Origin: Deltaproteobacteria bacterium
GTDB lineage: Bacteria; Desulfobacterota; Syntrophobacteria; Syntrophobacterales; Syntrophobacteraceae
Length of the DNA stretch: 63,967 bases
Direction of reading: 5' to 3'
Assembly (NCBI GenBank): GCA_021777755.1
Contig: JAJYDE010000020.1
Location: 1-63,967 of the forward strand
Position 1 is the stretch's first letter, and the number at the start of each line of letters is the position of its first letter. Made by a program: the position numbers and the translations under genes. Under the pieces are notes generated by a model, which ran no database searches, was not told where the DNA came from, and saw only the letters and a list, made by a program, of their open reading frames with translations. Below, in pieces: positions 1 to 63,967 of the stretch.

Positions 1-682
1 CGATTTTCAAGGAGAGCAAATGTGGTGCCAAAAAAGTCAAGTGGTGACCTATGTTGCCGTAATTATGGAACTATATTACATGTACTGTTAAAGATGAGCC
101 ATAGGGTACTTTTGAGTATCAAACCGGGGCTCCCAAAGTTTTACGAAATCCCGTGAAATCAAAATTAATTATCCTTTTCCGTCCCCCGCCGGACATGAAC
201 TTCCCGAAGTGTTTTTAAGACGAGACAATTTACAACAAACCGTCCGCCTTCACGCAGATTTTTTTTGCGGCATAAATTCAGCCGTTTTCCCATAACTAGA
301 CAAAAAGCCGGGATCTGTCCAGTCATCAGTGCCCCGTCGAGATCGCGAGCGGCACCTTGCCACTGCCGGTGGTCCATCCTTGCCATCCGCCGATCCGGAT
401 GTGGAGTGCCGTGCTCAACACCCCGGTTCGAGCTGAGCACGAAGCACAGCCGCCCGCCGCGCCTGGTAAGCTCCGCAGGGGGCTGGCCCGCTTTTTCGCG
501 ATTTGCTCGCGGAGTTGCGCGGCTCCGGTGCATGGCTCTCATAGCCGCCGGCGCTCGCCGGCAAGGGAACTCCACGCGGCCGGGCTTTCGTTTTGCTTTT
601 CCACCTTGCGGGCGATATCCCCGCGATCGGTCTAATGTCCACGTGCGAAGGCGTCGGCATTGGCGCCCCTGCCCCCTGTCCG
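1..682. other. Non-coding or degraded stretch, no supported gene
   Basis: The first 160 bases are AT-rich. The rest is GC-rich, with open frames on both strands that lack a recognisable domain, a good ribosome binding site or protein-like composition (they are rich in Arg, Pro, Ser and Cys). A hairpin with GCCGGC arms lies at 547-562. The stretch lies downstream of the exosortase fragment. It may be a degraded element or a structured non-coding region; I cannot identify it. Confidence 0.4.
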
Positions 683-1369
683 TCAGCCCCTTTTTTCAAA
701 CTTTCCTTTGTAAACCTGGACGAGCCGCGAAAGTATGGAGCTAAAGAGGTAGAAAAAGGCGGCAGCCCTCAAGAAAAGGGCCGCGCCGATCAATTCATGG
801 AAGAGTCCCCTGGCCGCCTCCGGGCCGAAATTGAAAACGAGAAAGGCCGTAAGCGAAATTCGGAAAACATTGACCGCAATGGCCACCGGCACGGTTGTCA
901 AAATCACCAGCAGCCTTTGCCACAAGGTCTTGTTATTGAAATAGACAATGAGTGTGCCGATGGTCAGAAGCGAGATTATGGAGCGTATTCCGCTGCATGC
1001 TTCCGCCACATTGAGCGCCGTGTTCGGAAGATGGATCACGTTGCCTTTGCGAATGGCCGGGACCGCCAGATAGTCCAAAATGTGCGAGGCGTAACGTGAG
1101 GCAAAGAGCCGCATTGGAAAAGTTATCTTCTGAATGACGATTGTTGGAATCGGAATCATGAAGATAAGAAATGCGACGGGAAATGCGATCGTCTTAAGAT
1201 GAGCCTTTCCCGGGACGAAAAGGATAATTCCCGCGATCACCATCAGAAACGAGAACTGCTGGAGAAAGGGTTGCTCGGCGATCTTGCCGAGCAGGAAAAA
1301 AAGCAGTCCCGAAGCCAGAAAGAGCAGCCCCCAGTTGCTTGGAAATGGCGGCGAATAAAGGCCGGCTTT
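683..1369 (-). pseudogene. Exosortase (XrtA/EpsH type), 5'-truncated
   Basis: The frame encodes the C-terminal three quarters of an exosortase, the membrane transpeptidase that processes PEP-CTERM-type sorting signals. Four to five hydrophobic segments are visible. The three catalytic motifs are present: Cys in EACSGIRS, Arg in NVFRI and His in FHELIG. Similarity to the family continues upstream of the first ATG (position 1243), through a stretch containing SNWGLLFLASGL, to an in-frame TGA at 1370-1372. About 60-80 N-terminal residues of a normal ~280-residue protein are missing. The break coincides with the start of a transposase remnant on the other strand, so I infer the gene was disrupted. 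Translation from 1243 would give 186 residues, but this is unlikely to be a complete enzyme. Confidence 0.75.
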
Positions 1370-1608
1370 TCACGGGCGCCGCCTTCGGGAGAACGGATTT
1401 CTTCGAGCCGTAAGTTGAAAGGCGAACGGGGGGGTCTGGCAACGCGGATTTTGGGAACATACCATACGGGACGAAGAAGATTTGAAAAACCACATGGATT
1501 ATGTTCAATATAATCCGGTCAAACACGGGTTGGTTCAGAGGGCGTCGGATTGGCCCCATTCCACGTTTCATCATTACGTGCAACGCGGTGTCCATACGGC
1601 GGCCTGAA
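1360..1608 (+). pseudogene. REP-associated tyrosine transposase (RAYT) C-terminal remnant, frameshifted
   Basis: Two successive frames match the C-terminus of the IS200-like REP-associated transposase family. The first reads FSRAPPSGERISSSRKLKGERG. After a run of seven G (near 1430-1436) the frame shifts to VWQRGFWEHTIRDEEDLKNH, followed by the hallmark YNPVKHGLV and DWPHSTFHHYV, and stops at 1606-1608. The catalytic HUH part is absent. The family mobilises or maintains REP palindromes; two REP-like hairpins occur near 29.1 kb. The remnant abuts the truncated exosortase. Confidence 0.75.
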
Positions 1609-1782
1609 AGAGGGGTCGAACGACGATTTTGGGGAAATGAGCTGAACCTGGGGTCAAAACGATGTGTTGCGTCCCATAAAGCCAGGGACTTCACCCATCC
1701 CGCCGGCTTCCCGCCGGGCGCAATCGTCGGAATACGCAACCACCCCCCGGAGCCATCAATTCGCAGTGAAAGAGTTAAAGCC

Positions 1783-3159
1783 ATGCATAAACCTCGGGCG
1801 CCCATGATTTTGCTGATAAATCCCTGGGTTCACGATTTCGCCGCCTTCGATCTGTGGGCAAAACCGATGGGTCTGCTGTTTCTCGCATCTCTTCTTAGAG
1901 AAGGAGGCTGCGGCGCGGCATTGATCGACTGCCTCGACAGGCACGACTCGTTTACGAATTGCCATCCCGAAGTAATGGCCGGCAGGGACAAAAAATTCGG
2001 AACCGGCAAATATCCGAGGATGCGCATCGCCAAACCCGAGCCTTACGCCGGTTTCCCGCGTCATTTTCATCGCCACGGGATTCATCCCGAGAGCTTTCGG
2101 CGAAAGCTGGCTGAAATCGACAAGCCCGATATGGTCTGGATCACTTCCGTCATGACCTACTGGTACCCTGGAGTTTCGGAGGCGATCCGGATGGTGCGGG
2201 AGGTTTTTCCAGAGGTCCCCGTGTGGCTCGGGGGCATATACGCGAGGCTTTGCCCCTCTCACGCCCAACGCTTGAGCGGAGCCGACCGGGTCATAACGGA
2301 GAACTTGGCCGGCATTCCTCAAATGATCCGCGAGCAGACCGGTTTTTCCCCGAGCAACGAAAGCGCCTGGGGAGATTTTTGTTCATGGCCGCTTCCAGCC
2401 CTGGACCTTTTAGAACCCGCGGCGGGCTACGCGCCTCTTCTTACCGGGCTGGGATGTCCCTACAGATGCCCTTACTGCGCATCGGCAACTCTTCAGCCCG
2501 AACGTCAAAGACTGGGCTTTCAGCGCATAATGGAACAGATCCGACGGGGGCAAGAGATCCTCGGGGCAAGCGATTTTGCCTTCTACGACGACGCGCTTCT
2601 GCTCGAGGCCGAACAGTCCCTGAGGCCCGTTCTGGAAAAGATCGCCAGGGATGGTCCCAAGGTTTCCTTCCACGTTCCCAATGCCTTGCATGTGCGGGCG
2701 CTTTCCAGGGACTGGTGTGATCTGCTGTATGCCTCGGGGTTCAGGACCATCCGGCTGGGGCTCGAGACGGCCCTGGACGGCAGGAGCCGTCAATGGGGCG
2801 GAAAGGTTCACTCCGAGATGTATTTGGAGGCGGTTGAAAATCTCTTCGCGGCCGGCTTTTCCAAAGACGACCTGGGGGCCTACCTGATTTGCGGTCTACC
2901 CGGCCAGGCGCCCGAAGAAGTCGCGCGGTCCATCGGCTTTGTGCGCCAAAGCGGCGTCCGGCCGCTTGTCGCCGAGTTTTCCCCAATTCCCGGAACCCTC
3001 ATGTGGAACCAGGCCGCCGCCCTATCCCCCTTCGATATCGAAGCCGAGCCGCTCTACCACAACAACACCTTCTTTGCCTGCCGCCGCCCGGATTTCACCT
3101 ACACCGACCTGGTGGCGCTAAAGAGATTGGCGGCCAAAACAAATCCGGGTGAAGGCTGA
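1783..3159 (+). CDS. B12-binding-domain radical SAM protein
   Basis: A 458-residue protein. The N-terminal ~200 residues resemble a cobalamin-binding fold (ILLINPW start, PMGLLFLASLLREGG, later VWLGGIYARLCP). The radical SAM core begins with the cluster motif CPYRCPYC, in which three cysteines bind the [4Fe-4S] cluster. A later segment (RLGLETALDG, LICGLPGQ) is typical of the TIM barrel of this family. The ATG at 1783 is chosen because the protein then starts just before the first beta strand; an internal ATG at 1804 is an alternative. The substrate cannot be inferred. The gene stands alone between the RAYT remnant and the convergent lpd. Confidence 0.8.
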   Translation: MHKPRAPMILLINPWVHDFAAFDLWAKPMGLLFLASLLREGGCGAALIDCLDRHDSFTNCHPEVMAGRDKKFGTGKYPRMRIAKPEPYAGFPRHFHRHGIHPESFRRKLAEIDKPDMVWITSVMTYWYPGVSEAIRMVREVFPEVPVWLGGIYARLCPSHAQRLSGADRVITENLAGIPQMIREQTGFSPSNESAWGDFCSWPLPALDLLEPAAGYAPLLTGLGCPYRCPYCASATLQPERQRLGFQRIMEQIRRGQEILGASDFAFYDDALLLEAEQSLRPVLEKIARDGPKVSFHVPNALHVRALSRDWCDLLYASGFRTIRLGLETALDGRSRQWGGKVHSEMYLEAVENLFAAGFSKDDLGAYLICGLPGQAPEEVARSIGFVRQSGVRPLVAEFSPIPGTLMWNQAAALSPFDIEAEPLYHNNTFFACRRPDFTYTDLVALKRLAAKTNPGEG

Positions 3160-3186
3160 TGCTGCAGGGGGCGAACAAAAGCGGCC

Positions 3187-4575
3187 CTACCCCCCGAGCA
3201 TTGCCGCACTTTCCCGCACCGCCTCGCAGAGCGTGGGGTGGGCGTGAACGGTTTTGGCAAGTTCCAGGGCGCTCATGTGAGAACGGACCGCGAGGACGCA
3301 TTCGGCGATCAGTTCGGAAGCGCGCGCCCCGATGATGTGAACGCCAAGGAGGCGGCCGGATTTCGAGTGGGCAAGAATCTTTACAAACCCCGCCGTTTCT
3401 CCCAGGCACTGTGCCCGCCCGGTCCCGGTAAAAGGATAGACCGCCGATTTGAAATCCACGCCGAGATTTTTCAACTCCTGTTCGCTCTTGCCGACCGAGG
3501 CCGCTTCAGGCGCCGTGTAGACAACCGCGGGCATGGAGTCGTAGTCGACTTCGCTCGAAAGCCCGGCCAGCCTTTCGACCGCCGCGATCCCTTCGGCCGA
3601 TGCCTTGTGGGCGAGCATGGGGCCGGGTATGAGGTCTCCTATGGCATAGAGTCCAGGAAGGTTTGTGCGGTAGTCCTGGTCCACGGCGACAAAGCCGCCC
3701 GGAGCGCGCTCGATGCCCAGTTCGTCCAGGCCAAGACCTCGCACCAGGGGTTTTCGCCCGACCGCGACGAGCACCTTGTCAAATTCGGCCTGCTCCTGCC
3801 CGCCATCTTCCGTGTCGAGGAAAAGCCGAACCTTCTCGGCGCTCTTTTCCGCCCGCACGACCTTGGTTTTCACCCGGAAATCGATTCCCTGCTTTACCAG
3901 CTGCCGTTCGAGAAGTCGCCCGACCTGGGCGTCGAGCGTGGAGGCAATGCGGGGCAGAAGTTCGATCACCGTCACCCGCGAACCCAGGCGGGCCCAGACC
4001 GATCCCAGTTCGAGACCTATATAACTTCCCCCGATGATTCCCAGCCTCTCGGGAACCGATTCGAATTCCAGCGCTCCGGTAGAGCTTACGACCAGGTTAT
4101 TGTCGAAGGGCAGAAAAGGCAGTTCCACCGGTTCGCTTCCGGTGGCCAGGAGCACCGCTTCGGAACCGCGGGTCTCAAGGGTGTTGTCCGGGGTGGTCAC
4201 TTCCACTTGATTTGCCGAAATCAGCCGCGCCGAGCCCCGGATCAGCTTTACCCCGTTTCTGTCCATGAGCTTTCGGACATTTTCGACCAGCCCTTCGACG
4301 ATTCTTCGCTTGCGCTCCATGAGGGCGGCCAGGTCGATCGAAACCCCCTCGACCCGAATGGCGTGTTCGCCCAGCCGGTTTTTGGCCATCAGGTAATGGT
4401 CGGTCGATTCAAGGAGAGCCTTACTGGGTATGCAGCCCACATTCAAGCAGACCCCTCCGGGGCGCGGGTCCTTTTCCACGCAGGCGGTCTTCATCCCCAG
4501 CTCGGCGGCACGTATGGCGGCCACGTAACCGCCGGGCCCCGCGCCGATCACGATCAAATCGTAGTGTTCAGCCAT
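3187..4575 (-). CDS. lpdA: Dihydrolipoyl dehydrogenase (E3)
   Basis: A 462-residue flavoprotein that reoxidises the dihydrolipoyl group of the E2 subunit and passes electrons to NAD+. An N-terminal FAD-binding GAGPGG motif lies near residue 11. The redox-active disulfide is CLNVGC (Cys43 and Cys48). A second NAD-binding GGSYIGLELG lies mid-protein, and the C-terminal His-Glu pair is in HAHPTLCE (His446, Glu451). It is the last gene of the sucA-sucB-lpd operon and starts 6 bases after the sucB stop. It could also serve other lipoyl complexes, but the context ties it to 2-oxoglutarate dehydrogenase. Confidence 0.95.
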   Translation of the reverse strand: MAEHYDLIVIGAGPGGYVAAIRAAELGMKTACVEKDPRPGGVCLNVGCIPSKALLESTDHYLMAKNRLGEHAIRVEGVSIDLAALMERKRRIVEGLVENVRKLMDRNGVKLIRGSARLISANQVEVTTPDNTLETRGSEAVLLATGSEPVELPFLPFDNNLVVSSTGALEFESVPERLGIIGGSYIGLELGSVWARLGSRVTVIELLPRIASTLDAQVGRLLERQLVKQGIDFRVKTKVVRAEKSAEKVRLFLDTEDGGQEQAEFDKVLVAVGRKPLVRGLGLDELGIERAPGGFVAVDQDYRTNLPGLYAIGDLIPGPMLAHKASAEGIAAVERLAGLSSEVDYDSMPAVVYTAPEAASVGKSEQELKNLGVDFKSAVYPFTGTGRAQCLGETAGFVKILAHSKSGRLLGVHIIGARASELIAECVLAVRSHMSALELAKTVHAHPTLCEAVRESAAMLGG

Positions 4576-4581
4576 GGCTTT

Positions 4582-5865
4582 TTAAATCTCCATCATGATC
4601 CGCTCGGGGTTTTCGATCAATTCCTTGATTCGTCCAAGAAAAGTGACCGCCTCCCGGCCGTCGATTATCCGGTGATCATAGCTTAGAGCCACATACATCA
4701 TCGGCCGGATGACCACTTGGCCGCCAGCGGCCACGGGGCGGTCCTCGATCTTGTGAAGCCCCAGGATGGCGCTCTGGGGAGGGTTCAAGATCGGGGTGCT
4801 CAAAAGCGAGCCGAATACCCCTCCGTTTGTAATGGTGAATGTGCCCCCTTCCAGATCCGAGATATCGAGCTTGTTTTCCCGCACTTTCAGGGCGAAATTG
4901 GCGATTTCCCGCTCGATGGCCGCAAAGCCGAGTTTGTCGGCATTCCGTATCACCGGAACGACCAGCCCGCGTTCGGCTCCGATGGCCATACCGATGTGGT
5001 AATAGTTGTGGTAGACGATCTCGTTTCCTTCGATAAAACCGTTTACCACCGGGCTTTCTTTCAGCGCGGCCACGGTTGCCGCGACAAAAAAGGACATGAA
5101 CCCGAGCCTTATGCCGTATTTTTTCTGGAAATTCTCCCCGAAGTTTTTCCTGAGGGCCTGGACCCGGCTCATGTCGATTTCGTTGAAGGTCGTTAGCATG
5201 GCGGTATTGCGACGGGCTTCAAGAAGCCTTGCGGCTATGCGCTGCCGGATCGGGGTCATGGGCTTGCGAACGGTATCCTCCGGCCCGGCGGGGGAAGGCC
5301 GTTTCACCTGCTCGGGCGCATTCCGGGCGGCCGGGGCATCCACGGACTTTTCCGCACCGCTTCCTTCGAGATGGAGCAGCACGTCTCCCTGGGTGATCCT
5401 TCCGCCGGGACCCGTCGGGGTAACGGCCGAAAGGTCCACCCCCTTTTGCTCGGCCAGGGCGCGAACAGATGAGGAGATGACCGGCTTGGGCGTCGTTTTT
5501 TCTTGAGCGGGAGCCGCGGCTTCTTGCGCCTCCGGGGGGGGCGGAGTTTGCGGGGCAGGCGGCGGACCTGCGGGGGGCCGAGCCGGTTCCTTCACTTGCT
5601 CATCAGCCACCGGAGGCGTACCGGCCGCTTTGCCCGATTCTTCCAGCCTCCCCACAACGGCGCCGATTTTTACCGTCACCCCTTCGGGGACAAGGATTTT
5701 CAAAACTCCGTCGGCGGGCGCCCCGATTTCCAAAGTGACCTTATCCGTTTCGATAACGAAAAGAACATCGTCCTTGCGGACCGATTCCCCCTCTTTTTTG
5801 AGCCACTGCGCGAGGAGTGCTTCCTGGACCGATTCGCCGACTTCGGGGATTTTGAGTTCCGTCAT
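4582..5865 (-). CDS. sucB: Dihydrolipoyllysine-residue succinyltransferase (E2 of 2-oxoglutarate dehydrogenase)
   Basis: A 427-residue E2 subunit. The N-terminal lipoyl domain (about 1-77) has the lipoylation site ETDKVTLE at Lys42. A Pro/Ala/Gln-rich linker follows. The peripheral subunit-binding domain is near 130-168 ([20 protein letters not shown]). The C-terminal catalytic acyltransferase has SYDHRIIDG (His398, Asp402). The domain order and the single lipoyl domain fit the succinyltransferase. The start lies 11 bases after the sucA stop, so the two are probably co-transcribed. Confidence 0.95.
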
Positions 5866-5876
5866 GATATCTCCTC

Positions 5877-8591
5877 TCAGGGTGATCCGAAGGCCGTTTC
5901 CAACAGGTTGTCCTGCTCCTGCCGATAGGTCGTGAGATAGCCGGATGCCGGGCTTGCCGCCGGGGCTCTTCCAATATAAGCCGGGTCTTCACCCGTCACC
6001 TTCTTGAGCCTTGGCTCCATGAAACTCCAGCCGCCCATGTTTTCCGGCTCCTCCTGGAGCCAGTAATACGAGGAGGCCGAAGGGTATCGGGCAAGAACGG
6101 ACTTGAGGGCGGCTTCCGAAAACGGATAGAGCTGTTCGATGCGAATAATGGCCGTATCGGTGGTTCCAACCGTCTTCCGTTTCTCGAAGAGTTCATAATA
6201 GATTTTGCCGGTGCAAAAATAGATCTTGCGCGCATTTTCAAAGCCGGGATCGTCTATGATTTCCCGGAAATGGCCGGAGGAAATTTCCGGCAGGGTCGAG
6301 ACCGCCTCCGGGCGTCTCAGCAAACTTTTGGGCGTCAGAACGATCAGCGGTTTCCGAAAATTTCTGCGCATCTGCCTGCGTAGAAGATGAAAATACTGGG
6401 CGGGGGTGCTGGGGTAGCAAACCTGCATGTTGTCTTCCGCGCAAAGCTGCAAGTGCCTTTCGAAACGGGCGCTCGAGTGCTCGGGGCCCTGCCCCTCCAG
6501 GCCGTGGGGCAGCAGGATCGTCAGGCCGCTCGGGCGCCGCCATTTGGACTCGGCCCCCGAGATGAACTGATCGAAAACCGACTGGGCGTTGTTGGCGAAG
6601 TCGCCGAACTGGGCCTCCCAGATGGTGAGGGTTTCCGGGGTGGTGAGCGAATAGCCGTATTCGAAGGCCAAAACGGCTCCCTCCGAAAGCGCCGAGTCGT
6701 AGACCATGAATTTTGCCTGGTCCGCCGAGAGGTGGTTTAGCGGGGTGTGGTGCTCCTCGGTGTTGACGTCGAAAAGGACGCTGTGCCTCTGGCTGAAAGT
6801 TCCCCTGCCGGAGTCCTGGCCGCTCAGGCGAACGGGTGTGCCTTCGGTTACAAGCGAGGCGAAGGCCAGGGCCTCGGCGTTGGCCCAATCGATGTCGCCG
6901 CCCTTTTGAACGCTTTGAAGCCTTCTGTCGAGGATCTTCCGCAGGCGGGGATGAACCGCGAAGCCCGGGGGAAAGGAGTTCAGCTTTGTTGCAAGCTCGA
7001 GGAGCTTTTCGCGGCCGGCGCCCGTCTCAACCGGGTCATGGGAATACTTTACGCTCATTTCCCGCCAGGCGTCGTAATATCTTTCCTCGGGCATCTGGCA
7101 GAGTTTGTCGTGCACTCTTTTATAGGCAAGCTCCATGCACTCGTTTACCCCGTTTGTAAACCGGTCGAGGTCCTCTTGGGAAGCAACCCCCGCTTGCTTG
7201 AGCGCGGTGAAGTAGATCTTGTAGAGCGGCGGGCGGTCTTTTATCCGGGCATACATTCCGGGCTGTGTGTAGTAGGGTTCGTCTCCTTCGTTGTGCCCGT
7301 AGCGCCTGAAGCAAACCAGGTCGATGACCACGTCTTTGGAAAACTTCTCCCTGTAGTCCAGCGCCAGCTTTACGGCGCCGACGGCCGCTTCGGGGTCTTC
7401 GCCGTGGACGTGGAAGATGGGCGCGGGCAGCATCTTGGCGATATCGGTGGCGTAGCGGGTGGAACGGGCGTGTTCGGGCAGGGTCGTAAACCCTATCTGG
7501 TTGTTGATCACCAGATGCAGGGTGCCCCCGTTCGAATAGCCTTCGAGCTGAGAGAGGTTGAGGGTTTCGGCCACCACGCCCTGGCCCGCGAAGGCCGCGT
7601 CTCCGTGGATCAAAACCGGAAGCACCCGACCGGGCCCGGCCTCTCCCAGCCGTTCCTGCCTGGCGTGGGCCAGTCCTTCGAGCACCGGGTCGACCGCCTC
7701 GAGGTGGCTGGGATTGCTCGGAATCAAAACTTTTATGCGCCGGCCTTCCCCCGCGTCCAGATCATCGACCATGTAGCCCCTGTGGTATTTTACGTCTCCC
7801 GAGCCGAACAGGGAGTGCGGATCGTAGTGCTCCTCGAATTCGCAGAAAAGATGCTCGTAGAGCTTGCCCAGAACGTTTACCTGGATATTCAGGCGCCCCC
7901 GGTGCGCCATGCCCATTACGACCTCGGAGCATCCCGCCCGCCCGGCATGTCCCAGCAGGAAGTGCAGCATGGGAATGATCACCTCGGCCCCTTCCAGGGA
8001 GAAGCGTTTTTGGCCCACGTAGCGGGTGTGGAGGAAATGTTCGAAAAGGGTGGCCTGGCAGAGTTTGTTTAAAATTTCGAACTGTTTGTCCCTGCCAAGG
8101 CCGGGCCGGTTTCTGGCCGGTTCCATTTGTTGCTGGAGCCAGTGGCGTTCTTCGGGGTCCTGAAGGTGCATGTATTCGACCCCGATCGATCGGCAGTAGG
8201 TTTCCTTGAGGGCCGCGACGATCTCTTTAAGAGGTCTTTCCTCCTGGAAAAGTGTCGCGGGGGCATGAAAGGCTCTGCCAAGGTCTTCGTCCGAGAGGCC
8301 GAAGCTGGAAAGTGCAAGGAGTTCATGCTCGTTTTCGCACCTGCCCAAAGGGTCCAGACAGGTCAAAATGTGCCCCAGGTCACGGTAGCGGTAGATGAGT
8401 TCCTGAACGCCGCATTGCCTCGAAATCTCGTTTTTGTCCAAGAGAGCCGGCCCGGTCTTTGCGAAGCTGGCCGCAAGATCGAAGCCTTCGAAAAAAATCC
8501 GCCATTCGTGGTTGACGCTCTCCGGGTTGGACTTCCACTTGAGATACTCCGATTCGATAAAGTCGGCTTGCAAATTCAAAGAATAATTCAT
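5877..8591 (-). CDS. sucA: 2-oxoglutarate dehydrogenase E1 component
   Basis: A 904-residue thiamine-diphosphate enzyme that decarboxylates 2-oxoglutarate and transfers the succinyl group to lipoyl-SucB. The N-terminus ([16 protein letters not shown]) is the E1 segment that binds the E2 core. ThDP and active-site motifs are visible ([29 protein letters not shown]), as is the transketolase-like C-terminal half ([14 protein letters not shown]). Length is normal for the family. The ATG at 8591 is preferred over a TTG two codons upstream. The gene heads the operon; a complete complex suggests an oxidative TCA branch or glutamate catabolism in an otherwise anaerobic-looking genome. Confidence 0.95.
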
Positions 8592-8887
8592 GGGCAAAAG
8601 ACCTGAGTTGAAAAGTTTTCAAAACCAGCCCGCCCCCTTTCGGCAAGAATGGAGGCGGCGCGCCCTCCTGATGATCTGGTGTCCCGAAGGTAAGATCCGC
8701 GCCTTTTCACCGTATGTCGATCGAAAAAATCGTTTTTAGCCTACAGATAGCTATTTTGAACCCGATGTCAATAACCGGCGGCCATTGACGCTGGACGCCC
8801 GCGGGGCGGGGACCGGCGGAGGGAAAGGGGGGGAAAAACCAACAGGGGAAAAAGAAATGGAGAAATAAAGGGCTGAAACCATCGAGG

Positions 8888-9298
8888 CTAAGCGCGGACC
8901 AAGGCATCACGCTTCAAGTCCTCCGGCCCGTTTGATTTTACGGCAAAGGAATCGATAAAGTCTTTCAGTACGGTCCTGTGCTTTCCCGACAGGTTTTCAA
9001 ACTCGACTCCGCAACACTTGGCGTTGGTCGGCTCCCGGGGGCCTTCAGGGACCTCGTAATCATAAATAACCCTGCACCGGATTTTGTCCAGGTGAATGAA
9101 GCGGCCGTTACCGCCGAAAATCTGTATGGTGTTGGCACCCTCGGCAATCTTTTCCGGCGACAGGTAGTTCATGCAAAGCCCCCCCATGCCGATATTTTGA
9201 ATCCTGCCCATGTCTACCAGCTCATAGGGTTTGATGAAAGCCGCGTATGCTTCTTCTTTTACAGTAAATCTTTCGAATTTTCTTTTCTCTTCACCCAT
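8888..9298 (-). CDS. PilZ domain protein (predicted c-di-GMP receptor)
   Basis: A 136-residue soluble protein with the PilZ layout: an N-terminal basic motif (KRKFERF) matching the RxxxR c-di-GMP loop, then NIGMGGL matching the D/NxSxxG motif, in a small beta-barrel-like sequence that continues to CCGVEFENL. PilZ proteins bind cyclic di-GMP and control motility, exopolysaccharide or secretion. The gene stands alone between sucA and the protease gene. The output is unknown. The second motif has Gly where Ser is usual, so binding affinity is uncertain. Confidence 0.75.
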   Translation of the reverse strand: MGEEKRKFERFTVKEEAYAAFIKPYELVDMGRIQNIGMGGLCMNYLSPEKIAEGANTIQIFGGNGRFIHLDKIRCRVIYDYEVPEGPREPTNAKCCGVEFENLSGKHRTVLKDFIDSFAVKSNGPEDLKRDALVRA

Positions 9299-9487
9299 TG
9301 ATTCACCCGAAGGAAAGCATAGCCAGGAAACCTCGAAAAGTGACCGGGAAACACCTATACCAAATGTAACTTTTATTTTATTTGCAAAAAAAACGCAATC
9401 CCGCTTTTTGCCTTCGGAGCCAAAAAAAGGCGAATATGAAGTAATTATCTCAAGGCGGCGGGACCATCGTCCCGCCGCCCCACCGCC

Positions 9488-12154
9488 TCAGTTATTACTT
9501 CCAGATGCCGAACAACTCGTAGAAGTTCCGCCGTTTTCCCCCTGGCAGGTCCAGTCCCACGGCCCGGTTCCGCTAACTTGGGAAGCTATGCCGTATTTGC
9601 AAAGATTGGCCGTCGGGGCCGAGCTGTAGATCTTTCCGTTTGCAGTCCCGCAGACACCGTTTACCAGGATGTTTGCCGAGCAGTTCGCCGTGACGCCGCC
9701 GTTTGAACCCGCGCAGGTCCAACTCCACGGCCCGGTCCCGGTCAGCCGGGAGGGCTTGCCGGTGCCGCAAAGGTTTGATCGGGGGGCTCTGGGAAAACTC
9801 TGCCCGCCGGCGGAACCGCACGTGCCGTTAACCTCCAGGTTGGCCGAGCAGCGCGCGGAAGTTCCTCCGTTGGACCCGGCGCAGGTCCATCTCCATGGTC
9901 CTTTCCCGGTAGTTGAAGAAGCATTGCCGCTGTTGCAAAGGTTAACAGTCGGTTGAGTGAAGAAATCGGCCTTGTTGGCCGAGCCGCAAGTCCCGTTTAT
10001 CTTGAGTTTGGCCGAGCAGCTTGCATTGGCTCCGCCGTAGGTTCCCGCACAGCTCCAGTACCATGGTCCGGACCCTGTAGTCGCGGAAGGGGAGCCGGCC
10101 CTGCACAGGTTGGCTGTCGGGACGGCAAGGAAGGGCTTCCCGTTCGAGGTGCCGCAAAGGCCGTTTACTTCAAGGTTGGCCGAACAACTCACCGTGGCGC
10201 CGCCGAGTCCCGCGCAGGTCCAGGACCACGGACCTCTTCCGCTAATCCGGGAGGCCTTCCCGACCTGGCACAGATTTGCGGTTGGGACCTTGAAAAACCC
10301 CTGCCCGTTGGAAGCACCGCAGACAGCGGCCTCCGAGGGGTTGAGGGCCGCAAGGAGAGCCGTGGCATAGACCGAGCCAAGACCCGTTACCGGGTCAAAA
10401 CCGCTGGTGCAGGAAAATCCGGGCAAGGAAGTCCCGTAGCCGTTGTTGCCCGAGGTGATATCGTTAAAAACAGTGGCTGATGAACTCGCGGTGCCGTATT
10501 GTGCGTTGCCGAGTTGATAAAAAATCGTGTTTGCGTTTCCCTGGGATTGCCCGCCCAAGCTTTGTTCGACCAAAGCCATGATGCCGGCAAAAGCGGGCGA
10601 GGCGCAGGAAGTCCCGCCGAAAAGATAAAACCCGTTTGATCCGGGTGCGCATGGGCCGGCGGAATCGTCACAGGTGTAGACCCGGTAGCCGACGCTGTTG
10701 GGGTCCGAATTGAGCGAAACGTCGGGAATGTAGCGCCGGTTGTCGGAGGGAACTCCCGGGCTTACCTGCCAGGCCGGTTTGGGGTAAATCGAGGATGCGC
10801 CGCCTCCCGAAGCCGAACCGTCGTCCGAATTCCAGGCCACCTCGGGGAGTGTGGGTATGGAGGTCAAAACCGAAACCCCGTTGGCCTTGTTGGTCGAACT
10901 CCAGTATTGGGGGGAACTACTTAGTGAAGTCCCGCCCACAGCCACATTGTATGGGGTTGAGGCCAGTCCGTTCACCGTCGGCGAGTTGATGTCACTGCAG
11001 GCGTAGGCGCCATAGTCTCCCGAGGCGACGAAAACCGTTATGCCTTCGGCAGCCGCCTGTTCCCACAAGCCCGAATAGAAGCTGTCTTCCGATGTGTTCT
11101 CCGGTTCGCAGAACTGATAGCTGACGCTCATTATCGGTGCGAGTTTGTTATCGACGACGTACTGGGCCGACGTATCGATCCCTCCGTCATTAATCGCCGC
11201 GGTGACAAAATCGATAGTGGCTCCGGGGGCGACCGCACCAGCCCATTCGACGTCGAGATCGCTTTCTTCGCCATCCCCGCCGCCTTCATCGTAGGGGGTG
11301 TTTGGCCCTGCCACCATGACGTTGGGGGCGTTTGGGGGAAGGCCGAAGGTGGAGCGGAAAGTGGCCCAGGCAGAGGTATTGGCGGGGGCCTGGCCAACGA
11401 TGGCGATGGTTTCTCCCTGGCCGTTGTAGCCCATGCTGTTGTAGATCGGGTTGAGATCGTAGATGGCCGCGAAGTCGCCCGGCGATAGAGAATAGCTGCC
11501 GCCCTCGGTATAGGCGGGTATCGCTCCACCCACTGAAAGCGGCAGGCCCTTGCTGTGGGTCGGTTTGTGCGGAAAATTGGTAAGCGATACCGGCCCGACC
11601 ACCAGGTCGGCCAGTTCGCTCGGAATTGAGGGATCCACCGAATTGGCGTGGCGCAAATGTCCGTTGACACGGTAGTCGTGCATATGGGCCTCGAAGGCCC
11701 TGTCAACCTGGGCCGCGGTACCCGAGAAATTGATCATGGTCCCGCTTTTGGAAACCGAATCGATAGTAAAGCCGCAGGCAAGGAGCCAGTTTTTCACGAT
11801 GGCCATCTGTGCGGGGCTTTGTCCGAATCTGCGTCCGAATTCATCGGGACTCAGCCATTTATGAAAATTCGAAGAAGAAGGATCCTGCTGCTCGCGAACA
11901 AGCCTGTCGAGCTGCGCCTGTTTGCCGGGCTCGGTTTTAAGAAGCAGGATCATCCGATTCATGGGCAGCGAAGGGTCCGAGGGCCCCTGGTCGAACCGGG
12001 GCTTGGCACGGGGATTCACGTTGCCGTGGAGAATAACCCTGGTCTCATTCATGGCGGGACCGGCGCCGGCAAGGACGGGTTTTATTCCAAAAAGTGTGCA
12101 GACCATTAACACGACTGCGAGAACAAGGGCAAAGAAGGTAGATTTTCTTGTCAT
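9488..12154 (-). CDS. Secreted sedolisin (S53, pro-kumamolisin) protease with five C-terminal Cys-rich repeats
   Basis: An 888-residue exported serine-carboxyl peptidase. The ATG at 12154 is chosen because GGAG lies 9 bases upstream and a clear signal peptide follows (hydrophobic stretch FFALVLAVVLMVCTLFG). A pro-kumamolisin activation domain covers about 35-190 (KWLSPDEFGRRFG). The catalytic domain has the Glu/Asp pair in GEESDLDVEW, the nucleophile in GGTSCASPAFAG, and a calcium-site-like VFNDITSG followed by GFDPVTGLGS. From residue 612 to the end there are five copies of a ~52-residue repeat with conserved Cys, NLC, GPWxWTC and CSA. The family acts at acidic pH outside the cell; the repeats probably bind a surface or substrate (inference). 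Confidence 0.9.
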   Translation of the reverse strand: MTRKSTFFALVLAVVLMVCTLFGIKPVLAGAGPAMNETRVILHGNVNPRAKPRFDQGPSDPSLPMNRMILLLKTEPGKQAQLDRLVREQQDPSSSNFHKWLSPDEFGRRFGQSPAQMAIVKNWLLACGFTIDSVSKSGTMINFSGTAAQVDRAFEAHMHDYRVNGHLRHANSVDPSIPSELADLVVGPVSLTNFPHKPTHSKGLPLSVGGAIPAYTEGGSYSLSPGDFAAIYDLNPIYNSMGYNGQGETIAIVGQAPANTSAWATFRSTFGLPPNAPNVMVAGPNTPYDEGGGDGEESDLDVEWAGAVAPGATIDFVTAAINDGGIDTSAQYVVDNKLAPIMSVSYQFCEPENTSEDSFYSGLWEQAAAEGITVFVASGDYGAYACSDINSPTVNGLASTPYNVAVGGTSLSSSPQYWSSTNKANGVSVLTSIPTLPEVAWNSDDGSASGGGASSIYPKPAWQVSPGVPSDNRRYIPDVSLNSDPNSVGYRVYTCDDSAGPCAPGSNGFYLFGGTSCASPAFAGIMALVEQSLGGQSQGNANTIFYQLGNAQYGTASSSATVFNDITSGNNGYGTSLPGFSCTSGFDPVTGLGSVYATALLAALNPSEAAVCGASNGQGFFKVPTANLCQVGKASRISGRGPWSWTCAGLGGATVSCSANLEVNGLCGTSNGKPFLAVPTANLCRAGSPSATTGSGPWYWSCAGTYGGANASCSAKLKINGTCGSANKADFFTQPTVNLCNSGNASSTTGKGPWRWTCAGSNGGTSARCSANLEVNGTCGSAGGQSFPRAPRSNLCGTGKPSRLTGTGPWSWTCAGSNGGVTANCSANILVNGVCGTANGKIYSSAPTANLCKYGIASQVSGTGPWDWTCQGENGGTSTSCSASGSNN
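9491..10321 (-). repeat. Five tandem ~165-bp coding repeats (Cys/Gly/Trp-rich module)
   Basis: Each repeat encodes CG-x3-G at the start, PTxNLC near the middle, GxGPWxWTCxG and a final CSAxL with a short linker such as EVNGT. The copies are diverged enough to be old, but all four main Cys positions are kept in each copy, suggesting two disulfides per module. They form the C-terminal third of the sedolisin. Confidence 0.85.
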
Positions 12155-12552
12155 GGCTGATGACTCCGCAGATTTGGTGCAGCAGTGGCTATCCATGGAA
12201 ATAATCAACCATTATAGGCAAAGCGAAGGCTTTGACAAGCCGATATTTGCTATTCGCGAAGAGATTTGTTCTCCGCCACGGTCTCTGCCCGCCGTTCCGA
12301 AAGGAGCGCTCCATGAATGAGTGGGGCTGCCTCCCCTCGCGAGTGACCATGACGCCCCGGATGTTTGCTCGATTTCTTTAGTCGGCCCCGGAGTTGGCCA
12401 CGGGCGAAGAACTTGCGATTACTTTCGCAGCGTTGCCGCTCGAAACGAAGTGGTAATGCGGGGTCCCCGAGCCAAGGACGCTGAGGGTGCGAAGGAAGGA
12501 CGCAGCCCCGATTCCGTTCACGCCACCGCAGGCGCCTGAGCACATCACCAAA
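12155..12552. other. Intergenic region without a supported gene
   Basis: The segment separates the sedolisin start from the end of the small acidic-protein gene. It holds the sedolisin promoter on the minus strand. Open frames here lack domains and have Arg/Pro-rich shadow-like composition. I see no clear terminator, repeat or RNA. Confidence 0.4.
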
Positions 12553-12831
12553 TCAGAAAAGATAGCTCGCCAGGTCCTTCATCGCCTTGGAGATATCCTC
12601 GATCGCCTCGTGCATCCCTTCACCGTAAGAGGAGCTCTCCGGTGTTCCTTCCTCCTCTATCCTGCCTTGAACCTCAGACTTGAGTTTTTTCAATTTTTGG
12701 GCATGTTCGGCAAGTTGCAGTCGTCGCTCTTCTTCCATATATTCCAGGATCTCCGGATCGGTTTGCTTGAGCAGATCATCGGCCTCGGCCATTATCTGTT
12801 CTATATCCTGCTGGTTGAAAGTCTTTTTCAT
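12553..12831 (-). CDS. Small acidic coiled-coil protein of unknown function
   Basis: A 92-residue protein rich in Glu, Lys and Leu with a predicted helical and coiled-coil character (QLAEHAQKLKKLKSEVQGR). A GGCGGAAAGG ribosome binding site precedes the ATG. It has no Cys, signal peptide or membrane segment. It lies downstream of the HpnP-like gene on the same strand, 138 bases away, so co-transcription is possible. I do not recognise the family. Confidence 0.6.
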   Translation of the reverse strand: MKKTFNQQDIEQIMAEADDLLKQTDPEILEYMEEERRLQLAEHAQKLKKLKSEVQGRIEEEGTPESSSYGEGMHEAIEDISKAMKDLASYLF

Positions 12832-12969
12832 GATAGGCCTTTCCGCCGGATTACCGGTCTTCGTTCAACGCAACATAAGGATCAGAGGCTCAACGGTCTC
12901 TACCGACTTCTTTCAGCCTGCCGGAGCCCTTCGCACTTGGAACCGGACCCGCCGCGAAGCGGATCGCTT

Positions 12970-14457
12970 TCATCGATCCAGGAATATGTACTTCTCGCAT
13001 ATCTTCCGGTAGTGATGACCATATATCGCCAGGGTGAACGCCAAGGACAGCAGCTTGGGCCTGCGGATCAGGGTCCAGAACAGCAGATACCAGTAACTGA
13101 GACGTTCTTTTCCCCAAACGCCCAACCAAAAGCCCGACCGGAAGACCGCGAGGCAACGCTGGACATCCGCGGGGCTTCTTACTTCAGGCGCCTTCAGCTC
13201 TTTGAGAAACGTCCTTGCCCGCCGGTAGAACATCTTGGGAGAGTAGATCTGTTTCATGACCGATCGGTATCCCTCCAAGAGCCTGTCCAGCCCCATTTTG
13301 GGGATGATATTGGTCGTTCCGTCAACGTTATCGCCGGAGAAGGCGCCAACCACCCGGTTTTCCCTTTGCAGTCGGTCGAATAGCCGTGTTCCCGGGGGAG
13401 CCTGGAGGAGTCCGACCATTGCTGTCACAATTCCGCTTTTCTTTATGAAATCGATCTGCCGCTGGAAGGTGGCGTGCGAATCGCTGTCGAAGCCGAGGAT
13501 AAAACCGCCCATTACCTCCAACCCGGCATGCTGGATATTTTTGACGCTTCGAAGAAGGTCCCGGTTTTTGTTCTGGGTTTTATGACACTCCGTCAAGCTT
13601 GCCTCATCGGGGGATTCAATGCCGATGAAGACGGAATCGAAGCCGGCCTTGTACATCAGGTCCAAAAGCTCCGGGTCATCGGCCAGATCGATGGAAGCTT
13701 CCGTAAAAAAGGCGCATCCCTTTTTGTCTTTTCGCCAGTCGATCAAGGCGGGCAGCAACCGGGTTTTAAGGTATTGCTTATTCCCGATAAAATTGTCGTC
13801 GACGAAAAAGATGCTGTTCCGCCACCCCGCGTTATAAACACTGTCCAGTTCCGCGATCACCTGTCGGGGCGTTTTCAAGCGAGGTCGATGGCCAAAAAGA
13901 ACCGTCACGTTACAGAATTCGCAGTTGAACGGACATCCTCTGGAAAACTGAATACTCATGGAGGCGTATCGTTTCATGGGTACCAAATCCCAGGAAGGAA
14001 CGGGGGTGTGACCAAGATCGCAAAAAACGGAGGCCCTGTAGACCTTTCGGGGATGCCCGTTTTGAAGGTCCTCCAGGAAAGAGGGCAAGGTGATTTCGGC
14101 CTCATCGAGGACAAGATGATCAACCTCTTCAAACTCGTCTGGCACCGCGGTGAAGAGCGGTCCGCCCGCGACGATCTTCAGCCCCTTCGCCCTGCAGCGG
14201 GCGATGATTTGCTTCGCGGATTCCCGCTGAACCGCCATGCCGCCGATAAAGACCATGTCCGCCCATGAAAGGTCGTTATCCGTAAGGGCGTCCACATTAA
14301 CGTCAACGAGCCGCCTGTGCCATTCTTGCGGCAACAGGCCCGCAACGGTCAACAGCCCGAGAGGCGGGAAGGCGGCTTTTTTTCCGATGAACCTTAAGGC
14401 GTACCTGAAAGACCAAAACGTATCAGGAAATCCCGGGTAAATGAGAAGAACTTTCAT
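12970..14457 (-). CDS. B12-binding radical SAM protein, HpnP-like (DUF4070 family)
   Basis: A 495-residue protein. The ATG at 14457 is set by an AAGGAG box about 10 bases upstream. Residues 1-150 form a cobalamin-binding domain (LLIYPGFPDTFWSF, KKAAFPPLGLLTVAGLLP). The radical SAM cluster motif CPFNCEFC follows, with SRG before it and a TIM-barrel segment (FTEASIDLADDPELL, GGFILGFDSD). The C-terminal 130 residues match the DUF4070-type tail. The closest family I recall is the hopanoid C-2 methylase HpnP and related uncharacterised methyltransferases. Hopanoid methylation is possible but no hopanoid gene is nearby, so the substrate is open. Confidence 0.75.
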   Translation of the reverse strand: MKVLLIYPGFPDTFWSFRYALRFIGKKAAFPPLGLLTVAGLLPQEWHRRLVDVNVDALTDNDLSWADMVFIGGMAVQRESAKQIIARCRAKGLKIVAGGPLFTAVPDEFEEVDHLVLDEAEITLPSFLEDLQNGHPRKVYRASVFCDLGHTPVPSWDLVPMKRYASMSIQFSRGCPFNCEFCNVTVLFGHRPRLKTPRQVIAELDSVYNAGWRNSIFFVDDNFIGNKQYLKTRLLPALIDWRKDKKGCAFFTEASIDLADDPELLDLMYKAGFDSVFIGIESPDEASLTECHKTQNKNRDLLRSVKNIQHAGLEVMGGFILGFDSDSHATFQRQIDFIKKSGIVTAMVGLLQAPPGTRLFDRLQRENRVVGAFSGDNVDGTTNIIPKMGLDRLLEGYRSVMKQIYSPKMFYRRARTFLKELKAPEVRSPADVQRCLAVFRSGFWLGVWGKERLSYWYLLFWTLIRRPKLLSLAFTLAIYGHHYRKICEKYIFLDR

Positions 14458-14520
14458 ATCACGATACTCCTTATGGCTTTCGTCGTCAGTCACCGCCCCG
14501 CCAAACCCGCAATCACCACC

Positions 14521-14943
14521 TCACGGGATGGGCTGATCACGCTCGGCTCGCGGTTTTGCGCCCTCATCTCGCACACATTGCATCGGCTTTAACGCCTTGT
14601 TTACTGAACAAAGCAGGCCTTCCTGTCTTAGCGGTTTGGTGAGGTAATCGGCAGCCTGCATCCGAGAACTGACCGTAATCGTTTCAGCACTGGGATAGGC
14701 GGTCATGATGATCACGCGGGTTTTGATTTCTCTGCGGGCCACCTCCTCCAAAATGTCTATTCCCCAACCATCCTCCAGACATATATCCGCGAATATCACA
14801 TCAAATTCGGTCTCATCCATCCTTGCCAGGGCTTCGGGGTAAGTTCCGGCAGTCGCCACGTTATGTCCTTCGGCTTCGAGGAATCTATGAAAGCTGAATC
14901 TGATACTCTCTTCATCGTCTATTACAAGTATGTTTGCCTTCAT
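14521..14943 (-). CDS. Single-domain response regulator (receiver only)
   Basis: A 140-residue CheY-like receiver. The acidic pocket is in VIDDEES, the phospho-acceptor Asp in VIFADICLEDG, the switch residue in MTAYPS and the conserved Lys in TKPL. No output domain follows. Its first 75 residues closely parallel the receiver of the sigma-54 regulator 300 bases upstream (both have VIDDEESIRF and AEGH followed by VATA), so it looks like a duplicated receiver. The ATG at 14943 follows an AGGGAT box. It may act as a phosphate sink or shuttle for the neighbouring kinase. Confidence 0.85.
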   Translation of the reverse strand: MKANILVIDDEESIRFSFHRFLEAEGHNVATAGTYPEALARMDETEFDVIFADICLEDGWGIDILEEVARREIKTRVIIMTAYPSAETITVSSRMQAADYLTKPLRQEGLLCSVNKALKPMQCVRDEGAKPRAERDQPIP

Positions 14944-15206
14944 TCGTTTATCCCTGCGGATACTCCCTGTGCGCGAGGGGTTCGGCGCCATAGGCGATTT
15001 CCCCGGAAACGAAACGTCGACCGCCGCCGCTCACCTGTCACGACTGGCTGACGCGGTTGCCCCAAATTGCTCTTGATGATGGTTGGCGGGATCAAGATCT
15101 GTGCCGAACAGGCCGGCCATACCGCTCATCCCATATTGTGCCGGTATAACGGAAACTTAAGCATGAACGGAGAACACGCGGAAAGTGCACGCGGGCAAAA
15201 AAAGGT

Positions 15207-15234
15207 GTTGCATGCAACTGAAGCGTTGCATGAT
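15207..15234. promoter_or_regulatory. Palindromic operator candidate (GTTGCATGCAAC) upstream of the receiver gene
   Basis: A perfect 12-base palindrome GTTGCATGCAAC lies at 15207-15218. A half site GTTGCATG follows at 15225-15232, 18 bases later, in helical phase with it within two turns. The same core recurs at 18775-18786 and, with one mismatch, at 26973-26984. The site is 264 bases upstream of the receiver start, a distance typical of enhancer sites. Confidence 0.5.
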
Positions 15235-15255
15235 TTATGTGTCACAGGCAACAGT

Positions 15256-16965
15256 TCAACGCAGGGAATTATCTGTGGAGAGGTTGTATCTTTTCATTTT
15301 CCGATAGAGGGTTACGCGGTCTATCCCAAGCAGGCGGGCAGCTTTTACTTTGTTCCAGCCGGTCTTATCCAGGGCTTGAAGAATCGCCCGTGAATCGACT
15401 GCCTGTGAATCATCGGCAGAGCGGTGCTCGATTCGCGAAGCGCCCATGAACTCGGGCGGCAGATGGTCGAAGGTGACGATGTTGCCGCTGCAAAGGACGA
15501 AGGCGTGCTCCATGATATGTTCCAACTCTCTCACATTGCCTGGCCACTGATACTCCAGAAACGCTTTCATGACATCAGAGGATATCGCCTCGATGGTTTT
15601 CTTGAATTTGGCGTTGAACCCATTGCGAAAATGGTCAACCAGAAGAGGGATGTCTTCTCGCCTGTCCCTTAAGGGTGGCAGCTTTATCTCCACCACTTTC
15701 AACCGATAGTAGAGATCCTCTCTCAATTCGCCAAGGGCGACTTTTTCCAGGAGATTCTTGTTCGTTGCGGCGATCAGCCGAACATCGACTTTGACCGGAG
15801 CAGAGTTTCCCACTCGCTCAAATTGTTTTTCTTCAAGAACGCGCAAGAGTTTGAGTTGTATCATGGGCGAGATATCCCCCACCTCGTCCAGGAAGATAGT
15901 GCCGCCATTGGCTATGAGAAAGCGCCCCGCATTATCCCTGACAGCACCTGTAAACGCTCCCCTGACATGGCCGAAGAGCTCGCTTTCAAGCAGATTTTCA
16001 GGCAAGGCCGAGCAGTTCACCTTTACCAGGGTTTTGTGGCTGCGCTCTCCGGCGCGGTGCAGTGCCGCGGCTACCAGTTCTTTACCCGTCCCGCTTTCGC
16101 CCGTGATAAGAACGGTAGTCTGGACGGCGGCCAAAGCCCTTATAAGAGAATAGACCTTTTGCATCGGCCCGCTTCTGCCCACGATGCTATGGAACTGCCG
16201 GTGCTCTGCGAGTTCGCTTTCAAGGTCGCTCACATGCGTATCATCCCTCAATACCATAACAACGCCCGAGAGGACGCCTTCAAGACCCATCAGGGGATAT
16301 GTTCGCACGGAAAGGACCCTCTTGGCACGATTGCGGGCAACACACTCGATGCGGTCCGCCCCGACAGGTTCTCCCGTCCCGATCGCATCCGCAAGAATCT
16401 CCGCCAGCCTTCCGCCGCACACCCCGGGCAGCGAGTCGAACGGCTTTCCGATGTCATCGCGGGAATACCCACACAGGGTCATGGCCGCCTCATTGAATTC
16501 GATCACAACCGATTCCCTGTCCACAGTGATGATGGCATCCCTTACACTCCTGAAGATAGCCTCCAGGTTGGTACGGTATTTTTCCTTTTCCTCACTTACG
16601 ACCTTATACTTCAAAGCGGTTCGGGCGGCATGCAGTAATGACTGCTGGTTGATGGGCTTGGGGATGTAGTCGAAGGCCCCCAGTCGGACAGCCTCGGCGG
16701 CAGTCTCGATACCGGGATCTCCGGTGATCATGATCACCGGAGAGTTGAGTCCTCTCACCTTGATCTCGCGCAAAATATCGATTCCCGTCCCATCCGCCAG
16801 GATGATGTCCGCGAATACCACATCAAAGCTCGTCCGGTTTATTTGGGCCAAAGCTTCGCCGCAGCTCTCAGCAGTCGCCACGATATGCCCCTCGGCACTG
16901 AGAAACCTTTCGAAGGTAAACCTGATCGATTCCTCATCATCAATTACAAGAATTCTCGCACCCAT
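15256..16965 (-). CDS. Sigma-54-dependent response regulator (receiver-PAS-AAA-Fis HTH)
   Basis: A 569-residue NtrC-family activator. The receiver covers about 1-118 (VIDDEES, DIILADG, Lys in PKP). A PAS domain covers about 130-245. The AAA+ domain covers about 265-490, with Walker A GESGTGKE, the sigma-54 contact loop GAFTGA and Walker B GGTIFLDEVGD. A Fis-type HTH is at the C-terminus (NKVKAARLLGIDRVTLYRKM). The ATG at 16965 has AAAGGGGGC upstream and lies inside the 3' end of the kinase gene, overlapping it by 26 bases, so the pair is translationally coupled. The PAS between receiver and AAA is less common and may add a ligand or redox input. It is the best candidate to bind the nearby palindromes (inference). 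Confidence 0.92.
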   Translation of the reverse strand: MGARILVIDDEESIRFTFERFLSAEGHIVATAESCGEALAQINRTSFDVVFADIILADGTGIDILREIKVRGLNSPVIMITGDPGIETAAEAVRLGAFDYIPKPINQQSLLHAARTALKYKVVSEEKEKYRTNLEAIFRSVRDAIITVDRESVVIEFNEAAMTLCGYSRDDIGKPFDSLPGVCGGRLAEILADAIGTGEPVGADRIECVARNRAKRVLSVRTYPLMGLEGVLSGVVMVLRDDTHVSDLESELAEHRQFHSIVGRSGPMQKVYSLIRALAAVQTTVLITGESGTGKELVAAALHRAGERSHKTLVKVNCSALPENLLESELFGHVRGAFTGAVRDNAGRFLIANGGTIFLDEVGDISPMIQLKLLRVLEEKQFERVGNSAPVKVDVRLIAATNKNLLEKVALGELREDLYYRLKVVEIKLPPLRDRREDIPLLVDHFRNGFNAKFKKTIEAISSDVMKAFLEYQWPGNVRELEHIMEHAFVLCSGNIVTFDHLPPEFMGASRIEHRSADDSQAVDSRAILQALDKTGWNKVKAARLLGIDRVTLYRKMKRYNLSTDNSLR

Positions 16966-18694
16966 TGCGCCCCCTTTGGCCGCTTTGATTGGCCGGCAGA
17001 TCAATTACGACCCTGGTAAATTCCCCCTTGACACTCTCAAAGTTCAGGGTTCCGCCATGATCTTCGATGATTCTTTTTGTGATATTCAACCCGAGGCCGG
17101 TGCCTTTGCCGAAGGGCTTTGTCGAAAAGAAGGGCTTTGTAAGCATGGAGAGCTCATGGGCCGAAATTCCAACCCCCTGATCGTAGAAGACGATTCGCAC
17201 ATATGGGCGGCCGCTCCTGGTTGCCCGCTCGCAGCTTATCACAAAGCGCTTATCCTTATGCCTCCCGGGATATTTCTCGTTCAAGGCGTAGCGCGAGTTG
17301 TTTATGATATTTATAAAACACTGCTGGAGCTGCTGAAAATTGGCATGAACTTCCGGAAGGTCGCCGGGAAGCTCCATTCTCAGGTCGATGCCCTCTTTGC
17401 GGATTTGCGCCTGGGTCAGGACAATGGATTCTTCCAGAACCACGGGGACCGGCGTGGGCTTTTTTTCTTCCCGCCCATCCCGCGCGTAGGTGAGCAAAGT
17501 CTTTACGATTCGGCCGATACGCCCGCCTTCCTTGACAACACGCTCTCCGATGTCCTTGGCCATGCTCCCGGGGCCGCACTCATTTATCAGTATTTGACCA
17601 TAGTTTATGATGCCGGTGATGGGGTTGTTGATTTCATGGGCAACTCCGGCGGCCAACTCCCCCAGTGAGGCCAAATGGGCCGTGTGCATCGCTTCCGCCT
17701 GCATCTCCATTTTTTCGGTAATATCGCTCACCAGGAGGAGCACGCTGTTGACCGTGTCGGCCTCCCTTACGGGAAATGCCCTTACGTCGAGTACCGCCCC
17801 GTCATGGGTTAGGACCGCAACTTCCTTTTCAGCCGTTTTGAAACATCTTGATATCGGGCCACCCTCGTGTAAAACAGAACGATCCTTTAATAATTTGGAG
17901 CAGTAATGCCCTGCCGCATCCGATGCCGAATCGTTCAGCTCCAGGGTGTTTTCGCGGTTTGTCCACAAGACTTCCAGCCCGGGAGAAAGCAGGATCAAAG
18001 TGTCGCTGATGGCATTGAGAAGAGTGTGGAACTCCTGCGAGAGTTTTCTAAACTTCGCTTCATTCTCACTGAGTTCGGCCGTGCGTTCCTCCACCCTTCT
18101 TTCCAACTCGTTCTGAGCCCTGGCGAGTTCCTCTTCGGCCTCCTTTCGGATGGATATATCCGTTACGGAAGTCCTGCAAGACTCGGTGCCATCGGCATCC
18201 ACCACTCGGATACTATCCAATTGGACATAACGTTGCGGGCCGTCCTGTCTTTGCAATCTCAGTTCGCAGCTCAGCCGTTCGTCGGTTCTAAGAACCTGGT
18301 CGAAGTGCGACCGCATCCTGGCTCTATCAGGGGCCGTTGCGTAGAGCCAAAAAGGAGTCTTGATCAGGCGCCCTCTTTCAATACCGAGCTGTCCGGCGAA
18401 GGTGAGGTTGGCTTCCACGATGACACCCCCACTATCCGAAGTAACGTAGCCGACCGGCGCAAAGTCATATAAGTTGGAATATTTTGCAAGCGATTCGGCG
18501 AGTTGCTCCTGGGTCTCGCGCAACTGTTCATTTTGCATCTCCAACTCGATCCGGTGAACTTGCAACTCGTGAGCCAGTTCCCGCTCCTGTTCGGGTAGCG
18601 GGGGGGCGATGGGGGTTGCGTCTTCCCTGCCGCGCCGCTCTGCGAGCCGGCGCAACCTGGCGGTTTTATCCTCTACGGATTTGCGTTCAGTCAT
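16940..18694 (-). CDS. PAS-PAS sensor histidine kinase, cytoplasmic
   Basis: A 584-residue kinase without membrane segments. An N-terminal helical segment carries HELQVHRIELEMQNEQLR, then a PAS domain (LYDFAPVGY), a coiled coil, a second PAS, the H-box GVAHEINNP (phospho-His), the N-box IINNSRYAL and G boxes DQGVGIS and GKGTGLGL. It is partner to the overlapping sigma-54 regulator. The start ATG follows GAGGG. The same N-terminal module occurs in the kinase at 21.7-23.0 kb, pointing to duplication. Sensing is probably of an internal signal. Confidence 0.92.
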   Translation of the reverse strand: MTERKSVEDKTARLRRLAERRGREDATPIAPPLPEQERELAHELQVHRIELEMQNEQLRETQEQLAESLAKYSNLYDFAPVGYVTSDSGGVIVEANLTFAGQLGIERGRLIKTPFWLYATAPDRARMRSHFDQVLRTDERLSCELRLQRQDGPQRYVQLDSIRVVDADGTESCRTSVTDISIRKEAEEELARAQNELERRVEERTAELSENEAKFRKLSQEFHTLLNAISDTLILLSPGLEVLWTNRENTLELNDSASDAAGHYCSKLLKDRSVLHEGGPISRCFKTAEKEVAVLTHDGAVLDVRAFPVREADTVNSVLLLVSDITEKMEMQAEAMHTAHLASLGELAAGVAHEINNPITGIINYGQILINECGPGSMAKDIGERVVKEGGRIGRIVKTLLTYARDGREEKKPTPVPVVLEESIVLTQAQIRKEGIDLRMELPGDLPEVHANFQQLQQCFINIINNSRYALNEKYPGRHKDKRFVISCERATRSGRPYVRIVFYDQGVGISAHELSMLTKPFFSTKPFGKGTGLGLNITKRIIEDHGGTLNFESVKGEFTRVVIDLPANQSGQRGRNGCENSCN

Positions 18695-18762
18695 ACTTGA
18701 ACCCTCGGTTCAACCCTGTCGGAGTTGCTTTATCGAAGTGTAACATACGCCGTCAAACGCAA

Positions 18763-18786
18763 CGCAACAATTGTGTTGCGTGCAAC
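18763..18786. promoter_or_regulatory. Overlapping palindromes between kinase operon and ftsH
   Basis: CGCAACA-ATTG-TGTTGCG (18763-18780) is a perfect 7-base inverted repeat with a 4-base spacer. It overlaps a second palindrome, GTTGCGTGCAAC (18775-18786). Both architectures reappear together at 26973-27014. The site lies 69 bases upstream of the kinase start and 360 bases upstream of ftsH on the other strand, so it could control either or both. Confidence 0.55.
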
Positions 18787-18973
18787 ATTTTTCCCCGGGA
18801 CGTCACACTCCCGGAGGGCGCCCCCCTTGCCCCAAGCAGCCGGAATCATGTGCTAAAAGCAACATCCGATCGATCTCTCCGGGCCGGGCACAGACCTTGC
18901 TCAAAATAGCCATGCGGGAGTCGAATTTAACCGGCCTGGCAGATGCTTTTCCAACAGAAAGAAAGGAACAAAG

Positions 18974-19087
18974 GTGGAAGAAGTGCAAAGCTTTAAAGGT
19001 GCGGTACCGGGCGCGCATGTAAACATCGGCCTGAAGATCGACGAACTGGAAAGTAGTCTCGACTCGCTTGCCGAAATAAACCCTTGA
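18974..19087 (+). CDS. Possible 37-residue small protein upstream of ftsH
   Basis: A GTG-initiated frame with a GAAAGGAAC ribosome-binding-like sequence encodes a 37-residue acidic peptide (begins VEEVQSFKGAVPG, contains LKIDELESSLDSL). It ends 58 bases before ftsH in the same direction. Composition is protein-like, with an amphipathic helix. I do not recognise a family. It may be a leader peptide, a small regulator of FtsH or a remnant. Confidence 0.3.
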   Translation: MEEVQSFKGAVPGAHVNIGLKIDELESSLDSLAEINP

Positions 19088-19145
19088 CATGGCATTCCAT
19101 GCGCGGCGGAGTTGTCCATGAAACATCGTTGCTGAGGGCCCTCTG

Positions 19146-21080
19146 ATGGCGAAAAGAAGCAAAAAAGATGAAGATCCCGGTACGATCAACAAGATAATCG
19201 ACCGTATAAAGGGTCCCGGAAGGGGGGGGCCGAAGCAGGGCGACCCGGCTAAAAAACAGATCCAACTTTCAATGTGGTATTTTATCGTCGCCATGATACT
19301 CATTTTCTGGCTCCAGGGCCACATGGGGGGCCGGCAGGCCGAAACGGTTGCCTACTCGAAATTCAAGCTGTGGGTTCAGGACGGAAAGGTGGAAAGTCTT
19401 CTCATCGGCCCGGAACAGATCACAGGCACGCTAAAAGGACAAAAGGGCAAACCGGCAAAAACATTCGTTACCGTTCGGGTGGAAGACCCCAAACTCGTCG
19501 GTGAGCTCGAGCAAAAAGGGATCAAGTTCAGCGGCCATGTGGAGAGCAAGTGGCTCGGGGCGCTGGTGTCCTGGCTGCTGCCTCTCGGAGTTCTCGTTTT
19601 CATCTGGTTTTTTCTGATGAAACGAATGAGCGGAGGCGCGCAGGGTGTACTCTCCCTGGGCAAAGCGCAGGTGAAGGTCTATGGCGAAAAGGACCTGAAG
19701 GTAACCTTCGAGGACGTGGCCGGAATCGATGAGGCCAAGAGCGAACTGGAAGAAGTCGTCGAGTTTCTGAAAAACCCGAAGAAGTCTCAGCGCCTCGGAG
19801 GACACATTCCCAAGGGGGTTCTGCTCGTGGGCTCTCCCGGGACGGGCAAGACGCTGCTTGCACGGGCCGTTGCGGGCGAAGCCGGGGTGATGTTTTTCAG
19901 TATGAGCGGGTCCGAATTTGTCGAAATGATCGTGGGGGTCGGAGCGGCCCGTATCAGGGACCTTTTCAAACAGGCCCGGGAGCATGCTCCGTGCATTATT
20001 TTCCTGGACGAAATGGATGCTTTGGGCAAGGCCCGAGGCATGAATCCCATGGGCGGGCATGACGAGCGGGAGCAGACGTTGAACCAGCTTCTTGTCGAGA
20101 TGGACGGTTTTGATCCGAGCGCGGGCGTGATCATCCTTGCCGCTACGAACCGCCCCGACATACTGGACGCCGCCTTGTTGCGCCCGGGCCGGTTCGACCG
20201 CCATGTAGCCATCGATAAGCCCGACATCCGAGGGCGGGAGGCCATTCTCAAAGTCCACGCAAAAGATGTTGAACTGGGTGAGGATGTTGATCTGAAGAAA
20301 ATAGCGACCATGACCCCCGGCTTTGTGGGCGCCGATCTGGCGAATCTGATCAATGAAGCCGCCCTTATTGCCGCCCGGGGGGATGCGGATGAAGTAACCA
20401 TGGCCAATTTTCAGGAGGCGGCCGACCGAATCCTGGGCGGACTGGAGAAGAAGAACCGCGTCATGAGTCAGAAAGAAAAGGAAATCGTGGCCTACCACGA
20501 ATCGGGTCATGCGCTTGTGGCGATGCTTCTGCCGGGGACCGATCCGGTAAGTAAAATCTCCATCATCCCCAGGGGCATTGCGGCGCTCGGCTACACCCAG
20601 CAACTTCCCACCGAGGACCGTTATCTCATGACTCGCAACGAACTCCTGGATCGTTTGCAGGTGCTCCTTGGCGGGCGGGTCGCCGAGGAGGTGATCTTCG
20701 AAGATATCTCCACGGGGGCTCAGAACGACCTCCAGCGCGCAAACGATATCGCTCGCACGATGGTGATGGAGTACGGGATGAGTGAGCACCTCGGGCTTTC
20801 GACCTACACCCGCACACCGCAGGCAAGATACAGGGATCTTGGACTGGGTTCAAGCGAAAGAGAATACAGCGAGCGCACGGCCCGGGATATCGATGACGAA
20901 AAAAGCAGGCTTATGGAGGGGGCCCATCAGAAGGTCCTTCTCTTGCTGAAAAACCATAGGGATTTCCTCGAAAAGCTCGCCGGGATCCTGCTCGATAAGG
21001 AAACCATCGGTGGCGACGAGTTGAAGCAATTTGCCCTGGAGCTGAGATCTCAAGCATCCGCGGCTGGTGAAAAGTTATAG
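19146..21080 (+). CDS. ftsH: ATP-dependent zinc metalloprotease FtsH
   Basis: A 644-residue membrane protease. The N-terminal basic segment is followed by TM1 (about 40-60), a ~80-residue periplasmic domain and TM2 (about 140-160). The AAA module has Walker [12 protein letters not shown], Walker [12 protein letters not shown] (Met where Ile is usual) and the second region of homology [17 protein letters not shown]. The zinc site is HESGH, with the downstream acidic ligand in [10 protein letters not shown]. FtsH degrades membrane and regulatory proteins. Its position next to two-component genes suggests a specialised copy rather than the housekeeping one, but a second copy is not visible here. 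Confidence 0.95.
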
Positions 21081-21156
21081 TCGAGGCCCGTTTAACATAA
21101 CTTTCGGCTACTTTCCCCGGTGGTCCGTAAAGCCCACGCGATGCGTAAAGATTTTG

Positions 21157-21180
21157 GGCAACCCCGGAAAGGTGGTTGCC
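21157..21180. terminator. Hairpin between convergent genes
   Basis: GGCAACC and GGTTGCC form a perfect 7-base stem with a 10-base loop between the ends of ftsH and the minus-strand receiver gene. There is no U tract on either strand, so an intrinsic terminator is doubtful; it could be a processing or stabilising structure. Confidence 0.3.
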
Positions 21181-21243
21181 TTCAGGGTCGTGCTTCCCCG
21201 GTCGGAAGGATCTCCGGCCTCATTTTGCATGCCCGTTGGCGGC

Positions 21244-21705
21244 TCAACGCCCGATCACCTGAAAAGCAATGTGCGGATTATCCAGGATTGCTGTGCAGGA
21301 TTTGGAAAGCATGGCGGTCAGGTCCTCGAATACATCAGGTTTTACAAGGAAAGAGGAAGCACCGTATTTCCTTGTAAAATCGATGTCTTTTTGCTCCATC
21401 GATGTTGTGAGAATCAGGACGGGTATGTATCTCAAATGCGGAGCGGATTTGATTTTGGTCAGGGCTTCACGGCCGTCTATTCGAGGCATATTCAGATCGA
21501 GGAGAATCAAGTTGGGCAGGGGGTAAGCTTCGGGGTCTGAAAAATCCCCCTTGTTGAGCAGGTAGTCCATCAATTCCCGCCCGTCGCCTACAAAACGCAA
21601 ATTATAGTGACTGCCCATCTCCCGGAAAGCTGATTCCACGAGAAGGCAATCGTCTTCATCATCATCGGCGATGAGAATGATCAGTGGCGCAGAATGATTC
21701 CCCAC
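21244..21705 (-). CDS. Single-domain response regulator (Rcp1/CheY-like)
   Basis: A 153-residue receiver of the type paired with phytochrome-like kinases: acidic pocket ADDDEDD, phospho-acceptor in LILLDLNMPRIDG, Thr in LTTS and Lys in VKPD. The start is GTG at 21705 with GGGAGG seven bases upstream. It begins 3 bases after the kinase stop, so the two are one operon. No DNA-binding domain is present. Confidence 0.9.
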   Translation of the reverse strand: MGNHSAPLIILIADDDEDDCLLVESAFREMGSHYNLRFVGDGRELMDYLLNKGDFSDPEAYPLPNLILLDLNMPRIDGREALTKIKSAPHLRYIPVLILTTSMEQKDIDFTRKYGASSFLVKPDVFEDLTAMLSKSCTAILDNPHIAFQVIGR

Positions 21706-21708
21706 AAT

Positions 21709-23049
21709 TCAGCCTCCCTCTCCCTGCTTGGGCGGAAACCGGACTATGAAGGTCGTCCCCTCTCCGGGCTTACTCTTGGCGGTGATGCTGCCGTTGTGAC
21801 GTTCAACAATCTTTCTGCATATGGCCAAGCCCATGCCGGTGCCGGCATAAACGGAATTCTTGCCATGAAGTCGCTCAAAAGGTCTGAAAATCTTTTGGAT
21901 GTAGTCTTGGTCGAAACCTATACCGTTATCCTCGATGAAGACCTCGCAGACAGAATCGGTGATGCTTCCGCAAATCTTCACGACGGGTGGCTCCGATTCT
22001 TTACGATACTTCATTGAATTTGCGATGACGTTTTGGAAAAACTGGCGCAGTAAAGCGGCATCGCCATCTATTGCCGGCATCTCACCAATCTCGACACTCC
22101 CTTCAGCCTTTTGGATCATCAGTTCCAGTTCGTTTGCGGCATCTTTGGCAACCTCGGTAAGCAACACGCGCTTGCAGTTTAAAAGTTGTGTGCCGGCCCT
22201 GGAGTATGCGAGCAGGGAACGCAGCAATTCCGTCATGCGATTTGCCGCTTTTATTATACGCGCCATGTAGTCCAACCCCTCGGGATTGAGAGATTGCGCA
22301 TGCTTTACGATTAGCAAGTTCCCGAAAGATTGAATCTTGCGAAGCGGTTCCTGAAGGTCGTGGGAAGCAATAAAGGAAAACTCCTGCAGCTCATGATTCA
22401 ATGCTTCCAACTTTGCCACCGCCCGGCCGAGTTCGACCGTACGCTCATCAACACGGCGCTCCAGTTCGTCGTGGGAGTTTTGCAACACCTGCTCCGCCCG
22501 TTTTCGCAGGGTCGTGTCACTCACATTCATCCTGCACAGCTCGGCGCCCTCTCCCCCCTCAAGGTACATGCTCTCCAGCCTGGCATGGAATTCATCGCCA
22601 TCTTTTGGAGACAATCTTACCTCGGTAATCCGTCGTTCACGCTTATCAAAAATCTGGTTCAGGTGGGAGAAAAATTCCTTCCTGTCCGGCTGGGAAACAA
22701 AAAAATGAAAATATCTATGGAGCAAATTTCCCCTCTCGATACCGAGTTGCCTGGCCGCGGTGAGGTTGAGATCAACGATTTTGCCATCTTTGCCAAGGGT
22801 AAGGTAGCCCACGGGCGCAAAATCGTAGAGGTCCGCATATCGTGAGCGGGAAGTTTCGAGATCGATTTGTACCCGCCGCAATTCCTCGTTTTGCATTTCG
22901 AGTTCGATCTGGTGCACCCGCAGTTCATGAATGAGGTCTCTTGCCTCTTCCAGAGGCATATCATCAAGTCCGCCGGGTCGGGATTCCAGACTTTCCTCGG
23001 CACGTTTTCTTAAATCTTCCGGGCTCTTCGGGCTATCGATCTTTTTCAT
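21709..23049 (-). CDS. PAS sensor histidine kinase (phytochrome-like HisKA)
   Basis: A 446-residue cytoplasmic kinase. The N-terminal helical segment (HELRVHQIELEMQNEELR) and PAS (LYDFAPVGYLTLG) parallel the kinase at 16.9-18.7 kb. The HisKA motif is FIASHDLQEPLRKIQSFG with the phospho-His, followed by an N-box VIANSMKYRK and G boxes DNGIGFD and GTGMGLAI. GGAGGGTGGC precedes the ATG. It forms a pair with the receiver that follows. The CheB-CheR gene lies just upstream on the same strand. Confidence 0.92.
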   Translation of the reverse strand: MKKIDSPKSPEDLRKRAEESLESRPGGLDDMPLEEARDLIHELRVHQIELEMQNEELRRVQIDLETSRSRYADLYDFAPVGYLTLGKDGKIVDLNLTAARQLGIERGNLLHRYFHFFVSQPDRKEFFSHLNQIFDKRERRITEVRLSPKDGDEFHARLESMYLEGGEGAELCRMNVSDTTLRKRAEQVLQNSHDELERRVDERTVELGRAVAKLEALNHELQEFSFIASHDLQEPLRKIQSFGNLLIVKHAQSLNPEGLDYMARIIKAANRMTELLRSLLAYSRAGTQLLNCKRVLLTEVAKDAANELELMIQKAEGSVEIGEMPAIDGDAALLRQFFQNVIANSMKYRKESEPPVVKICGSITDSVCEVFIEDNGIGFDQDYIQKIFRPFERLHGKNSVYAGTGMGLAICRKIVERHNGSITAKSKPGEGTTFIVRFPPKQGEGG

Positions 23050-23102
23050 GCGCCACCCTCCAACATGCCGAGTATAACCGACCGCCCTCTCGTTATGCGC
23101 CT

Positions 23103-26066
23103 TTAATTTGCAATACCTGGACTCTTTAGCCCCCTCAGCTGTTTTTCCAACTCGGCCTGAATCGTGACATCTTCGATGGAGATGAGGATAAGGCCCGACT
23201 GCTCGCCCTCATCCTCAAGCGTGTGGGCATTGAGCAACATCTTCTTAAACCCGATTTCCGGAAAATCGTGCTCGACTTCAAAATCATCGACCGTGTTGTT
23301 ATCGGGTACAATTTGTTCCAGTAGTTCCCTGAGCTTCGGGATATCCCACTGACCGTTTCCAAGATCGTAGATGCGTTTATTCTCCGTTTGGCCGAGCGTT
23401 GTTTTGAACTTACGGCAGAATTGGGCATTCGCAGAGATCACCTTGAGCTCGGAGTTAAGGACCAGTAAGGGTATGCGGACGGTTTCCACTATTCGCTCCG
23501 CGAATTGTCTGGCCGCACGCGACCGGTCCAGGGCACGTTTGCGCTCGGTTATGTCGATGAAGGTTATCACCACTCCATCTATCAAGTTTTCCTTGGTCCG
23601 GTATGGCAAAATATGCACAGAAAACCACCTGTTGCCTTCGGCTGTAACCTCGGTTTCCTTTGCCTGGAGGGTCTCGAGGACAGTTCGTGCATCTTCATAC
23701 AGATTCGGGTAAGATATTTTAGTGGTCAGGTCCCGGATCGGTCTTCCCAGGTCTGTTGGTATCAAGCTGAAGAGTTTGGTCATGGAAGGGGTAAACCGCT
23801 TAATCCCCAGTGTGGTATTGAGGAAGATCGTCCCGATTTCCGTGCTGGCGAGAAGATTATTGATATCGTTATTTAAATCGGACATCTCATCCAACTTCGC
23901 CTGGAGTTCGGAGTTTACGGTAACCAGTTCTTCGTTGGTGGACTGCAGCTCCTCCCTGGCGGTCTCCAGTTCTTCGTTCATGCTCTGCAGTTCTTCGTTG
24001 GCGGACTGCAGTTCCTCATTGGTCGACTTGAGCTCCTCATTGGCCGCGTCCTTTTCCTCGATTGTCGCCTGGAGGCTCTCACGGGTAACCTGCAACTCAT
24101 GTTCGATTTCGGAACTGGACGAATCGGTCTGCTCGCCGGACTTTTTCGATCCGCGCCTGGCCGAGGATGTTCGCTCCTTAAATACGAGGAGAACAAGCTT
24201 CTGATCATCGGAGGGCATGCGCAGAGGACGTATGGCGATATCCACCAATTCCGTGCGCTCGCCCAGTCTCAGCCTCAATCCGCGAAGAACGGACGCTTCC
24301 CCTTCCATGATCGCCTTGTTGATTGGAGTTGGCAGCCGTAAGCGTAACGGGTCGGCAACGATCTTGAGAATGTTGGAACTTGGCTCCCCTTTGGGATAGA
24401 ACAGATACCTGTTGGTCGACCCCTGTGAGTAGACCACGTCGAATTTTTCATTAACAAGTACGCTGGCCGGCGCATACTCGTCCAGAACGATTTTTTCGAT
24501 GAATTCCTTGACGTTCGCCACCTTTAGTTTATGCCTTTCCGGGTCTGCCCGGCCGATCTGAACCGGCTCCCCCAGGGAGAACTCGGGGACGACTTGCCGG
24601 GTGAGAAGCTTTTTGGACCTGAAGAGCTTCGCTTTTACATCCACGGAGGAGAAAAGGTCGGAAAATTCCCCGATCGATTCGGATGTTCCAAGAAAAAGAT
24701 ATCCATTTTGGTTTAAAGTAAAATGGAATAGATTCATAATCTTCTTTTGGAGAGGCGTGTCCATGTAGATCAGAACATTTCTGCAACTAATCAGGTCCAG
24801 CCTGGAAAATGGAGGATCGGCAACAAGGTCCTGGACGGCAAATACGATAGAATCTCGAATGTCTTTCTTAAGCCCGTAGTTGTCATCCTTCATTATGAAG
24901 AAACGTTCGAGCCGCTCGGGCGAAACCTCCGAGGCGATTGCGCCGGGATATTCGGCAACCCGTGCCCTCCTGATAGCGTCAGAGTCCACGTCGGTTGCAA
25001 ACAGCTGAAGAGGAACATGCCCGTTAAGTTTATCCATCGCCTCCTTAAAGAGCATCGCAATGGAGATGGCTTCCTCACCCGTGGCGCACCCAGGGACCCA
25101 TGCGCGTATCTGCGATCCATCCCGATGATTGGCAACTATCCGGGGAATCACCCTGGCAGCCAGAACTTCATAGGCTGACGGGTCTCGAAAAAAGCTCGTC
25201 ACCAGGATCAGCAACTCCTTGAAGAGTCTATATATTTCGGCATGGTTCTCCTGGAGATAACGGTGGTAGTCCGCCACGTTTTCGATCTTGTGGACGGCCA
25301 TGCGGCGTTTGATTCTGCGGTGGATGGTGCTCTGTTTGTATCCGGTGAAATCCCTGCCGGTGACCGAACGGATAAGCATCAGGACTTTTTGAACGTAACC
25401 GGCGAATTGCTTCTCCTCGATCTGTTGGGTTCCGGCAGGTTTGAGGTAGGGTTGCCGCACATAGCTCAGCAATTCCCGCGGGATTTTATCGACGGGCAGA
25501 ATGTGGTCGGCAAGACCCGCCTGAATGGCGCTCCTCGGCATTCCGTCATATTTTGCACTTTCCGGCACCTGGACAATGGTCATCCCCCCTGATTCCTTTA
25601 TGGCCTTGAGGCCCAAGGTGCCGTCGCTGCCCGTACCGGAAAGAATGACGCAAAGAGCTCTCTCCCCCTGATCCTGTGCCAGCGACTGCAGGAAATGATC
25701 GATGGGAAGACTGACTCCTCGCGTCTTGACAGGGTCTACCAGCTGGATGACACCATTGAAGATGCAGACGTCCTGCCCGGCAGGATTGAGATAAACCCGG
25801 TTTGGTTCGACCTCCATTTCGTCGTCGGCAGTCACGACCTCCATTGCGGTGTGCTTTTGCAGTATGTCTCCAAGCATGCTCTTGCCGCTGGGACTCAAAT
25901 GCTGGATGACCACGAAAGCCATGCCCGAGTCCGGAGGCATGTTATCGAAAAAAACCCGCAGAGCCTCGAGGCCGCCGGCCGAAGCCCCAAGAGCAACTAT
26001 CGGGAAGAACTCTTTCGCGATCCCGCTCATGGATTCTATTTGCACATTCGACTTTTTCTTTTTCAC
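23103..26066 (-). CDS. CheB-CheR-PAS hybrid signalling protein
   Basis: A 987-residue fusion. Residues ~15-205 form a CheB methylesterase (LGASAGGLEAL, VIQHLSPSGKSML, SGTGSDGTLG). Residues ~225-490 form a CheR methyltransferase with the SAM motif GCATGEEAIS. A long coiled coil with repeated EELQSxNEEL units follows at about 650-720. One or two PAS domains make up the C-terminal 270 residues. The start is GTG at 26066 with GAGGGAACC upstream. No receptor, CheA or CheW is nearby, so the target is probably not classical chemotaxis. Family members usually act with hybrid kinases in stress or envelope signalling. It is probably expressed with the kinase and receiver downstream. Confidence 0.92.
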   Translation of the reverse strand: MKKKKSNVQIESMSGIAKEFFPIVALGASAGGLEALRVFFDNMPPDSGMAFVVIQHLSPSGKSMLGDILQKHTAMEVVTADDEMEVEPNRVYLNPAGQDVCIFNGVIQLVDPVKTRGVSLPIDHFLQSLAQDQGERALCVILSGTGSDGTLGLKAIKESGGMTIVQVPESAKYDGMPRSAIQAGLADHILPVDKIPRELLSYVRQPYLKPAGTQQIEEKQFAGYVQKVLMLIRSVTGRDFTGYKQSTIHRRIKRRMAVHKIENVADYHRYLQENHAEIYRLFKELLILVTSFFRDPSAYEVLAARVIPRIVANHRDGSQIRAWVPGCATGEEAISIAMLFKEAMDKLNGHVPLQLFATDVDSDAIRRARVAEYPGAIASEVSPERLERFFIMKDDNYGLKKDIRDSIVFAVQDLVADPPFSRLDLISCRNVLIYMDTPLQKKIMNLFHFTLNQNGYLFLGTSESIGEFSDLFSSVDVKAKLFRSKKLLTRQVVPEFSLGEPVQIGRADPERHKLKVANVKEFIEKIVLDEYAPASVLVNEKFDVVYSQGSTNRYLFYPKGEPSSNILKIVADPLRLRLPTPINKAIMEGEASVLRGLRLRLGERTELVDIAIRPLRMPSDDQKLVLLVFKERTSSARRGSKKSGEQTDSSSSEIEHELQVTRESLQATIEEKDAANEELKSTNEELQSANEELQSMNEELETAREELQSTNEELVTVNSELQAKLDEMSDLNNDINNLLASTEIGTIFLNTTLGIKRFTPSMTKLFSLIPTDLGRPIRDLTTKISYPNLYEDARTVLETLQAKETEVTAEGNRWFSVHILPYRTKENLIDGVVITFIDITERKRALDRSRAARQFAERIVETVRIPLLVLNSELKVISANAQFCRKFKTTLGQTENKRIYDLGNGQWDIPKLRELLEQIVPDNNTVDDFEVEHDFPEIGFKKMLLNAHTLEDEGEQSGLILISIEDVTIQAELEKQLRGLKSPGIAN

Positions 26067-26448
26067 CTTGGTTCCCTCGGCAAGGCTCGACTATCGAAAA
26101 TGGTTCATGGGAGTTTTCGCTGTCATACAACGGGCGAGGGCTAACGGCTTCCGCTTCTACTCGAACGATAGAGGACAAGGAAGGATAACCCGGTATTGAA
26201 GCGCTACCCGAAACCCCTGATCTTGAAAGTATAACATGATATTATTATTTAATTACGAACAATATGCTTTGAACATCCCGGTTTGAGCCCGAAAGTTGCT
26301 CGGCGGGCACGGATTGGGACAAATGAAGACATTGAAACGCACCCCGCCGTTCAATTCGACCAACATGAACGCGGTTGGGTGGCTTGCCTTTTGGCCGGCC
26401 AATCGGGAGCACGCCGAGGGTAGAACCCGGGAAGTCAAACTCGGCCGC
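26067..26448. other. Intergenic region upstream of the CheB-CheR gene
   Basis: The half next to CheB-CheR contains an AT-rich stretch (about 26230-26265) that could hold its promoter. The rest has open frames on both strands without recognisable domains. No repeat or hairpin stands out. Confidence 0.35.
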
Positions 26449-26670
26449 CTATTTGGAATAGCGCTTGTCTTTCCCGAAATCGAGTGCAATGACAAGCTTC
26501 GCGTATTGCTCTTCGGCACTGAAATTTATAATCGTGCACTCTACTTTATCCTCGGTCAATTCCCCTATCACCTTGGATATTAGATGTTCAAGCTTCTCCA
26601 GGGGAACTGTCTTCAATTTGGCAGCATATGAGGCATGGTAGCGTTCATCGAAATTTTCATTTTTTTTCAT
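26449..26670 (-). CDS. Small protein of unknown function
   Basis: A 73-residue protein, mostly helix then strand (KLKTVPLEKLEHLISKVIGELTE, then VECTIINFSAEEQYAKLVIALDF). The ATG at 26670 has GGAG upstream. Composition is protein-like and AT content is slightly higher than in the neighbours. A pair of palindromic operator candidates lies 300-345 bases upstream. Family not recognised. Confidence 0.5.
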   Translation of the reverse strand: MKKNENFDERYHASYAAKLKTVPLEKLEHLISKVIGELTEDKVECTIINFSAEEQYAKLVIALDFGKDKRYSK

Positions 26671-26802
26671 GGTATTTCCACACTCCACCATCGGCACCGA
26701 GAGGTTTAGACCACTTCTTTACCAAAGAATTTAATCACCGGAATTAATATTACAATAGTTTTTTGCAGTGCTGTGGACGAAACCGGCACGTTCCGCACGT
26801 AT

Positions 26803-26831
26803 TTAGCACTCTAAAATCAGGAGAAGAAATG
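26803..26831 (+). promoter_or_regulatory. Degenerate CIRCE-like element and relic groES start
   Basis: TTAGCACTC at 26803-26811 is an exact left arm of CIRCE, the HrcA operator of heat-shock genes. The expected right arm, after 9 bases, is degenerate (GAGAAGAAA for GAGTGCTAA). An AGGAGA box and an ATG (26829) follow, encoding Met-Asn-Val before a stop; Met-Asn-Val is a common GroES start. With the groEL fragment downstream this suggests a decayed groESL promoter (inference). Confidence 0.35.
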
Positions 26832-26972
26832 AATGTTTTATAAGGCTGTCAGATATATGTATTCCAATACCGGCAGGCGGGCATTTGCTCCCCGCGGTGC
26901 AAACACGATGAGTCCGTCCCTGATTGCCTTCTCAAAAAGGCGGGCAAGAATTTAACACCCTCCCTTGAAAGG

Positions 26973-27014
26973 GTTGCATGCGACACGGGGGAAAACCGCA
27001 ACACTTATGTTGCA
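26973..27014. promoter_or_regulatory. Second copy of the paired palindromes
   Basis: GTTGCATGCGAC (26973-26984) differs by one base from the perfect palindrome at 15207. CGCAACA-CTTA-TGTTGCA (26997-27014) has the same arms and spacer length as the site at 18763. Both elements occur within 42 bases, as they do near ftsH, in otherwise unrelated sequence. Confidence 0.55.
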
Positions 27015-27218
27015 GGTAACTGTTTACCCTCTTCAATCCACGGCAATGAATGGTTCGCTCCGTCCATAACTGTTCATGCTTATTGGCCAAAGACAAAACC
27101 CTGCGTCTTTAAACCTGCCAGGCATGGAACTTGCTCCATAATGAAGAGAATGCTTCCGCATTGGGCTGCATACGTTGCCCGAGCACATTGCTTATCCTGA
27201 AAACAGGGAGTAACCGCA

Positions 27219-27557
27219 ATGGGCGTCGCCCCGACAACCTCGAATTCCAAGCCGCGCCCGATGTCCCCCGGGATCGATAAAGTTGTCGTATCACCCTCAA
27301 CGGGTTTGGACCGTGATAAAGACGTCCGGATCGTGGCGTTGGTCAAGGGGAAGCACGAATTGCCAATTCACCTTGGAAGGAAGGTCGCGAGGGCTTTGCC
27401 CGGGAGGGTTCACAGCATTTGTTCCCGGGTTACGCAGAATTTCAAATCCGGCGGCCAGCTCCTTTTGGCCGGTCACACTTTGCCGGCTCGTTTTAAATTC
27501 AGCCCTGAAGCTTTCCGTTCCCCTTTTCGCGAACAGTGCCGGCGCACCCGGAAGGAC
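27219..27557 (+). other. Stretch upstream of the groEL fragment, no supported gene
   Basis: It is open in the same frame as the groEL fragment, but the translation has no recognisable domain and is rich in Arg, Pro and Ser. It could be unrelated DNA joined to the relic by deletion. Confidence 0.3.
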
Positions 27558-28025
27558 ATGATCGTGTCTGCGGAACAAATCAAGTATGACATCGAAGCCG
27601 GAGATATGATAATGAAGGGAGTTGACGTACTTGCCAACGCCGTGAAGCTCCCCCCCCCCGGCCCCCGGGGGAGGCAACCTCGTCTTGGACAGACCGCGGG
27701 GTTCCCCACTCGCCACAACCCGATGCCGCTCGAGCGCGGAACGGAAAAGGCCGTGGCGGTGGCAGAGCTGAACAAGGTCGGCAAGGAGAGCGTCGTAAAC
27801 GCACGGGAATCGTTCGGCTTCAACGCGGAAACTGAAAAATACGCCGACCTTGCCTCGGAGGGCGTGATCGACCCGGCGCAGGTGGCGCGCTTTGCACTCC
27901 GCAACGCCGCAAGCGCAGTCTCGCTATTTCTCACAACCGAGTCTATGATAGCCGAGATACAGAGGAAAGACCTCAACAGTCAAGCCATTTCCGGCAGAGG
28001 CGCGGGAGGGATGGGCGATAGGTAA
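27558..28025 (+). pseudogene. groEL remnant with internal deletion and frameshift
   Basis: The first part matches the GroEL N-terminus ([10 protein letters not shown], then [14 protein letters not shown] and GPRGR). One inserted base then shifts the frame; the neighbouring frame continues as [12 protein letters not shown], matching the GroEL substrate-domain start. A short middle fragment ([15 protein letters not shown]) and the true C-terminus follow ([38 protein letters not shown], ending GGMGDR). About 400 of 545 residues are missing, including most of the ATPase and apical domains, so it cannot be a chaperonin. Confidence 0.85.
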
Positions 28026-28118
28026 ATCGAGGGATGGGCCACCCTGAGGAAAAAACTGATCCGCGGTGCCCAAAAAGATGGGCGCCCAGCCATGCAAATG
28101 ATAATATAAGAACTTATT

Positions 28119-28184
28119 ATGAGTACTGTGGAAAATCAGTACAAATCAATCAATGAAGAAGGGCTAAAATGGATATTTTTGTAG
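28119..28184 (+). CDS. Possible upstream ORF overlapping the RRM gene start
   Basis: A 21-codon frame (begins MSTVENQYKS) starts 50 bases upstream of the RRM gene. It ends at a TAG 16 bases inside that gene, in another frame. The same GAAGAAGGG that serves the RRM start lies within it. It could couple or attenuate translation; the evidence is only positional. Confidence 0.25.
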   Translation: MSTVENQYKSINEEGLKWIFL

Positions 28185-28642
28185 GCAATCTCTCATTTCA
28201 GACGACGGAACAGGAATTGGAGAATGAGTTCAAGGCGTTTGGCGAAGTTAGTTCCGTAAAAATAATTACGGATCATGAAACTTCCAAATCCCGTGGATTT
28301 GCATTCGTGAAAATGGCTGTGCAAGAACAGGCCAACGCCGCGGTCACCGGTTTGAACGGAAAGGAAATGAACGGTTTTATCCTCAAGGTCAACGAAGCCA
28401 AACCCAGGGGATCAGGTTCCGGTCAGACACAGCGCGGAGCAAGCGACTACCCGGCCAGCCCCCGAAGAGAACCAAATTCGTGGTCGGGAAACCGGTCGGG
28501 ATCACCTCGTTTGAATGAAAAAAGCAACGATACTGATATTTACGATACCAAGGGAAATCAGAATCATGGCGGCCGCGGAAGAAAATCGCGGCGCGGCCAC
28601 AACGATGTTGGCGGCCGCAAGGACGGAGCGAGGTGGCATTAG
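28169..28642 (+). CDS. RRM-type RNA-binding protein
   Basis: A 157-residue protein with one RNA recognition motif (about 1-80): RNP2 IFVGNLSF at residue 3 and RNP1 SRGFAFVKM near 42. The tail is rich in Gly, Arg, Ser and Asn (GGRGRKSRRGHND). The layout resembles bacterial cold-inducible RNA-binding proteins, though the tail is longer than usual. GAAGAAGGG lies upstream of the ATG. It is preceded by an AT-rich leader and followed by a large inverted repeat. Confidence 0.9.
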   Translation: MDIFVGNLSFQTTEQELENEFKAFGEVSSVKIITDHETSKSRGFAFVKMAVQEQANAAVTGLNGKEMNGFILKVNEAKPRGSGSGQTQRGASDYPASPRREPNSWSGNRSGSPRLNEKSNDTDIYDTKGNQNHGGRGRKSRRGHNDVGGRKDGARWH

Positions 28643-28657
28643 AATTCCGATTCGATT

Positions 28658-28694
28658 GACACCAGTGGCAGAGCCAACCCGCATTACTGGTGTC
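28658..28694. repeat. Perfect 9-base inverted repeat downstream of the RRM gene
   Basis: GACACCAGT (28658-28666) pairs with ACTGGTGTC (28686-28694) across 19 bases that themselves contain a short TGGC/GCCA stem. There is no U tract. It could be an mRNA 3' structure, an autoregulatory RNA site or a protein operator. Confidence 0.45.
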
Positions 28695-28788
28695 GCAAGT
28701 TCTCATGCACAGACTTTCAAATTAAGAAAACTGTGACAGCGGTTGAGATCGCTCCCGACGCTATGCTCGATTTACTGAAAAGTGGGAG

Positions 28789-29106
28789 TTGGAGCTGTTT
28801 ATCGACGTTTCAGAGCAACGACACGGAATCGAGCAAATCTGTCGCTTTAAAAGGTGTATACCAATGGGGTTCTTCTATAAGACGTATTTACTCAGATCGA
28901 AATCCCAGCCCTCCGAAACGGACCGTTGGACCTTTGAAGTTGCCGTAATCCGAAAGAGCGGTCGGGACGGAGAAGCTAAAGAGAAGACTTTTTCTTCCGA
29001 AAAGACTTTCGCCAGCAAAGAACTGGCGGACATGGAAGGGATCATCTACGCGCGTAAAATCATCGACGGGGAGATAGAAGGGCTTTCGATCGATGAACCA
29101 AATTAG
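28789..29106 (+). CDS. Small protein of unknown function
   Basis: A 105-residue frame starting at TTG; the open frame continues upstream to about 28747 without ATG or GTG. The sequence is protein-like (WTFEVAVIRKSG, then KTFASKELADMEGIIYARKIIDGEI), suggesting a small alpha/beta fold. It has no Cys motif, signal peptide or membrane segment. It ends just before the REP-like hairpins. The start is uncertain. Confidence 0.5.
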   Translation: MELFIDVSEQRHGIEQICRFKRCIPMGFFYKTYLLRSKSQPSETDRWTFEVAVIRKSGRDGEAKEKTFSSEKTFASKELADMEGIIYARKIIDGEIEGLSIDEPN

Positions 29107-29126
29107 TGTCCGTCCGGAAAGCAATC

Positions 29127-29202
29127 GGTGGGCAAGATGAAGCCTTTGCCCACCCGTAACCGCGCCGGTTGCGGGGCGGGCACAAGCAGTAGCGTGCCCG
29201 CC
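29127..29202. repeat. Two tandem REP-like hairpins
   Basis: GGTGGGCAA and TTGCCCACC (29127-29154) form a 9-base stem with a 10-base loop. GGCGGGCAC and GTGCCCGCC (29175-29202) form a second 9-base stem, also with a 10-base loop. The shared GGYGGGCA core is characteristic of REP elements served by RAYT transposases, whose remnant lies at 1.4 kb. They sit downstream of a gene, the usual place for REPs. Confidence 0.6.
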
Positions 29203-29410
29203 AACGCGATGGAATTTGGTTTCCGGAGGCAATCCGATTGAAGACGGGACAAGGGAAACAGTTTTCCCGGCCAAGCTCGCCGTACCATGGCCGTCACACT
29301 GTCCAAGCGAAAGGAGTTGGAACATATCACCCACCGTGAACGATTCAATTGGCGGACGAAATTCAAGAATTTTCCCGCCGGGTACGTTCGATCGAAACAA
29401 TTTACAGGCA

Positions 29411-29671
29411 ATGCCGGAGAGAAACAAGGTGGTCAAAAACTCCTTCACCAGTTTTAATTCATTCCGCAAAACCAGTCGCAAAATCAGTATATTTCCTGAA
29501 TACCACGAGGACCCCGTCGCCGGCTGGAAACCCGAACTGAACGAGAGCGTGCTAACGCCGAACGGAACAGGAATCGTCGTGGAGATTTCCAACGGTTTGT
29601 ACTTGGTGGACCTGGAGAATCAGACAGCCAAGGTTTGGGAGCGGTTTACATCTCTCAAGCGCGCCCTTTAG
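29411..29671 (+). CDS. Small protein of unknown function
   Basis: The C-terminal half of the frame is convincing protein sequence: GTGIVVEISNGLYLVDLENQ resembles a small beta-barrel, followed by VWERFTSLKR. The ATG at 29411 gives 86 residues. A longer frame open from 29216 looks non-coding at its start. The ribosome binding site is weak. I do not recognise a family. Confidence 0.4.
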   Translation: MPERNKVVKNSFTSFNSFRKTSRKISIFPEYHEDPVAGWKPELNESVLTPNGTGIVVEISNGLYLVDLENQTAKVWERFTSLKRAL

Positions 29672-30367
29672 ATTCGCATCGCCTGTGCAAATACCAGGAT
29701 TGGCGCCCCGAACAATCGCAAAAGGTGCCCGCGGAGCCTTTCCGGGACCATTGCGCGGTTCCCGTGGCCTTTGCCATAGAGCACCGACCGCATGTGCTCG
29801 ACCGCTTCAGGCCGGTTTCGCGCGCTTCGTTGCCGACCACGCCGATCTTGAACCCGTGCGGGACCTTGAACCTGGTGATCGGCTCAAGCAACTCGGGGCA
29901 AGGTTTCGTTTGAGCGAACATGAAGCGCCGAAACTGAGCCCCGGGGAACGGCCGATTTTAGTAGAAGACGACCCGGCTTGAATACTCCCCCGGCGCGAGC
30001 GGGCGCGGCTCATCGGGCCTCAGGTGGATGCGCGGCGCGGGCGTCGAGTGCGGCGCGGTTCCCGGCAGATGGCCCCCTGTGAGATGTCCAGGTCGAGCAT
30101 GACGCTCATGATCTCCCCCATGCCTTTACAGGTTCCCCTGTGTACCGAGGCCAGGCAGGCCACTGGCTGCGCTTCATCCTCATTTCATTGAAGGCCTGAG
30201 GAACTTGTCAAGTTCGTGAGTTCGTAAAGGTCATGTCCAAGTCCAAGCGGGGCCACCGCGACCCGCACCTATGACCTCAACAAGATCTTTACATGAGAAT
30301 GGGGGCGAATCTCCATTCGACCTGTCATCTCACTTTGCCCTTTGTGATCAAAACCGTTTCGCCCCGG
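29672..30367. other. Gene-poor stretch with degraded coding fragments
   Basis: No intact gene is supported over about 700 bases. On the minus strand, 29817-29921 encodes a 35-residue piece (QTKPCPELLEPITRFK, then KIGVVGNEARE) that resembles a HAD-family hydrolase core and then loses frame. Around 30040-30150 on the minus strand, a piece with VMLDLDISQGAI resembles a transposase segment, but weakly. The region looks like a graveyard of decayed genes. Confidence 0.35.
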
Positions 30368-30766
30368 CTAATCCCTTCCGAGGCTTTCTTCGAAGCGCCG
30401 GACCGCCTCGATGATATCGCCCAGTTTGAAGGGTTTGGCCACAAAATCGAAAGCCCCTTTTCTCAAGGACTCCCTGGCGGTCTCCGAGGTGGCAAATCCG
30501 GTGATGACGATAACGCCCGTTTGGGGCGAAACCTCTTTAACTCTTGCCAGGAAATGCATTCCATCGGTTCCTTCCATTTTGAGATCGGTAATGACAACAT
30601 CGAAGCGCATTTGTTCGATTCTTGCCAGGGCCGAAGAGCTGTCGGTGAAAGTCTCGACCTCGTAGCCGGCTTTTTGAAAGGCGGGTTTGAGCCGTTTACA
30701 GACTATGGGCTCGTCATCCAGGATCAACACTCGGGTCGGCCGGGCGCAATCGGCACACGGGGGCAT
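30368..30766 (-). CDS. Single-domain response regulator
   Basis: A 132-residue receiver: LILDDEP pocket, phospho-acceptor in VVITDLKMEG, Thr in ITGF and Lys in AKPF. The ATG at 30766 is preceded by AAGGAGGTGAG, which lies inside the 3' end of the PEP-utilizer gene. The genes overlap by 53 bases, so they are coupled. No kinase is in this operon. The receiver may sense phosphoryl flow or be served by a distant kinase. Confidence 0.88.
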   Translation of the reverse strand: MPPCADCARPTRVLILDDEPIVCKRLKPAFQKAGYEVETFTDSSSALARIEQMRFDVVITDLKMEGTDGMHFLARVKEVSPQTGVIVITGFATSETARESLRKGAFDFVAKPFKLGDIIEAVRRFEESLGRD

Positions 30767-33344
30767 CCTCGCTCACCTCCTTGAGAATCTGTATCCTTTG
30801 CATGAAATCGGCCAGATGAAAATCGATCATTTCATCGCCGGTCATGTTGACGTCGAGCTGGCGCGTATAGCCTATCAGGCCGCCAAGGACCTTCATCCTG
30901 CCGACCATTCTTTGCCGGGGCAATTTCTTCAGCCTGCCCACAACCAGATCTCCATGAATTTCCACCCGGAAATCGAAGCCCTCCATGACATCGGCGATAA
31001 ACTTCGCCCGGCGCGAGCGCCGTTCGATGTTGGAAACCCCTCCGAGAAATCTGAAATAAATATAGTTATCGTTGAGTTCCTCCCCGATGTAGGCGTCCAG
31101 TATATTGAAATGATAGCCAAGTCTCAAGTGCAGGTTCATATAATCCTCGGAGAGGACGGCGAGGTTGCGGCCAACATCCTCCGGGCGGGCCATCGAGGAG
31201 CTGAAAGTGCGGGTGAAGCTCGACATGAAGCTGCCAAGGTCCACCGCGACAGGAGCGGTCTCCCACATGCGGCTTTCCAGCAGCCCTTCCAGGAGCGCTT
31301 TCATGGGTGTGGAGCGCACCTGCTCGATCCCCGGAAGCCGGACGCCGGGGGGTATGTTCATACCCTTGCCGATGTCTATCACCGTAAGGCCCAGGGGAAT
31401 TGCAAACTCCAGCCGCTTCGATCCGCGATCATGGACGCGCTGATGCTTTTCGCTCAAATCGATGAGGCTCTCAACCGCTTTTTCATGAACGAACCGGGTG
31501 ATATCGTGATAGGTCCGGCAGCGGGCCGCCCGGAAAAACTCACTGCCGGGGTCCACCAGGTTCAGAGGAGTCACCTTTTTTAGCACCCTTTTGAGCATGC
31601 GGTATTCGCTTGTTTCCTCGAAGACCTCCGCATGGGTTATCTCGAAGTCGCTCAATTCCTTGACCGTGCCCGCATAGACCACATTGCGGATGGCGTCCAG
31701 GGTGATCTGGTCTCCGGTTTTGAGCACCCTGGTGGCCACCCCGGTATCGACCACCGTCGGGACGCGGTATTCGCGGGCAAGGGTGGCCATGTGGCCCGTG
31801 GCCGAACCGATATCGGTGAGGATGGCGCACGCCTTGCGCATGACCCGCGAATACTTTGGCGAGGTGTAGCGGGAGACCAGGACGGCCCCGAAGGGAAAAT
31901 TGTTCAGATCATCGTCGTTTAAGGCAACGTGGACTTTGCCCGAGGCCACGCCCCCCTGGACAACGGTGCCCTGGCCGGAGAAAAGCACCTGCGCAGACAG
32001 GGCCGCGTTGTCGATATTGGGCATGTGGCGCTCGGGCTGGTCGGGCCGGACATTTAGCGGCCTCGATTGCAAGATGTGGAGGTTGCCCGCCCGATCGAAG
32101 GCCCACTCGACATCCTGCGGGCGCCTGAAGTATTTTTCGATCATTACCGCCGCCCGGGCGAGCCGCCGGATGGAGTCCTCGCCAAGGCACACCGCGTCCT
32201 GTCGCTCGGGGGGGAGATCGACCAGGGCGGTCCCGCCGGCTTGATCCCCTATTATTTTGGTTGTCTTGCGCCCCGGTTCCACGGAGATAACGCGGTGGGG
32301 GGGTTGCCTGTCGAGAAAAATAGTGTCCGATTCGGCAATGCCGCTAACAACAGCCACGCCAAGGCCCCAAACGGCGCTTATCACCATGGCGTCCTGTTCG
32401 GGGGCGACCGGCGCATAGGTGTACATCGCACCGCTCACCTCGGCTTCCACCATCAACTGGCAGCCCACGGCCATGGCCATCTCGCTTTCCCGGTAGCCTC
32501 TGTGGAGCCTGTAGCGCCAGGCTTCGGGCGTGTAGATACTGGCGACCACCTCCCGCCAGGCCTCGACGATCCCCTTTCCGGGGACATTCAGCACGCTTTC
32601 GTACTGGCCGGCGAAACTGGACTCCGAATCCTCGCCCCAGGCGCTGCTGCGCACGGCAAAAAAAAGCGGCCTTCCCCGGTTTCTGTCGCAGACGATACCC
32701 AGGGCCGCATGAATCGCCAAGACCATGTGCTTTGGCATGGCGCCGGTTAAAATGCGCTTACGCACCTCACCGCCAAGGGCGTGAAGGGCCGAATCGTCGG
32801 ACAAATCCAGCCCGGCAAGCCCTTGTTCCACAAATTCGAACAGCCCGTTGGCCTCCATGAAATCGAAAAAAGCCCTGGTGGTCACCACGAAGCCATCCAT
32901 GGTGGGCAGCTCCAGGGTGTTACGGATTTCCCCGAGGTTTGCGAACTTGTTGCCCGCCTCCTCCCGGCAGTCGCCGCTCAGTTCCTCCAAAAGGAGTACC
33001 GGCTTTGTCAGGGGAACCGCCCTCCTGCCGGCCAGCTCTTCCTGGATTTCGAATTGAATCCGCTCGAAGGTCACGAAAAGGTCTACGATCTCGACCCGCG
33101 TCATGACGCACAGATCGGAGATCAGCTTGAAGACCAGATCGCTTATTTTCTCCGTTATGTCCATGATATACTGTTTGTCGAATATGTACTCTCCCCCCAG
33201 CTTGTCGCCCATGTCGGCCATAAGTTCCAAAATGAGGTTGTTTCGCTCCAGAATGCTCCTGAATTTTTTAAAGAGCACGGTGAAAGGCAAAACCGGTTGA
33301 GAAGAGCTCCTCGGGGAGAAAAATTTTTTTAGCCGGCCAACCAT
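30714..33344 (-). CDS. PEP/pyruvate-binding phosphotransferase-like protein lacking the TIM-barrel domain
   Basis: An 876-residue protein. A ~110-residue helical N-terminus is followed by a PPDK/PEP-synthase ATP-grasp domain (FAVRSSAWGEDSESSFAGQYESV, with AVGCQLMVEAEVSGAMYT). Next comes the mobile phospho-His domain (ILTDIGSATGHMATLAREY, His near residue 517). After that, about 310 residues (e.g. NILDAYIGEELNDNYIYFRF) do not look like the PEP/pyruvate-binding TIM barrel expected in PpsA or PpdK. It may phosphorylate something other than pyruvate. Start ATG at 33344. It sits in an operon with TauE/SafE, a TIGR02186 protein and a receiver. Confidence 0.8.
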   Translation of the reverse strand: MVGRLKKFFSPRSSSQPVLPFTVLFKKFRSILERNNLILELMADMGDKLGGEYIFDKQYIMDITEKISDLVFKLISDLCVMTRVEIVDLFVTFERIQFEIQEELAGRRAVPLTKPVLLLEELSGDCREEAGNKFANLGEIRNTLELPTMDGFVVTTRAFFDFMEANGLFEFVEQGLAGLDLSDDSALHALGGEVRKRILTGAMPKHMVLAIHAALGIVCDRNRGRPLFFAVRSSAWGEDSESSFAGQYESVLNVPGKGIVEAWREVVASIYTPEAWRYRLHRGYRESEMAMAVGCQLMVEAEVSGAMYTYAPVAPEQDAMVISAVWGLGVAVVSGIAESDTIFLDRQPPHRVISVEPGRKTTKIIGDQAGGTALVDLPPERQDAVCLGEDSIRRLARAAVMIEKYFRRPQDVEWAFDRAGNLHILQSRPLNVRPDQPERHMPNIDNAALSAQVLFSGQGTVVQGGVASGKVHVALNDDDLNNFPFGAVLVSRYTSPKYSRVMRKACAILTDIGSATGHMATLAREYRVPTVVDTGVATRVLKTGDQITLDAIRNVVYAGTVKELSDFEITHAEVFEETSEYRMLKRVLKKVTPLNLVDPGSEFFRAARCRTYHDITRFVHEKAVESLIDLSEKHQRVHDRGSKRLEFAIPLGLTVIDIGKGMNIPPGVRLPGIEQVRSTPMKALLEGLLESRMWETAPVAVDLGSFMSSFTRTFSSSMARPEDVGRNLAVLSEDYMNLHLRLGYHFNILDAYIGEELNDNYIYFRFLGGVSNIERRSRRAKFIADVMEGFDFRVEIHGDLVVGRLKKLPRQRMVGRMKVLGGLIGYTRQLDVNMTGDEMIDFHLADFMQRIQILKEVSEDAPVCRLRPADPSVDPG

Positions 33345-33389
33345 ATTAAGTTCCCACACGGAGCGAGGGCGCAAATCGGCGAGCCACCT

Positions 33390-34148
33390 TCAATGGGCGC
33401 CCTTGCTCTGAAAGACCAGCCCGATTCCAAGGCCGGCAATCACGGCGATAAAAGAGGCGATAGCCCCGTAGAGGATCGGATGATCGAAAGCCAGGGCGGC
33501 CATTACCGAGGGGGCGCCCCTCAGTTCGGCCACAAGCTTTTGCCGGCTTCGGGAGATGATCCCGCCGTTTTGCACCGCAACGGCCTCCACCGTGTAGGTG
33601 CCCGGTTTGAGGCGGGAAGGAAGTGGAATGAGGGCACGGAAAGTTTTGAGCCCGTCCGCCGGCCTCCCGTAGGAGATGTTGCCGCTGATTTCGCGGTAGA
33701 GTCCCTCCTTTTTTTTCATTTTAAGGAATTCGGCAAAAACATCCACCTTTTGGTTTCCTTCGCACTTGACCCGGACCGATTGTCTCAAGCCGGCCAATCC
33801 CAAACCTTCGCCCCCCCCGGTCTCCAGCTCATTGAAACCGGCGGCCGAGGAGACGATGCACACCGAGGGGGCTTTTTCGAAAGTGACGGAATCGAGGTTC
33901 ATCCACACCACGCCCCCCACTCTGGCCTTTTGCCTCATGTGCACCGGGGCCGTATCGCCCGTGAACCGGATGACGACCTGGCTGTCGGCGGGGACCGATC
34001 CGGTCGCCGTCACGGTGGTTCCGTTGAAGAATGTTCCGATGCCGATGGCTTGCGGGCTGAGCGTCAAGCCGATTTTATCCCGGGCCGCAGCGGTTGAGGC
34101 GGAGAAAATGGAGAGGACCGCAAGGAGAATGAAACGTTGGATTTTCAT
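33390..34148 (-). CDS. TIGR02186-family exported membrane-anchored protein
   Basis: A 252-residue protein with an N-terminal signal peptide (FILLAVLSIFSASTAAA), a periplasmic beta-rich domain (LTLSPQAIGIGTFFNG at its start, LPSRLKPGTYTVEA later) and one C-terminal membrane helix (ILYGAIASFIAVIAGLGIGL). This matches the conserved hypothetical family TIGR02186, usually encoded next to TauE/SafE exporters. It starts 2 bases after the TauE stop. Function unknown; likely a partner of the transporter. Confidence 0.75.
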   Translation of the reverse strand: MKIQRFILLAVLSIFSASTAAARDKIGLTLSPQAIGIGTFFNGTTVTATGSVPADSQVVIRFTGDTAPVHMRQKARVGGVVWMNLDSVTFEKAPSVCIVSSAAGFNELETGGGEGLGLAGLRQSVRVKCEGNQKVDVFAEFLKMKKKEGLYREISGNISYGRPADGLKTFRALIPLPSRLKPGTYTVEAVAVQNGGIISRSRQKLVAELRGAPSVMAALAFDHPILYGAIASFIAVIAGLGIGLVFQSKGAH

Positions 34149-34150
34149 GT

Positions 34151-35083
34151 TCAGTGCCCCTTTACGTAAGCCAGCAGAATGTCGGGTCTTGCCACAAGTC
34201 CGTAGAGCATCTGGAACCAGACCAGCAGGACGATGCAGGCCAGAAGGATTTTCAACTGATCGCCGCGCAGCTTCCTGCCAAGTTTTGTGCCCACCTGCGC
34301 GCCTACCGAGGACCCGATCAAAAGAATCAGCGCCAGGACAAAATCGACCGTGTGGTTTTGCCAGGCCTGCATGATCGTGACATCGACGCAGGTGAAAAGG
34401 ATCTGGAAAAGACTCGTACCCACCACCACGTGCATGGGCATGCGCAACAGGTAGACCATCACCGGCACCATGATAAATCCGCCCCCCACACCCATTATCG
34501 CGGCAAGGATCCCGACGAAGGCCCCCAGGATGAGCGGCAGCAGCACCGAGAGGCGCAGGCCGGAGCGTTCGAAATCGGTCTGCCAGGGCAGATTTTTCAC
34601 AATGCGCGAGTAGAGGGATTCTTTCTTCGCCTCGGGGGCGGCAGTCTCTTTTTTCGCCTTGCGCAGCGACTGCAAACTCTCGGCGAACATGTAGGCCCCG
34701 ATCACACCGAGCATCACGACATAGCAGATCTGGATCAGTAAATTGGCGTTGCCCATCGCCCGGAGAACCTTGATGATTCCGACTCCCAGTGTGCCTCCGA
34801 CTATGCCTCCGATCAGCAGCAGCAACCCCATCTTAACATCGACGTTTCCAAGGCGAAAATGCGCCAGAGTCCCCGAGGTCGAAGCCCCCACGATCTGATT
34901 GGAATCGGTGGCCGCGGCCACCGTGGGCGGAATGCCGACCATGATCAAAAGGGGCGTCATCAGGAAGCCGCCGCCCACGCCGAAAAGGCCGGAAAGCAGA
35001 CCCACTGCCAGTCCCAACCCCAGGATGAGCAGGATGTCGACCGAGTTTCCAGCAATTGGAAGATACATGTGAAACAGGCTCAT
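34151..35083 (-). CDS. TauE/SafE-family anion (sulfite/sulfonate) exporter
   Basis: A 310-residue membrane protein with about eight helices and the duplicated family signature: GLFGVGGGFLMTPLL near the N-terminus and IMGVGGGFIMVPVMVYL in the second half. The ATG at 35083 has AAAGGAG upstream. It is first in an operon with the TIGR02186 protein, the PEP-utilizer-like enzyme and a receiver. Family members move sulfite, sulfoacetate or related organosulfur anions; the true substrate is unknown. Confidence 0.88.
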   Translation of the reverse strand: MSLFHMYLPIAGNSVDILLILGLGLAVGLLSGLFGVGGGFLMTPLLIMVGIPPTVAAATDSNQIVGASTSGTLAHFRLGNVDVKMGLLLLIGGIVGGTLGVGIIKVLRAMGNANLLIQICYVVMLGVIGAYMFAESLQSLRKAKKETAAPEAKKESLYSRIVKNLPWQTDFERSGLRLSVLLPLILGAFVGILAAIMGVGGGFIMVPVMVYLLRMPMHVVVGTSLFQILFTCVDVTIMQAWQNHTVDFVLALILLIGSSVGAQVGTKLGRKLRGDQLKILLACIVLLVWFQMLYGLVARPDILLAYVKGH

Positions 35084-35427
35084 GACGGTGGTTTCTCCTT
35101 TGCGACGGTTGATTTTTCCGCTTCCTGAAAAACTATGAGGCAATCAGCGTGCCAAGCGGAGGGCAAATTCGTTTTCTCGTCGAAAACAGAAAAATCGACC
35201 ACGCAAAAGGATTCGGCCGGGCGAGTGCGACCGGTCATGAGGGCGCGGAGAGCGGACGGGCCTCACCGACCACGCCGTATAAACACCTCGGCCGTGAGTC
35301 TTGGACATCTTCGTTTACTTGAAACCGCTTAAGACCTATAATGAAACGGTAGTGAATCTATCGCATGACATTGTCACCCCATATTGACATCACGACTTCG
35401 GAAAAATCGACCGCAACGGGGACAGGG

Positions 35428-37014
35428 ATGTATAAGATTCTCATTTGTGACGGACTCGATGAAAGCGGTTTACAAATTCTACGTTCCGCCGAAGGCGTCG
35501 AGGTCGACATGCCCGAGGGGCTGGGAGCGGAGCAAATAAAGGCGGTCCTTCCCGGATACGACGCCTTGATAGTTCGCAGCAGGACCACGGTCACCGCCGA
35601 CATGATCGAGGGGGCCGGACGGCTCAAGGTGATCGGCAGGGCCGGAACGGGTGTGGACAACATCGATGTGGAAGCCTCGGGAGCACGCGGCATCCTGGTC
35701 ATGAATACCCCGGGGGCGAACGCGATGGCCGCCGCCGAACACACCCTGGCGATGATGCTCGCCCTTGCGCGCCACCTTCCGCAGGCTACCGAGTCGATGC
35801 GCCGCGGGCTTTGGGAGAAGAAAAAGTTCCTCGGAACGGAACTCTACCAGCAGACCCTGGGCATTGTGGGGCTTGGAAAGATCGGTTCGATTGTGGCAGA
35901 GCGTGCCCTGGCCCTGAAGATGCGAGTTCTGGCCTGCGATCCGCATATAGGCCCGGAGGCGGCCAAAAAGGCCGGCGTCGAATATGTTTGCCTCGACGAC
36001 CTTCTTGCGGGCTCCGACTTCATCACCCTGCACACCCCGCTAAGCGATGAAACCCGCCACTTGATAAACCGCGATACACTGGCCGGGACCAAGGCCGGGG
36101 TGAGAATCATAAACTGCGCCCGCGGCGGCCTGATAGACGAGGAGGCCCTGGGCGAATTTCTTGCCTCGGGGCGGGTGGCAGGAGCCGCGCTCGATGTATT
36201 CGAAAAGGAACCGCCCGAGGGCAGTCCTCTTCTCGCAATGCCCAATGTCATCTTTACCCCTCATCTCGGGGCTTCGAGCCGGCAGGCGCAGGAAAACGTC
36301 TCTATCGCCATCGCCTCCCAGATTCTGGATTTTCTTCAGCGCGGACTGATACGAAACGCGGTGAACTTCCCTTCGTTAAGCCTCAAAGACTATGAAAGGC
36401 TAAAGCCCTATCTGCTTCTTGCCGAGCGGCTGGGCAGGCTTCAGGGTCAGCTTTGCAGGCCCGTGCTGGAGCTTCGCATCACCTACGGCGGGGTCGATTT
36501 GCTCGACGTCCCGACCGCTCCCCTGACCCAGAGCGTGGTCAAGGGGCTTCTCGATCCGATTCTGGCCGAAAAGGTGAACCTTATAAACGCGCAGGTTCTT
36601 TTAAAACAGCGCCATATCGAGCTTACCGCCTCCTCGACCTCGCACTCGCGGGGGTACACGGGGGAGATTACGGTTACGGCCCTGGGGCCTGGAAAGATGC
36701 AGTTCACGGCCACCGGGGCGGTATTTTTCGGCCGGGAGATCCGCCTGGTCAGCTTGAACGACTACATGCTCGAGGCCGAACTGGAAGGAGTCAACCTGAT
36801 CATCCAGAATCTGGACAAACCGGGGACCATCGGCCATATAGGATCGACCCTCGGGGCTTTCGACGTGAATATCGCCGACATGCACCTGGCGCGGAGCCGG
36901 GCGGAGGAAAGGGCGATAGCCATAATAAGGCTCGATCGCGAAGCTCCGGGAGAAGCGCTGGAGGCCCTGAGGTCTCATGGCAACATTATCTCCGTCCGGC
37001 AGGTAAAGCTTTAG
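35428..37014 (+). CDS. serA: D-3-phosphoglycerate dehydrogenase
   Basis: A 528-residue enzyme for the first step of serine synthesis. NAD-binding GIVGLGKIGS, catalytic region INCARGGLIDE and the His in PHLGASS are present. A C-terminal intervening domain and an ACT domain (LIIQNLDKPGTIGHIG) give the long form with possible serine feedback. The ATG at 35428 is chosen over one 21 codons upstream because the family starts at KILICDGLDESG and CGGGGACAGGG precedes it. The dinG-like gene follows 30 bases later and may be co-transcribed. Confidence 0.95.
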   Translation: MYKILICDGLDESGLQILRSAEGVEVDMPEGLGAEQIKAVLPGYDALIVRSRTTVTADMIEGAGRLKVIGRAGTGVDNIDVEASGARGILVMNTPGANAMAAAEHTLAMMLALARHLPQATESMRRGLWEKKKFLGTELYQQTLGIVGLGKIGSIVAERALALKMRVLACDPHIGPEAAKKAGVEYVCLDDLLAGSDFITLHTPLSDETRHLINRDTLAGTKAGVRIINCARGGLIDEEALGEFLASGRVAGAALDVFEKEPPEGSPLLAMPNVIFTPHLGASSRQAQENVSIAIASQILDFLQRGLIRNAVNFPSLSLKDYERLKPYLLLAERLGRLQGQLCRPVLELRITYGGVDLLDVPTAPLTQSVVKGLLDPILAEKVNLINAQVLLKQRHIELTASSTSHSRGYTGEITVTALGPGKMQFTATGAVFFGREIRLVSLNDYMLEAELEGVNLIIQNLDKPGTIGHIGSTLGAFDVNIADMHLARSRAEERAIAIIRLDREAPGEALEALRSHGNIISVRQVKL

Positions 37015-37044
37015 TGCCCGCGGCAGCCAAGGGGTGAGCGATCG

Positions 37045-39024
37045 GTGAATGCAAAACCGGAAAAGTCCGCGGGGCTCCCCCCTGAAGCGCCCCTCCCGGC
37101 CCGCTCCATGGAGAAATATTTCGGCCCGCAAGGGCTCCTCGCCTCCAAGGTCCAGGGGTTCGAATCCCGCCCCGGGCAGCTCGAAATGGCCCGGGCCGTG
37201 TTCGACTCCTTTCGCTCCGGCGAAGCCCTCATGGCCGAAGCCGGCACCGGAACGGGCAAAACCTGGGCCTATCTTGTCCCGGCGATGCTCAGCGGCAAAA
37301 AAGTGGTGGTCTCCACGGGCACCAAAACCCTCCAGGACCAGATCCTCGATCACGATATCCCGTTTTTGAGAGAAAACATCGACTCAAGACTCAAAGTCGT
37401 CTGCCTCAAAGGGCGCAGGAATTATTTGTGCAAGCGCCGCTTCCTTGAGTTCTGCTACCAGCCCACGATTTTTAACCGGGAGGAAGCCGGACTTTTCAGG
37501 CAGTTCCAGAAATGGGCGCTCACATCTCCATCCGGGGACCGCGCGGAAATCCACTGGCTGCCCGACAACTTTCGGGCCTGGAACGACGTGTGTTCCGGCT
37601 CGGAGTACTGCCTGGGGCGCCAGTGCCCGGAATTTTCGCGCTGCCACCTGACGCGGCTTCGCAGCGCAGCGGCCCACGCCGACCTGGTGGTGGTCAACCA
37701 TCACCTCTTTTTTGCCGACATGGCGCTTCGTCAAAGGGGGCTGGACGGAGTCATTCCGGAATACGAGGCGGTTGTTTTCGATGAAGCCCACCAGTTGGAG
37801 GATGTGGCGGGAGAATATTTCGGCATTAATTTCAGCAGCTTCGCCCTCGCACAGCTTTCCAGGGACATCTTGAAGGCGTGCGGCGGCGCCGGCAAGACCG
37901 ATTTCGGGGCGGTCCAGGCCCTGGGCAGGCAGCTCGAGGTCTTGAGCCGACTTTTCGCCACGGGTCTTGCCCGACCGGGCAAAGCGACCGGGCGCCTCCT
38001 GTTTGATCCGCAAAAGGCCGGCAGTGATTTCCACTCGACCTGCGGCCAGATCACCCACGCTCTGGGCGAGTTGCCCGCCATGGTCAAACCTTTCGAGGAA
38101 AAGGCCGAAAACCTGGCCTGCGCCGGGCGGCGGGCCGCCGAATTCTCGGAGGCCCTCACCTCGCTTATCGAACAACAGGACCAGTCGCTGGTCTATTGGC
38201 AGGAGACCACCCCGCAGGGGGCTTTTTTGAAGGCCACGCCCGTTGAAATAGGGCCGATTTTGAGCAAGCGTCTCTTTGCTTCGGTCTCAAGCGTTGTCAT
38301 GACCTCGGCCACCCTGTCGGTGGCCGGCACCTTCGACTTCGTTCGAAATGCTCTCGGGGTTCCGGCCGAAGGCCGCGAGTTGCTGGTCCAATCGCCCTTC
38401 GAATATGAGCGGCAGGCCATTGCTTACATCCCTTTGCGGTTTCCGGCGCCAAACGAGGGGTCGTTTTGCGCTCGAATGGCCGAGGAGGCCGCGCAAATCA
38501 TTGCAAAGACCAATGGCCGCACGCTTTTGCTCTTCACCAGCTACAAAAACATGCACGAGGTTCAAAAGATGCTGGAGGGCAAAATTTGCTTTCCCCTTCT
38601 TGTCCAGGGGCAAAAGACCAAACGCGCCCTTCTCCAGGAATTCAAGGACAGGGTCGAATCGGTGCTTCTGGCCACAAGCTCTTTTTGGCAGGGCATCGAT
38701 GTGCCAGGGGAAGCGCTTAGCTGCGTGATCATCGACAAGTTGCCCTTCGAAGTGCCCGACGATCCCGTGACGGCCTCAAGGCTCGATCGCATCGCCAAAC
38801 AGGGCGGCAACTCCTTCTACGATTACCAGGTTCCAAGGGCCGCAATACAGTTGAAACAGGGCGTAGGACGGCTGATCCGCTCCTCGGGGGACCGAGGGGT
38901 AATAGCGGTTTTCGATATCCGGATTCTTACGAAGGGCTACGGAAAGGTGTTCGTAAAGAGTCTTCCTCCATGCCGGATCGTACACCGCCTGGGGGAAATT
39001 GATGCCTTTTTAAGTAGCTCCTAG
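37045..39024 (+). CDS. dinG: ATP-dependent DNA helicase, DinG/XPD-like
   Basis: A 659-residue superfamily 2 helicase. Walker A AEAGTGTGKTWAYL, a four-cysteine Fe-S cluster region (LCKRRF with CSGSEYCLGRQC), DEAH box VFDEAHQLED and motif VI QGVGRLIRSSGDRG are all visible. The start is GTG with AAGGGG upstream. It unwinds damaged or R-loop DNA 5' to 3' (family knowledge). Assignment to DinG rather than YoaA is by general resemblance. Confidence 0.88.
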   Translation: MNAKPEKSAGLPPEAPLPARSMEKYFGPQGLLASKVQGFESRPGQLEMARAVFDSFRSGEALMAEAGTGTGKTWAYLVPAMLSGKKVVVSTGTKTLQDQILDHDIPFLRENIDSRLKVVCLKGRRNYLCKRRFLEFCYQPTIFNREEAGLFRQFQKWALTSPSGDRAEIHWLPDNFRAWNDVCSGSEYCLGRQCPEFSRCHLTRLRSAAAHADLVVVNHHLFFADMALRQRGLDGVIPEYEAVVFDEAHQLEDVAGEYFGINFSSFALAQLSRDILKACGGAGKTDFGAVQALGRQLEVLSRLFATGLARPGKATGRLLFDPQKAGSDFHSTCGQITHALGELPAMVKPFEEKAENLACAGRRAAEFSEALTSLIEQQDQSLVYWQETTPQGAFLKATPVEIGPILSKRLFASVSSVVMTSATLSVAGTFDFVRNALGVPAEGRELLVQSPFEYERQAIAYIPLRFPAPNEGSFCARMAEEAAQIIAKTNGRTLLLFTSYKNMHEVQKMLEGKICFPLLVQGQKTKRALLQEFKDRVESVLLATSSFWQGIDVPGEALSCVIIDKLPFEVPDDPVTASRLDRIAKQGGNSFYDYQVPRAAIQLKQGVGRLIRSSGDRGVIAVFDIRILTKGYGKVFVKSLPPCRIVHRLGEIDAFLSSS

Positions 39025-39120
39025 CTGCTTATATTTGGGATGGCAGGGGAGAAAAAGTTTTCCACGGATAAGGGCGACGACCTGTTTTTCTCTGTTCACC
39101 GGGAGATGAAGGGGGAAGCT

Positions 39121-40071
39121 ATGCTGAAAATACTTTTAGCAGTAGACGGGACTTCCAAAGGGCTTGAGATGGTGTCGGCGATGGGCCGTGTGCTGAAGGA
39201 AAGAAAGGGCGTGAAGGTGGTGCTCTTTCATTGCGTTCGGCAGACCGCGACCCTCCTTCCCGAAGACATCTGCATGGATGTGGTGGAAAGCTGCAAGATC
39301 GCCTACGATGCGCAACAACGCCTGGGACAGGCCGTTCTCAAGGCGTCCTCTGACAGGCTGAGCGCGGCGGGCTTTCCGAAAGCCGATATAGAACCGCGCT
39401 TGAAACTCGACAGCATCGATCCGGCCAGGGACATCATCGAGCAGGCAGATATCGAAGGAATCCGCACCATAGCCGTGGGCAGGCGGGGCAGAAGCCAGGT
39501 TGAAACCCTGCTTCTCGGCTCCGTTTCCGCCAAGGTGGCCCAATATGCGGAAGGCAAGATCGTCTGGGTCGTCGATGCACCTTTAAATGAGGCCGAAAAT
39601 GTGCTCATCGCGTTGGAAAACACCCCGGAAGCCAGGACCCTCTGCGAATACGCGGCAGAATTTTTCGGACCATGCCCGGGTTTGGACTATTCCCTCACCC
39701 ACATCATTCCCCCCCTTCCGCCCGAATTCTGGGATGACGGCCACATTTTAAACGACACCGAACAGAAACAAAGGGCCGCGAGGATCGAAAAATGGAAGGC
39801 GGACTGGACCGCCGGTGTGCAACGGTGCATGGCGCAAGGACGGGATATTCTTGCCGGGGCCGGCGCCGACCCGCAGAGGGTGCAGACCCTGATTTTACCC
39901 ACCCGTGAAGGGGTTGCCCGCGATCTTCTGACCGAAATCGACGCACACAAATTCCGCATTGTGGTCATGGGCAGGAAAAGCTCGAGGGAAAAAAAGCCTT
40001 TTGCGCTGGGAAGCCGCGCATCGAAAATCCTCCAGCACTCCAGGGGCGTGGTTCTGTGCCTGGTGGGCTGA
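39121..40071 (+). CDS. Universal stress protein with two USP domains
   Basis: A 316-residue tandem USP. The first domain starts KILLAVDG and carries the ATP-binding pattern VGRRGRSQVETLLLGS. The second has MGRKSSREKKPFALGS near the end. GGGGGAAGC precedes the ATG. It follows dinG and converges on the minus-strand uspA-liv operon. Tandem USPs often respond to redox or energy stress; the ligand is not known. Confidence 0.85.
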   Translation: MLKILLAVDGTSKGLEMVSAMGRVLKERKGVKVVLFHCVRQTATLLPEDICMDVVESCKIAYDAQQRLGQAVLKASSDRLSAAGFPKADIEPRLKLDSIDPARDIIEQADIEGIRTIAVGRRGRSQVETLLLGSVSAKVAQYAEGKIVWVVDAPLNEAENVLIALENTPEARTLCEYAAEFFGPCPGLDYSLTHIIPPLPPEFWDDGHILNDTEQKQRAARIEKWKADWTAGVQRCMAQGRDILAGAGADPQRVQTLILPTREGVARDLLTEIDAHKFRIVVMGRKSSREKKPFALGSRASKILQHSRGVVLCLVG

Positions 40072-40192
40072 AAAACCCGCTTTGCCGCCGCCCCTCGACG
40101 AAAGCCGGGGGACGGCCAGCCAATATCGGCAGGTTCGCAAAGGCTTTTGATCGGGGTTTTGGCGGCTTGGCAGTCTCCCGCCCGATGGCCAA

Positions 40193-40585
40193 TCACTTCA
40201 CGGCCGTAACGGGGCACCTGGCCCGCAGGATGACAAACTGCGCGGTTGAGCCGAAAAGAAGCTTTCCGACTTTGGACTTGTTTCGCACCCCGATGATGAT
40301 CTCGTCAATGTCGTGCTTTTCGGCAAAATCGACGATATCTTCGCCGGGAGTCTTTCCCTGGATCAGAAAATGGGTTTGATATCGCACACCCTGGCCACCC
40401 AGGTAGCCGCCCGCTTCACGCAGCCTCCGCTCGACCTCGGCGATCTCCTCTCCGGTTGTGCTTTCTTTGCCGAAAAGGGAGGTGAGGACGAACACTTCGG
40501 CGTCATAGGGTCTAGCCCGATGCAGCGCCTGGTCCAGGAGCCTGTTTTCCCTCTTGCCGTCCTTGTATCCGACCAGAATCCTCAC
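40193..40585 (-). CDS. Universal stress protein (single domain)
   Basis: A 130-residue UspA-family protein: ILVGYKDG start and ATP-binding loop GVRNKSKVGKLLFGST. The start is GTG at 40585 with AAGGAG 9 bases upstream. This lies inside livM, which overlaps it by 74 bases, so it is the last gene of the liv operon and translationally coupled. Confidence 0.88.
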   Translation of the reverse strand: MRILVGYKDGKRENRLLDQALHRARPYDAEVFVLTSLFGKESTTGEEIAEVERRLREAGGYLGGQGVRYQTHFLIQGKTPGEDIVDFAEKHDIDEIIIGVRNKSKVGKLLFGSTAQFVILRARCPVTAVK

Positions 40586-41552
40586 TTGGAAGATCTCCTT
40601 CGAAGACTTTTTTGATGATCCGGGACAATTCGCCCACGAACCCGCGCCGGAAGAGGAGCACGCAGATAACGAAAATGGCTCCGATCACAACGGTCACCCA
40701 GGACCCGATGGAACTGAGCCCCGTTTGGAGGCTTACCACCGTAAAGGCGCCCATCACCGGGCCCGCGACGGTGCCAAGGCCTCCAAGAAGGGTCATAAGC
40801 ACCACGTCGCCGGAGGTGTGCCAACTTACGTCGGTAAGGGAGGCGAGTTGGAAGACGAGCGTTTTGGTCGCCCCGGCCGTCCCGCTCAGGGCGGCCGATA
40901 TCACGAACGCCAGCAGTTTTATGCGCTCCACCCTGTAGCCCAGGGAGACCGCCCTGGGCTCGTTTTCCCGTATGGCCTTGATCACCTGGCCAAAAGGCGA
41001 ATTGATCGTGCGGTATAGCAGCCAGAACCCGGCGCAGAAGATTGCGAAGACGAAATAATAGAGATTGAGTTCCAGGGACTTTCCGGCCAGGTGATAGGTA
41101 CGGCCCAAATTGACAAGCCCCAGGAGTTTTCCCCTGGGCACATTCTGCAAGCCGTCCTCTCCGCCCGTAAAAGGGGCCTTGAGGGCGACGAAGTAGACCA
41201 CCTGGGCAAGGGCCAGGGTTATCATGGCGAAATAGATCCCCTGGCGCCGGATCGTCAGAATGCCGAAAACAAAGCCCATCGCCGCCGCGGCCAGGGTCCC
41301 CGCCAAAATCCCCATTTCCGGGGTGAAGCCCGCGTTTTTCACCAGGTATCCGGTTATGTAGGCCGCTCCGCCGAAAAAGGCGGCGTGGCCGAAGGAAAGC
41401 AGTCCGGTATAGCCGAGCAAAAGATTGAATGCGCACGCAAAAAGAGCGAAGCAGTACAGTTGCATGAGAAACACCGGATAGACCACAAAGGGCGCGCCCA
41501 AGCCGATGAGAAGCAGGACGACCAGGAGTTTTTTGTTGAGGCTATTCTCCAT
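40512..41552 (-). CDS. livM: Branched-chain amino acid-type ABC transporter permease
   Basis: A 346-residue inner-membrane permease with about nine helices and the family signatures NLLLGYTGLLSFGHAAFFG and the EAA-like loop RENEPRAVSLGYRV. The C-terminal hydrophilic extension (about 20 residues, Gly/Gln/Pro-rich) encodes the overlap with uspA. It overlaps livH by 11 bases. With LivH it forms the membrane pore for branched-chain amino acids or related carboxylates. Confidence 0.93.
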   Translation of the reverse strand: MENSLNKKLLVVLLLIGLGAPFVVYPVFLMQLYCFALFACAFNLLLGYTGLLSFGHAAFFGGAAYITGYLVKNAGFTPEMGILAGTLAAAAMGFVFGILTIRRQGIYFAMITLALAQVVYFVALKAPFTGGEDGLQNVPRGKLLGLVNLGRTYHLAGKSLELNLYYFVFAIFCAGFWLLYRTINSPFGQVIKAIRENEPRAVSLGYRVERIKLLAFVISAALSGTAGATKTLVFQLASLTDVSWHTSGDVVLMTLLGGLGTVAGPVMGAFTVVSLQTGLSSIGSWVTVVIGAIFVICVLLFRRGFVGELSRIIKKVFEGDLPSEDSGRIQGRQEGKQAPGPGAASG

Positions 41553-42456
41553 ACTGATCCTTGCCGAAAAGGCCGGTGGGCTTGACCAGCAGTACGACGA
41601 TCATCATGAAAAAAATCACGGTATTTGCCGCCGGAGGATAGATCACCTTGGTCAGCCCCTCCAGCATGCCGAGGCAAAGCCCGGTAATGATGGCTCCCAT
41701 GATCGACCCCATGCCGCCGATCACCACCACGGCGAAGACGGTTATGATCATCTCCTCGCCCATGATGGGACTTACCGAATAGATCGGCGCGGCCACCACG
41801 CCGGCAAAGGCCGCAAGCCCCACTCCGAAGCCGTAGGTGAGAGAAATCATGAGAGGCACGTTGACGCCGAAGGCCTGGACAAGGTCGGCATTTTCCGTAC
41901 CGGCTCGCAGATAGGAGCCCAGTTTGGTACGCTCCACAATCAGCCAGGTCCCCAGGCAGACGCCGAGCGAGATGATGATCGACCAGAGCCTGTAGGTGGG
42001 AAACCGCATGAAGCCAAGGTTCACGGTCCCCCGCAGGATATCGGGCATGGCGTTGTAGGAGGTGCCCGACACATTGAAATAATTGGTGAAAAGGCCCTGG
42101 ATTATAAGGGCTATCCCGAAGGTCAAAAGCAACCCGTAGAGGTTTCCGAGCTTGTAGAGATGCCTGATCATGGTCCTTTCGATCAGCATGCCCAAAAGGC
42201 CGACGACCAGAGGGGCTATCAAGAGAGCCTCCCAATAGTTCATGTGGAAGCCCGCCAGGCCGGGCAGGACGCTGAGACTGGTGTAGCCGAGCAGGGCTAC
42301 GAAGGCGCCCAGCATGTAAAAGGCTCCGTGGGCGAAATTGATGATGTTCAATTGACCGAAAATTACCGCCAGGCCAAGGCTCAAAATGGCGTAGAAGGCG
42401 CCGTTGTTAAGGCCCAGCATCATCTGTGCGAGGACCATCCGGGTGAAAAAATTCAT
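41542..42456 (-). CDS. livH: Branched-chain amino acid-type ABC transporter permease
   Basis: A 304-residue LivH-family permease: GLNNGAFYAILSLGLAVIFG near the start, NFAHGAFYMLGAF, and the EAA-like loop RAGTENADLVQAFGVNV. The ATG at 42456 has a GATGAG sequence upstream; the frame is open four codons further to an alternative ATG. It lies between the substrate-binding protein gene and livM. Confidence 0.92.
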   Translation of the reverse strand: MNFFTRMVLAQMMLGLNNGAFYAILSLGLAVIFGQLNIINFAHGAFYMLGAFVALLGYTSLSVLPGLAGFHMNYWEALLIAPLVVGLLGMLIERTMIRHLYKLGNLYGLLLTFGIALIIQGLFTNYFNVSGTSYNAMPDILRGTVNLGFMRFPTYRLWSIIISLGVCLGTWLIVERTKLGSYLRAGTENADLVQAFGVNVPLMISLTYGFGVGLAAFAGVVAAPIYSVSPIMGEEMIITVFAVVVIGGMGSIMGAIITGLCLGMLEGLTKVIYPPAANTVIFFMMIVVLLVKPTGLFGKDQYGE

Positions 42457-42531
42457 CGTCTCATCCATCCGGGTTCGCGCGGCGGAGGGCGTCGCAAAAC
42501 CGGGCGCCCCCGCCCCGCGTGTTCTGGTTTC

Positions 42532-43752
42532 CTACTTCTTGCCCTTCACCAGAGGGCAATTGCCTTGGGACATGGGCATGAAAGCCTGGTCGCCGGGGAC
42601 CTGGCGCACGATTTTGAGAAGATCCCAGGGACCCTTGGATTCGGAAGGTTTTTTCACCTTCACCAGGAACATGTCGTGGACCATCGTGCCGTCCCGCCGC
42701 AGATGGCCGTTTACCGCGAAAAAGTCATTGATCTTCATTGCCCGAAAGGCCTTCATTACCGCATCGGGGTCGTCGGTTCCCGCGGCCTTTATCGCCTTGA
42801 GATAATTCATGGTTCCCGAATAAACGCCCGCCTGGTCCATCGTGGGCATGGCCCCGGTTTTGGCGAAATAGCGCTTGGACCATTCGCGGGAGGCCTTGTT
42901 TCTGTCCCAGTAGAAGGCCGTGGCGAACTCCATGCCCTGGGCGGCTTCAAGGCCGAGGCTCTTTACGTCGGTCAAAAATACCAGCAGGCCGGCGATGGTC
43001 TGCCCGCCCTTGACAATGCCAAATTCCCTGGCCTGCTTGACGGCATTGATGAAATCGCCCCCGGCATTGGCCAGACCGATCACCTTGGCCTTGGAAGCCT
43101 GAGCCTGCAGCAGATAGGAGGAAAAGTCACTGGTGGAAAGCGGATGGAGGACCTGGCCCAAAATCTTTCCGCCGTCAGCCTTTACGAAGGCCGCGGTATT
43201 TTCCTCCAGGGAATGGCCGAAGGCATAATCGGCGGTAAGAAAAAACCAGGTCTTGCCGCCGTGTTTTACGATGGAGCTCGCAGCCACCTTGGGCAGCGCA
43301 TAGGTGTCGTAGACGTAATGAATACCGTAGGGGCTGCATTGTTCGTTGGTAAGAGCCGTTGCCCCGGCGCCCGTATTGATGATGATCACCTTCTTTTCGG
43401 CGCCTATCTTTTGTACCGCCAGCCCGCATCCGGAATTGAGCAGATCGATTATCATGTCCACGTGATCGGTGTCTGCCCAGTCGCGGGCTTTGGCCGAAGC
43501 GATATCGGGCTTGTTCTGGTGGTCGGCCGAGAGGACCTCGATGGGCTTGCCCAGGACCTTGCCGCCGAAATCGGCGACCGCCATTTTGGCCGCAACCACG
43601 CTTCCTTTGCCGCCAATGGCCGAATAGACGCCGGACATATCGGTCAAAACCCCGATTTTCACGACGCCGTTTCTTATTCCGGCGGCATTGGCAAGGGGTG
43701 CCAGCCCCAATAGCAATACGATCGCAACTGCCTGAATGAGATGCTTTTTCAT
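42532..43752 (-). CDS. Branched-chain amino acid-type ABC substrate-binding protein
   Basis: A 406-residue periplasmic protein with signal peptide (AVAIVLLLGLAPLANAA). It then has the Peripla_BP_6 fold beginning VKIGVLTDMSGVYSAIGG, followed by GKPIEVLSADHQNKPDIA. The ligand may be an amino acid, amide, urea-like compound or short carboxylate; sequence alone does not settle it. GGGAGAAG precedes the ATG. It lies between livF and livH rather than at the operon head. Confidence 0.9.
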   Translation of the reverse strand: MKKHLIQAVAIVLLLGLAPLANAAGIRNGVVKIGVLTDMSGVYSAIGGKGSVVAAKMAVADFGGKVLGKPIEVLSADHQNKPDIASAKARDWADTDHVDMIIDLLNSGCGLAVQKIGAEKKVIIINTGAGATALTNEQCSPYGIHYVYDTYALPKVAASSIVKHGGKTWFFLTADYAFGHSLEENTAAFVKADGGKILGQVLHPLSTSDFSSYLLQAQASKAKVIGLANAGGDFINAVKQAREFGIVKGGQTIAGLLVFLTDVKSLGLEAAQGMEFATAFYWDRNKASREWSKRYFAKTGAMPTMDQAGVYSGTMNYLKAIKAAGTDDPDAVMKAFRAMKINDFFAVNGHLRRDGTMVHDMFLVKVKKPSESKGPWDLLKIVRQVPGDQAFMPMSQGNCPLVKGKK

Positions 43753-43787
43753 AGCTTCTTCTCCCGTATTGGTTGAATGTCCCGGCT

Positions 43788-44510
43788 TCAGACCCCCAGA
43801 TAAGCGTCTATCTTGTCCTTGCTCTCTGCCAGGGCCTCCTTTGGTATCATTTCCGCTATCCGGCCACGGTCGACCACGTAATGCCGGTCGGCAAGCTCCG
43901 CGGCAAAATGGAAATTCTGTTCGACCAGGATGACGGTGAACCCCAGTTGCTTGAGTTGCCTGATGAGTCGTTTCAAGGCCTGGACGATGACCGGAGCAAG
44001 CCCCTCGGTAAGTTCATCGAGCAGCAACAGTTGGGCCCCCGTGCGAAGAATGCGCGCCATGGCCAGCATCTGCTGCTCGCCGCCCGACAGACGCGTCCCC
44101 ATGGCCTTTCGATGTTCGAAGAGATTGGGAAAAATTTCATAGAGCCTCTCGACGCTCATCCCGCCCTCCCGCACCACCGGAGGCAGCATGAGATTTTCTT
44201 CGACGCTGAGCCGGGAAAAAATTCCCCGCTCCTCCGGGCAGTAGCCTACCCCCAGGCGCGCGATCCGGTGCGGAGGCAAATCGATTGTCTCGACTCCCCT
44301 TATGCGCACGCTCCCCGTCCGGCGGCCCACGAGACCCAGAAGGGATCGAAGAATGGTGGTGCGCCCGGAACCGTTGCGGCCGATGAGCGTTATGAGTTCG
44401 CCCCGGGAGACCGAAAGGCTTACGCCATGCAGAATATGCGACTCCCCGTAATGGGCGTGCAGGTCGGCCGCCTTAACCATTTCCCCGTCTTGAGGATCAG
44501 CCATTTTCAC
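43788..44510 (-). CDS. livF: ABC transporter ATPase (LivF type)
   Basis: A 240-residue ATPase. Walker A IGRNGSGRTT, signature LSGGEQQMLAMAR, Walker B LLLLDELTEGL. The Walker A Lys is replaced by Arg (GSGRTT for GSGKTT), which is unusual and may affect ATP binding. The start is GTG at 44510 or ATG at 44504, overlapping the end of livG. Confidence 0.9.
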   Translation of the reverse strand: MKMADPQDGEMVKAADLHAHYGESHILHGVSLSVSRGELITLIGRNGSGRTTILRSLLGLVGRRTGSVRIRGVETIDLPPHRIARLGVGYCPEERGIFSRLSVEENLMLPPVVREGGMSVERLYEIFPNLFEHRKAMGTRLSGGEQQMLAMARILRTGAQLLLLDELTEGLAPVIVQALKRLIRQLKQLGFTVILVEQNFHFAAELADRHYVVDRGRIAEMIPKEALAESKDKIDAYLGV

Positions 44511-45249
44511 TTCCCATGTAGGCCTCCATCACCGAAGGATTTCGGGATATTTCCTCATAGTGCCCCTCGGCCAGAACCTTGCCCCGGTTTAGCACCGTGA
44601 TCCGCTCCGCAAGGCTTGCCACAACTTTGAGGTTATGTTCCACCATCAGGATGGTGCGCCCCGCAGCCACTTTGCGCACAAGTTCGGTGATCCTTTCGAC
44701 ATCCTCGGCCCCCATGCCCTGGGTGGGTTCGTCAAGAAGCATCATTTCGGGTTCGAGCGCCAGGGTGGTGGCGATTTCGAGTGCCCGTTTCCGACCGTAA
44801 GCAAGCTCCACCGTGGGGCGGTGGGCGAGCTGTTGGAGCCCCACCGCTTCGAGCAGCTCCATGATTTTGTCCGAAAGAGTGTCGAGCGAAGACAGGGGCT
44901 TCCAGAAATGGCAGGCCGTCCCCAAAGGCCTCTGCAGGGCGATCCGCACGTTTTCAAAGGGCGTCAGGTTGGGAAATACCGCCGAAATCTGAAAAGAGCG
45001 CACCATTCCCATGAGTGCCACCTCGGCGGGCTTTTTTTTCGTGATATCGACGCCGTTGAAGAAGATGGCGCCCGAGCTGGGTGTGATGAACCTGGTGAGA
45101 AGATTGAATACCGTGGTTTTACCCGCCCCGTTGGGGCCGATCAGTGCGTGAACGCACCCCTTTTGAACCCGGATGTCCACCTGGCTTACGGCAAGAAAAC
45201 CCCTGAATTCCTTCGACAGTTTTTTTGTTTCAAGAACCCATTGCGCCAT
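44497..45249 (-). CDS. livG: ABC transporter ATPase (LivG type)
   Basis: A 250-residue ATPase: Walker A IGPNGAGKTT, signature in VELAYGRKRALEIA, Walker B MLLDEPTQGM. The canonical LSGG is replaced by LAYG, as is common in LivG. It is the first gene of the operon. ATG at 45249 is chosen; a GTG three codons upstream is possible. It pairs with LivF as the heterodimeric motor. Confidence 0.92.
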   Translation of the reverse strand: MAQWVLETKKLSKEFRGFLAVSQVDIRVQKGCVHALIGPNGAGKTTVFNLLTRFITPSSGAIFFNGVDITKKKPAEVALMGMVRSFQISAVFPNLTPFENVRIALQRPLGTACHFWKPLSSLDTLSDKIMELLEAVGLQQLAHRPTVELAYGRKRALEIATTLALEPEMMLLDEPTQGMGAEDVERITELVRKVAAGRTILMVEHNLKVVASLAERITVLNRGKVLAEGHYEEISRNPSVMEAYMGSENG

Positions 45250-45258
45250 CGATTTCAC

Positions 45259-45709
45259 CGTTTTACCGGGCTCGCCGGCCGCGGAGTCCGACCGGTTGAT
45301 CCGCCAAGGAATCGTTTTTACCGGCTTTTGGAATTAAACAACATCCCGGGAGCGATTTCCGCGCGCCCATCCCGGCCATGACGGCTTTTCAAGAATATAG
45401 CATCTCTTTTACCGCCATAAAGAAATAATTTGCGGGTATTAAAGAGTCCGCGGATGAGGTTTTTCCCAGTTGTGCCCGCTTTGCCGCAAGCGCTGGAGAA
45501 CAAACTTTTCAACACCGCCCGGCGGTGGACACAAGGGGCTACCGGCAGTACGGTGAGTTCCATTTCCGATCGCACCGATCTTCGGGGCTTGCAATGCTTC
45601 GGGCTTCCAATTGACTCCCGCCCCAAAACAGTTTAGAGTAAAAATTTGAAAATAATTCAGAAAACTTAGTCACGCTTTTGATTTCAAACAGCCTTCGATG
45701 TGGAGAAAA
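45259..45709. other. Divergent intergenic region between livG and plsC
   Basis: The region holds the liv operon promoter on the minus strand and the plsC promoter on the plus strand. The final ~70 bases before plsC are AT-rich. No clear -24/-12 box, repeat or small gene is seen. Confidence 0.4.
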
Positions 45710-46477
45710 ATGAGATTCCTGAGATCGATATTTTTTTATCTTTTTTTGATTCTGTCCACCTTGATTCTTGGCTCTTCGGCAGTCATAGGCTCCTTTGTGA
45801 GCCGGTCCTGGGCCTGTTTTGTGGCCAGGCTCTGGGGCAATGTCAATCTTTGGGCCGCAGGCGTGAAGGTCCGGCTCGAAGGTTTGGAGAACCTCCAGGG
45901 AGGCCCCTTCATACTGGTCAGCAATCACCAGGGATGGTTCGATATTTTCGCAGCCCTTGGCAAGCTGCCGGTGGCATTTAGCTGGCTTGCAAAGCAGGAA
46001 CTCTTTAAGATTCCGGTCCTCGGTCAGGCGATGTCGCGGGCGGGCTATGTTCCGATCGACCGGGGGGACCGCAGGAAAGCTATCGCCAGCATGAACCGGG
46101 TGGCCCAGGTTATTCGGGAGGGCACTTCGGTGTTCATTTTTCCCGAGGGCACGCGAAGTGCCGACGGGGTGATAAAGGAGTTCAAAAAAGGCGTGTTTGT
46201 TCTGGCCGTCAAATCCGGCCAGCCCATCCTTCCCATAAGCATAAGCGGTTCGTACCTGATTCTTCCCAAGAAAAGCTGGATGATCCATCCGGGGGAAATC
46301 CGCTTTTGCATTGGCACGCCAATCCATAGCAGTGGCGCGGATGGCCGAAGCCGCGATATTCTTATAGCAAAAGTCCGTGAAGCCATCCGGTCCAATTTGA
46401 CTTCCGAGGAAGCCGGCAGTGACGAAGCGAGCCCGCAAGAATCGGACGGCCTTTCTCAAAAAGGAGGTAGCATCTGA
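45710..46477 (+). CDS. plsC: 1-acyl-sn-glycerol-3-phosphate acyltransferase
   Basis: A 255-residue membrane-associated enzyme that acylates lysophosphatidate in phospholipid synthesis. A hydrophobic N-terminal helix (IFFYLFLILSTLILG) is followed by the HX4D catalytic motif NHQGWFD and the substrate motif FPEGTRS. The second ATG (45710) is chosen because TGGAGA lies just upstream; the first ATG (45698) has no ribosome binding site. Its 3' end is 4 bases from the RNase J start, so the genes are coupled. Confidence 0.9.
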   Translation: MRFLRSIFFYLFLILSTLILGSSAVIGSFVSRSWACFVARLWGNVNLWAAGVKVRLEGLENLQGGPFILVSNHQGWFDIFAALGKLPVAFSWLAKQELFKIPVLGQAMSRAGYVPIDRGDRRKAIASMNRVAQVIREGTSVFIFPEGTRSADGVIKEFKKGVFVLAVKSGQPILPISISGSYLILPKKSWMIHPGEIRFCIGTPIHSSGADGRSRDILIAKVREAIRSNLTSEEAGSDEASPQESDGLSQKGGSI

Positions 46478-46481
46478 GGCG

Positions 46482-48158
46482 ATGGCTGAAAAACCTGCCT
46501 GTTCGAATTTAAAGGTCATCCCGCTCGGTGGACTGGGCGAAATCGGCCTCAATATGATGGTCTTCGAATACGAGGATTGCATCGTGATCGTCGATTCCGG
46601 CTTGATGTTTCCCGAGGAGGAAATGCTCGGAGTCGACATCGTCATTCCCGATTTCAGCTATCTGCGGAGCAGAAAAGAAAAGGTTGCCGCCCTTGTGGTC
46701 ACCCATGGCCATGAGGATCATATCGGGGCCATTCCCTTTTTGCTGCGCGAGTTTCCCGTTCCCATATACGGCACGGCCCTCACTCTGGCCCTTATCCGGG
46801 AAAAACTCCGGGAGCACAATTTGCTCGACCGCACCGAGCTTAACCAGATCGTACCCCGCGAGGTTGTGGAGATCGGCCCCTTCGGCTTCGAATTCATCCG
46901 GGTCTGTCACAGCATCCCCGATGGAGCGGGCCTTGCGATCCGCACCCCTGTTGGCGTCATAGTCCATTCGGGCGACTTCAAGATCGACAACACACCCGTG
47001 GATGGCAAAAGACTCGATATCGCCAGGCTCGGGGATTACGGCGAAGAGGGCGTTCTGGCCCTTTTTTCCGATTCGACCAATGTGGAGCGCCCCGGTTACA
47101 CGGTATCGGAAAAGGAAGTGGGGGTGACCCTGCGCAATGTGCTCCGGGAAAAGCAGGGCCGGGTCATCGTGGCTGTATTCGCAAGCAATCTTCACCGGAT
47201 TCAGCAGTTGATCCATATCGCCCGCGAATTCGGCCGCAAGGTGCTGCTCAGCGGCAAATCGATGGTGACAAACGTTCGGCTGGCACGCGAACTGGGCTAC
47301 CTCGACTTTACCCGGGACGACGAGATCGCCATCCAGGATTTGCAGTACATGCCCGATTCCCAGGTGCTGATGCTCACCACCGGGACCCAGGGCGAGCCGA
47401 TGAGCGCCCTTAGCAGGATGGCCTTCAACGACCATAAAAAGCTCAAGGTGAGGGAGGGCGACACGATCATCCTTTCCTCCCGGTTCATCCCCGGAAACGA
47501 ACGCACCATTCAAAACATCATCAATCACCTGTATAAAAACGGGGCCGAGGTCATACACGAACAGGTAAAGGATATCCATGTCTCCGGCCACGCCTGCCAG
47601 GAGGAGCTGAAAATACTCATCAACGTCGTCCGGCCGCGCTTTTTCATCCCCATTCACGGCGAATTCCGCCATCTGGTAAAGCACAGACAACTGGCCATGT
47701 CTCTCGGGCTCCCCGCGGCCAACTGCCTGCTGATTGAAAACGGCGGGGTCATGTGCTTCAGCCCCGAGACCGTCTGCACCGCCGAACGGGTGGAAACGGG
47801 CAGGGTCCTGGTGGACGGAAAAGGCGTGGGCGATGTGGGCGGCCTGGTCCTGCGGGACCGCAGGCATTTGTCCGAAGACGGGTTGGTGATCGTATCGCTT
47901 GTGGTGGACAAGGAGACCCATGAGATTCTAAGCGGCCCGGACATCTTCAGCAGAGGTTTCATCCACGAGGAAACCAAACCCGAAATTCTCTACGAGGGTG
48001 AGTGCATAATTTTCGAAAACATCGACAGGCAGTTGGCCGAAGCCCACGAGTTGGACTGCGCGCTTTTGCAGGAGCAAATCCGGCGGGACCTCAAGCGTTT
48101 CTACATCCGGATGCTCGATAGAAGGCCTGTTATCTACCCGATCGTGGTAGAAATTTAG
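46482..48158 (+). CDS. rnj: Ribonuclease J
   Basis: A 558-residue metallo-beta-lactamase/beta-CASP RNase with exo- and endonuclease roles in mRNA decay and rRNA maturation. The metal motif is THGHEDHIG; the beta-CASP part includes SDSTNVERPG and TGTQGEPMSALSRMA, and HVSGHACQEEL and PIHGEFRH follow. AAGGAGG lies 14 bases upstream of the ATG, inside plsC. Length is standard. Confidence 0.95.
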   Translation: MAEKPACSNLKVIPLGGLGEIGLNMMVFEYEDCIVIVDSGLMFPEEEMLGVDIVIPDFSYLRSRKEKVAALVVTHGHEDHIGAIPFLLREFPVPIYGTALTLALIREKLREHNLLDRTELNQIVPREVVEIGPFGFEFIRVCHSIPDGAGLAIRTPVGVIVHSGDFKIDNTPVDGKRLDIARLGDYGEEGVLALFSDSTNVERPGYTVSEKEVGVTLRNVLREKQGRVIVAVFASNLHRIQQLIHIAREFGRKVLLSGKSMVTNVRLARELGYLDFTRDDEIAIQDLQYMPDSQVLMLTTGTQGEPMSALSRMAFNDHKKLKVREGDTIILSSRFIPGNERTIQNIINHLYKNGAEVIHEQVKDIHVSGHACQEELKILINVVRPRFFIPIHGEFRHLVKHRQLAMSLGLPAANCLLIENGGVMCFSPETVCTAERVETGRVLVDGKGVGDVGGLVLRDRRHLSEDGLVIVSLVVDKETHEILSGPDIFSRGFIHEETKPEILYEGECIIFENIDRQLAEAHELDCALLQEQIRRDLKRFYIRMLDRRPVIYPIVVEI

Positions 48159-48230
48159 AAGCTCGTATTCTTATGTCCTATCAGTCCTATTCTAACTGTA
48201 GGTCCTGTAGTTCGTTCAAGGACGGGAGCC

Positions 48231-50417
48231 ATGAGTGAAAAGAAGCACGAAATATGGGCTTTGATCATTTTGACCGTCTCGCTCCTGCTGTTTTTCAGTG
48301 TATTATCTTACAACGCTGGCGACCCCACACTTTTTAGACCTTCCGGGCAGCCTGCCACAAACCTGGTGGGCAGCTTCGGGGCAAACCTTGCCTGGCCGCT
48401 TATCCTGTTGCTCGGACTCGGGGCTTACGGATTGGTGCTAACAGGTTTTTGGACAAGCTGGGGCCTTTTCAAAGGTCCCTCGCTTCAAGGATTTTGGCTT
48501 CGCCTTTCGGGCATTTTCCTGCTCATTCTGAGCGTAATGACCCTGGGCGCCCTGGACTGGCCATCGATCCCGCTTTTGGGCCAGAGCGTGAAAACGGGCG
48601 GGTTTTTCGGAAATTTCCTGGCTCGATTCCTCCATGCGCGTCTTTCCGCGCTCGGTTCACACATCCTTCTCATAGGGACCCTTTTAATCGCTTTGCTGCT
48701 GGCCACGCCCCTTACCATCAAGGCGGCGATCCGGCAAATCGCGAGATTGGCCGCGGCGGCATACAACTGGCTGGCGGCTGAGGCGAAGGTGGATGCCGAG
48801 GCCAGGGTGGCGGCCTGCGAACCGGGCGTTACCGCTCCCGGACGGTCAAAAAAGAAAGAGAAGACCTCTTCGCCTCCGGTCCAAATAGAGATGTTTGCCA
48901 AAAAGCAGGCCCGCAAGGAGGATGTTTCCCCCCCCGTTCTCGATATTGCCCCGGGCCAGTATGTAATTCCCGAACTTACGCTGCTCGATGTCTATGAGAC
49001 CGAAAACGTAAAACCCGACTGGAAAAAGCTGGAACAAAACGGTGCGGTTCTGGAAGAAAAGCTGGCCGATTTCGGTGTTCAGGGCAAGGTGGCGGCCATA
49101 AACCCCGGACCGGTCATAACCATGTATGAATATGCCCCGGCGCCCGGGATCAAGATCAGCCGGATCGTCAACCTCGCGGACGATCTTTCCATGGCTCTCA
49201 AGGCGACCAGCATACGGGTGGTGGCTCCGATTCCGGGCAAAGCGGCGGTGGGAATCGAGATACCAAATCTCAAAAGAGAGCTGGTGGCCTTGAGGGCGGT
49301 GCTCGAAACGGAGATATTCAAGATTTCGACCACCCCGCTTTCTATTGCCCTGGGAAAAGACATAACCGGCCAGCCGATGGTGGCAAATCTCGCCAGGATG
49401 CCCCACCTGCTGATCGCCGGGGCGACGGGAACCGGAAAGAGCGTCTGCATCAACACCCTTCTGAGCAGCCTGCTTTTTAAAAACACTCCGGAAGAACTGC
49501 GCCTTCTTTTGATCGATCCCAAAAGAATCGAACTGAGCAGCTTCGAAGGAATACCCCATTTGATACACCCGGTTGTGACAGATGCCAAGATGGCCACCCG
49601 GGCGCTGCGCTGGGCCGTTGAGGAAATGGAGCTTCGCTACAAGCTGCTGGCGGATAAAAACGTGCGCAACATTGAAAGCTATAACCGCGCGCTCGCCAAG
49701 GAAAAACCGCGGGAGGACAAGAGGGGGGAAAATGAAGAGGCGCCTTCCTCCGATTCGGGCCTTGTCCACTGCAAGTTGCCCTACGTGGTTATAATTATCG
49801 ACGAGTTGGCCGACCTCATGATGGTTGCCTCGCGCGAGGTCGAAGAATTCATTACGCGCCTCGCCCAGATGGCGCGCGCGGCGGGAATTCATCTCATCCT
49901 GGCAACCCAGCGGCCTTCGGTGGACGTTTTGACAGGAATTATCAAAGCCAACATTCCCACACGCATTTCCTTCCAGGTGTCTTCGAAAATCGATTCGCGA
50001 ACCATCCTGGACGGATCGGGGGCCGAGGCCCTGCTGGGCTCCGGAGACATGCTGTTTCTGCCCCCTGGCACCGCCAAGCTGCAGCGCATTCACGGGGCTT
50101 TCGTCTCGGATGCTGAAATCGAGAGGATCACCGGGCACTGGAGGGCGCAAAAGCTCCTGGAAGACCCGTTGCGGGGAAGAATCGACTTGCGCGAGGAAGG
50201 CGAGACCCCGCAGATCGCCGAAGAGGAGTTGGACGAAAAGTACGAAGAGGCGGTCCAGATGGTTGTGGAAACCAGGCAGGCCTCGATATCCATGCTGCAA
50301 AGAAGGCTGCGGGTGGGCTACAATCGGGCCGCCCGAATGATTGAGGTGATGGAGCAGCAGGGGATCGTGTCCCCTTCTGACGGAATAAAGCCAAGGGAGG
50401 TGCTCGGCAGGCGCTAG
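48231..50417 (+). CDS. ftsK: DNA translocase FtsK
   Basis: A 728-residue protein: an N-terminal domain with about four membrane helices, a short linker (Lys/Ser/Pro-rich, much shorter than in E. coli) and the RecA-like motor with Walker A GATGTGKS and Walker B VIIIDELADLMM. The C-terminal gamma winged helix (SMLQRRLRVGYNRAARMIEVM) reads KOPS DNA. GGGAGCC precedes the ATG. It coordinates chromosome segregation with division. Confidence 0.95.
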   Translation: MSEKKHEIWALIILTVSLLLFFSVLSYNAGDPTLFRPSGQPATNLVGSFGANLAWPLILLLGLGAYGLVLTGFWTSWGLFKGPSLQGFWLRLSGIFLLILSVMTLGALDWPSIPLLGQSVKTGGFFGNFLARFLHARLSALGSHILLIGTLLIALLLATPLTIKAAIRQIARLAAAAYNWLAAEAKVDAEARVAACEPGVTAPGRSKKKEKTSSPPVQIEMFAKKQARKEDVSPPVLDIAPGQYVIPELTLLDVYETENVKPDWKKLEQNGAVLEEKLADFGVQGKVAAINPGPVITMYEYAPAPGIKISRIVNLADDLSMALKATSIRVVAPIPGKAAVGIEIPNLKRELVALRAVLETEIFKISTTPLSIALGKDITGQPMVANLARMPHLLIAGATGTGKSVCINTLLSSLLFKNTPEELRLLLIDPKRIELSSFEGIPHLIHPVVTDAKMATRALRWAVEEMELRYKLLADKNVRNIESYNRALAKEKPREDKRGENEEAPSSDSGLVHCKLPYVVIIIDELADLMMVASREVEEFITRLAQMARAAGIHLILATQRPSVDVLTGIIKANIPTRISFQVSSKIDSRTILDGSGAEALLGSGDMLFLPPGTAKLQRIHGAFVSDAEIERITGHWRAQKLLEDPLRGRIDLREEGETPQIAEEELDEKYEEAVQMVVETRQASISMLQRRLRVGYNRAARMIEVMEQQGIVSPSDGIKPREVLGRR

Positions 50418-50498
50418 TCCGTAAAACATGCCGGGCTGAAAGCGCTCTTGACGGGTTGATTTCTGCTTTGCTGTTCGTTTTTTTGCACGGGGAATTTC

Positions 50499-51278
50499 AT
50501 GGTGAAAAATACCTATCGTATTGCTGTTGGAAAGACCTTCTTGCGGATTTCCTTCTCAACTGTTCTGGCCGCGATCTTGGTCGTGTGTGCGGCCGGCCCG
50601 GCACCCGCCGGCGCTCCGGCCCGTTCGATCGGAGAAATACTTTCCAAAACCGCGGCCAATTACCGGGCCATCCATGCCTTTACGGCCGTTTTCAGCCAAA
50701 AAACCGTATCCGCGGCCGCAACGACCCTGGGCGCCCAGAAGGCCGGCGGGATGCTCTATTACGCCAAACCCCGGCAGATGCGCTGGGTCTACGAGACGCC
50801 GGAAAAGCAGGTTTTCGTTGCCAACAACAAGTTCGCCTGGCTCTATACGAGCGAGGAAAACCGGATCACGCTTTTCGATTCGCAAAAACTTTTCGCCTCG
50901 CCTCTGGCCAGCACCTTCTTTGACGGCGCGCTGCGGCTTCGAAACAATTTCAATGTGAGCCTCGATCCGGTGCTCTCCACACCCGACATGGCCGTTCTGC
51001 AGCTCCTGCCCCTGAAAAAGGACCCGAGCATCAAGTCCGCCTATCTGTGGATAGACCTTCGCACCCACCTGATTTCCCGGGTGGAGACCAGGGACCTTTT
51101 GGGAAATACCAACACGATCACGATAAGTTCTTTCACGCCGCGCCCGAGTCTTGATCCGGGGTTGTTTCAACTCCAGGTGCCCGCCATGGCGAAGGTTTTC
51201 GACGCAAGCGGCCGGATGCTCCCCCCCGCCCGGGTCGAGCAACTGCAGTCCACAATTACCTCGGGATCGAGACATTGA
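50499..51278 (+). CDS. lolA: Outer-membrane lipoprotein carrier protein LolA
   Basis: A 259-residue periplasmic chaperone for lipoproteins. A signal peptide (LRISFSTVLAAILVVCAAG) precedes the LolA fold: FSQKTVSAAA, then GGMLYYAKPRQMRWVY and DGALRLRNNFNV. The ftsK-lolA order is common in proteobacteria. Its presence supports a Gram-negative envelope. Confidence 0.92.
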   Translation: MVKNTYRIAVGKTFLRISFSTVLAAILVVCAAGPAPAGAPARSIGEILSKTAANYRAIHAFTAVFSQKTVSAAATTLGAQKAGGMLYYAKPRQMRWVYETPEKQVFVANNKFAWLYTSEENRITLFDSQKLFASPLASTFFDGALRLRNNFNVSLDPVLSTPDMAVLQLLPLKKDPSIKSAYLWIDLRTHLISRVETRDLLGNTNTITISSFTPRPSLDPGLFQLQVPAMAKVFDASGRMLPPARVEQLQSTITSGSRH

Positions 51279-51308
51279 GGGCTTGGTCCTTCCGTCCCGG
51301 GTCGAGTC

Positions 51309-52865
51309 TCAATGCCCTTTCCTTATCCCCGGTTTTTTGAACAGAAGGGCCGCCGGGATGCCGCAAAGAGCAAGGCAGGCAATCATCCTGCAATTGTCGA
51401 GAAACGCCCACACGTTGCTTTGGGCCGTAAGTGTCCGGTAGATGACAACGTATGCTTTCGCCTGCACCCCGACGGAACCGCCCGTGGCCCGAAACAGGGC
51501 CTCGAGTTTTTGGACCGTCTGTTGGAAGGTGGCCGTATACGGGGTGAGGTGAGAGACCATCACCGCCTGGTGAAGCTGCGCGTTTCGGGACTGGAGTGTG
51601 GTTACCACCGCGATCCCGATGCTTCCGCCCATGCCCCGCATAAGATTATAGAGGCCCGTCGCGGTCCCCATCTTTTCATTTGCCAGGGTGGACACGGCCA
51701 TTGTGGTCAAGACGACGAAAACCATCCCGATGGAAAATCCCATGAGCACATTGGGCCAGATGACGCTGAAGATGGAAATCTCCAAATTGATGCCGCTAAG
51801 AATATAGAGCGAGCAGGCCAGAAGAACGAGGCCAAGGCAGATCACGACGCGGCCGTCGATTTTTTTTAGATAGCGGCCCGCGAAAGTCACCGAGACAAGT
51901 GCGCCCATACCGCGTGGAGTAATCGCAAGCCCGGTGTTTAGGGCGGTATATCCCATGAGGTTTTCGAGAAAAACGGGCAACATCACCAGAGTGCCGTACA
52001 AAATGAACCCGTAGATGGTTGCCAGAAAAAAGCCCACGGCAAAGTTGCGGTCCCCGAGCACCCTGAGGTCGACTATCGGCTCCGAGCAGTTCAACTCCCG
52101 GATTACAAAACCCGCCAGGCAAACCGCCGTACAGATTGTCGCCCACCACACCCAGCCGGAACCGAACCAGTCGGCTCTTTCCCCCCTGTCAAGGAGCAAC
52201 TGGAGCGCCGCAAGGCCAACGGCCATCAGGGCGAAACCGATGTAGTCGACGGATTCGGGGGCCTTGCCCCGAATATAGGGAGGATCTTCTATGAAGAGCC
52301 TGGCCATCATTATCGCCACCAGGCAAACCGGCAGATTGATGTAAAAAACCCAGCGCCATGAGTAGCTGTCGGTGATCCAGCCCCCCAGCGTGGGACCTAC
52401 AACCGGGGCGACTATCACCCCCAGGGCATAGGCGGCCATCGCCTCGGATCTTTTCTCCGGGGGGAAACTCTCCAGGAGGACCGCCTGCGAAATCGGCAGA
52501 AGCGCCCCTCCGCTGGCGCCCTGGATGACACGGGCGAATACGAGCATTCCCAGGCTCACGGCCGCCCCGCTTAAAAAGGAGGCGATAGTGAAGACGACCA
52601 TGCTTATGATCAGGAAGCGCTTGCGGCCAAGCACCTGAGAAATCCAGCCCGAGATGGGCAATATTATGGCGTTGGCCACCAGGTAGCTGGTCAGGACCCA
52701 AGTGGATTCATCCATGCTCGATGAAAGGCTCCCAGCGATATAGGGAAGCGCGACGTTGGCCACCGATGTGTCCAGGGCGACCATGAAGGTCGGCAGGACC
52801 ATCGCCGCCGCGATCAGCCATGGATTGACCGCCGGACGCCCGTTAAGCTCCTTGGTATGGGTCAT
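51309..52865 (-). CDS. DHA2-family drug efflux MFS transporter (EmrB/QacA type)
   Basis: A 518-residue protein with about 14 helices. Motif A-like GWISQVLGRKRFLI and the DHA2 feature MVALDTSVANVALPYIAGS are visible, with the motif C-like GVIVAPVVGPTLGGWI. It exports hydrophobic toxicants by proton antiport. There is no emrA-type adaptor next to it. It converges on lolA and lies downstream of the O-methyltransferase on the same strand. Confidence 0.92.
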   Translation of the reverse strand: MTHTKELNGRPAVNPWLIAAAMVLPTFMVALDTSVANVALPYIAGSLSSSMDESTWVLTSYLVANAIILPISGWISQVLGRKRFLIISMVVFTIASFLSGAAVSLGMLVFARVIQGASGGALLPISQAVLLESFPPEKRSEAMAAYALGVIVAPVVGPTLGGWITDSYSWRWVFYINLPVCLVAIMMARLFIEDPPYIRGKAPESVDYIGFALMAVGLAALQLLLDRGERADWFGSGWVWWATICTAVCLAGFVIRELNCSEPIVDLRVLGDRNFAVGFFLATIYGFILYGTLVMLPVFLENLMGYTALNTGLAITPRGMGALVSVTFAGRYLKKIDGRVVICLGLVLLACSLYILSGINLEISIFSVIWPNVLMGFSIGMVFVVLTTMAVSTLANEKMGTATGLYNLMRGMGGSIGIAVVTTLQSRNAQLHQAVMVSHLTPYTATFQQTVQKLEALFRATGGSVGVQAKAYVVIYRTLTAQSNVWAFLDNCRMIACLALCGIPAALLFKKPGIRKGH

Positions 52866-52893
52866 GAAACAAATCCCCGCGAGTGGTGGTGGA

Positions 52894-53592
52894 TCAGGCG
52901 CTCCGTTTCCTGATCAGGTAGAGGCCGTCGCGAATGGTGAGGAAAAGCTTTTCGGCCCCGGGATCGGAGTTCACCAGTTCATTGAACTCGGCAACCGCGC
53001 GGCTGTCGTCATCTTGCGGGTGAAAAATCTTTCCGTACCACAATACATTGTCGACGATCACCAATCCGCCCGGTCGCAGGATTCTCATGGCCCGCCGGTA
53101 ATAGGCGGCATATTCCCGCTTGTCGCCGTCTATGAAAACCAGGTCGGTTTCCCCGGCCGGAAGCGAGTCTAGAATTTCTATCGCTTCGCCCCGCAGAAGA
53201 TTTATTTTTGAGCCCGCGGGGCTCCGGTCGAAAAATCCCTGTGCGATTTCGGCGTAATGGCGATCGCGCTCGATGGTTACTATTTGCCCGTCCTCGCCAA
53301 GAGCTTGCGCCATGGCAAGGGCGGAATAACCGGTGAATGTGCCGATATCGACTATCCGGCGCGCACCGCACAGTTGGACGATCAAATACAGAAACCGGCC
53401 CTCGACGCGCCCGGTGAGCATGCTGGGGTACGGGGTCGCGCCTAAAGAGAAGTCTTCGACTTCTTCGAGAAGCCCGGAGATCGGCGAACTGTGCTCTCTT
53501 GCGTAGACTTCGGCCTGCCTGGCCACGGCGTCCATAAAACAATATATGGCCGGCGAGGTCCGCTTTTTCGAATCCTCGGGTTCGCTGTTCAT
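52894..53592 (-). CDS. Class I SAM-dependent O-methyltransferase (caffeoyl-CoA OMT-like)
   Basis: A 232-residue enzyme. SAM-binding motif VDIGTFTGYSALAMA, then IVTIERDRHYAEIAQGFF, and the metal-site region LVFIDGDKREYAAYYRRA followed by GGLVIVDNVLWYG. These fit the Mg-dependent O-methyltransferase-3 family. The ATG at 53592 has AAAGGGGG upstream. It lies divergent from nifH, sharing the 390-base intergenic region. Substrate unknown. Confidence 0.88.
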   Translation of the reverse strand: MNSEPEDSKKRTSPAIYCFMDAVARQAEVYAREHSSPISGLLEEVEDFSLGATPYPSMLTGRVEGRFLYLIVQLCGARRIVDIGTFTGYSALAMAQALGEDGQIVTIERDRHYAEIAQGFFDRSPAGSKINLLRGEAIEILDSLPAGETDLVFIDGDKREYAAYYRRAMRILRPGGLVIVDNVLWYGKIFHPQDDDSRAVAEFNELVNSDPGAEKLFLTIRDGLYLIRKRSA

Positions 53593-53880
53593 TTTTCCCC
53601 CTTTCTTCAGATTCCACACTTTTTTGATTCTACAAGGTTTCCAAAGATTTTCATCGCGGATTTTAGGTGAATATGGAAATAAAGGCACCGCTCAGACCAA
53701 TGCATTCTCTCTCGGGTCATATCCAAGCCTTTCCGAAATCACCCTTCCTCGGCCTTCATGTCGAGTGGGGCGAGTGGAAGCCAGGTCCGATCCCGCCCTC
53801 CGGTCTGACCAAATTGTGAGTTTTCCCTTCCTTTTTGTCACCTCCGGCCCGGCGCCGGATTGCGGACCCGGCAGCCGCCC

Positions 53881-53908
53881 TGTCTGCAAACAATAGTTAA
53901 TTCAGACA
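53881..53908. promoter_or_regulatory. Inverted repeat TGTCTG-N16-CAGACA upstream of the nif promoter
   Basis: TGTCTG (53881-53886) and CAGACA (53903-53908) are perfect inverted arms centred about 36 bases upstream of the -24 element. The spacing (TGT-N22-ACA) does not match the NifA consensus TGT-N10-ACA. It may bind an activator or repressor of nifH, or be a divergent NifA site. Confidence 0.4.
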
Positions 53909-53930
53909 CTTGCAAGCAACATTCGGGAGA

Positions 53931-53946
53931 TGGCACGCCCCCTGCT
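53931..53946 (+). promoter_or_regulatory. Sigma-54 (-24/-12) promoter of the nif operon
   Basis: TGGCACGCCCCCTGCT matches the consensus TGGCAC-G-N4-TTGCW, with GG and GC at the invariant spacing; only one base of the -12 box differs. It ends 38 bases before the nifH ATG. It implies transcription by RpoN holoenzyme with an enhancer-binding activator such as NifA. Confidence 0.8.
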
Positions 53947-53984
53947 TTATAGAGGTGCAAACAACAACAAGACAGGAGGCGTAA

Positions 53985-54809
<825 letters not shown>

Positions 54810-54820
54810 GAGAAGCACCA

Positions 54821-55177
54821 ATGATAATGATCAAGTCGATCGTAAGGCCGGAGAAAGTGGACAACGTGATGGCGGCCCTCATGGAGGCGGGGTTTCCGGC
54901 GGTGACCAGGATAACGGTGGTGGGCCGGGGCAAGCAGCGCGGAATCAAAATAGGCGAGATAACCTACGACGAGATCCCCAAGGAGCTTCTTCTGACGGTG
55001 GTAAACGATGGGGACAAGGACTTCGTGATCCGCACGGTCATTCGGGCGGCCAGGACCGGGGATAAGGGCGCATACGGCGACGGAAAGATATTCGTCAGCC
55101 CGGTCGACGAGGTCTTCACCATCAGTTCGGGCATCAGGGAATCCGCGGGCGGGACCCTCGAAGAGGTGAAGATATGA
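54821..55177 (+). CDS. nifI1: PII-like nitrogenase regulator NifI1
   Basis: A 118-residue PII-family protein (starts IKSIVRPEKVDNVM; GDGKIFVSPVDEV near the end). With NifI2 it forms a complex that binds dinitrogenase and blocks it when fixed nitrogen is ample, relieved by 2-oxoglutarate and ATP (known from methanogens). Its position directly after nifH is diagnostic. AGGAGAAGC precedes the ATG. Its stop overlaps the nifI2 start by 4 bases. Confidence 0.93.
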   Translation: MIMIKSIVRPEKVDNVMAALMEAGFPAVTRITVVGRGKQRGIKIGEITYDEIPKELLLTVVNDGDKDFVIRTVIRAARTGDKGAYGDGKIFVSPVDEVFTISSGIRESAGGTLEEVKI

Positions 55178-55554
55178 AAGAGGTCATGGCCATAGTGCGC
55201 ATGAACATGATGAACAAGACCAAGCGGGCGCTCCTGGAAAGCGGCATATCCTCGATGACGGCCAAAGATGTGCTGGGAAGAGGCAAAGGGCTGGTTGACA
55301 TCTCGGTCCTGGAAGGGGTCGAGAAGGGCTACGAAGAGGCCATTGCCCATCTGGGCCAGAGCCAGCGGCTGATCCCCAAGCGGATGCTGATCGTCGTGGT
55401 GCCCGACACGCTGGTTGACACCACGGTGAAAACGATCATCAGGACCAATCGCACGGGAAAATCCGGAGACGGCAAGATTTTCGTCTCACCCGCGCTCGAT
55501 TCGATAAGCGTGCGCACAGGAGAGGCCGGAACCGGAACGCTTGACGAGGGTTGA
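55174..55554 (+). CDS. nifI2: PII-like nitrogenase regulator NifI2
   Basis: A 126-residue PII-family protein with an elongated T-loop region (EGVEKGYEEAIAHLGQ, then RLIPKRMLIVVV) and the same GDGKIFVSPALDSI signature. The ATGA overlap with nifI1 implies equimolar synthesis. The pair indicates direct post-translational nitrogenase switch-off rather than relying on DraT/DraG, neither of which is seen here. Confidence 0.93.
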   Translation: MKEVMAIVRMNMMNKTKRALLESGISSMTAKDVLGRGKGLVDISVLEGVEKGYEEAIAHLGQSQRLIPKRMLIVVVPDTLVDTTVKTIIRTNRTGKSGDGKIFVSPALDSISVRTGEAGTGTLDEG

Positions 55555-55584
55555 TTTCGATACCCTTTCGCATGGAGAGATAAA

Positions 55585-57237
55585 ATGGCAGCCAGTAAGA
55601 CAGACCCGGCCCCCGGGATCGAATCGGTAGATCCTGGCGAGCTGAAAGCCGAACTTGTCGCTAAATACCCGACGAAAGTAGGCCGCAAGCGGGCCAAACA
55701 AATTGTCATAAACAGTGTGGATGAATGCGGCGAGGTGCCCGAAATCGGCGCAAATGCGCGGACCATCCCCGGCATCATCACCCAGCGCGGATGCAGCTAT
55801 GCGGGATGCAAGGGCGTTGTGCTGGGCCCCACACGCGACATCGTGAATCTGACCCATGGCCCCATCGGGTGCGGCTTCTACTCCTGGCTCACCAGGCGAA
55901 ACCAGACCAGGCCCGATGGACCAGGGGACGCAAATTTCATGACCTACTGCTTCTCCACCGACCTGCAGGACGAAGACATCGTTTTCGGGGGCGAAAAGAA
56001 GCTCAGGCAGGCCATTAGAGAGATCTACGAGAATTTTCGCCCGAAAGCCATAGGCATATTCGCCACCTGCCCGGTGGGGCTTATCGGCGACGACGTCCAC
56101 GCGGTGGCCCGCGAAATGAAAGAAGAGCTGGGGATAAACATCTTCGGTTTCAGCTGCGAGGGCTACAAGGGGGTCAGCCAGTCGGCCGGCCACCACATCG
56201 CCAACAACGCCCTTTTCACCCACGTGGTCGGGCTGGACGACACGGCCAGTGAAGGAAAGTTCAAGATCAACCTGCTTGGCGAGTACAACATCGGCGGCGA
56301 CGCCTTCGAAATCGAACGGATAATGGACGAGGCCGGAATCACGGTGGTTTCGACCTTCAGCGGAAATTCCACCTATGACAAGTTCGCAAATTCGCACACA
56401 GCCGATCTCAACACCGTGATGTGCCACCGTTCGATCAACTACGTGGCTGAAATGATGGAGAAAAAATACGGCATCCCCTGGATCAAGGTCAATTTCATAG
56501 GGGCCGCTTCGACCGCGAAAACTCTTCGAAAGATAGCCAACTATTTCGAGGACGAGGAACTGATCGAACGGGTGGAAAAGCTCATCGCGGAAGAAATGGT
56601 GGAGGTCGAGAAGGTGCGGCGGGAAGTCGAGTCCCGGTGCGCGGGCAAGCTCGCCATGCTGTTTGTGGGCGGCTCGCGGGCCCATCACTACCAGGACCTC
56701 TTTGCGGAAATCGGGATGAAGACGGTCGCCGCGGGCTACGAATTCGCCCATCGCGACGATTACGAGGGCCGCGCCGTTTTGCCCGAGATCAAGGTGGACG
56801 CCGACAGCCGCAACATCGAAGAACTCGCGGTGGAACCCGATCCCGAAAGATTCAACCCCAGGAAATCGGAAGAGGCGCTCTCAAGGCTCAAGGCGAAGGG
56901 ATTCCGGTTCAAGGACTACGACGGCATGATGGCGGAGATGGCGAGCGGGACCCTGATCATCGACGACATTTCGCAGTTCGAGACCGAAAAGCTGATTGAA
57001 AAATACAAGCCGGCCATTTTCTGCGCGGGCATAAAGGAAAAGTACGCCATCCAGAAGAAGGGCATCCCCATGAAGCAGCTCCACAGCTACGATTCCGGCG
57101 GACCCTACGCCGGGTTCAAGGGGGCGATCAATTTCTGGCGGGAAATAGACCGGATGGTCAACAGCAAGGTTTGGGGCTACCTCAAGGCGCCGTGGCAGGA
57201 ATCCCCGGAGCTTACCGCCACATATGGCTGGGAATAG
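55585..57237 (+). CDS. nifD: Nitrogenase molybdenum-iron protein alpha chain NifD
   Basis: A 550-residue subunit, about 60 longer than the Azotobacter form, as in clostridial-type enzymes. P-cluster cysteines are in YAGCKGVVLGP, GPIGCGFYSW and ATCPVGLIGDD. The FeMo-cofactor Cys is in CHRSINYVAEMMEKKYGIPW and the cofactor His in HSYDSGGPYAGF. These establish a true MoFe-type site; VnfD or AnfD are less likely because no nifG-like delta gene follows. Confidence 0.96.
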   Translation: MAASKTDPAPGIESVDPGELKAELVAKYPTKVGRKRAKQIVINSVDECGEVPEIGANARTIPGIITQRGCSYAGCKGVVLGPTRDIVNLTHGPIGCGFYSWLTRRNQTRPDGPGDANFMTYCFSTDLQDEDIVFGGEKKLRQAIREIYENFRPKAIGIFATCPVGLIGDDVHAVAREMKEELGINIFGFSCEGYKGVSQSAGHHIANNALFTHVVGLDDTASEGKFKINLLGEYNIGGDAFEIERIMDEAGITVVSTFSGNSTYDKFANSHTADLNTVMCHRSINYVAEMMEKKYGIPWIKVNFIGAASTAKTLRKIANYFEDEELIERVEKLIAEEMVEVEKVRREVESRCAGKLAMLFVGGSRAHHYQDLFAEIGMKTVAAGYEFAHRDDYEGRAVLPEIKVDADSRNIEELAVEPDPERFNPRKSEEALSRLKAKGFRFKDYDGMMAEMASGTLIIDDISQFETEKLIEKYKPAIFCAGIKEKYAIQKKGIPMKQLHSYDSGGPYAGFKGAINFWREIDRMVNSKVWGYLKAPWQESPELTATYGWE

Positions 57238-57263
57238 AGCCGGCAGAAGGAAGGATCGGTTTC

Positions 57264-58640
57264 ATGCTGTTAAGACACACGACAAAAGAAATAAAGGAAC
57301 GAAAGGCGCTCACCGTTAACCCGGCGAAGACCTGTCAGCCGATCGGGGCAATGTATGCGGCCCTTGGCATTCACAACTGCCTGCCGCACAGCCATGGCTC
57401 CCAGGGATGCTGCGCCTATCACAGGAGCGCTCTCACCCGCCATTACAAAGAACCGGTAATGGCCGGCACCAGCTCGTTCACCGAGGGGGCTTCGGTCTTC
57501 GGCGGCCAGGCCAACCTGCTGCAGGCCATAGACACCATTTTCACCGTCTATGAGCCGGATGTTATCGCCGTCCACACCACCTGTCTTTCGGAGACAATCG
57601 GGGACGACATTCCCCAGATTGCCAAGAAGGCGGAGACCGACGGCAAGATCCCGAAGGGCAAATATGTCATACACGCGAACACACCCAGCTATGTGGGGTC
57701 GCACGTAACCGGCTTTGCCACCATGACAAAGGCAATGGTCGATTATTTTGCCGAATCCAACGGCCGCAAGATCGAGCAGATAAATATCATCCCCGGCTAC
57801 GTCGAACCCTCCGATATGGAGGAAATAAAACGGATCGTCTCCGAGCTGGGAATCAGGTCGGTCATGTTTCCGGATACCTCGAACGTGCTGAATCGGCCGC
57901 AGACGGGCAGGTTCGACATGTTCCCCAAGGGCGGTACAACTGTGGATGCGCTGAGGAGCACCGGTAGCAGCAAGGCCACCCTGGCCCTTGGCAGACTCGC
58001 CTCCGGACCGGCGGCCCGGGCCCTGGACGCCAAGTGCAAGGTGGCGTGCGAAATTCTCGATCCGCCCATCGGGCTTGCGGCAACCGACGCTTTCGTGGAC
58101 ACCCTCAGGCGCATGGGCGGGGTGAGCGTACCCGAATCGATCAACACCGAACGCGGGCGGTTGCTCGATATCATCACCGATATGCATCAGTATTTTTACG
58201 GCAAGAAAGTCGGCCTCGTGGGCGACCCGGATCAGCTCATTTCGCTCACCGAATTCCTGGTTTCGATCGATATGTGGCCGATCTATGTCGTAACGGGCAC
58301 ACCGGGCAAAAAGTTCGAGTCGAAAATAAAGGAAATCACGCGCGATGTTCCCCACGAGGTGAAGGTCGCATCGGGCGGAGACATGTTCCTCTTTCATCAG
58401 TGGCTGAAAAACGAACCGGTGGATCTCATGATGGGCAACACCTATCTCAAGTACATCTCGAGGGACGAAAACATTCCCTTGGTCCGCTTCGGATTTCCCA
58501 TCCTGGACCGGGTCGGCCACAGCTATTTCCCGACCGTTGGCTACCGGGGAGGCATGAGACTGCTCGAAAAAATCCTCGACGCGCTTCTGGACAAAACGGA
58601 CAGGGAGTCACCGGAGGAATCCTTCGAACTGGTGCTTTAG
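57264..58640 (+). CDS. nifK: Nitrogenase molybdenum-iron protein beta chain NifK
   Basis: A 458-residue subunit lacking the N-terminal ~50-residue extension of Azotobacter NifK, matching the anaerobe type. P-cluster cysteines are in KTCQPIGAMYA, GSQGCCAYHRS and TTCLSETIGDD. The ATG at 57264 has GAAGGAAGG upstream; a longer open frame overlapping nifD is not plausible. A 74-base GC-rich gap separates it from the ferredoxin gene. Confidence 0.95.
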   Translation: MLLRHTTKEIKERKALTVNPAKTCQPIGAMYAALGIHNCLPHSHGSQGCCAYHRSALTRHYKEPVMAGTSSFTEGASVFGGQANLLQAIDTIFTVYEPDVIAVHTTCLSETIGDDIPQIAKKAETDGKIPKGKYVIHANTPSYVGSHVTGFATMTKAMVDYFAESNGRKIEQINIIPGYVEPSDMEEIKRIVSELGIRSVMFPDTSNVLNRPQTGRFDMFPKGGTTVDALRSTGSSKATLALGRLASGPAARALDAKCKVACEILDPPIGLAATDAFVDTLRRMGGVSVPESINTERGRLLDIITDMHQYFYGKKVGLVGDPDQLISLTEFLVSIDMWPIYVVTGTPGKKFESKIKEITRDVPHEVKVASGGDMFLFHQWLKNEPVDLMMGNTYLKYISRDENIPLVRFGFPILDRVGHSYFPTVGYRGGMRLLEKILDALLDKTDRESPEESFELVL

Positions 58641-58714
58641 GCCAACTCCCCGGGCTAATCGCGGGCCGGGCGGGCGCGGCGCAACAATACTTTTCCCGCA
58701 GGGAGGCAAATGCA

Positions 58715-59017
58715 ATGAAAAAACCGGACTACCATATATTGATGTGTGCGAGTTTTCGTGGATTGGAAGCCAAGGGCAAGTGCATCAAGAAAGAGTCCAT
58801 GCAGCTCATAAACTATATCGAAGAAGAACTTCAGGACCGGGGTTTGAACGCGATGGTATCGAGCACCGGCTGTCTCAAGCTCTGCGAGGAGGGCCCGATC
58901 ATGGTCGTCTACCCCCGGGGAGACTGGTACAAAAACGTGAGCGACGAGAGCACGGTCGATGAGATCCTGGACGCACTGGAGGAGGGAACGGTCGCCAAGG
59001 CGCACCTGCTGGCCTGA
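58715..59017 (+). CDS. Thioredoxin-like [2Fe-2S] ferredoxin (nif-associated)
   Basis: A 100-residue protein of the Clostridium pasteurianum 2FeCpFd/Aquifex Fd1 type. Four cysteines at 11, 23, 53 and 57 (MCASFRG, KGKC, TGCLKLC) match the ligand pattern. GGGAGG precedes the ATG. Its place between nifK and nifE recalls clostridial nif clusters, where it interacts with the MoFe protein. A role as electron carrier or protective factor is inferred. Confidence 0.9.
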   Translation: MKKPDYHILMCASFRGLEAKGKCIKKESMQLINYIEEELQDRGLNAMVSSTGCLKLCEEGPIMVVYPRGDWYKNVSDESTVDEILDALEEGTVAKAHLLA

Positions 59018-59057
59018 GGCGAAAAGCCCGAAGGTTTGCGGCCGGAAAGGAATTACC

Positions 59058-60419
59058 ATGAGTAGCAGTGCTTCTGTAATTTTTCAGGAACGTAAGGACC
59101 AGATACTGCGCAAGGGGCAGGGCGATTTCGACATGAACTGCAACCGGGAAAGCCTTGCCGGAGCGGTCAGTCAGAGGGCCTGCGTCTTCTGCGGCTCCAG
59201 GGTGGTGCTCTACCCCATCGCCGACGCGCTCCACCTGGTGCATGGCCCCATCGGCTGCGCCGCCTATACCTGGGATATCCGGGGGGCGCTTTCCTCGGGC
59301 CCCGACCTGCACCGGTTGAGCTTTTCGACCGATCTGCAGGAAAAAGACATCATCTTCGGCGGTGAGGAAAAGCTCTACCGGGCACTGACCGAGTTGATCG
59401 ACAGGCACCATCCCAAAGCGGCTTTCGTCTACTCGACCTGTATCGTGGGGATAATTGGAGACGATCTGGAGGCTGTTTGCCGCAAGGTCGCCTCCGAAAA
59501 GGGAATCCCGGTCTTGCCGGTCCAGTCGGAAGGCTTCAAGGGCAACAAGCGCGAAGGCTACGGTGCGGCCTGCAAGGCGATGTTCCGGCTCATGGGCTCC
59601 GGAGATACCTCCAATATCTCCCCCCTTGGCATCAACATCCTCGGGGATTTCAACCTGGCCGGCGAAATCTGGATCATCCGGGGCTATTTCGACCGGATGG
59701 GCCTCCAGACCGTGGCAAACATCACCGGGGACGGAAGGGTCGAAGATTTGCAGCGGGCGCACGGGGCGGCCCTCAATGTGGTCCAGTGTTCGGGGGCCAC
59801 CATGGAACTGGCGAAGATGATGAAAGAGTCTTTCGACATTCCATTCATGCGGGTTTCCTATTTCGGGGTCGAGGACATGGCGGAGTCGCTCTACCAGATC
59901 GCGCGGTTTTTCGAGCCCAAAGCCCCGGGGATCATGGAGCGTACGCGAGAGCTGGTAAAAGGCGAACTGAGCCAACTCTATCCCCGGCTCCAGGAATTCC
60001 GGCGCGAGCTTGCCGGAAAGAAAGCGGCCATATATGTCGGCGGGGCCTTCAAGGCCTTCTCGCTGGTCAAGGCCTTCCGGCTGCTGGGAATGCGGGTAGT
60101 GCTGGTGGGCTCTCAGACCGGGACCGAAGAAGACTACAGGGAACTCTATGAGATTACCGACGAAGGAACCATCATTGTCGATGATTCCAACCCGCTCGAG
60201 CTGTCCAGCTTTCTGAAGGAAAAGGACGTTGACGTCTTCGTGGGCGGAGTGAAGGAAAGACCTATCGCCTACAAGCTCGGAGTGGGATTTTGCGACCACA
60301 ACCATGAACGCAAAAAACCCCTTGAAGGCTTTATCGGAATGCTCAATTTCGCCCGCGAAATCCATTCTTCGGTGATGAGTCCGGTGTGGCGATTCGTACC
60401 GCGAAGGAAAGCGAGATAA
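59058..60419 (+). CDS. nifE: Nitrogenase cofactor scaffold NifE
   Basis: A 453-residue NifD paralogue. Cluster cysteines are in RACVFCGSR, GPIGCAAYTWD and STCIVGIIGDD. The cofactor-site Cys region of NifD is replaced by CSGATMELAKMMKESFDIPF, in which Cys is retained but the His/Arg context differs. With NifN it receives NifB-co and adds Mo and homocitrate. AAAGGAATT precedes the ATG. Confidence 0.93.
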   Translation: MSSSASVIFQERKDQILRKGQGDFDMNCNRESLAGAVSQRACVFCGSRVVLYPIADALHLVHGPIGCAAYTWDIRGALSSGPDLHRLSFSTDLQEKDIIFGGEEKLYRALTELIDRHHPKAAFVYSTCIVGIIGDDLEAVCRKVASEKGIPVLPVQSEGFKGNKREGYGAACKAMFRLMGSGDTSNISPLGINILGDFNLAGEIWIIRGYFDRMGLQTVANITGDGRVEDLQRAHGAALNVVQCSGATMELAKMMKESFDIPFMRVSYFGVEDMAESLYQIARFFEPKAPGIMERTRELVKGELSQLYPRLQEFRRELAGKKAAIYVGGAFKAFSLVKAFRLLGMRVVLVGSQTGTEEDYRELYEITDEGTIIVDDSNPLELSSFLKEKDVDVFVGGVKERPIAYKLGVGFCDHNHERKKPLEGFIGMLNFAREIHSSVMSPVWRFVPRRKAR

Positions 60420-60421
60420 GA

Positions 60422-61801
60422 ATGAAACGAGCAGACTACGTCTCGACAACAAACGCATGCAAGCTGTGTAAACCGCTGGGGGCCTGCCTGGCTTTCCGGG
60501 GAATCGAAGGCGCGGTGCCGATGCTGCACGGCTCACAGGGCTGCGCGACCTATATGCGACGATACATCATAAGCCATTTCCGGGAGCCGATGGACATCGC
60601 CTCATCCTCGCTTGGTGAAAAACATGCGGTCTACGGAGGGGGACCAAACCTCAAGCAGGGACTCAAAAACCTCATGACCAAATTCGGGGCGGCCATGATC
60701 GGGGTGGCTACGACCTGCCTTACCGAGACCATAGGCGACGATGTCCCGATGATCATAAGGGAGTTCCGAAAGGAGATGGAAGAGGCCGGAGACGGCCCCG
60801 GGCTCCCTTCCCTGGTAAGCGTATCGACTCCCAGCTATTCGGGTACGCACATGGAAGGTTTTCACGCCGCGGTCGGGGCCGTTGTCGATCAACTGTGCGC
60901 AGGGGATCTTCTTTGCGCCAATTCGGAGGGGAAATTCGTCAACCTCTTGCCGGGATTTCTCTCCCCGGCCGATCTCAGGCATCTGAAAGAAATCGTGGCG
61001 GACTTCGGCCTCGGCTGCGTCATGCTCCCGGACATCTCGGAGACGCTGGACGGCCCGGCCCTGGAGGACTACGAAAAAATCCCGGCCGGCGGAACCCCGA
61101 TCTCCGGAATAAAGCGCATGGGATGCGCTGCCGCGACCCTTGAGTTCGGACGCACACTGGAAGGGGGCGCAACGGCGGGAATGATTTTGCATAAACGCTT
61201 CGGTCTTCCCCTGCACCAGAGTGGAATTCCCATCGGGCTGCGGGAAACCGACGCCTTCTTCAAGGCCCTGGAACAGGCCTCGGGAATGAAGACGCCGGAA
61301 AAGCACCAATCGGAAAAGGGCCGGCTTGTCGATTCCTATGTCGATGCGCACAAGTATCTGTTCGGGAAACGGGCGGTGATCTACGGCGAAGAGGACCTGG
61401 TGATCGGTTTGACCGCGTTTCTTGCCGAAATCGGCATAAAACCCGTGCTGTGCGCATCCGGGGGCCGCGGCGGCCGCTTTGCATCCTGCATCGAGCACGT
61501 AACGGCCGGATTGCTCGAAACTCCCCCGATGGTCGAGGAAGGAGCGGATTTTCAGAAAATTGAAGAGCTTTGCCAAGAACTGGCGCCCGACCTCCTGGTG
61601 GGCCACAGCAAAGGTTACAGGCTCTCAAAAAAGCTCGGGGTTCCTCTGATTCGGGTGGGATTTCCGATCCACGACCGATTTGGCGGCCAAAGGACCCTTC
61701 ACGCAGGCTACCGCGGCACGCAGATGCTCCTGGATCGCATCGTAAACGCCGTTTTGGAAAAAGCCCAGGAAGACTCGGCCATAGGCTACGGGTATATGTA
61801 A
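60422..61801 (+). CDS. nifN: Nitrogenase cofactor scaffold NifN
   Basis: A 459-residue NifK paralogue: NACKLCKPLGAC at the start, GSQGCATYMRR, TTCLTETIGDD. It begins 2 bases after nifE and partners with it. The P-cluster set is partly conserved. It is not fused to NifB as in some clostridia. Confidence 0.93.
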   Translation: MKRADYVSTTNACKLCKPLGACLAFRGIEGAVPMLHGSQGCATYMRRYIISHFREPMDIASSSLGEKHAVYGGGPNLKQGLKNLMTKFGAAMIGVATTCLTETIGDDVPMIIREFRKEMEEAGDGPGLPSLVSVSTPSYSGTHMEGFHAAVGAVVDQLCAGDLLCANSEGKFVNLLPGFLSPADLRHLKEIVADFGLGCVMLPDISETLDGPALEDYEKIPAGGTPISGIKRMGCAAATLEFGRTLEGGATAGMILHKRFGLPLHQSGIPIGLRETDAFFKALEQASGMKTPEKHQSEKGRLVDSYVDAHKYLFGKRAVIYGEEDLVIGLTAFLAEIGIKPVLCASGGRGGRFASCIEHVTAGLLETPPMVEEGADFQKIEELCQELAPDLLVGHSKGYRLSKKLGVPLIRVGFPIHDRFGGQRTLHAGYRGTQMLLDRIVNAVLEKAQEDSAIGYGYM

Positions 61802-61863
61802 GCCGGGCTCCGGATTCGGGAATCGACGAATCAGGGAACTAAAAAAGAGGACACATCGTCATC

Positions 61864-63129
61864 ATGCAGACAAATCTCGAACGCCATCCCTGTTTCAATG
61901 CCGGGGCAAAAGGCTCCCACGGGCGGGTCCACCTGCCCGTGGCCCCCGATTGCAATATCCGGTGCAATTATTGTAACCGCAAAACCGACTGTGTTAACGA
62001 AAGCCGCCCGGGCGTTTCGAGCGCCATCCTTTCTCCCCGGCAGGCCCTGGCATACCTGGAAAAGGTCCTGGAAAAAGAACCCAGGATCGCCGTGGCGGGA
62101 ATAGCGGGACCGGGAGACCCCTTTGCAAATCCAAGGCAAACCCTCGAGACGATGCGCCTTATCAGGGAGCGTTACCCGCACCTTCTGCTGTGCCTTTCTT
62201 CAAACGGGCTCTCGATGGCCGGCCATCTCGATGAAATTGCCCGAATCGGGGTCTCGCACGTTACCCTCACCGTCAATGCGGTCGATCCGGAAATCGGGGC
62301 GAAAATCTACAGCTGGGTGCGGGACGGCAAAGTGATCCACCGGGGAGCAAAGGGAGCCCAACTCCTGCTCGAACGCCAGATGAAAGCCGTCGAAGGGCTG
62401 AAAAAACGGGGCATAACGGTCAAAGTGAACGTTATCGTTTTGCCGGGGGTAAACGACCACCACGTGGAGAAAGTGGCCCGGACCATGGCCGGTCTGGGCG
62501 TCGATCTGCTCAACTGCATGCCGGTTTTTCCCAATCGGGACACGTTGTTCGAAAATATCCCCGAACCGGGAAAAGACTTTATGGAACAGGTCCGGGCGAA
62601 GGCGGAAAAATATCTTCCCCAGATGCGCCACTGCACCAGATGCCGGGCCGATGCGGCCGGGCTTCTGGGAGAGGATCGAAGCGGCGAGTTGCTGGGCAGC
62701 CTCAGGCAATGCGCGGCCCTGCCCAAAGATTTGGCCGAAAGGCCTCATGTGGCCGTGGCAACCGTGGAGGGGCTGCTCGTAAATCTTCACCTGGGCGAGG
62801 CGGCAGAGTTCCAGATCTGGTCGAAAACCAGCGACGGATATCGCCATATCGCCATGCGGGAAGCACCCGAACCCGGAGGGGGCACGAAAAGATGGGAAAC
62901 ACTGGCCGAGCTGCTTCGAGATTGCCGCGCCGTGCTGGTGGCGGGCATCAGGGAAACGCCCCGAAAAGTTCTCCGCGACTCGGGGATAGAACCGATCGAA
63001 ATGAGCGGTTTCATTGCAATGGGTCTTGAAGCCGTCTATTCGGGCCGCAGCACCAGGGAATTAAAGGCGCGAAGAGCCGGGGGATGCGCAAAGGGGCTGG
63101 GCTGCGGAGGAACCGGGGATGGGTGTTAG
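61864..63129 (+). CDS. nifB: NifB, FeMo-cofactor precursor radical SAM enzyme with NifX-like C-terminus
   Basis: A 421-residue protein. Radical SAM motif CNIRCNYC (Cys30, 34, 37) follows HPCFNAGAKGSHGRVHLPVA. K-cluster-region motifs are present, and CTRCRADAAGLLGEDR closes the radical SAM part near residue 260-275. The C-terminal ~110 residues form a NifX/NafY-like cofactor-binding domain. The tail after GYRH is Cys/Gly-rich (GGCAKGLGCGG), which may help bind metal. It builds the 8Fe-9S-C core. Regulation follows the upstream operon. Confidence 0.95.
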   Translation: MQTNLERHPCFNAGAKGSHGRVHLPVAPDCNIRCNYCNRKTDCVNESRPGVSSAILSPRQALAYLEKVLEKEPRIAVAGIAGPGDPFANPRQTLETMRLIRERYPHLLLCLSSNGLSMAGHLDEIARIGVSHVTLTVNAVDPEIGAKIYSWVRDGKVIHRGAKGAQLLLERQMKAVEGLKKRGITVKVNVIVLPGVNDHHVEKVARTMAGLGVDLLNCMPVFPNRDTLFENIPEPGKDFMEQVRAKAEKYLPQMRHCTRCRADAAGLLGEDRSGELLGSLRQCAALPKDLAERPHVAVATVEGLLVNLHLGEAAEFQIWSKTSDGYRHIAMREAPEPGGGTKRWETLAELLRDCRAVLVAGIRETPRKVLRDSGIEPIEMSGFIAMGLEAVYSGRSTRELKARRAGGCAKGLGCGGTGDGC

Positions 63130-63222
63130 GGGGGCGGGATTTGAGATAAAATTGTATCGATATGAGTTTACTGTACAAAATTGTTTCCAAAATGAACGAT
63201 TTTTAATCCTGCTTTATCACAA

Positions 63223-63280
63223 AGCCAAGGGTGAAAAATTTCTGTTAGCCTTCTTTACCCTTGGCTGGAGCCGTTATGAT
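63223..63280. promoter_or_regulatory. Inverted repeat and -10-like box upstream of nifA
   Basis: AGCCAAGGGT (63223-63232) and ACCCTTGGCT (63257-63266) are perfect 10-base inverted arms separated by 24 bases. TATGAT (63275-63280) lies 9 bases after, 40 bases before the ATG. No good -35 box or -24/-12 box is seen. The arrangement fits an operator covering a sigma-70-type promoter, or an RNA hairpin in a longer transcript; there is no U tract for termination. Confidence 0.45.
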
Positions 63281-63319
63281 AAATTTTACCGAACCTCTTC
63301 GCCAGCAGTGGCATGATAC

Positions 63320-63967
63320 ATGAAAACCTCCTCCTTCATGGAAACGAATCTTAGAGAAGCAGAACTGAACGTACTCTATGAGACCAGCCGGGTCATCGGG
63401 CAGGCGCTCAAGCTGGATCAGGCCCTCGAAACCATTCTGGCCATCCTTTCGTCCTCGCTTTCGATGAAGCGGGCCACCGTGACTCTAAAGGACGAGCAGA
63501 CCGATTGCCTGGTGATCCGCGCTTCCCATGGCCTTAGCGAGCCGGAAAGAAAGCGCGGGATTTACCGGCAGGACGAAGGGGTGACCGGCTTGATTTTTCG
63601 GACCGCCAAGCCCTATGTGGCGCCCGATATCAGCAAGGAACCGCTTTTCCTGAACAAAACCGGCTCCCGGCGGATTCTGAAGGAATCCATAACCTTTCTG
63701 GGCGTGCCGATCATGCTGCACGGAAAGCCCATCGGAGTGTTGAACGTAGACAGGCTTTTCGGAGACGAAATCCCCTACGAGGAAGACATCCGGCTCCTTT
63801 CGATAGTCGGGACCCTCATAGCGCAGTTCGTAAGCCTGAACCGTCAGGTGAAGCTGCGGGAAGAAAGGCTCAGGAAGAGTTCGATTTCCGGATCGGACAT
63901 CCAGGCGAAGCTGTTCATGGTGGGCAAGAGTCCCGCGCTGCAGGCGGTTCAGAGGCAGATCAGGAAA
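63320..63967 (+). CDS. nifA: NifA-type sigma-54 activator, partial (cut by window end)
   Basis: The 216 visible residues start with a short helix and a GAF domain (about 20-170; ILSSSLSMKRATVTLKDE, GLIFRTAKPYVAPDI, LGVPIMLHGKPIGVLNVDR). They end at the beginning of the AAA+ domain (VGKSPALQAVQRQIRK). This is the NifA layout, and the position after nifB supports it. AAA and HTH parts lie beyond the window. ATG at 63320 is tentative; one at 63338 is in frame. It should activate the -24/-12 promoter at nifH. Confidence 0.85.
   Translation, partial: MKTSSFMETNLREAELNVLYETSRVIGQALKLDQALETILAILSSSLSMKRATVTLKDEQTDCLVIRASHGLSEPERKRGIYRQDEGVTGLIFRTAKPYVAPDISKEPLFLNKTGSRRILKESITFLGVPIMLHGKPIGVLNVDRLFGDEIPYEEDIRLLSIVGTLIAQFVSLNRQVKLREERLRKSSISGSDIQAKLFMVGKSPALQAVQRQIRK

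Follow-up and report, generated by a model that had tools for sequence, protein, structure and literature searches.

Relation to a described Desulfovibrio cluster

Disruption of a Desulfovibrio gene cluster, DVU0251-DVU0245 or Dde_0597-0605, is reported to result in nitrate resistance (Korte et al. 2014, PMC4001038), and mild sickness on thiosulfate is mentioned there as the authors' unpublished data. The nitrate phenotype comes mostly from transposon mutants, so that polarity is possible, and the genes of the cluster do not all behave alike (PMC4001038). According to the published description, the cluster encodes a TauE protein, a receiver and a PEP-utilizer with no PEP/pyruvate barrel among its listed domains. 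The same combination is found in an operon of four genes in the window, that is, the whole stretch of 63,967 nucleotides of deltaproteobacterial DNA analysed here. From herein, we use the name PEPU for the PEP-utilizer/dikinase-like enzyme encoded in this operon.

The gene list of the Desulfovibrio cluster adds a PtxB-like binding protein, a phosphatase and a histidine kinase and names no TIGR02186 gene, whereas no PtxB-like binding protein, histidine kinase or phosphatase adjoins the window operon (Pfam scan of the surrounding genes other than the short ORFs at 28.7-30.3 kb). The likeness is one of gene content, DVU0246 being compared by its published description and not by its sequence; its printed length is 2235 bp (744 aa, PMC4001038), shorter than the homologues of PEPU found here (853-867 aa). 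In three loci that resemble the nitrate cluster by their genes (L224-L226), PEPU has the same C-terminal domain as in the window, and TauE, receiver and PEPU occur together as they do in the window operon. The first-pass annotation of this DNA suggested an undescribed system. This is only partly correct, as the 2014 paper reports the Desulfovibrio version genetically as a poorly annotated cluster; in a literature search covering titles and abstract openings, mostly from outside subscription journals, the C-terminal domain or module was described nowhere beyond PMC4001038.

Gene content and promoter of the operon

ORFs and profile matches place all four genes on the minus strand in the order TauE, TIGR02186 protein, PEPU and receiver, in agreement with the genes initially proposed for this region. 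The first is a TauE/SafE-family (TSUP) anion exporter (34151..35083, PF01925 E 4.8e-52, above cut-off) of 310 aa from an ATG; its open frame runs to 35143, and the start codon and ribosome site can be seen in the sequence. Substrates of the TauE family are described as poorly known (PMC5840216). The second is a TIGR02186 / Alph_Pro_TM protein (33390..34148, PF09608 E 3.8e-41) that belongs to the wider family PF09608, its score of 81.5 bits against the TIGR02186 profile being below the NCBI equivalog cut-off of 255.25. By eye, it has a signal peptide, a periplasmic part and a C-terminal membrane helix. PEPU follows (30714..33374, 886 aa from a TTG at 33374, or 876 aa from the ATG at 33344), and the last gene is a single-domain CheY-like receiver (30368..30766, PF00072 E 2.5e-30) with the residues of the phospho-acceptor site present (D17, D18, D61, T89 and K111). 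The receiver gene begins within the enzyme gene, as had been noted from the letters alone: its ATG is at 30766 and PEPU ends with a stop at 30714, so that the two share 53 nt. Beyond TauE, the first long gene encodes a 2-hydroxyacid dehydrogenase (35365-37014), and on the receiver side there is an RRM protein (28169-28642).

Upstream of TauE lies a sigma-54 (-24/-12) promoter-like site, TGGCACGCTGATTGC (35140..35154, minus strand), which matches the strict pattern exactly and ends 57 nt before the TauE ATG. The window contains a second exact match at 16-30, and with up to one mismatch allowed there are six matches against a shuffle mean of 4.1, which is not above shuffles. The site is therefore counted for its position and not for the number of matches, since 15 of 31 TIGR02186-type loci have the strict pattern upstream of their first gene, against none of 967 other segments.

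A defence-system reading of the locus was also considered and rejected: PADLOC gave no matches for PEPU, TauE or the TIGR02186 protein, and the matches of the receiver were weak.

Domain architecture of PEPU

Pfam searching and structure models give PEPU the order N-terminal helical domain, ATP-grasp, swivel and C-terminal domain. The helical domain (residues 30-125, 33000..33287, minus strand) is seen in the structure model and in family alignment A1, and PEP synthase chains from the PDB align to the PEPU profile only from about position 118-128 onward. As the first-pass annotation had stated, the enzyme retains an ATP-grasp part (PPDK_N, residues 138-455, 32010..32963, minus strand, PF01326 E 1.5e-80) and the His of its swivel (PEP-utilizers, residues 494-562, 31689..31895, minus strand, PF00391 E 1.3e-18). 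The ATP-grasp residues K143, R242, E423 and Q436, which we take to be the catalytic positions by PPDK/RPH work, are retained in 123 of 139 distinct copies, and the putative phospho-acceptor His528 (31791-31793, minus strand) is a His in 136 of 143 aligned copies, with some copies carrying Arg instead.

The C-terminal domain (residues 592-870, 30765..31601, minus strand) is modelled as alpha/beta, comprises about 290 residues and has no known family; past PEPU residue 562 there are no Pfam matches, and likewise none in 25 C-terminal rows. A PEP/pyruvate TIM barrel (PF02896) can be rejected, both by Pfam and by the models, which are mixed alpha/beta without eight beta-alpha units, and in this the absence of the barrel claimed at first pass is borne out. 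The domain model is of only fair quality (pLDDT 78.6, 25 sequences). Fold searches with it gave nothing above noise against solved folds: the best Foldseek E-value was 0.037 against the PDB and 0.0086 against viral models, and the highest VIA-align score was Z 6.3, over 64 residues belonging to a ferredoxin-like core, a value in the range that the tool rates as common. Given these noise-level matches, the fold is left unassigned. The domain had been called unusual, which holds for its annotation but not for its occurrence, as it is common in Desulfobacterota. Six long PEPU copies (L227-L232) are extended at the C-terminus by about 200 residues, which look LamG/DUF1080-like by eye only.

Eight C-terminal residues (H623, D624, H630, H755, R789, D809, R838 and D841) are near-invariant, each being present in 141-143 of 143 copies. 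Thirteen complete copies have lost ATP-grasp residues, seven of them also the His, and 10 of the 13 retain all eight C-terminal residues. This retention, together with the His/Asp-rich character of the invariants, would suit a C-terminal domain that is a ligand sensor (of a metal or sulfur oxyanion), with the ATP-grasp and swivel only powering a conformational cycle, so that PEPU would be a sensor or scaffold and not the kinase of a separate acceptor. We give this reading very little credence, as 121 of the 139 distinct copies have their ATP-grasp, swivel-His and C-terminal residues all intact, and such conservation would be hard to account for if the enzyme had no catalytic activity.

Recurrence of the arrangement and its two-component partners

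Of the 101 PEPU loci, 31 have a TIGR02186 gene, and 29 of these show the exact four-gene order (two of the 29 duplicate named records); the remaining two of the 31 are interrupted by contig ends. It is found in 10 of 12 close relatives, the other two being cut by contig ends, and in all 19 further TIGR02186 loci. For comparison, neighbourhoods within 6 kb were counted for 80 PEPU places and for 40 PtsI/PPDK places of PEPU-bearing genomes. A receiver gene occurs near 74 of the PEPU places versus 6 of the PtsI/PPDK places, a histidine kinase gene near 60 versus 5, a TauE gene near 54 versus 2, and a TIGR02186 gene near 19 versus 0. Because the order recurs and the counts exceed those of the matched control, the arrangement is far above chance, and the four genes, whose co-occurrence elsewhere had been put forward as a check, are regular neighbours. 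Loci without TIGR02186 have a membrane protein between TauE and PEPU, which was considered as a remote TIGR02186 relative and is treated as unrelated because the hhalign probability is 0.1% (membrane-protein alignment of 33 rows, at least six of them ORFs wrongly called or of another kind).

These neighbourhoods bear on whether PEPU could be an ordinary small-molecule dikinase similar to rifampin phosphotransferase or PEP synthase, serving sulfur respiration by making or removing a phosphorylated metabolite, with receiver and kinase as passengers or as regulators of expression only. The strong ATP-grasp and swivel similarity and the polar near-invariant cluster, which suits a small-molecule site, are compatible with such an enzyme, as is the absence of a directly adjacent same-strand receiver in 60 of 142 PEPU copies; enzymes of this kind form a large unexplored group according to the paper on the structure of rifampin phosphotransferase (PMC4844700). 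We nevertheless consider it unlikely, given that receivers are far commoner near PEPU than near PtsI/PPDK and mostly leave no space for an output domain (67 of 88 PEPU-adjacent receivers are encoded in open frames no longer than 165 codons), and that copies without ATP-grasp and His persist beside a second copy with their C-terminal residues mostly retained.

A histidine kinase lies within 6 kb in 16 of 20 named loci (L014, cut by a contig end, is left out). No histidine kinase or NtrC gene adjoins the window operon, and kinase profile matches are absent from the window beyond 22.4 kb. In the host genome, the nearest kinase of the PEPU-associated type is on another contig, beside SulP, and is 56% identical; no NtrC stands out as dedicated to the operon, the best match being 43% identical. 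The operon thus has PEPU and a receiver with no adjacent kinase, the two genes overlap, and the phospho-Asp is retained in 86 of 88 PEPU-adjacent receivers, all of which could be taken to mean that PEPU is a new kind of receiver kinase, with Asp61 phosphorylated from phospho-His528 and the receiver thereby set by the ATP/AMP state in place of a histidine kinase. This seems quite improbable, considering that three quarters of PEPU places elsewhere do have a histidine kinase nearby, that copies with Arg for the swivel His exist, and that the C-terminal domain would be left with no role. No PEPU-receiver fusion was present among the survey ORFs (143 aligned copies).

Distribution and link to sulfur metabolism

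Among 297 Desulfobacterota genomes, 107 have PEPU, and a single genome can hold as many as nine matches. Of these 107 genomes, 102 carry dsrA, a gene of sulfite respiration; conversely, PEPU occurs in five of the 154 genomes with no above-cut-off dsrA, and all five are 62-80% complete. Within the Desulfobacterota sampled, PEPU is near-confined to dsrA-bearing genomes, an association that is partly one of common ancestry. In three relatives (L247, L248 and L251/L018), the neighbours of PEPU include a SulP sulfate permease along with kinase or receiver genes; in the general survey, just one of 101 PEPU loci has SulP. The first-pass guess of sulfur or energy sensing was a good one: its sulfur side gains from the near-exclusive occurrence with dsrA, from SulP in a few clusters and from the nitrate phenotype of a similar cluster.

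Proposed mechanism and significance

We propose, with a probability of roughly 0.55, that the operon is a two-component-controlled phosphotransfer (dikinase) module governing sulfur-oxyanion traffic in dissimilatory sulfate/sulfite reducers. An NtrC-type regulator would switch the operon on, and a partner histidine kinase would phosphorylate the receiver, which, having no output domain of its own, would act through binding PEPU. His528 would be phosphorylated from ATP (giving AMP and Pi), as in PEP synthase and rifampin phosphotransferase, and the swivel would deliver its phosphoryl group to whatever acceptor the C-terminal domain holds. In the periplasm, the membrane-anchored TIGR02186 protein would be the partner of TauE, which would move a sulfur oxyanion, be it sulfite, thiosulfate or sulfate. 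Of this module we infer the phosphoryl acceptor, the contact between receiver and enzyme, and the transported anion. In its favour are the parts themselves, the sigma-54 promoter-like site, the conserved company of histidine kinases and single-domain receivers, and the near-confinement to dsrA-bearing genomes; against it speak the lack of PEPU-receiver fusions, the copies with no directly adjacent receiver, the absence of a kinase or NtrC gene beside the window operon, and the scarcity of SulP. Sulfate activation produces AMP and PPi, and the phospho-His state of PEPU could for this reason report adenylate charge, by which anion transport could be matched to the capacity for sulfate activation.

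More speculatively, and at odds that we place well short of even, sulfate-reducing Desulfobacterota may gate the import and export of sulfur oxyanions by a phosphotransfer system that reads adenylate charge and is built from a dedicated family of ATP-dependent swivel-His enzymes together with histidine kinases and output-less receivers. Such a system would be a functional counterpart of the PTS in which ATP takes the place of PEP; its acceptor domain would be new, and sister copies that have lost catalysis would serve as relay or regulatory subunits.

Sulfate reducers are major drivers of the anaerobic sulfur cycle, and the control of their sulfate uptake, whose activation step costs ATP, is poorly known. 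The PEPU family is large, has an unnamed C-terminal domain, a strong tie to dsrA, and anion-transporter and two-component neighbours. It may explain the nitrate resistance of the Desulfovibrio knockouts, a matter of practical importance for souring control, and brings the question within reach of experiments in a model strain.

Comparison with known dikinases and the PTS

PEPU resembles PEP synthase and pyruvate phosphate dikinase in having an ATP-grasp followed by a swivel His domain, and differs from them in its extra N-terminal helical domain, in the absence of the PEP/pyruvate TIM barrel and in a different C-terminal domain tied to two-component genes. With rifampin phosphotransferase it shares the character of a dikinase with a non-pyruvate acceptor domain. 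The swivel His of that enzyme is His825 (PMC4844700) of about 867 residues, placing its swivel near the C-terminus, while the swivel of PEPU is central and its last domain has no sequence match. PEPU does not have the order ATP-grasp, rifampin domain and C-terminal swivel, and NF041857 aligns to it in two stretches with 209.7 bits, below the cut-off of 999. Enzyme I of the PTS has a phospho-His swivel similar in sequence to that of PEPU, but PEPU carries an ATP-grasp and lacks the PEP barrel.

The window operon

The operon lies on the minus strand and comprises the genes for a TauE transporter (34151-35083), a TIGR02186/Alph_Pro_TM protein (33390-34148), the dikinase-like enzyme, named PEPU here (30714 to either 33344 or 33374, according to start codon), and a single-domain receiver (30368-30766), all identified with Pfam. 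Intergenic spacing is 2 nt between TauE and TIGR02186 and 15 or 45 nt, by PEPU start codon, between TIGR02186 and PEPU, and in the window sequence the PEPU and receiver genes overlap by 53 nt. The first-pass annotation had described a four-gene operon in which the receiver gene starts inside the enzyme gene, and this is borne out by the overlap and by the Pfam matches to each part. The minus strand also has profile matches to histidine kinase, receiver and NtrC-type genes at 14500-22400, outside the operon.

A sigma-54 promoter-like site, TGGCACGCTGATTGC, is found at 35154-35140 on the minus strand and fits the sigma-54 consensus. The window carries a second exact match (16-30), and its six matches with at most one mismatch are no excess over the shuffle mean of 4.1. 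Because such one-mismatch matches are no commoner than in shuffled sequence, the case for the site rests on its position. In the 450 nt preceding the profile match of the first gene, the strict pattern occurs in 15 of 31 TIGR02186 loci, window included (14 of 29 without the repeats L090 and L097), versus 0 of 967 other segments from the same loci and strand. The site is within about 75 nt of the first-gene match in 14 of the 15, and about 395 nt away in locus L165. In 10 of the 16 loci without the pattern an NtrC gene lies ahead of the operon in the same orientation, so the promoter may sit further up in these ten; L014 and L095, which have a divergent gene pair, also lack the pattern.

Domain composition of PEPU

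PEPU consists of a helical N-terminal part (residues 30-125, AlphaFold2 model), an ATP-grasp domain (138-455) and a swivel domain with His528 (494-562), the latter two assigned by Pfam, followed by a C-terminal domain, about 290 residues long, that has no Pfam match. Likeness to PEP synthase covers positions 128-577 of the PEPU family profile (best PDB relative 8a8e, E 5.8e-108). The C-terminal domain alone has no match among PDB sequences (best E 0.46), none of 25 aligned members matches Pfam at up to E 0.1, and NCBIfam returns single-member matches only, at E 0.006 or worse. AlphaFold2 models the domain as alpha/beta (mean pLDDT 78.6, and 79.1 for the whole of PEPU), and Foldseek and VIA-align searches with it gave no convincing fold. 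A TIM barrel was rejected for this domain, given the alpha/beta model and the lack of a Pfam match. The earlier description of an enzyme without a TIM barrel is therefore upheld by Pfam and AlphaFold2, although the fold search that had been suggested as a check did not find a convincing known fold. In one family (L227-L232) some PEPU proteins reach about 1065 residues, with an extra C-terminal stretch of about 200 residues that appears LamG/DUF1080-like by eye.

Taxonomic distribution

Searching GTDB genome contigs with PEPU identified 114 relatives, the best 80 of which were retained for analysis. Among these 80, 21 (L006-L026) align over nearly the whole of PEPU or to the contig end, while 59 align over ATP-grasp and swivel only, none of the 59 carrying the C-terminal domain. 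Scanned with a profile built from this domain (A2), the window's own genome has a single copy, and 107 of 297 Desulfobacterota genomes (66 of 199 genera) give matches. So do all 22 genomes of one family, in which a genome can have as many as nine matches, fragments counted. The phylum-wide survey covered Desulfobacterota; in addition, the 20 genomes reached through named loci were searched, and the domain is present in all seven with full-length relatives and in none of the other 13. One of the seven, a 1.5 Mb MAG, is labelled Betaproteobacteria. PEPU is thus a family rather than an oddity, and its C-terminal domain, previously called unusual, is so in lacking a Pfam match but not in being rare.

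Of the same 297 genomes, 143 encode dsrA (TIGR02064, above cut-off). Both PEPU and dsrA are present in 102 genomes, PEPU alone in 5, dsrA alone in 41 and neither in 149 (Fisher p 1.3e-38, uncorrected for ancestry). The five PEPU-only genomes are 62, 67, 73, 76 and 80% complete.

Conserved neighbours

TIGR02186 genes are found in 12 of the 21 named full-length loci (L006-L017), 10 of which have the order TauE, TIGR02186, PEPU, receiver on one strand; in L011 and L014 this order is interrupted by the contig end. Upstream, 10 of the 12 carry a Usp gene, a histidine kinase and an NtrC-type regulator (Pfam identities checked on examples). The nine remaining loci (L018-L026) have other arrangements. 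A wider survey used 80 places chosen among the best matches listed for profile A2 and searched them with profiles made from L006-L026. The sample was not random: several genomes contribute more than one place, and short contigs are among those included. The four-gene order is seen in all 19 of the places with TIGR02186 (L090 and L097 among them being repeats of named loci).

Counted up to 6 kb from the C-terminal domain, a receiver is present at 74 of the 80 places, a kinase at 60, TauE at 54, an NtrC ATPase at 27, TIGR02186 at 19 and Usp at 18; four have no receiver, kinase or TauE. The corresponding numbers for 20 named loci (L014 dropped) are 19, 16, 13, 4, 11 and 9, and for 40 control neighbourhoods of PF02896 genes, mostly PtsI-sized and from 40 PEPU-bearing genomes, 6, 5, 2, 1, 0 and 0 (PEPU places versus control: receivers, Fisher p 1e-17; TauE, Fisher p 8e-12). 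The co-occurrence check proposed earlier thus finds these genes to be regular neighbours. Under a stricter criterion, 82 of 142 PEPU copies have a same-strand receiver directly adjacent and 60 do not.

Other arrangements

The various PEPU architectures share one logic. In one layout a kinase, receivers, TauE and a membrane-anchored protein of about 240 residues precede PEPU, TIGR02186 being absent; this protein (L091:6425-7144, L102:6446-7156, L125:9746-10459 and others) lies between TauE and PEPU, and the five tested have no convincing Pfam match. In another, a kinase and receiver are flanked by two PEPU copies.

A SulP sulfate permease beside such genes is found in few genomes only (1 of 101 PEPU loci and 0 of 40 controls in the general survey). 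With the SulP gene of the window's genome as query, 5 of 7 relatives' genomes gave a SulP-family match. In L248, TauE, a kinase and a receiver are followed by SulP, then by a protein of about 410 residues that includes a receiver, then by a short ORF and PEPU; L247 and L251/L018 have the SulP-to-PEPU portion. In L249 and L250 SulP is accompanied by kinases and receivers, with no PEPU within the fetched stretch, and L252 is cut. In L018 the gene between SulP and PEPU (855-2075) encodes 410 residues, in which a cytidylate-kinase-like domain (PF13189) is joined to a receiver; L247 and L248 have ORFs comparable to it in size and position. The window's PEPU is the sole copy in its genome, and a cluster of histidine kinase, SulP with STAS, and receiver sits on another contig (C85, L223:4430-8824). 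This receiver is 59% identical to the window receiver (104 residues) and 71% to that behind PEPU in L018.

Receivers, degenerate copies and a possible mechanism

The phospho-Asp is kept in 86 of 88 receivers adjoining PEPU (window included), and 67 of the 88 have no room for an output domain, since their open frames are at most 165 codons. Among 139 distinct PEPU copies, 121 keep all tested ATP-grasp, His and C-terminal residues, three are truncated at a contig end and two differ by a single conservative change. The other 13 are complete and have lost ATP-grasp residues, falling into those that keep the swivel His (6) and those with Arg instead (6), plus one with a gap. Twelve of the 13 share a locus with another PEPU copy (second copies in L011, L012, L013, L016, L112 and L147; also L021, L023, L026, L132, L136 and L159). 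All eight C-terminal residues are intact in 10 of the 13, so the C-terminal domain seems to be under separate selection.

The lack of an output domain and the gene position suggest that the receiver would act on PEPU. By analogy with PEP synthase and with rifampin phosphotransferase, whose chemistry is described in PMC4844700, PEPU would form AMP and Pi. The parts, the promoter-like site, the gene neighbours and the distribution are observed; a phosphoryl acceptor, a transported anion and sensing of adenylate charge are put forward as proposals.

Comparison with known systems

Swivel dikinases and two-component systems are already known, as is, in print, the phenotype of a Desulfovibrio cluster, so the earlier suggestion of an undescribed system does not hold for that cluster. 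For the C-terminal domain and the breadth of the family, literature searches on the combination of parts found no description, nor did they find one of the near-confinement to dsrA genomes or the recurring TauE/receiver link.

The Desulfovibrio nitrate cluster (DVU0251-DVU0245, Dde_0597-0605), according to Korte et al. 2014 (PMC4001038), contains TauE, a hypothetical protein, a PtxB-like protein, a kinase, a receiver, a PEP-utilizer and a phosphatase, and its disruption leads to nitrate resistance. In that study phenotypes are not uniform: DVU0245 mutants are still sensitive, pooled and single tests of DVU0250 disagree, and DVU0248, an annotated pseudogene, has little effect in preliminary single tests. 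A leaky thiosulfate transporter is proposed there, partly on unpublished data. Searching for PF12974 near the C-terminal domain identified three similar loci (L224-L226), in genomes of one family, likened to the cluster by gene content, the printed length of DVU0246 being shorter than that of its homologues here. L225 and L226 carry a divergent TauE, PF12974, a kinase, a receiver, PEPU and a dual-specificity phosphatase; L224 matches them in content except that no phosphatase was seen, and none of the three has an assigned counterpart of the hypothetical DVU0250. They have an additional sigma-54 regulator gene (PAS-type in L225), and their PEPU genes carry the C-terminal domain (profile A2, E 2e-65 to 3e-69).
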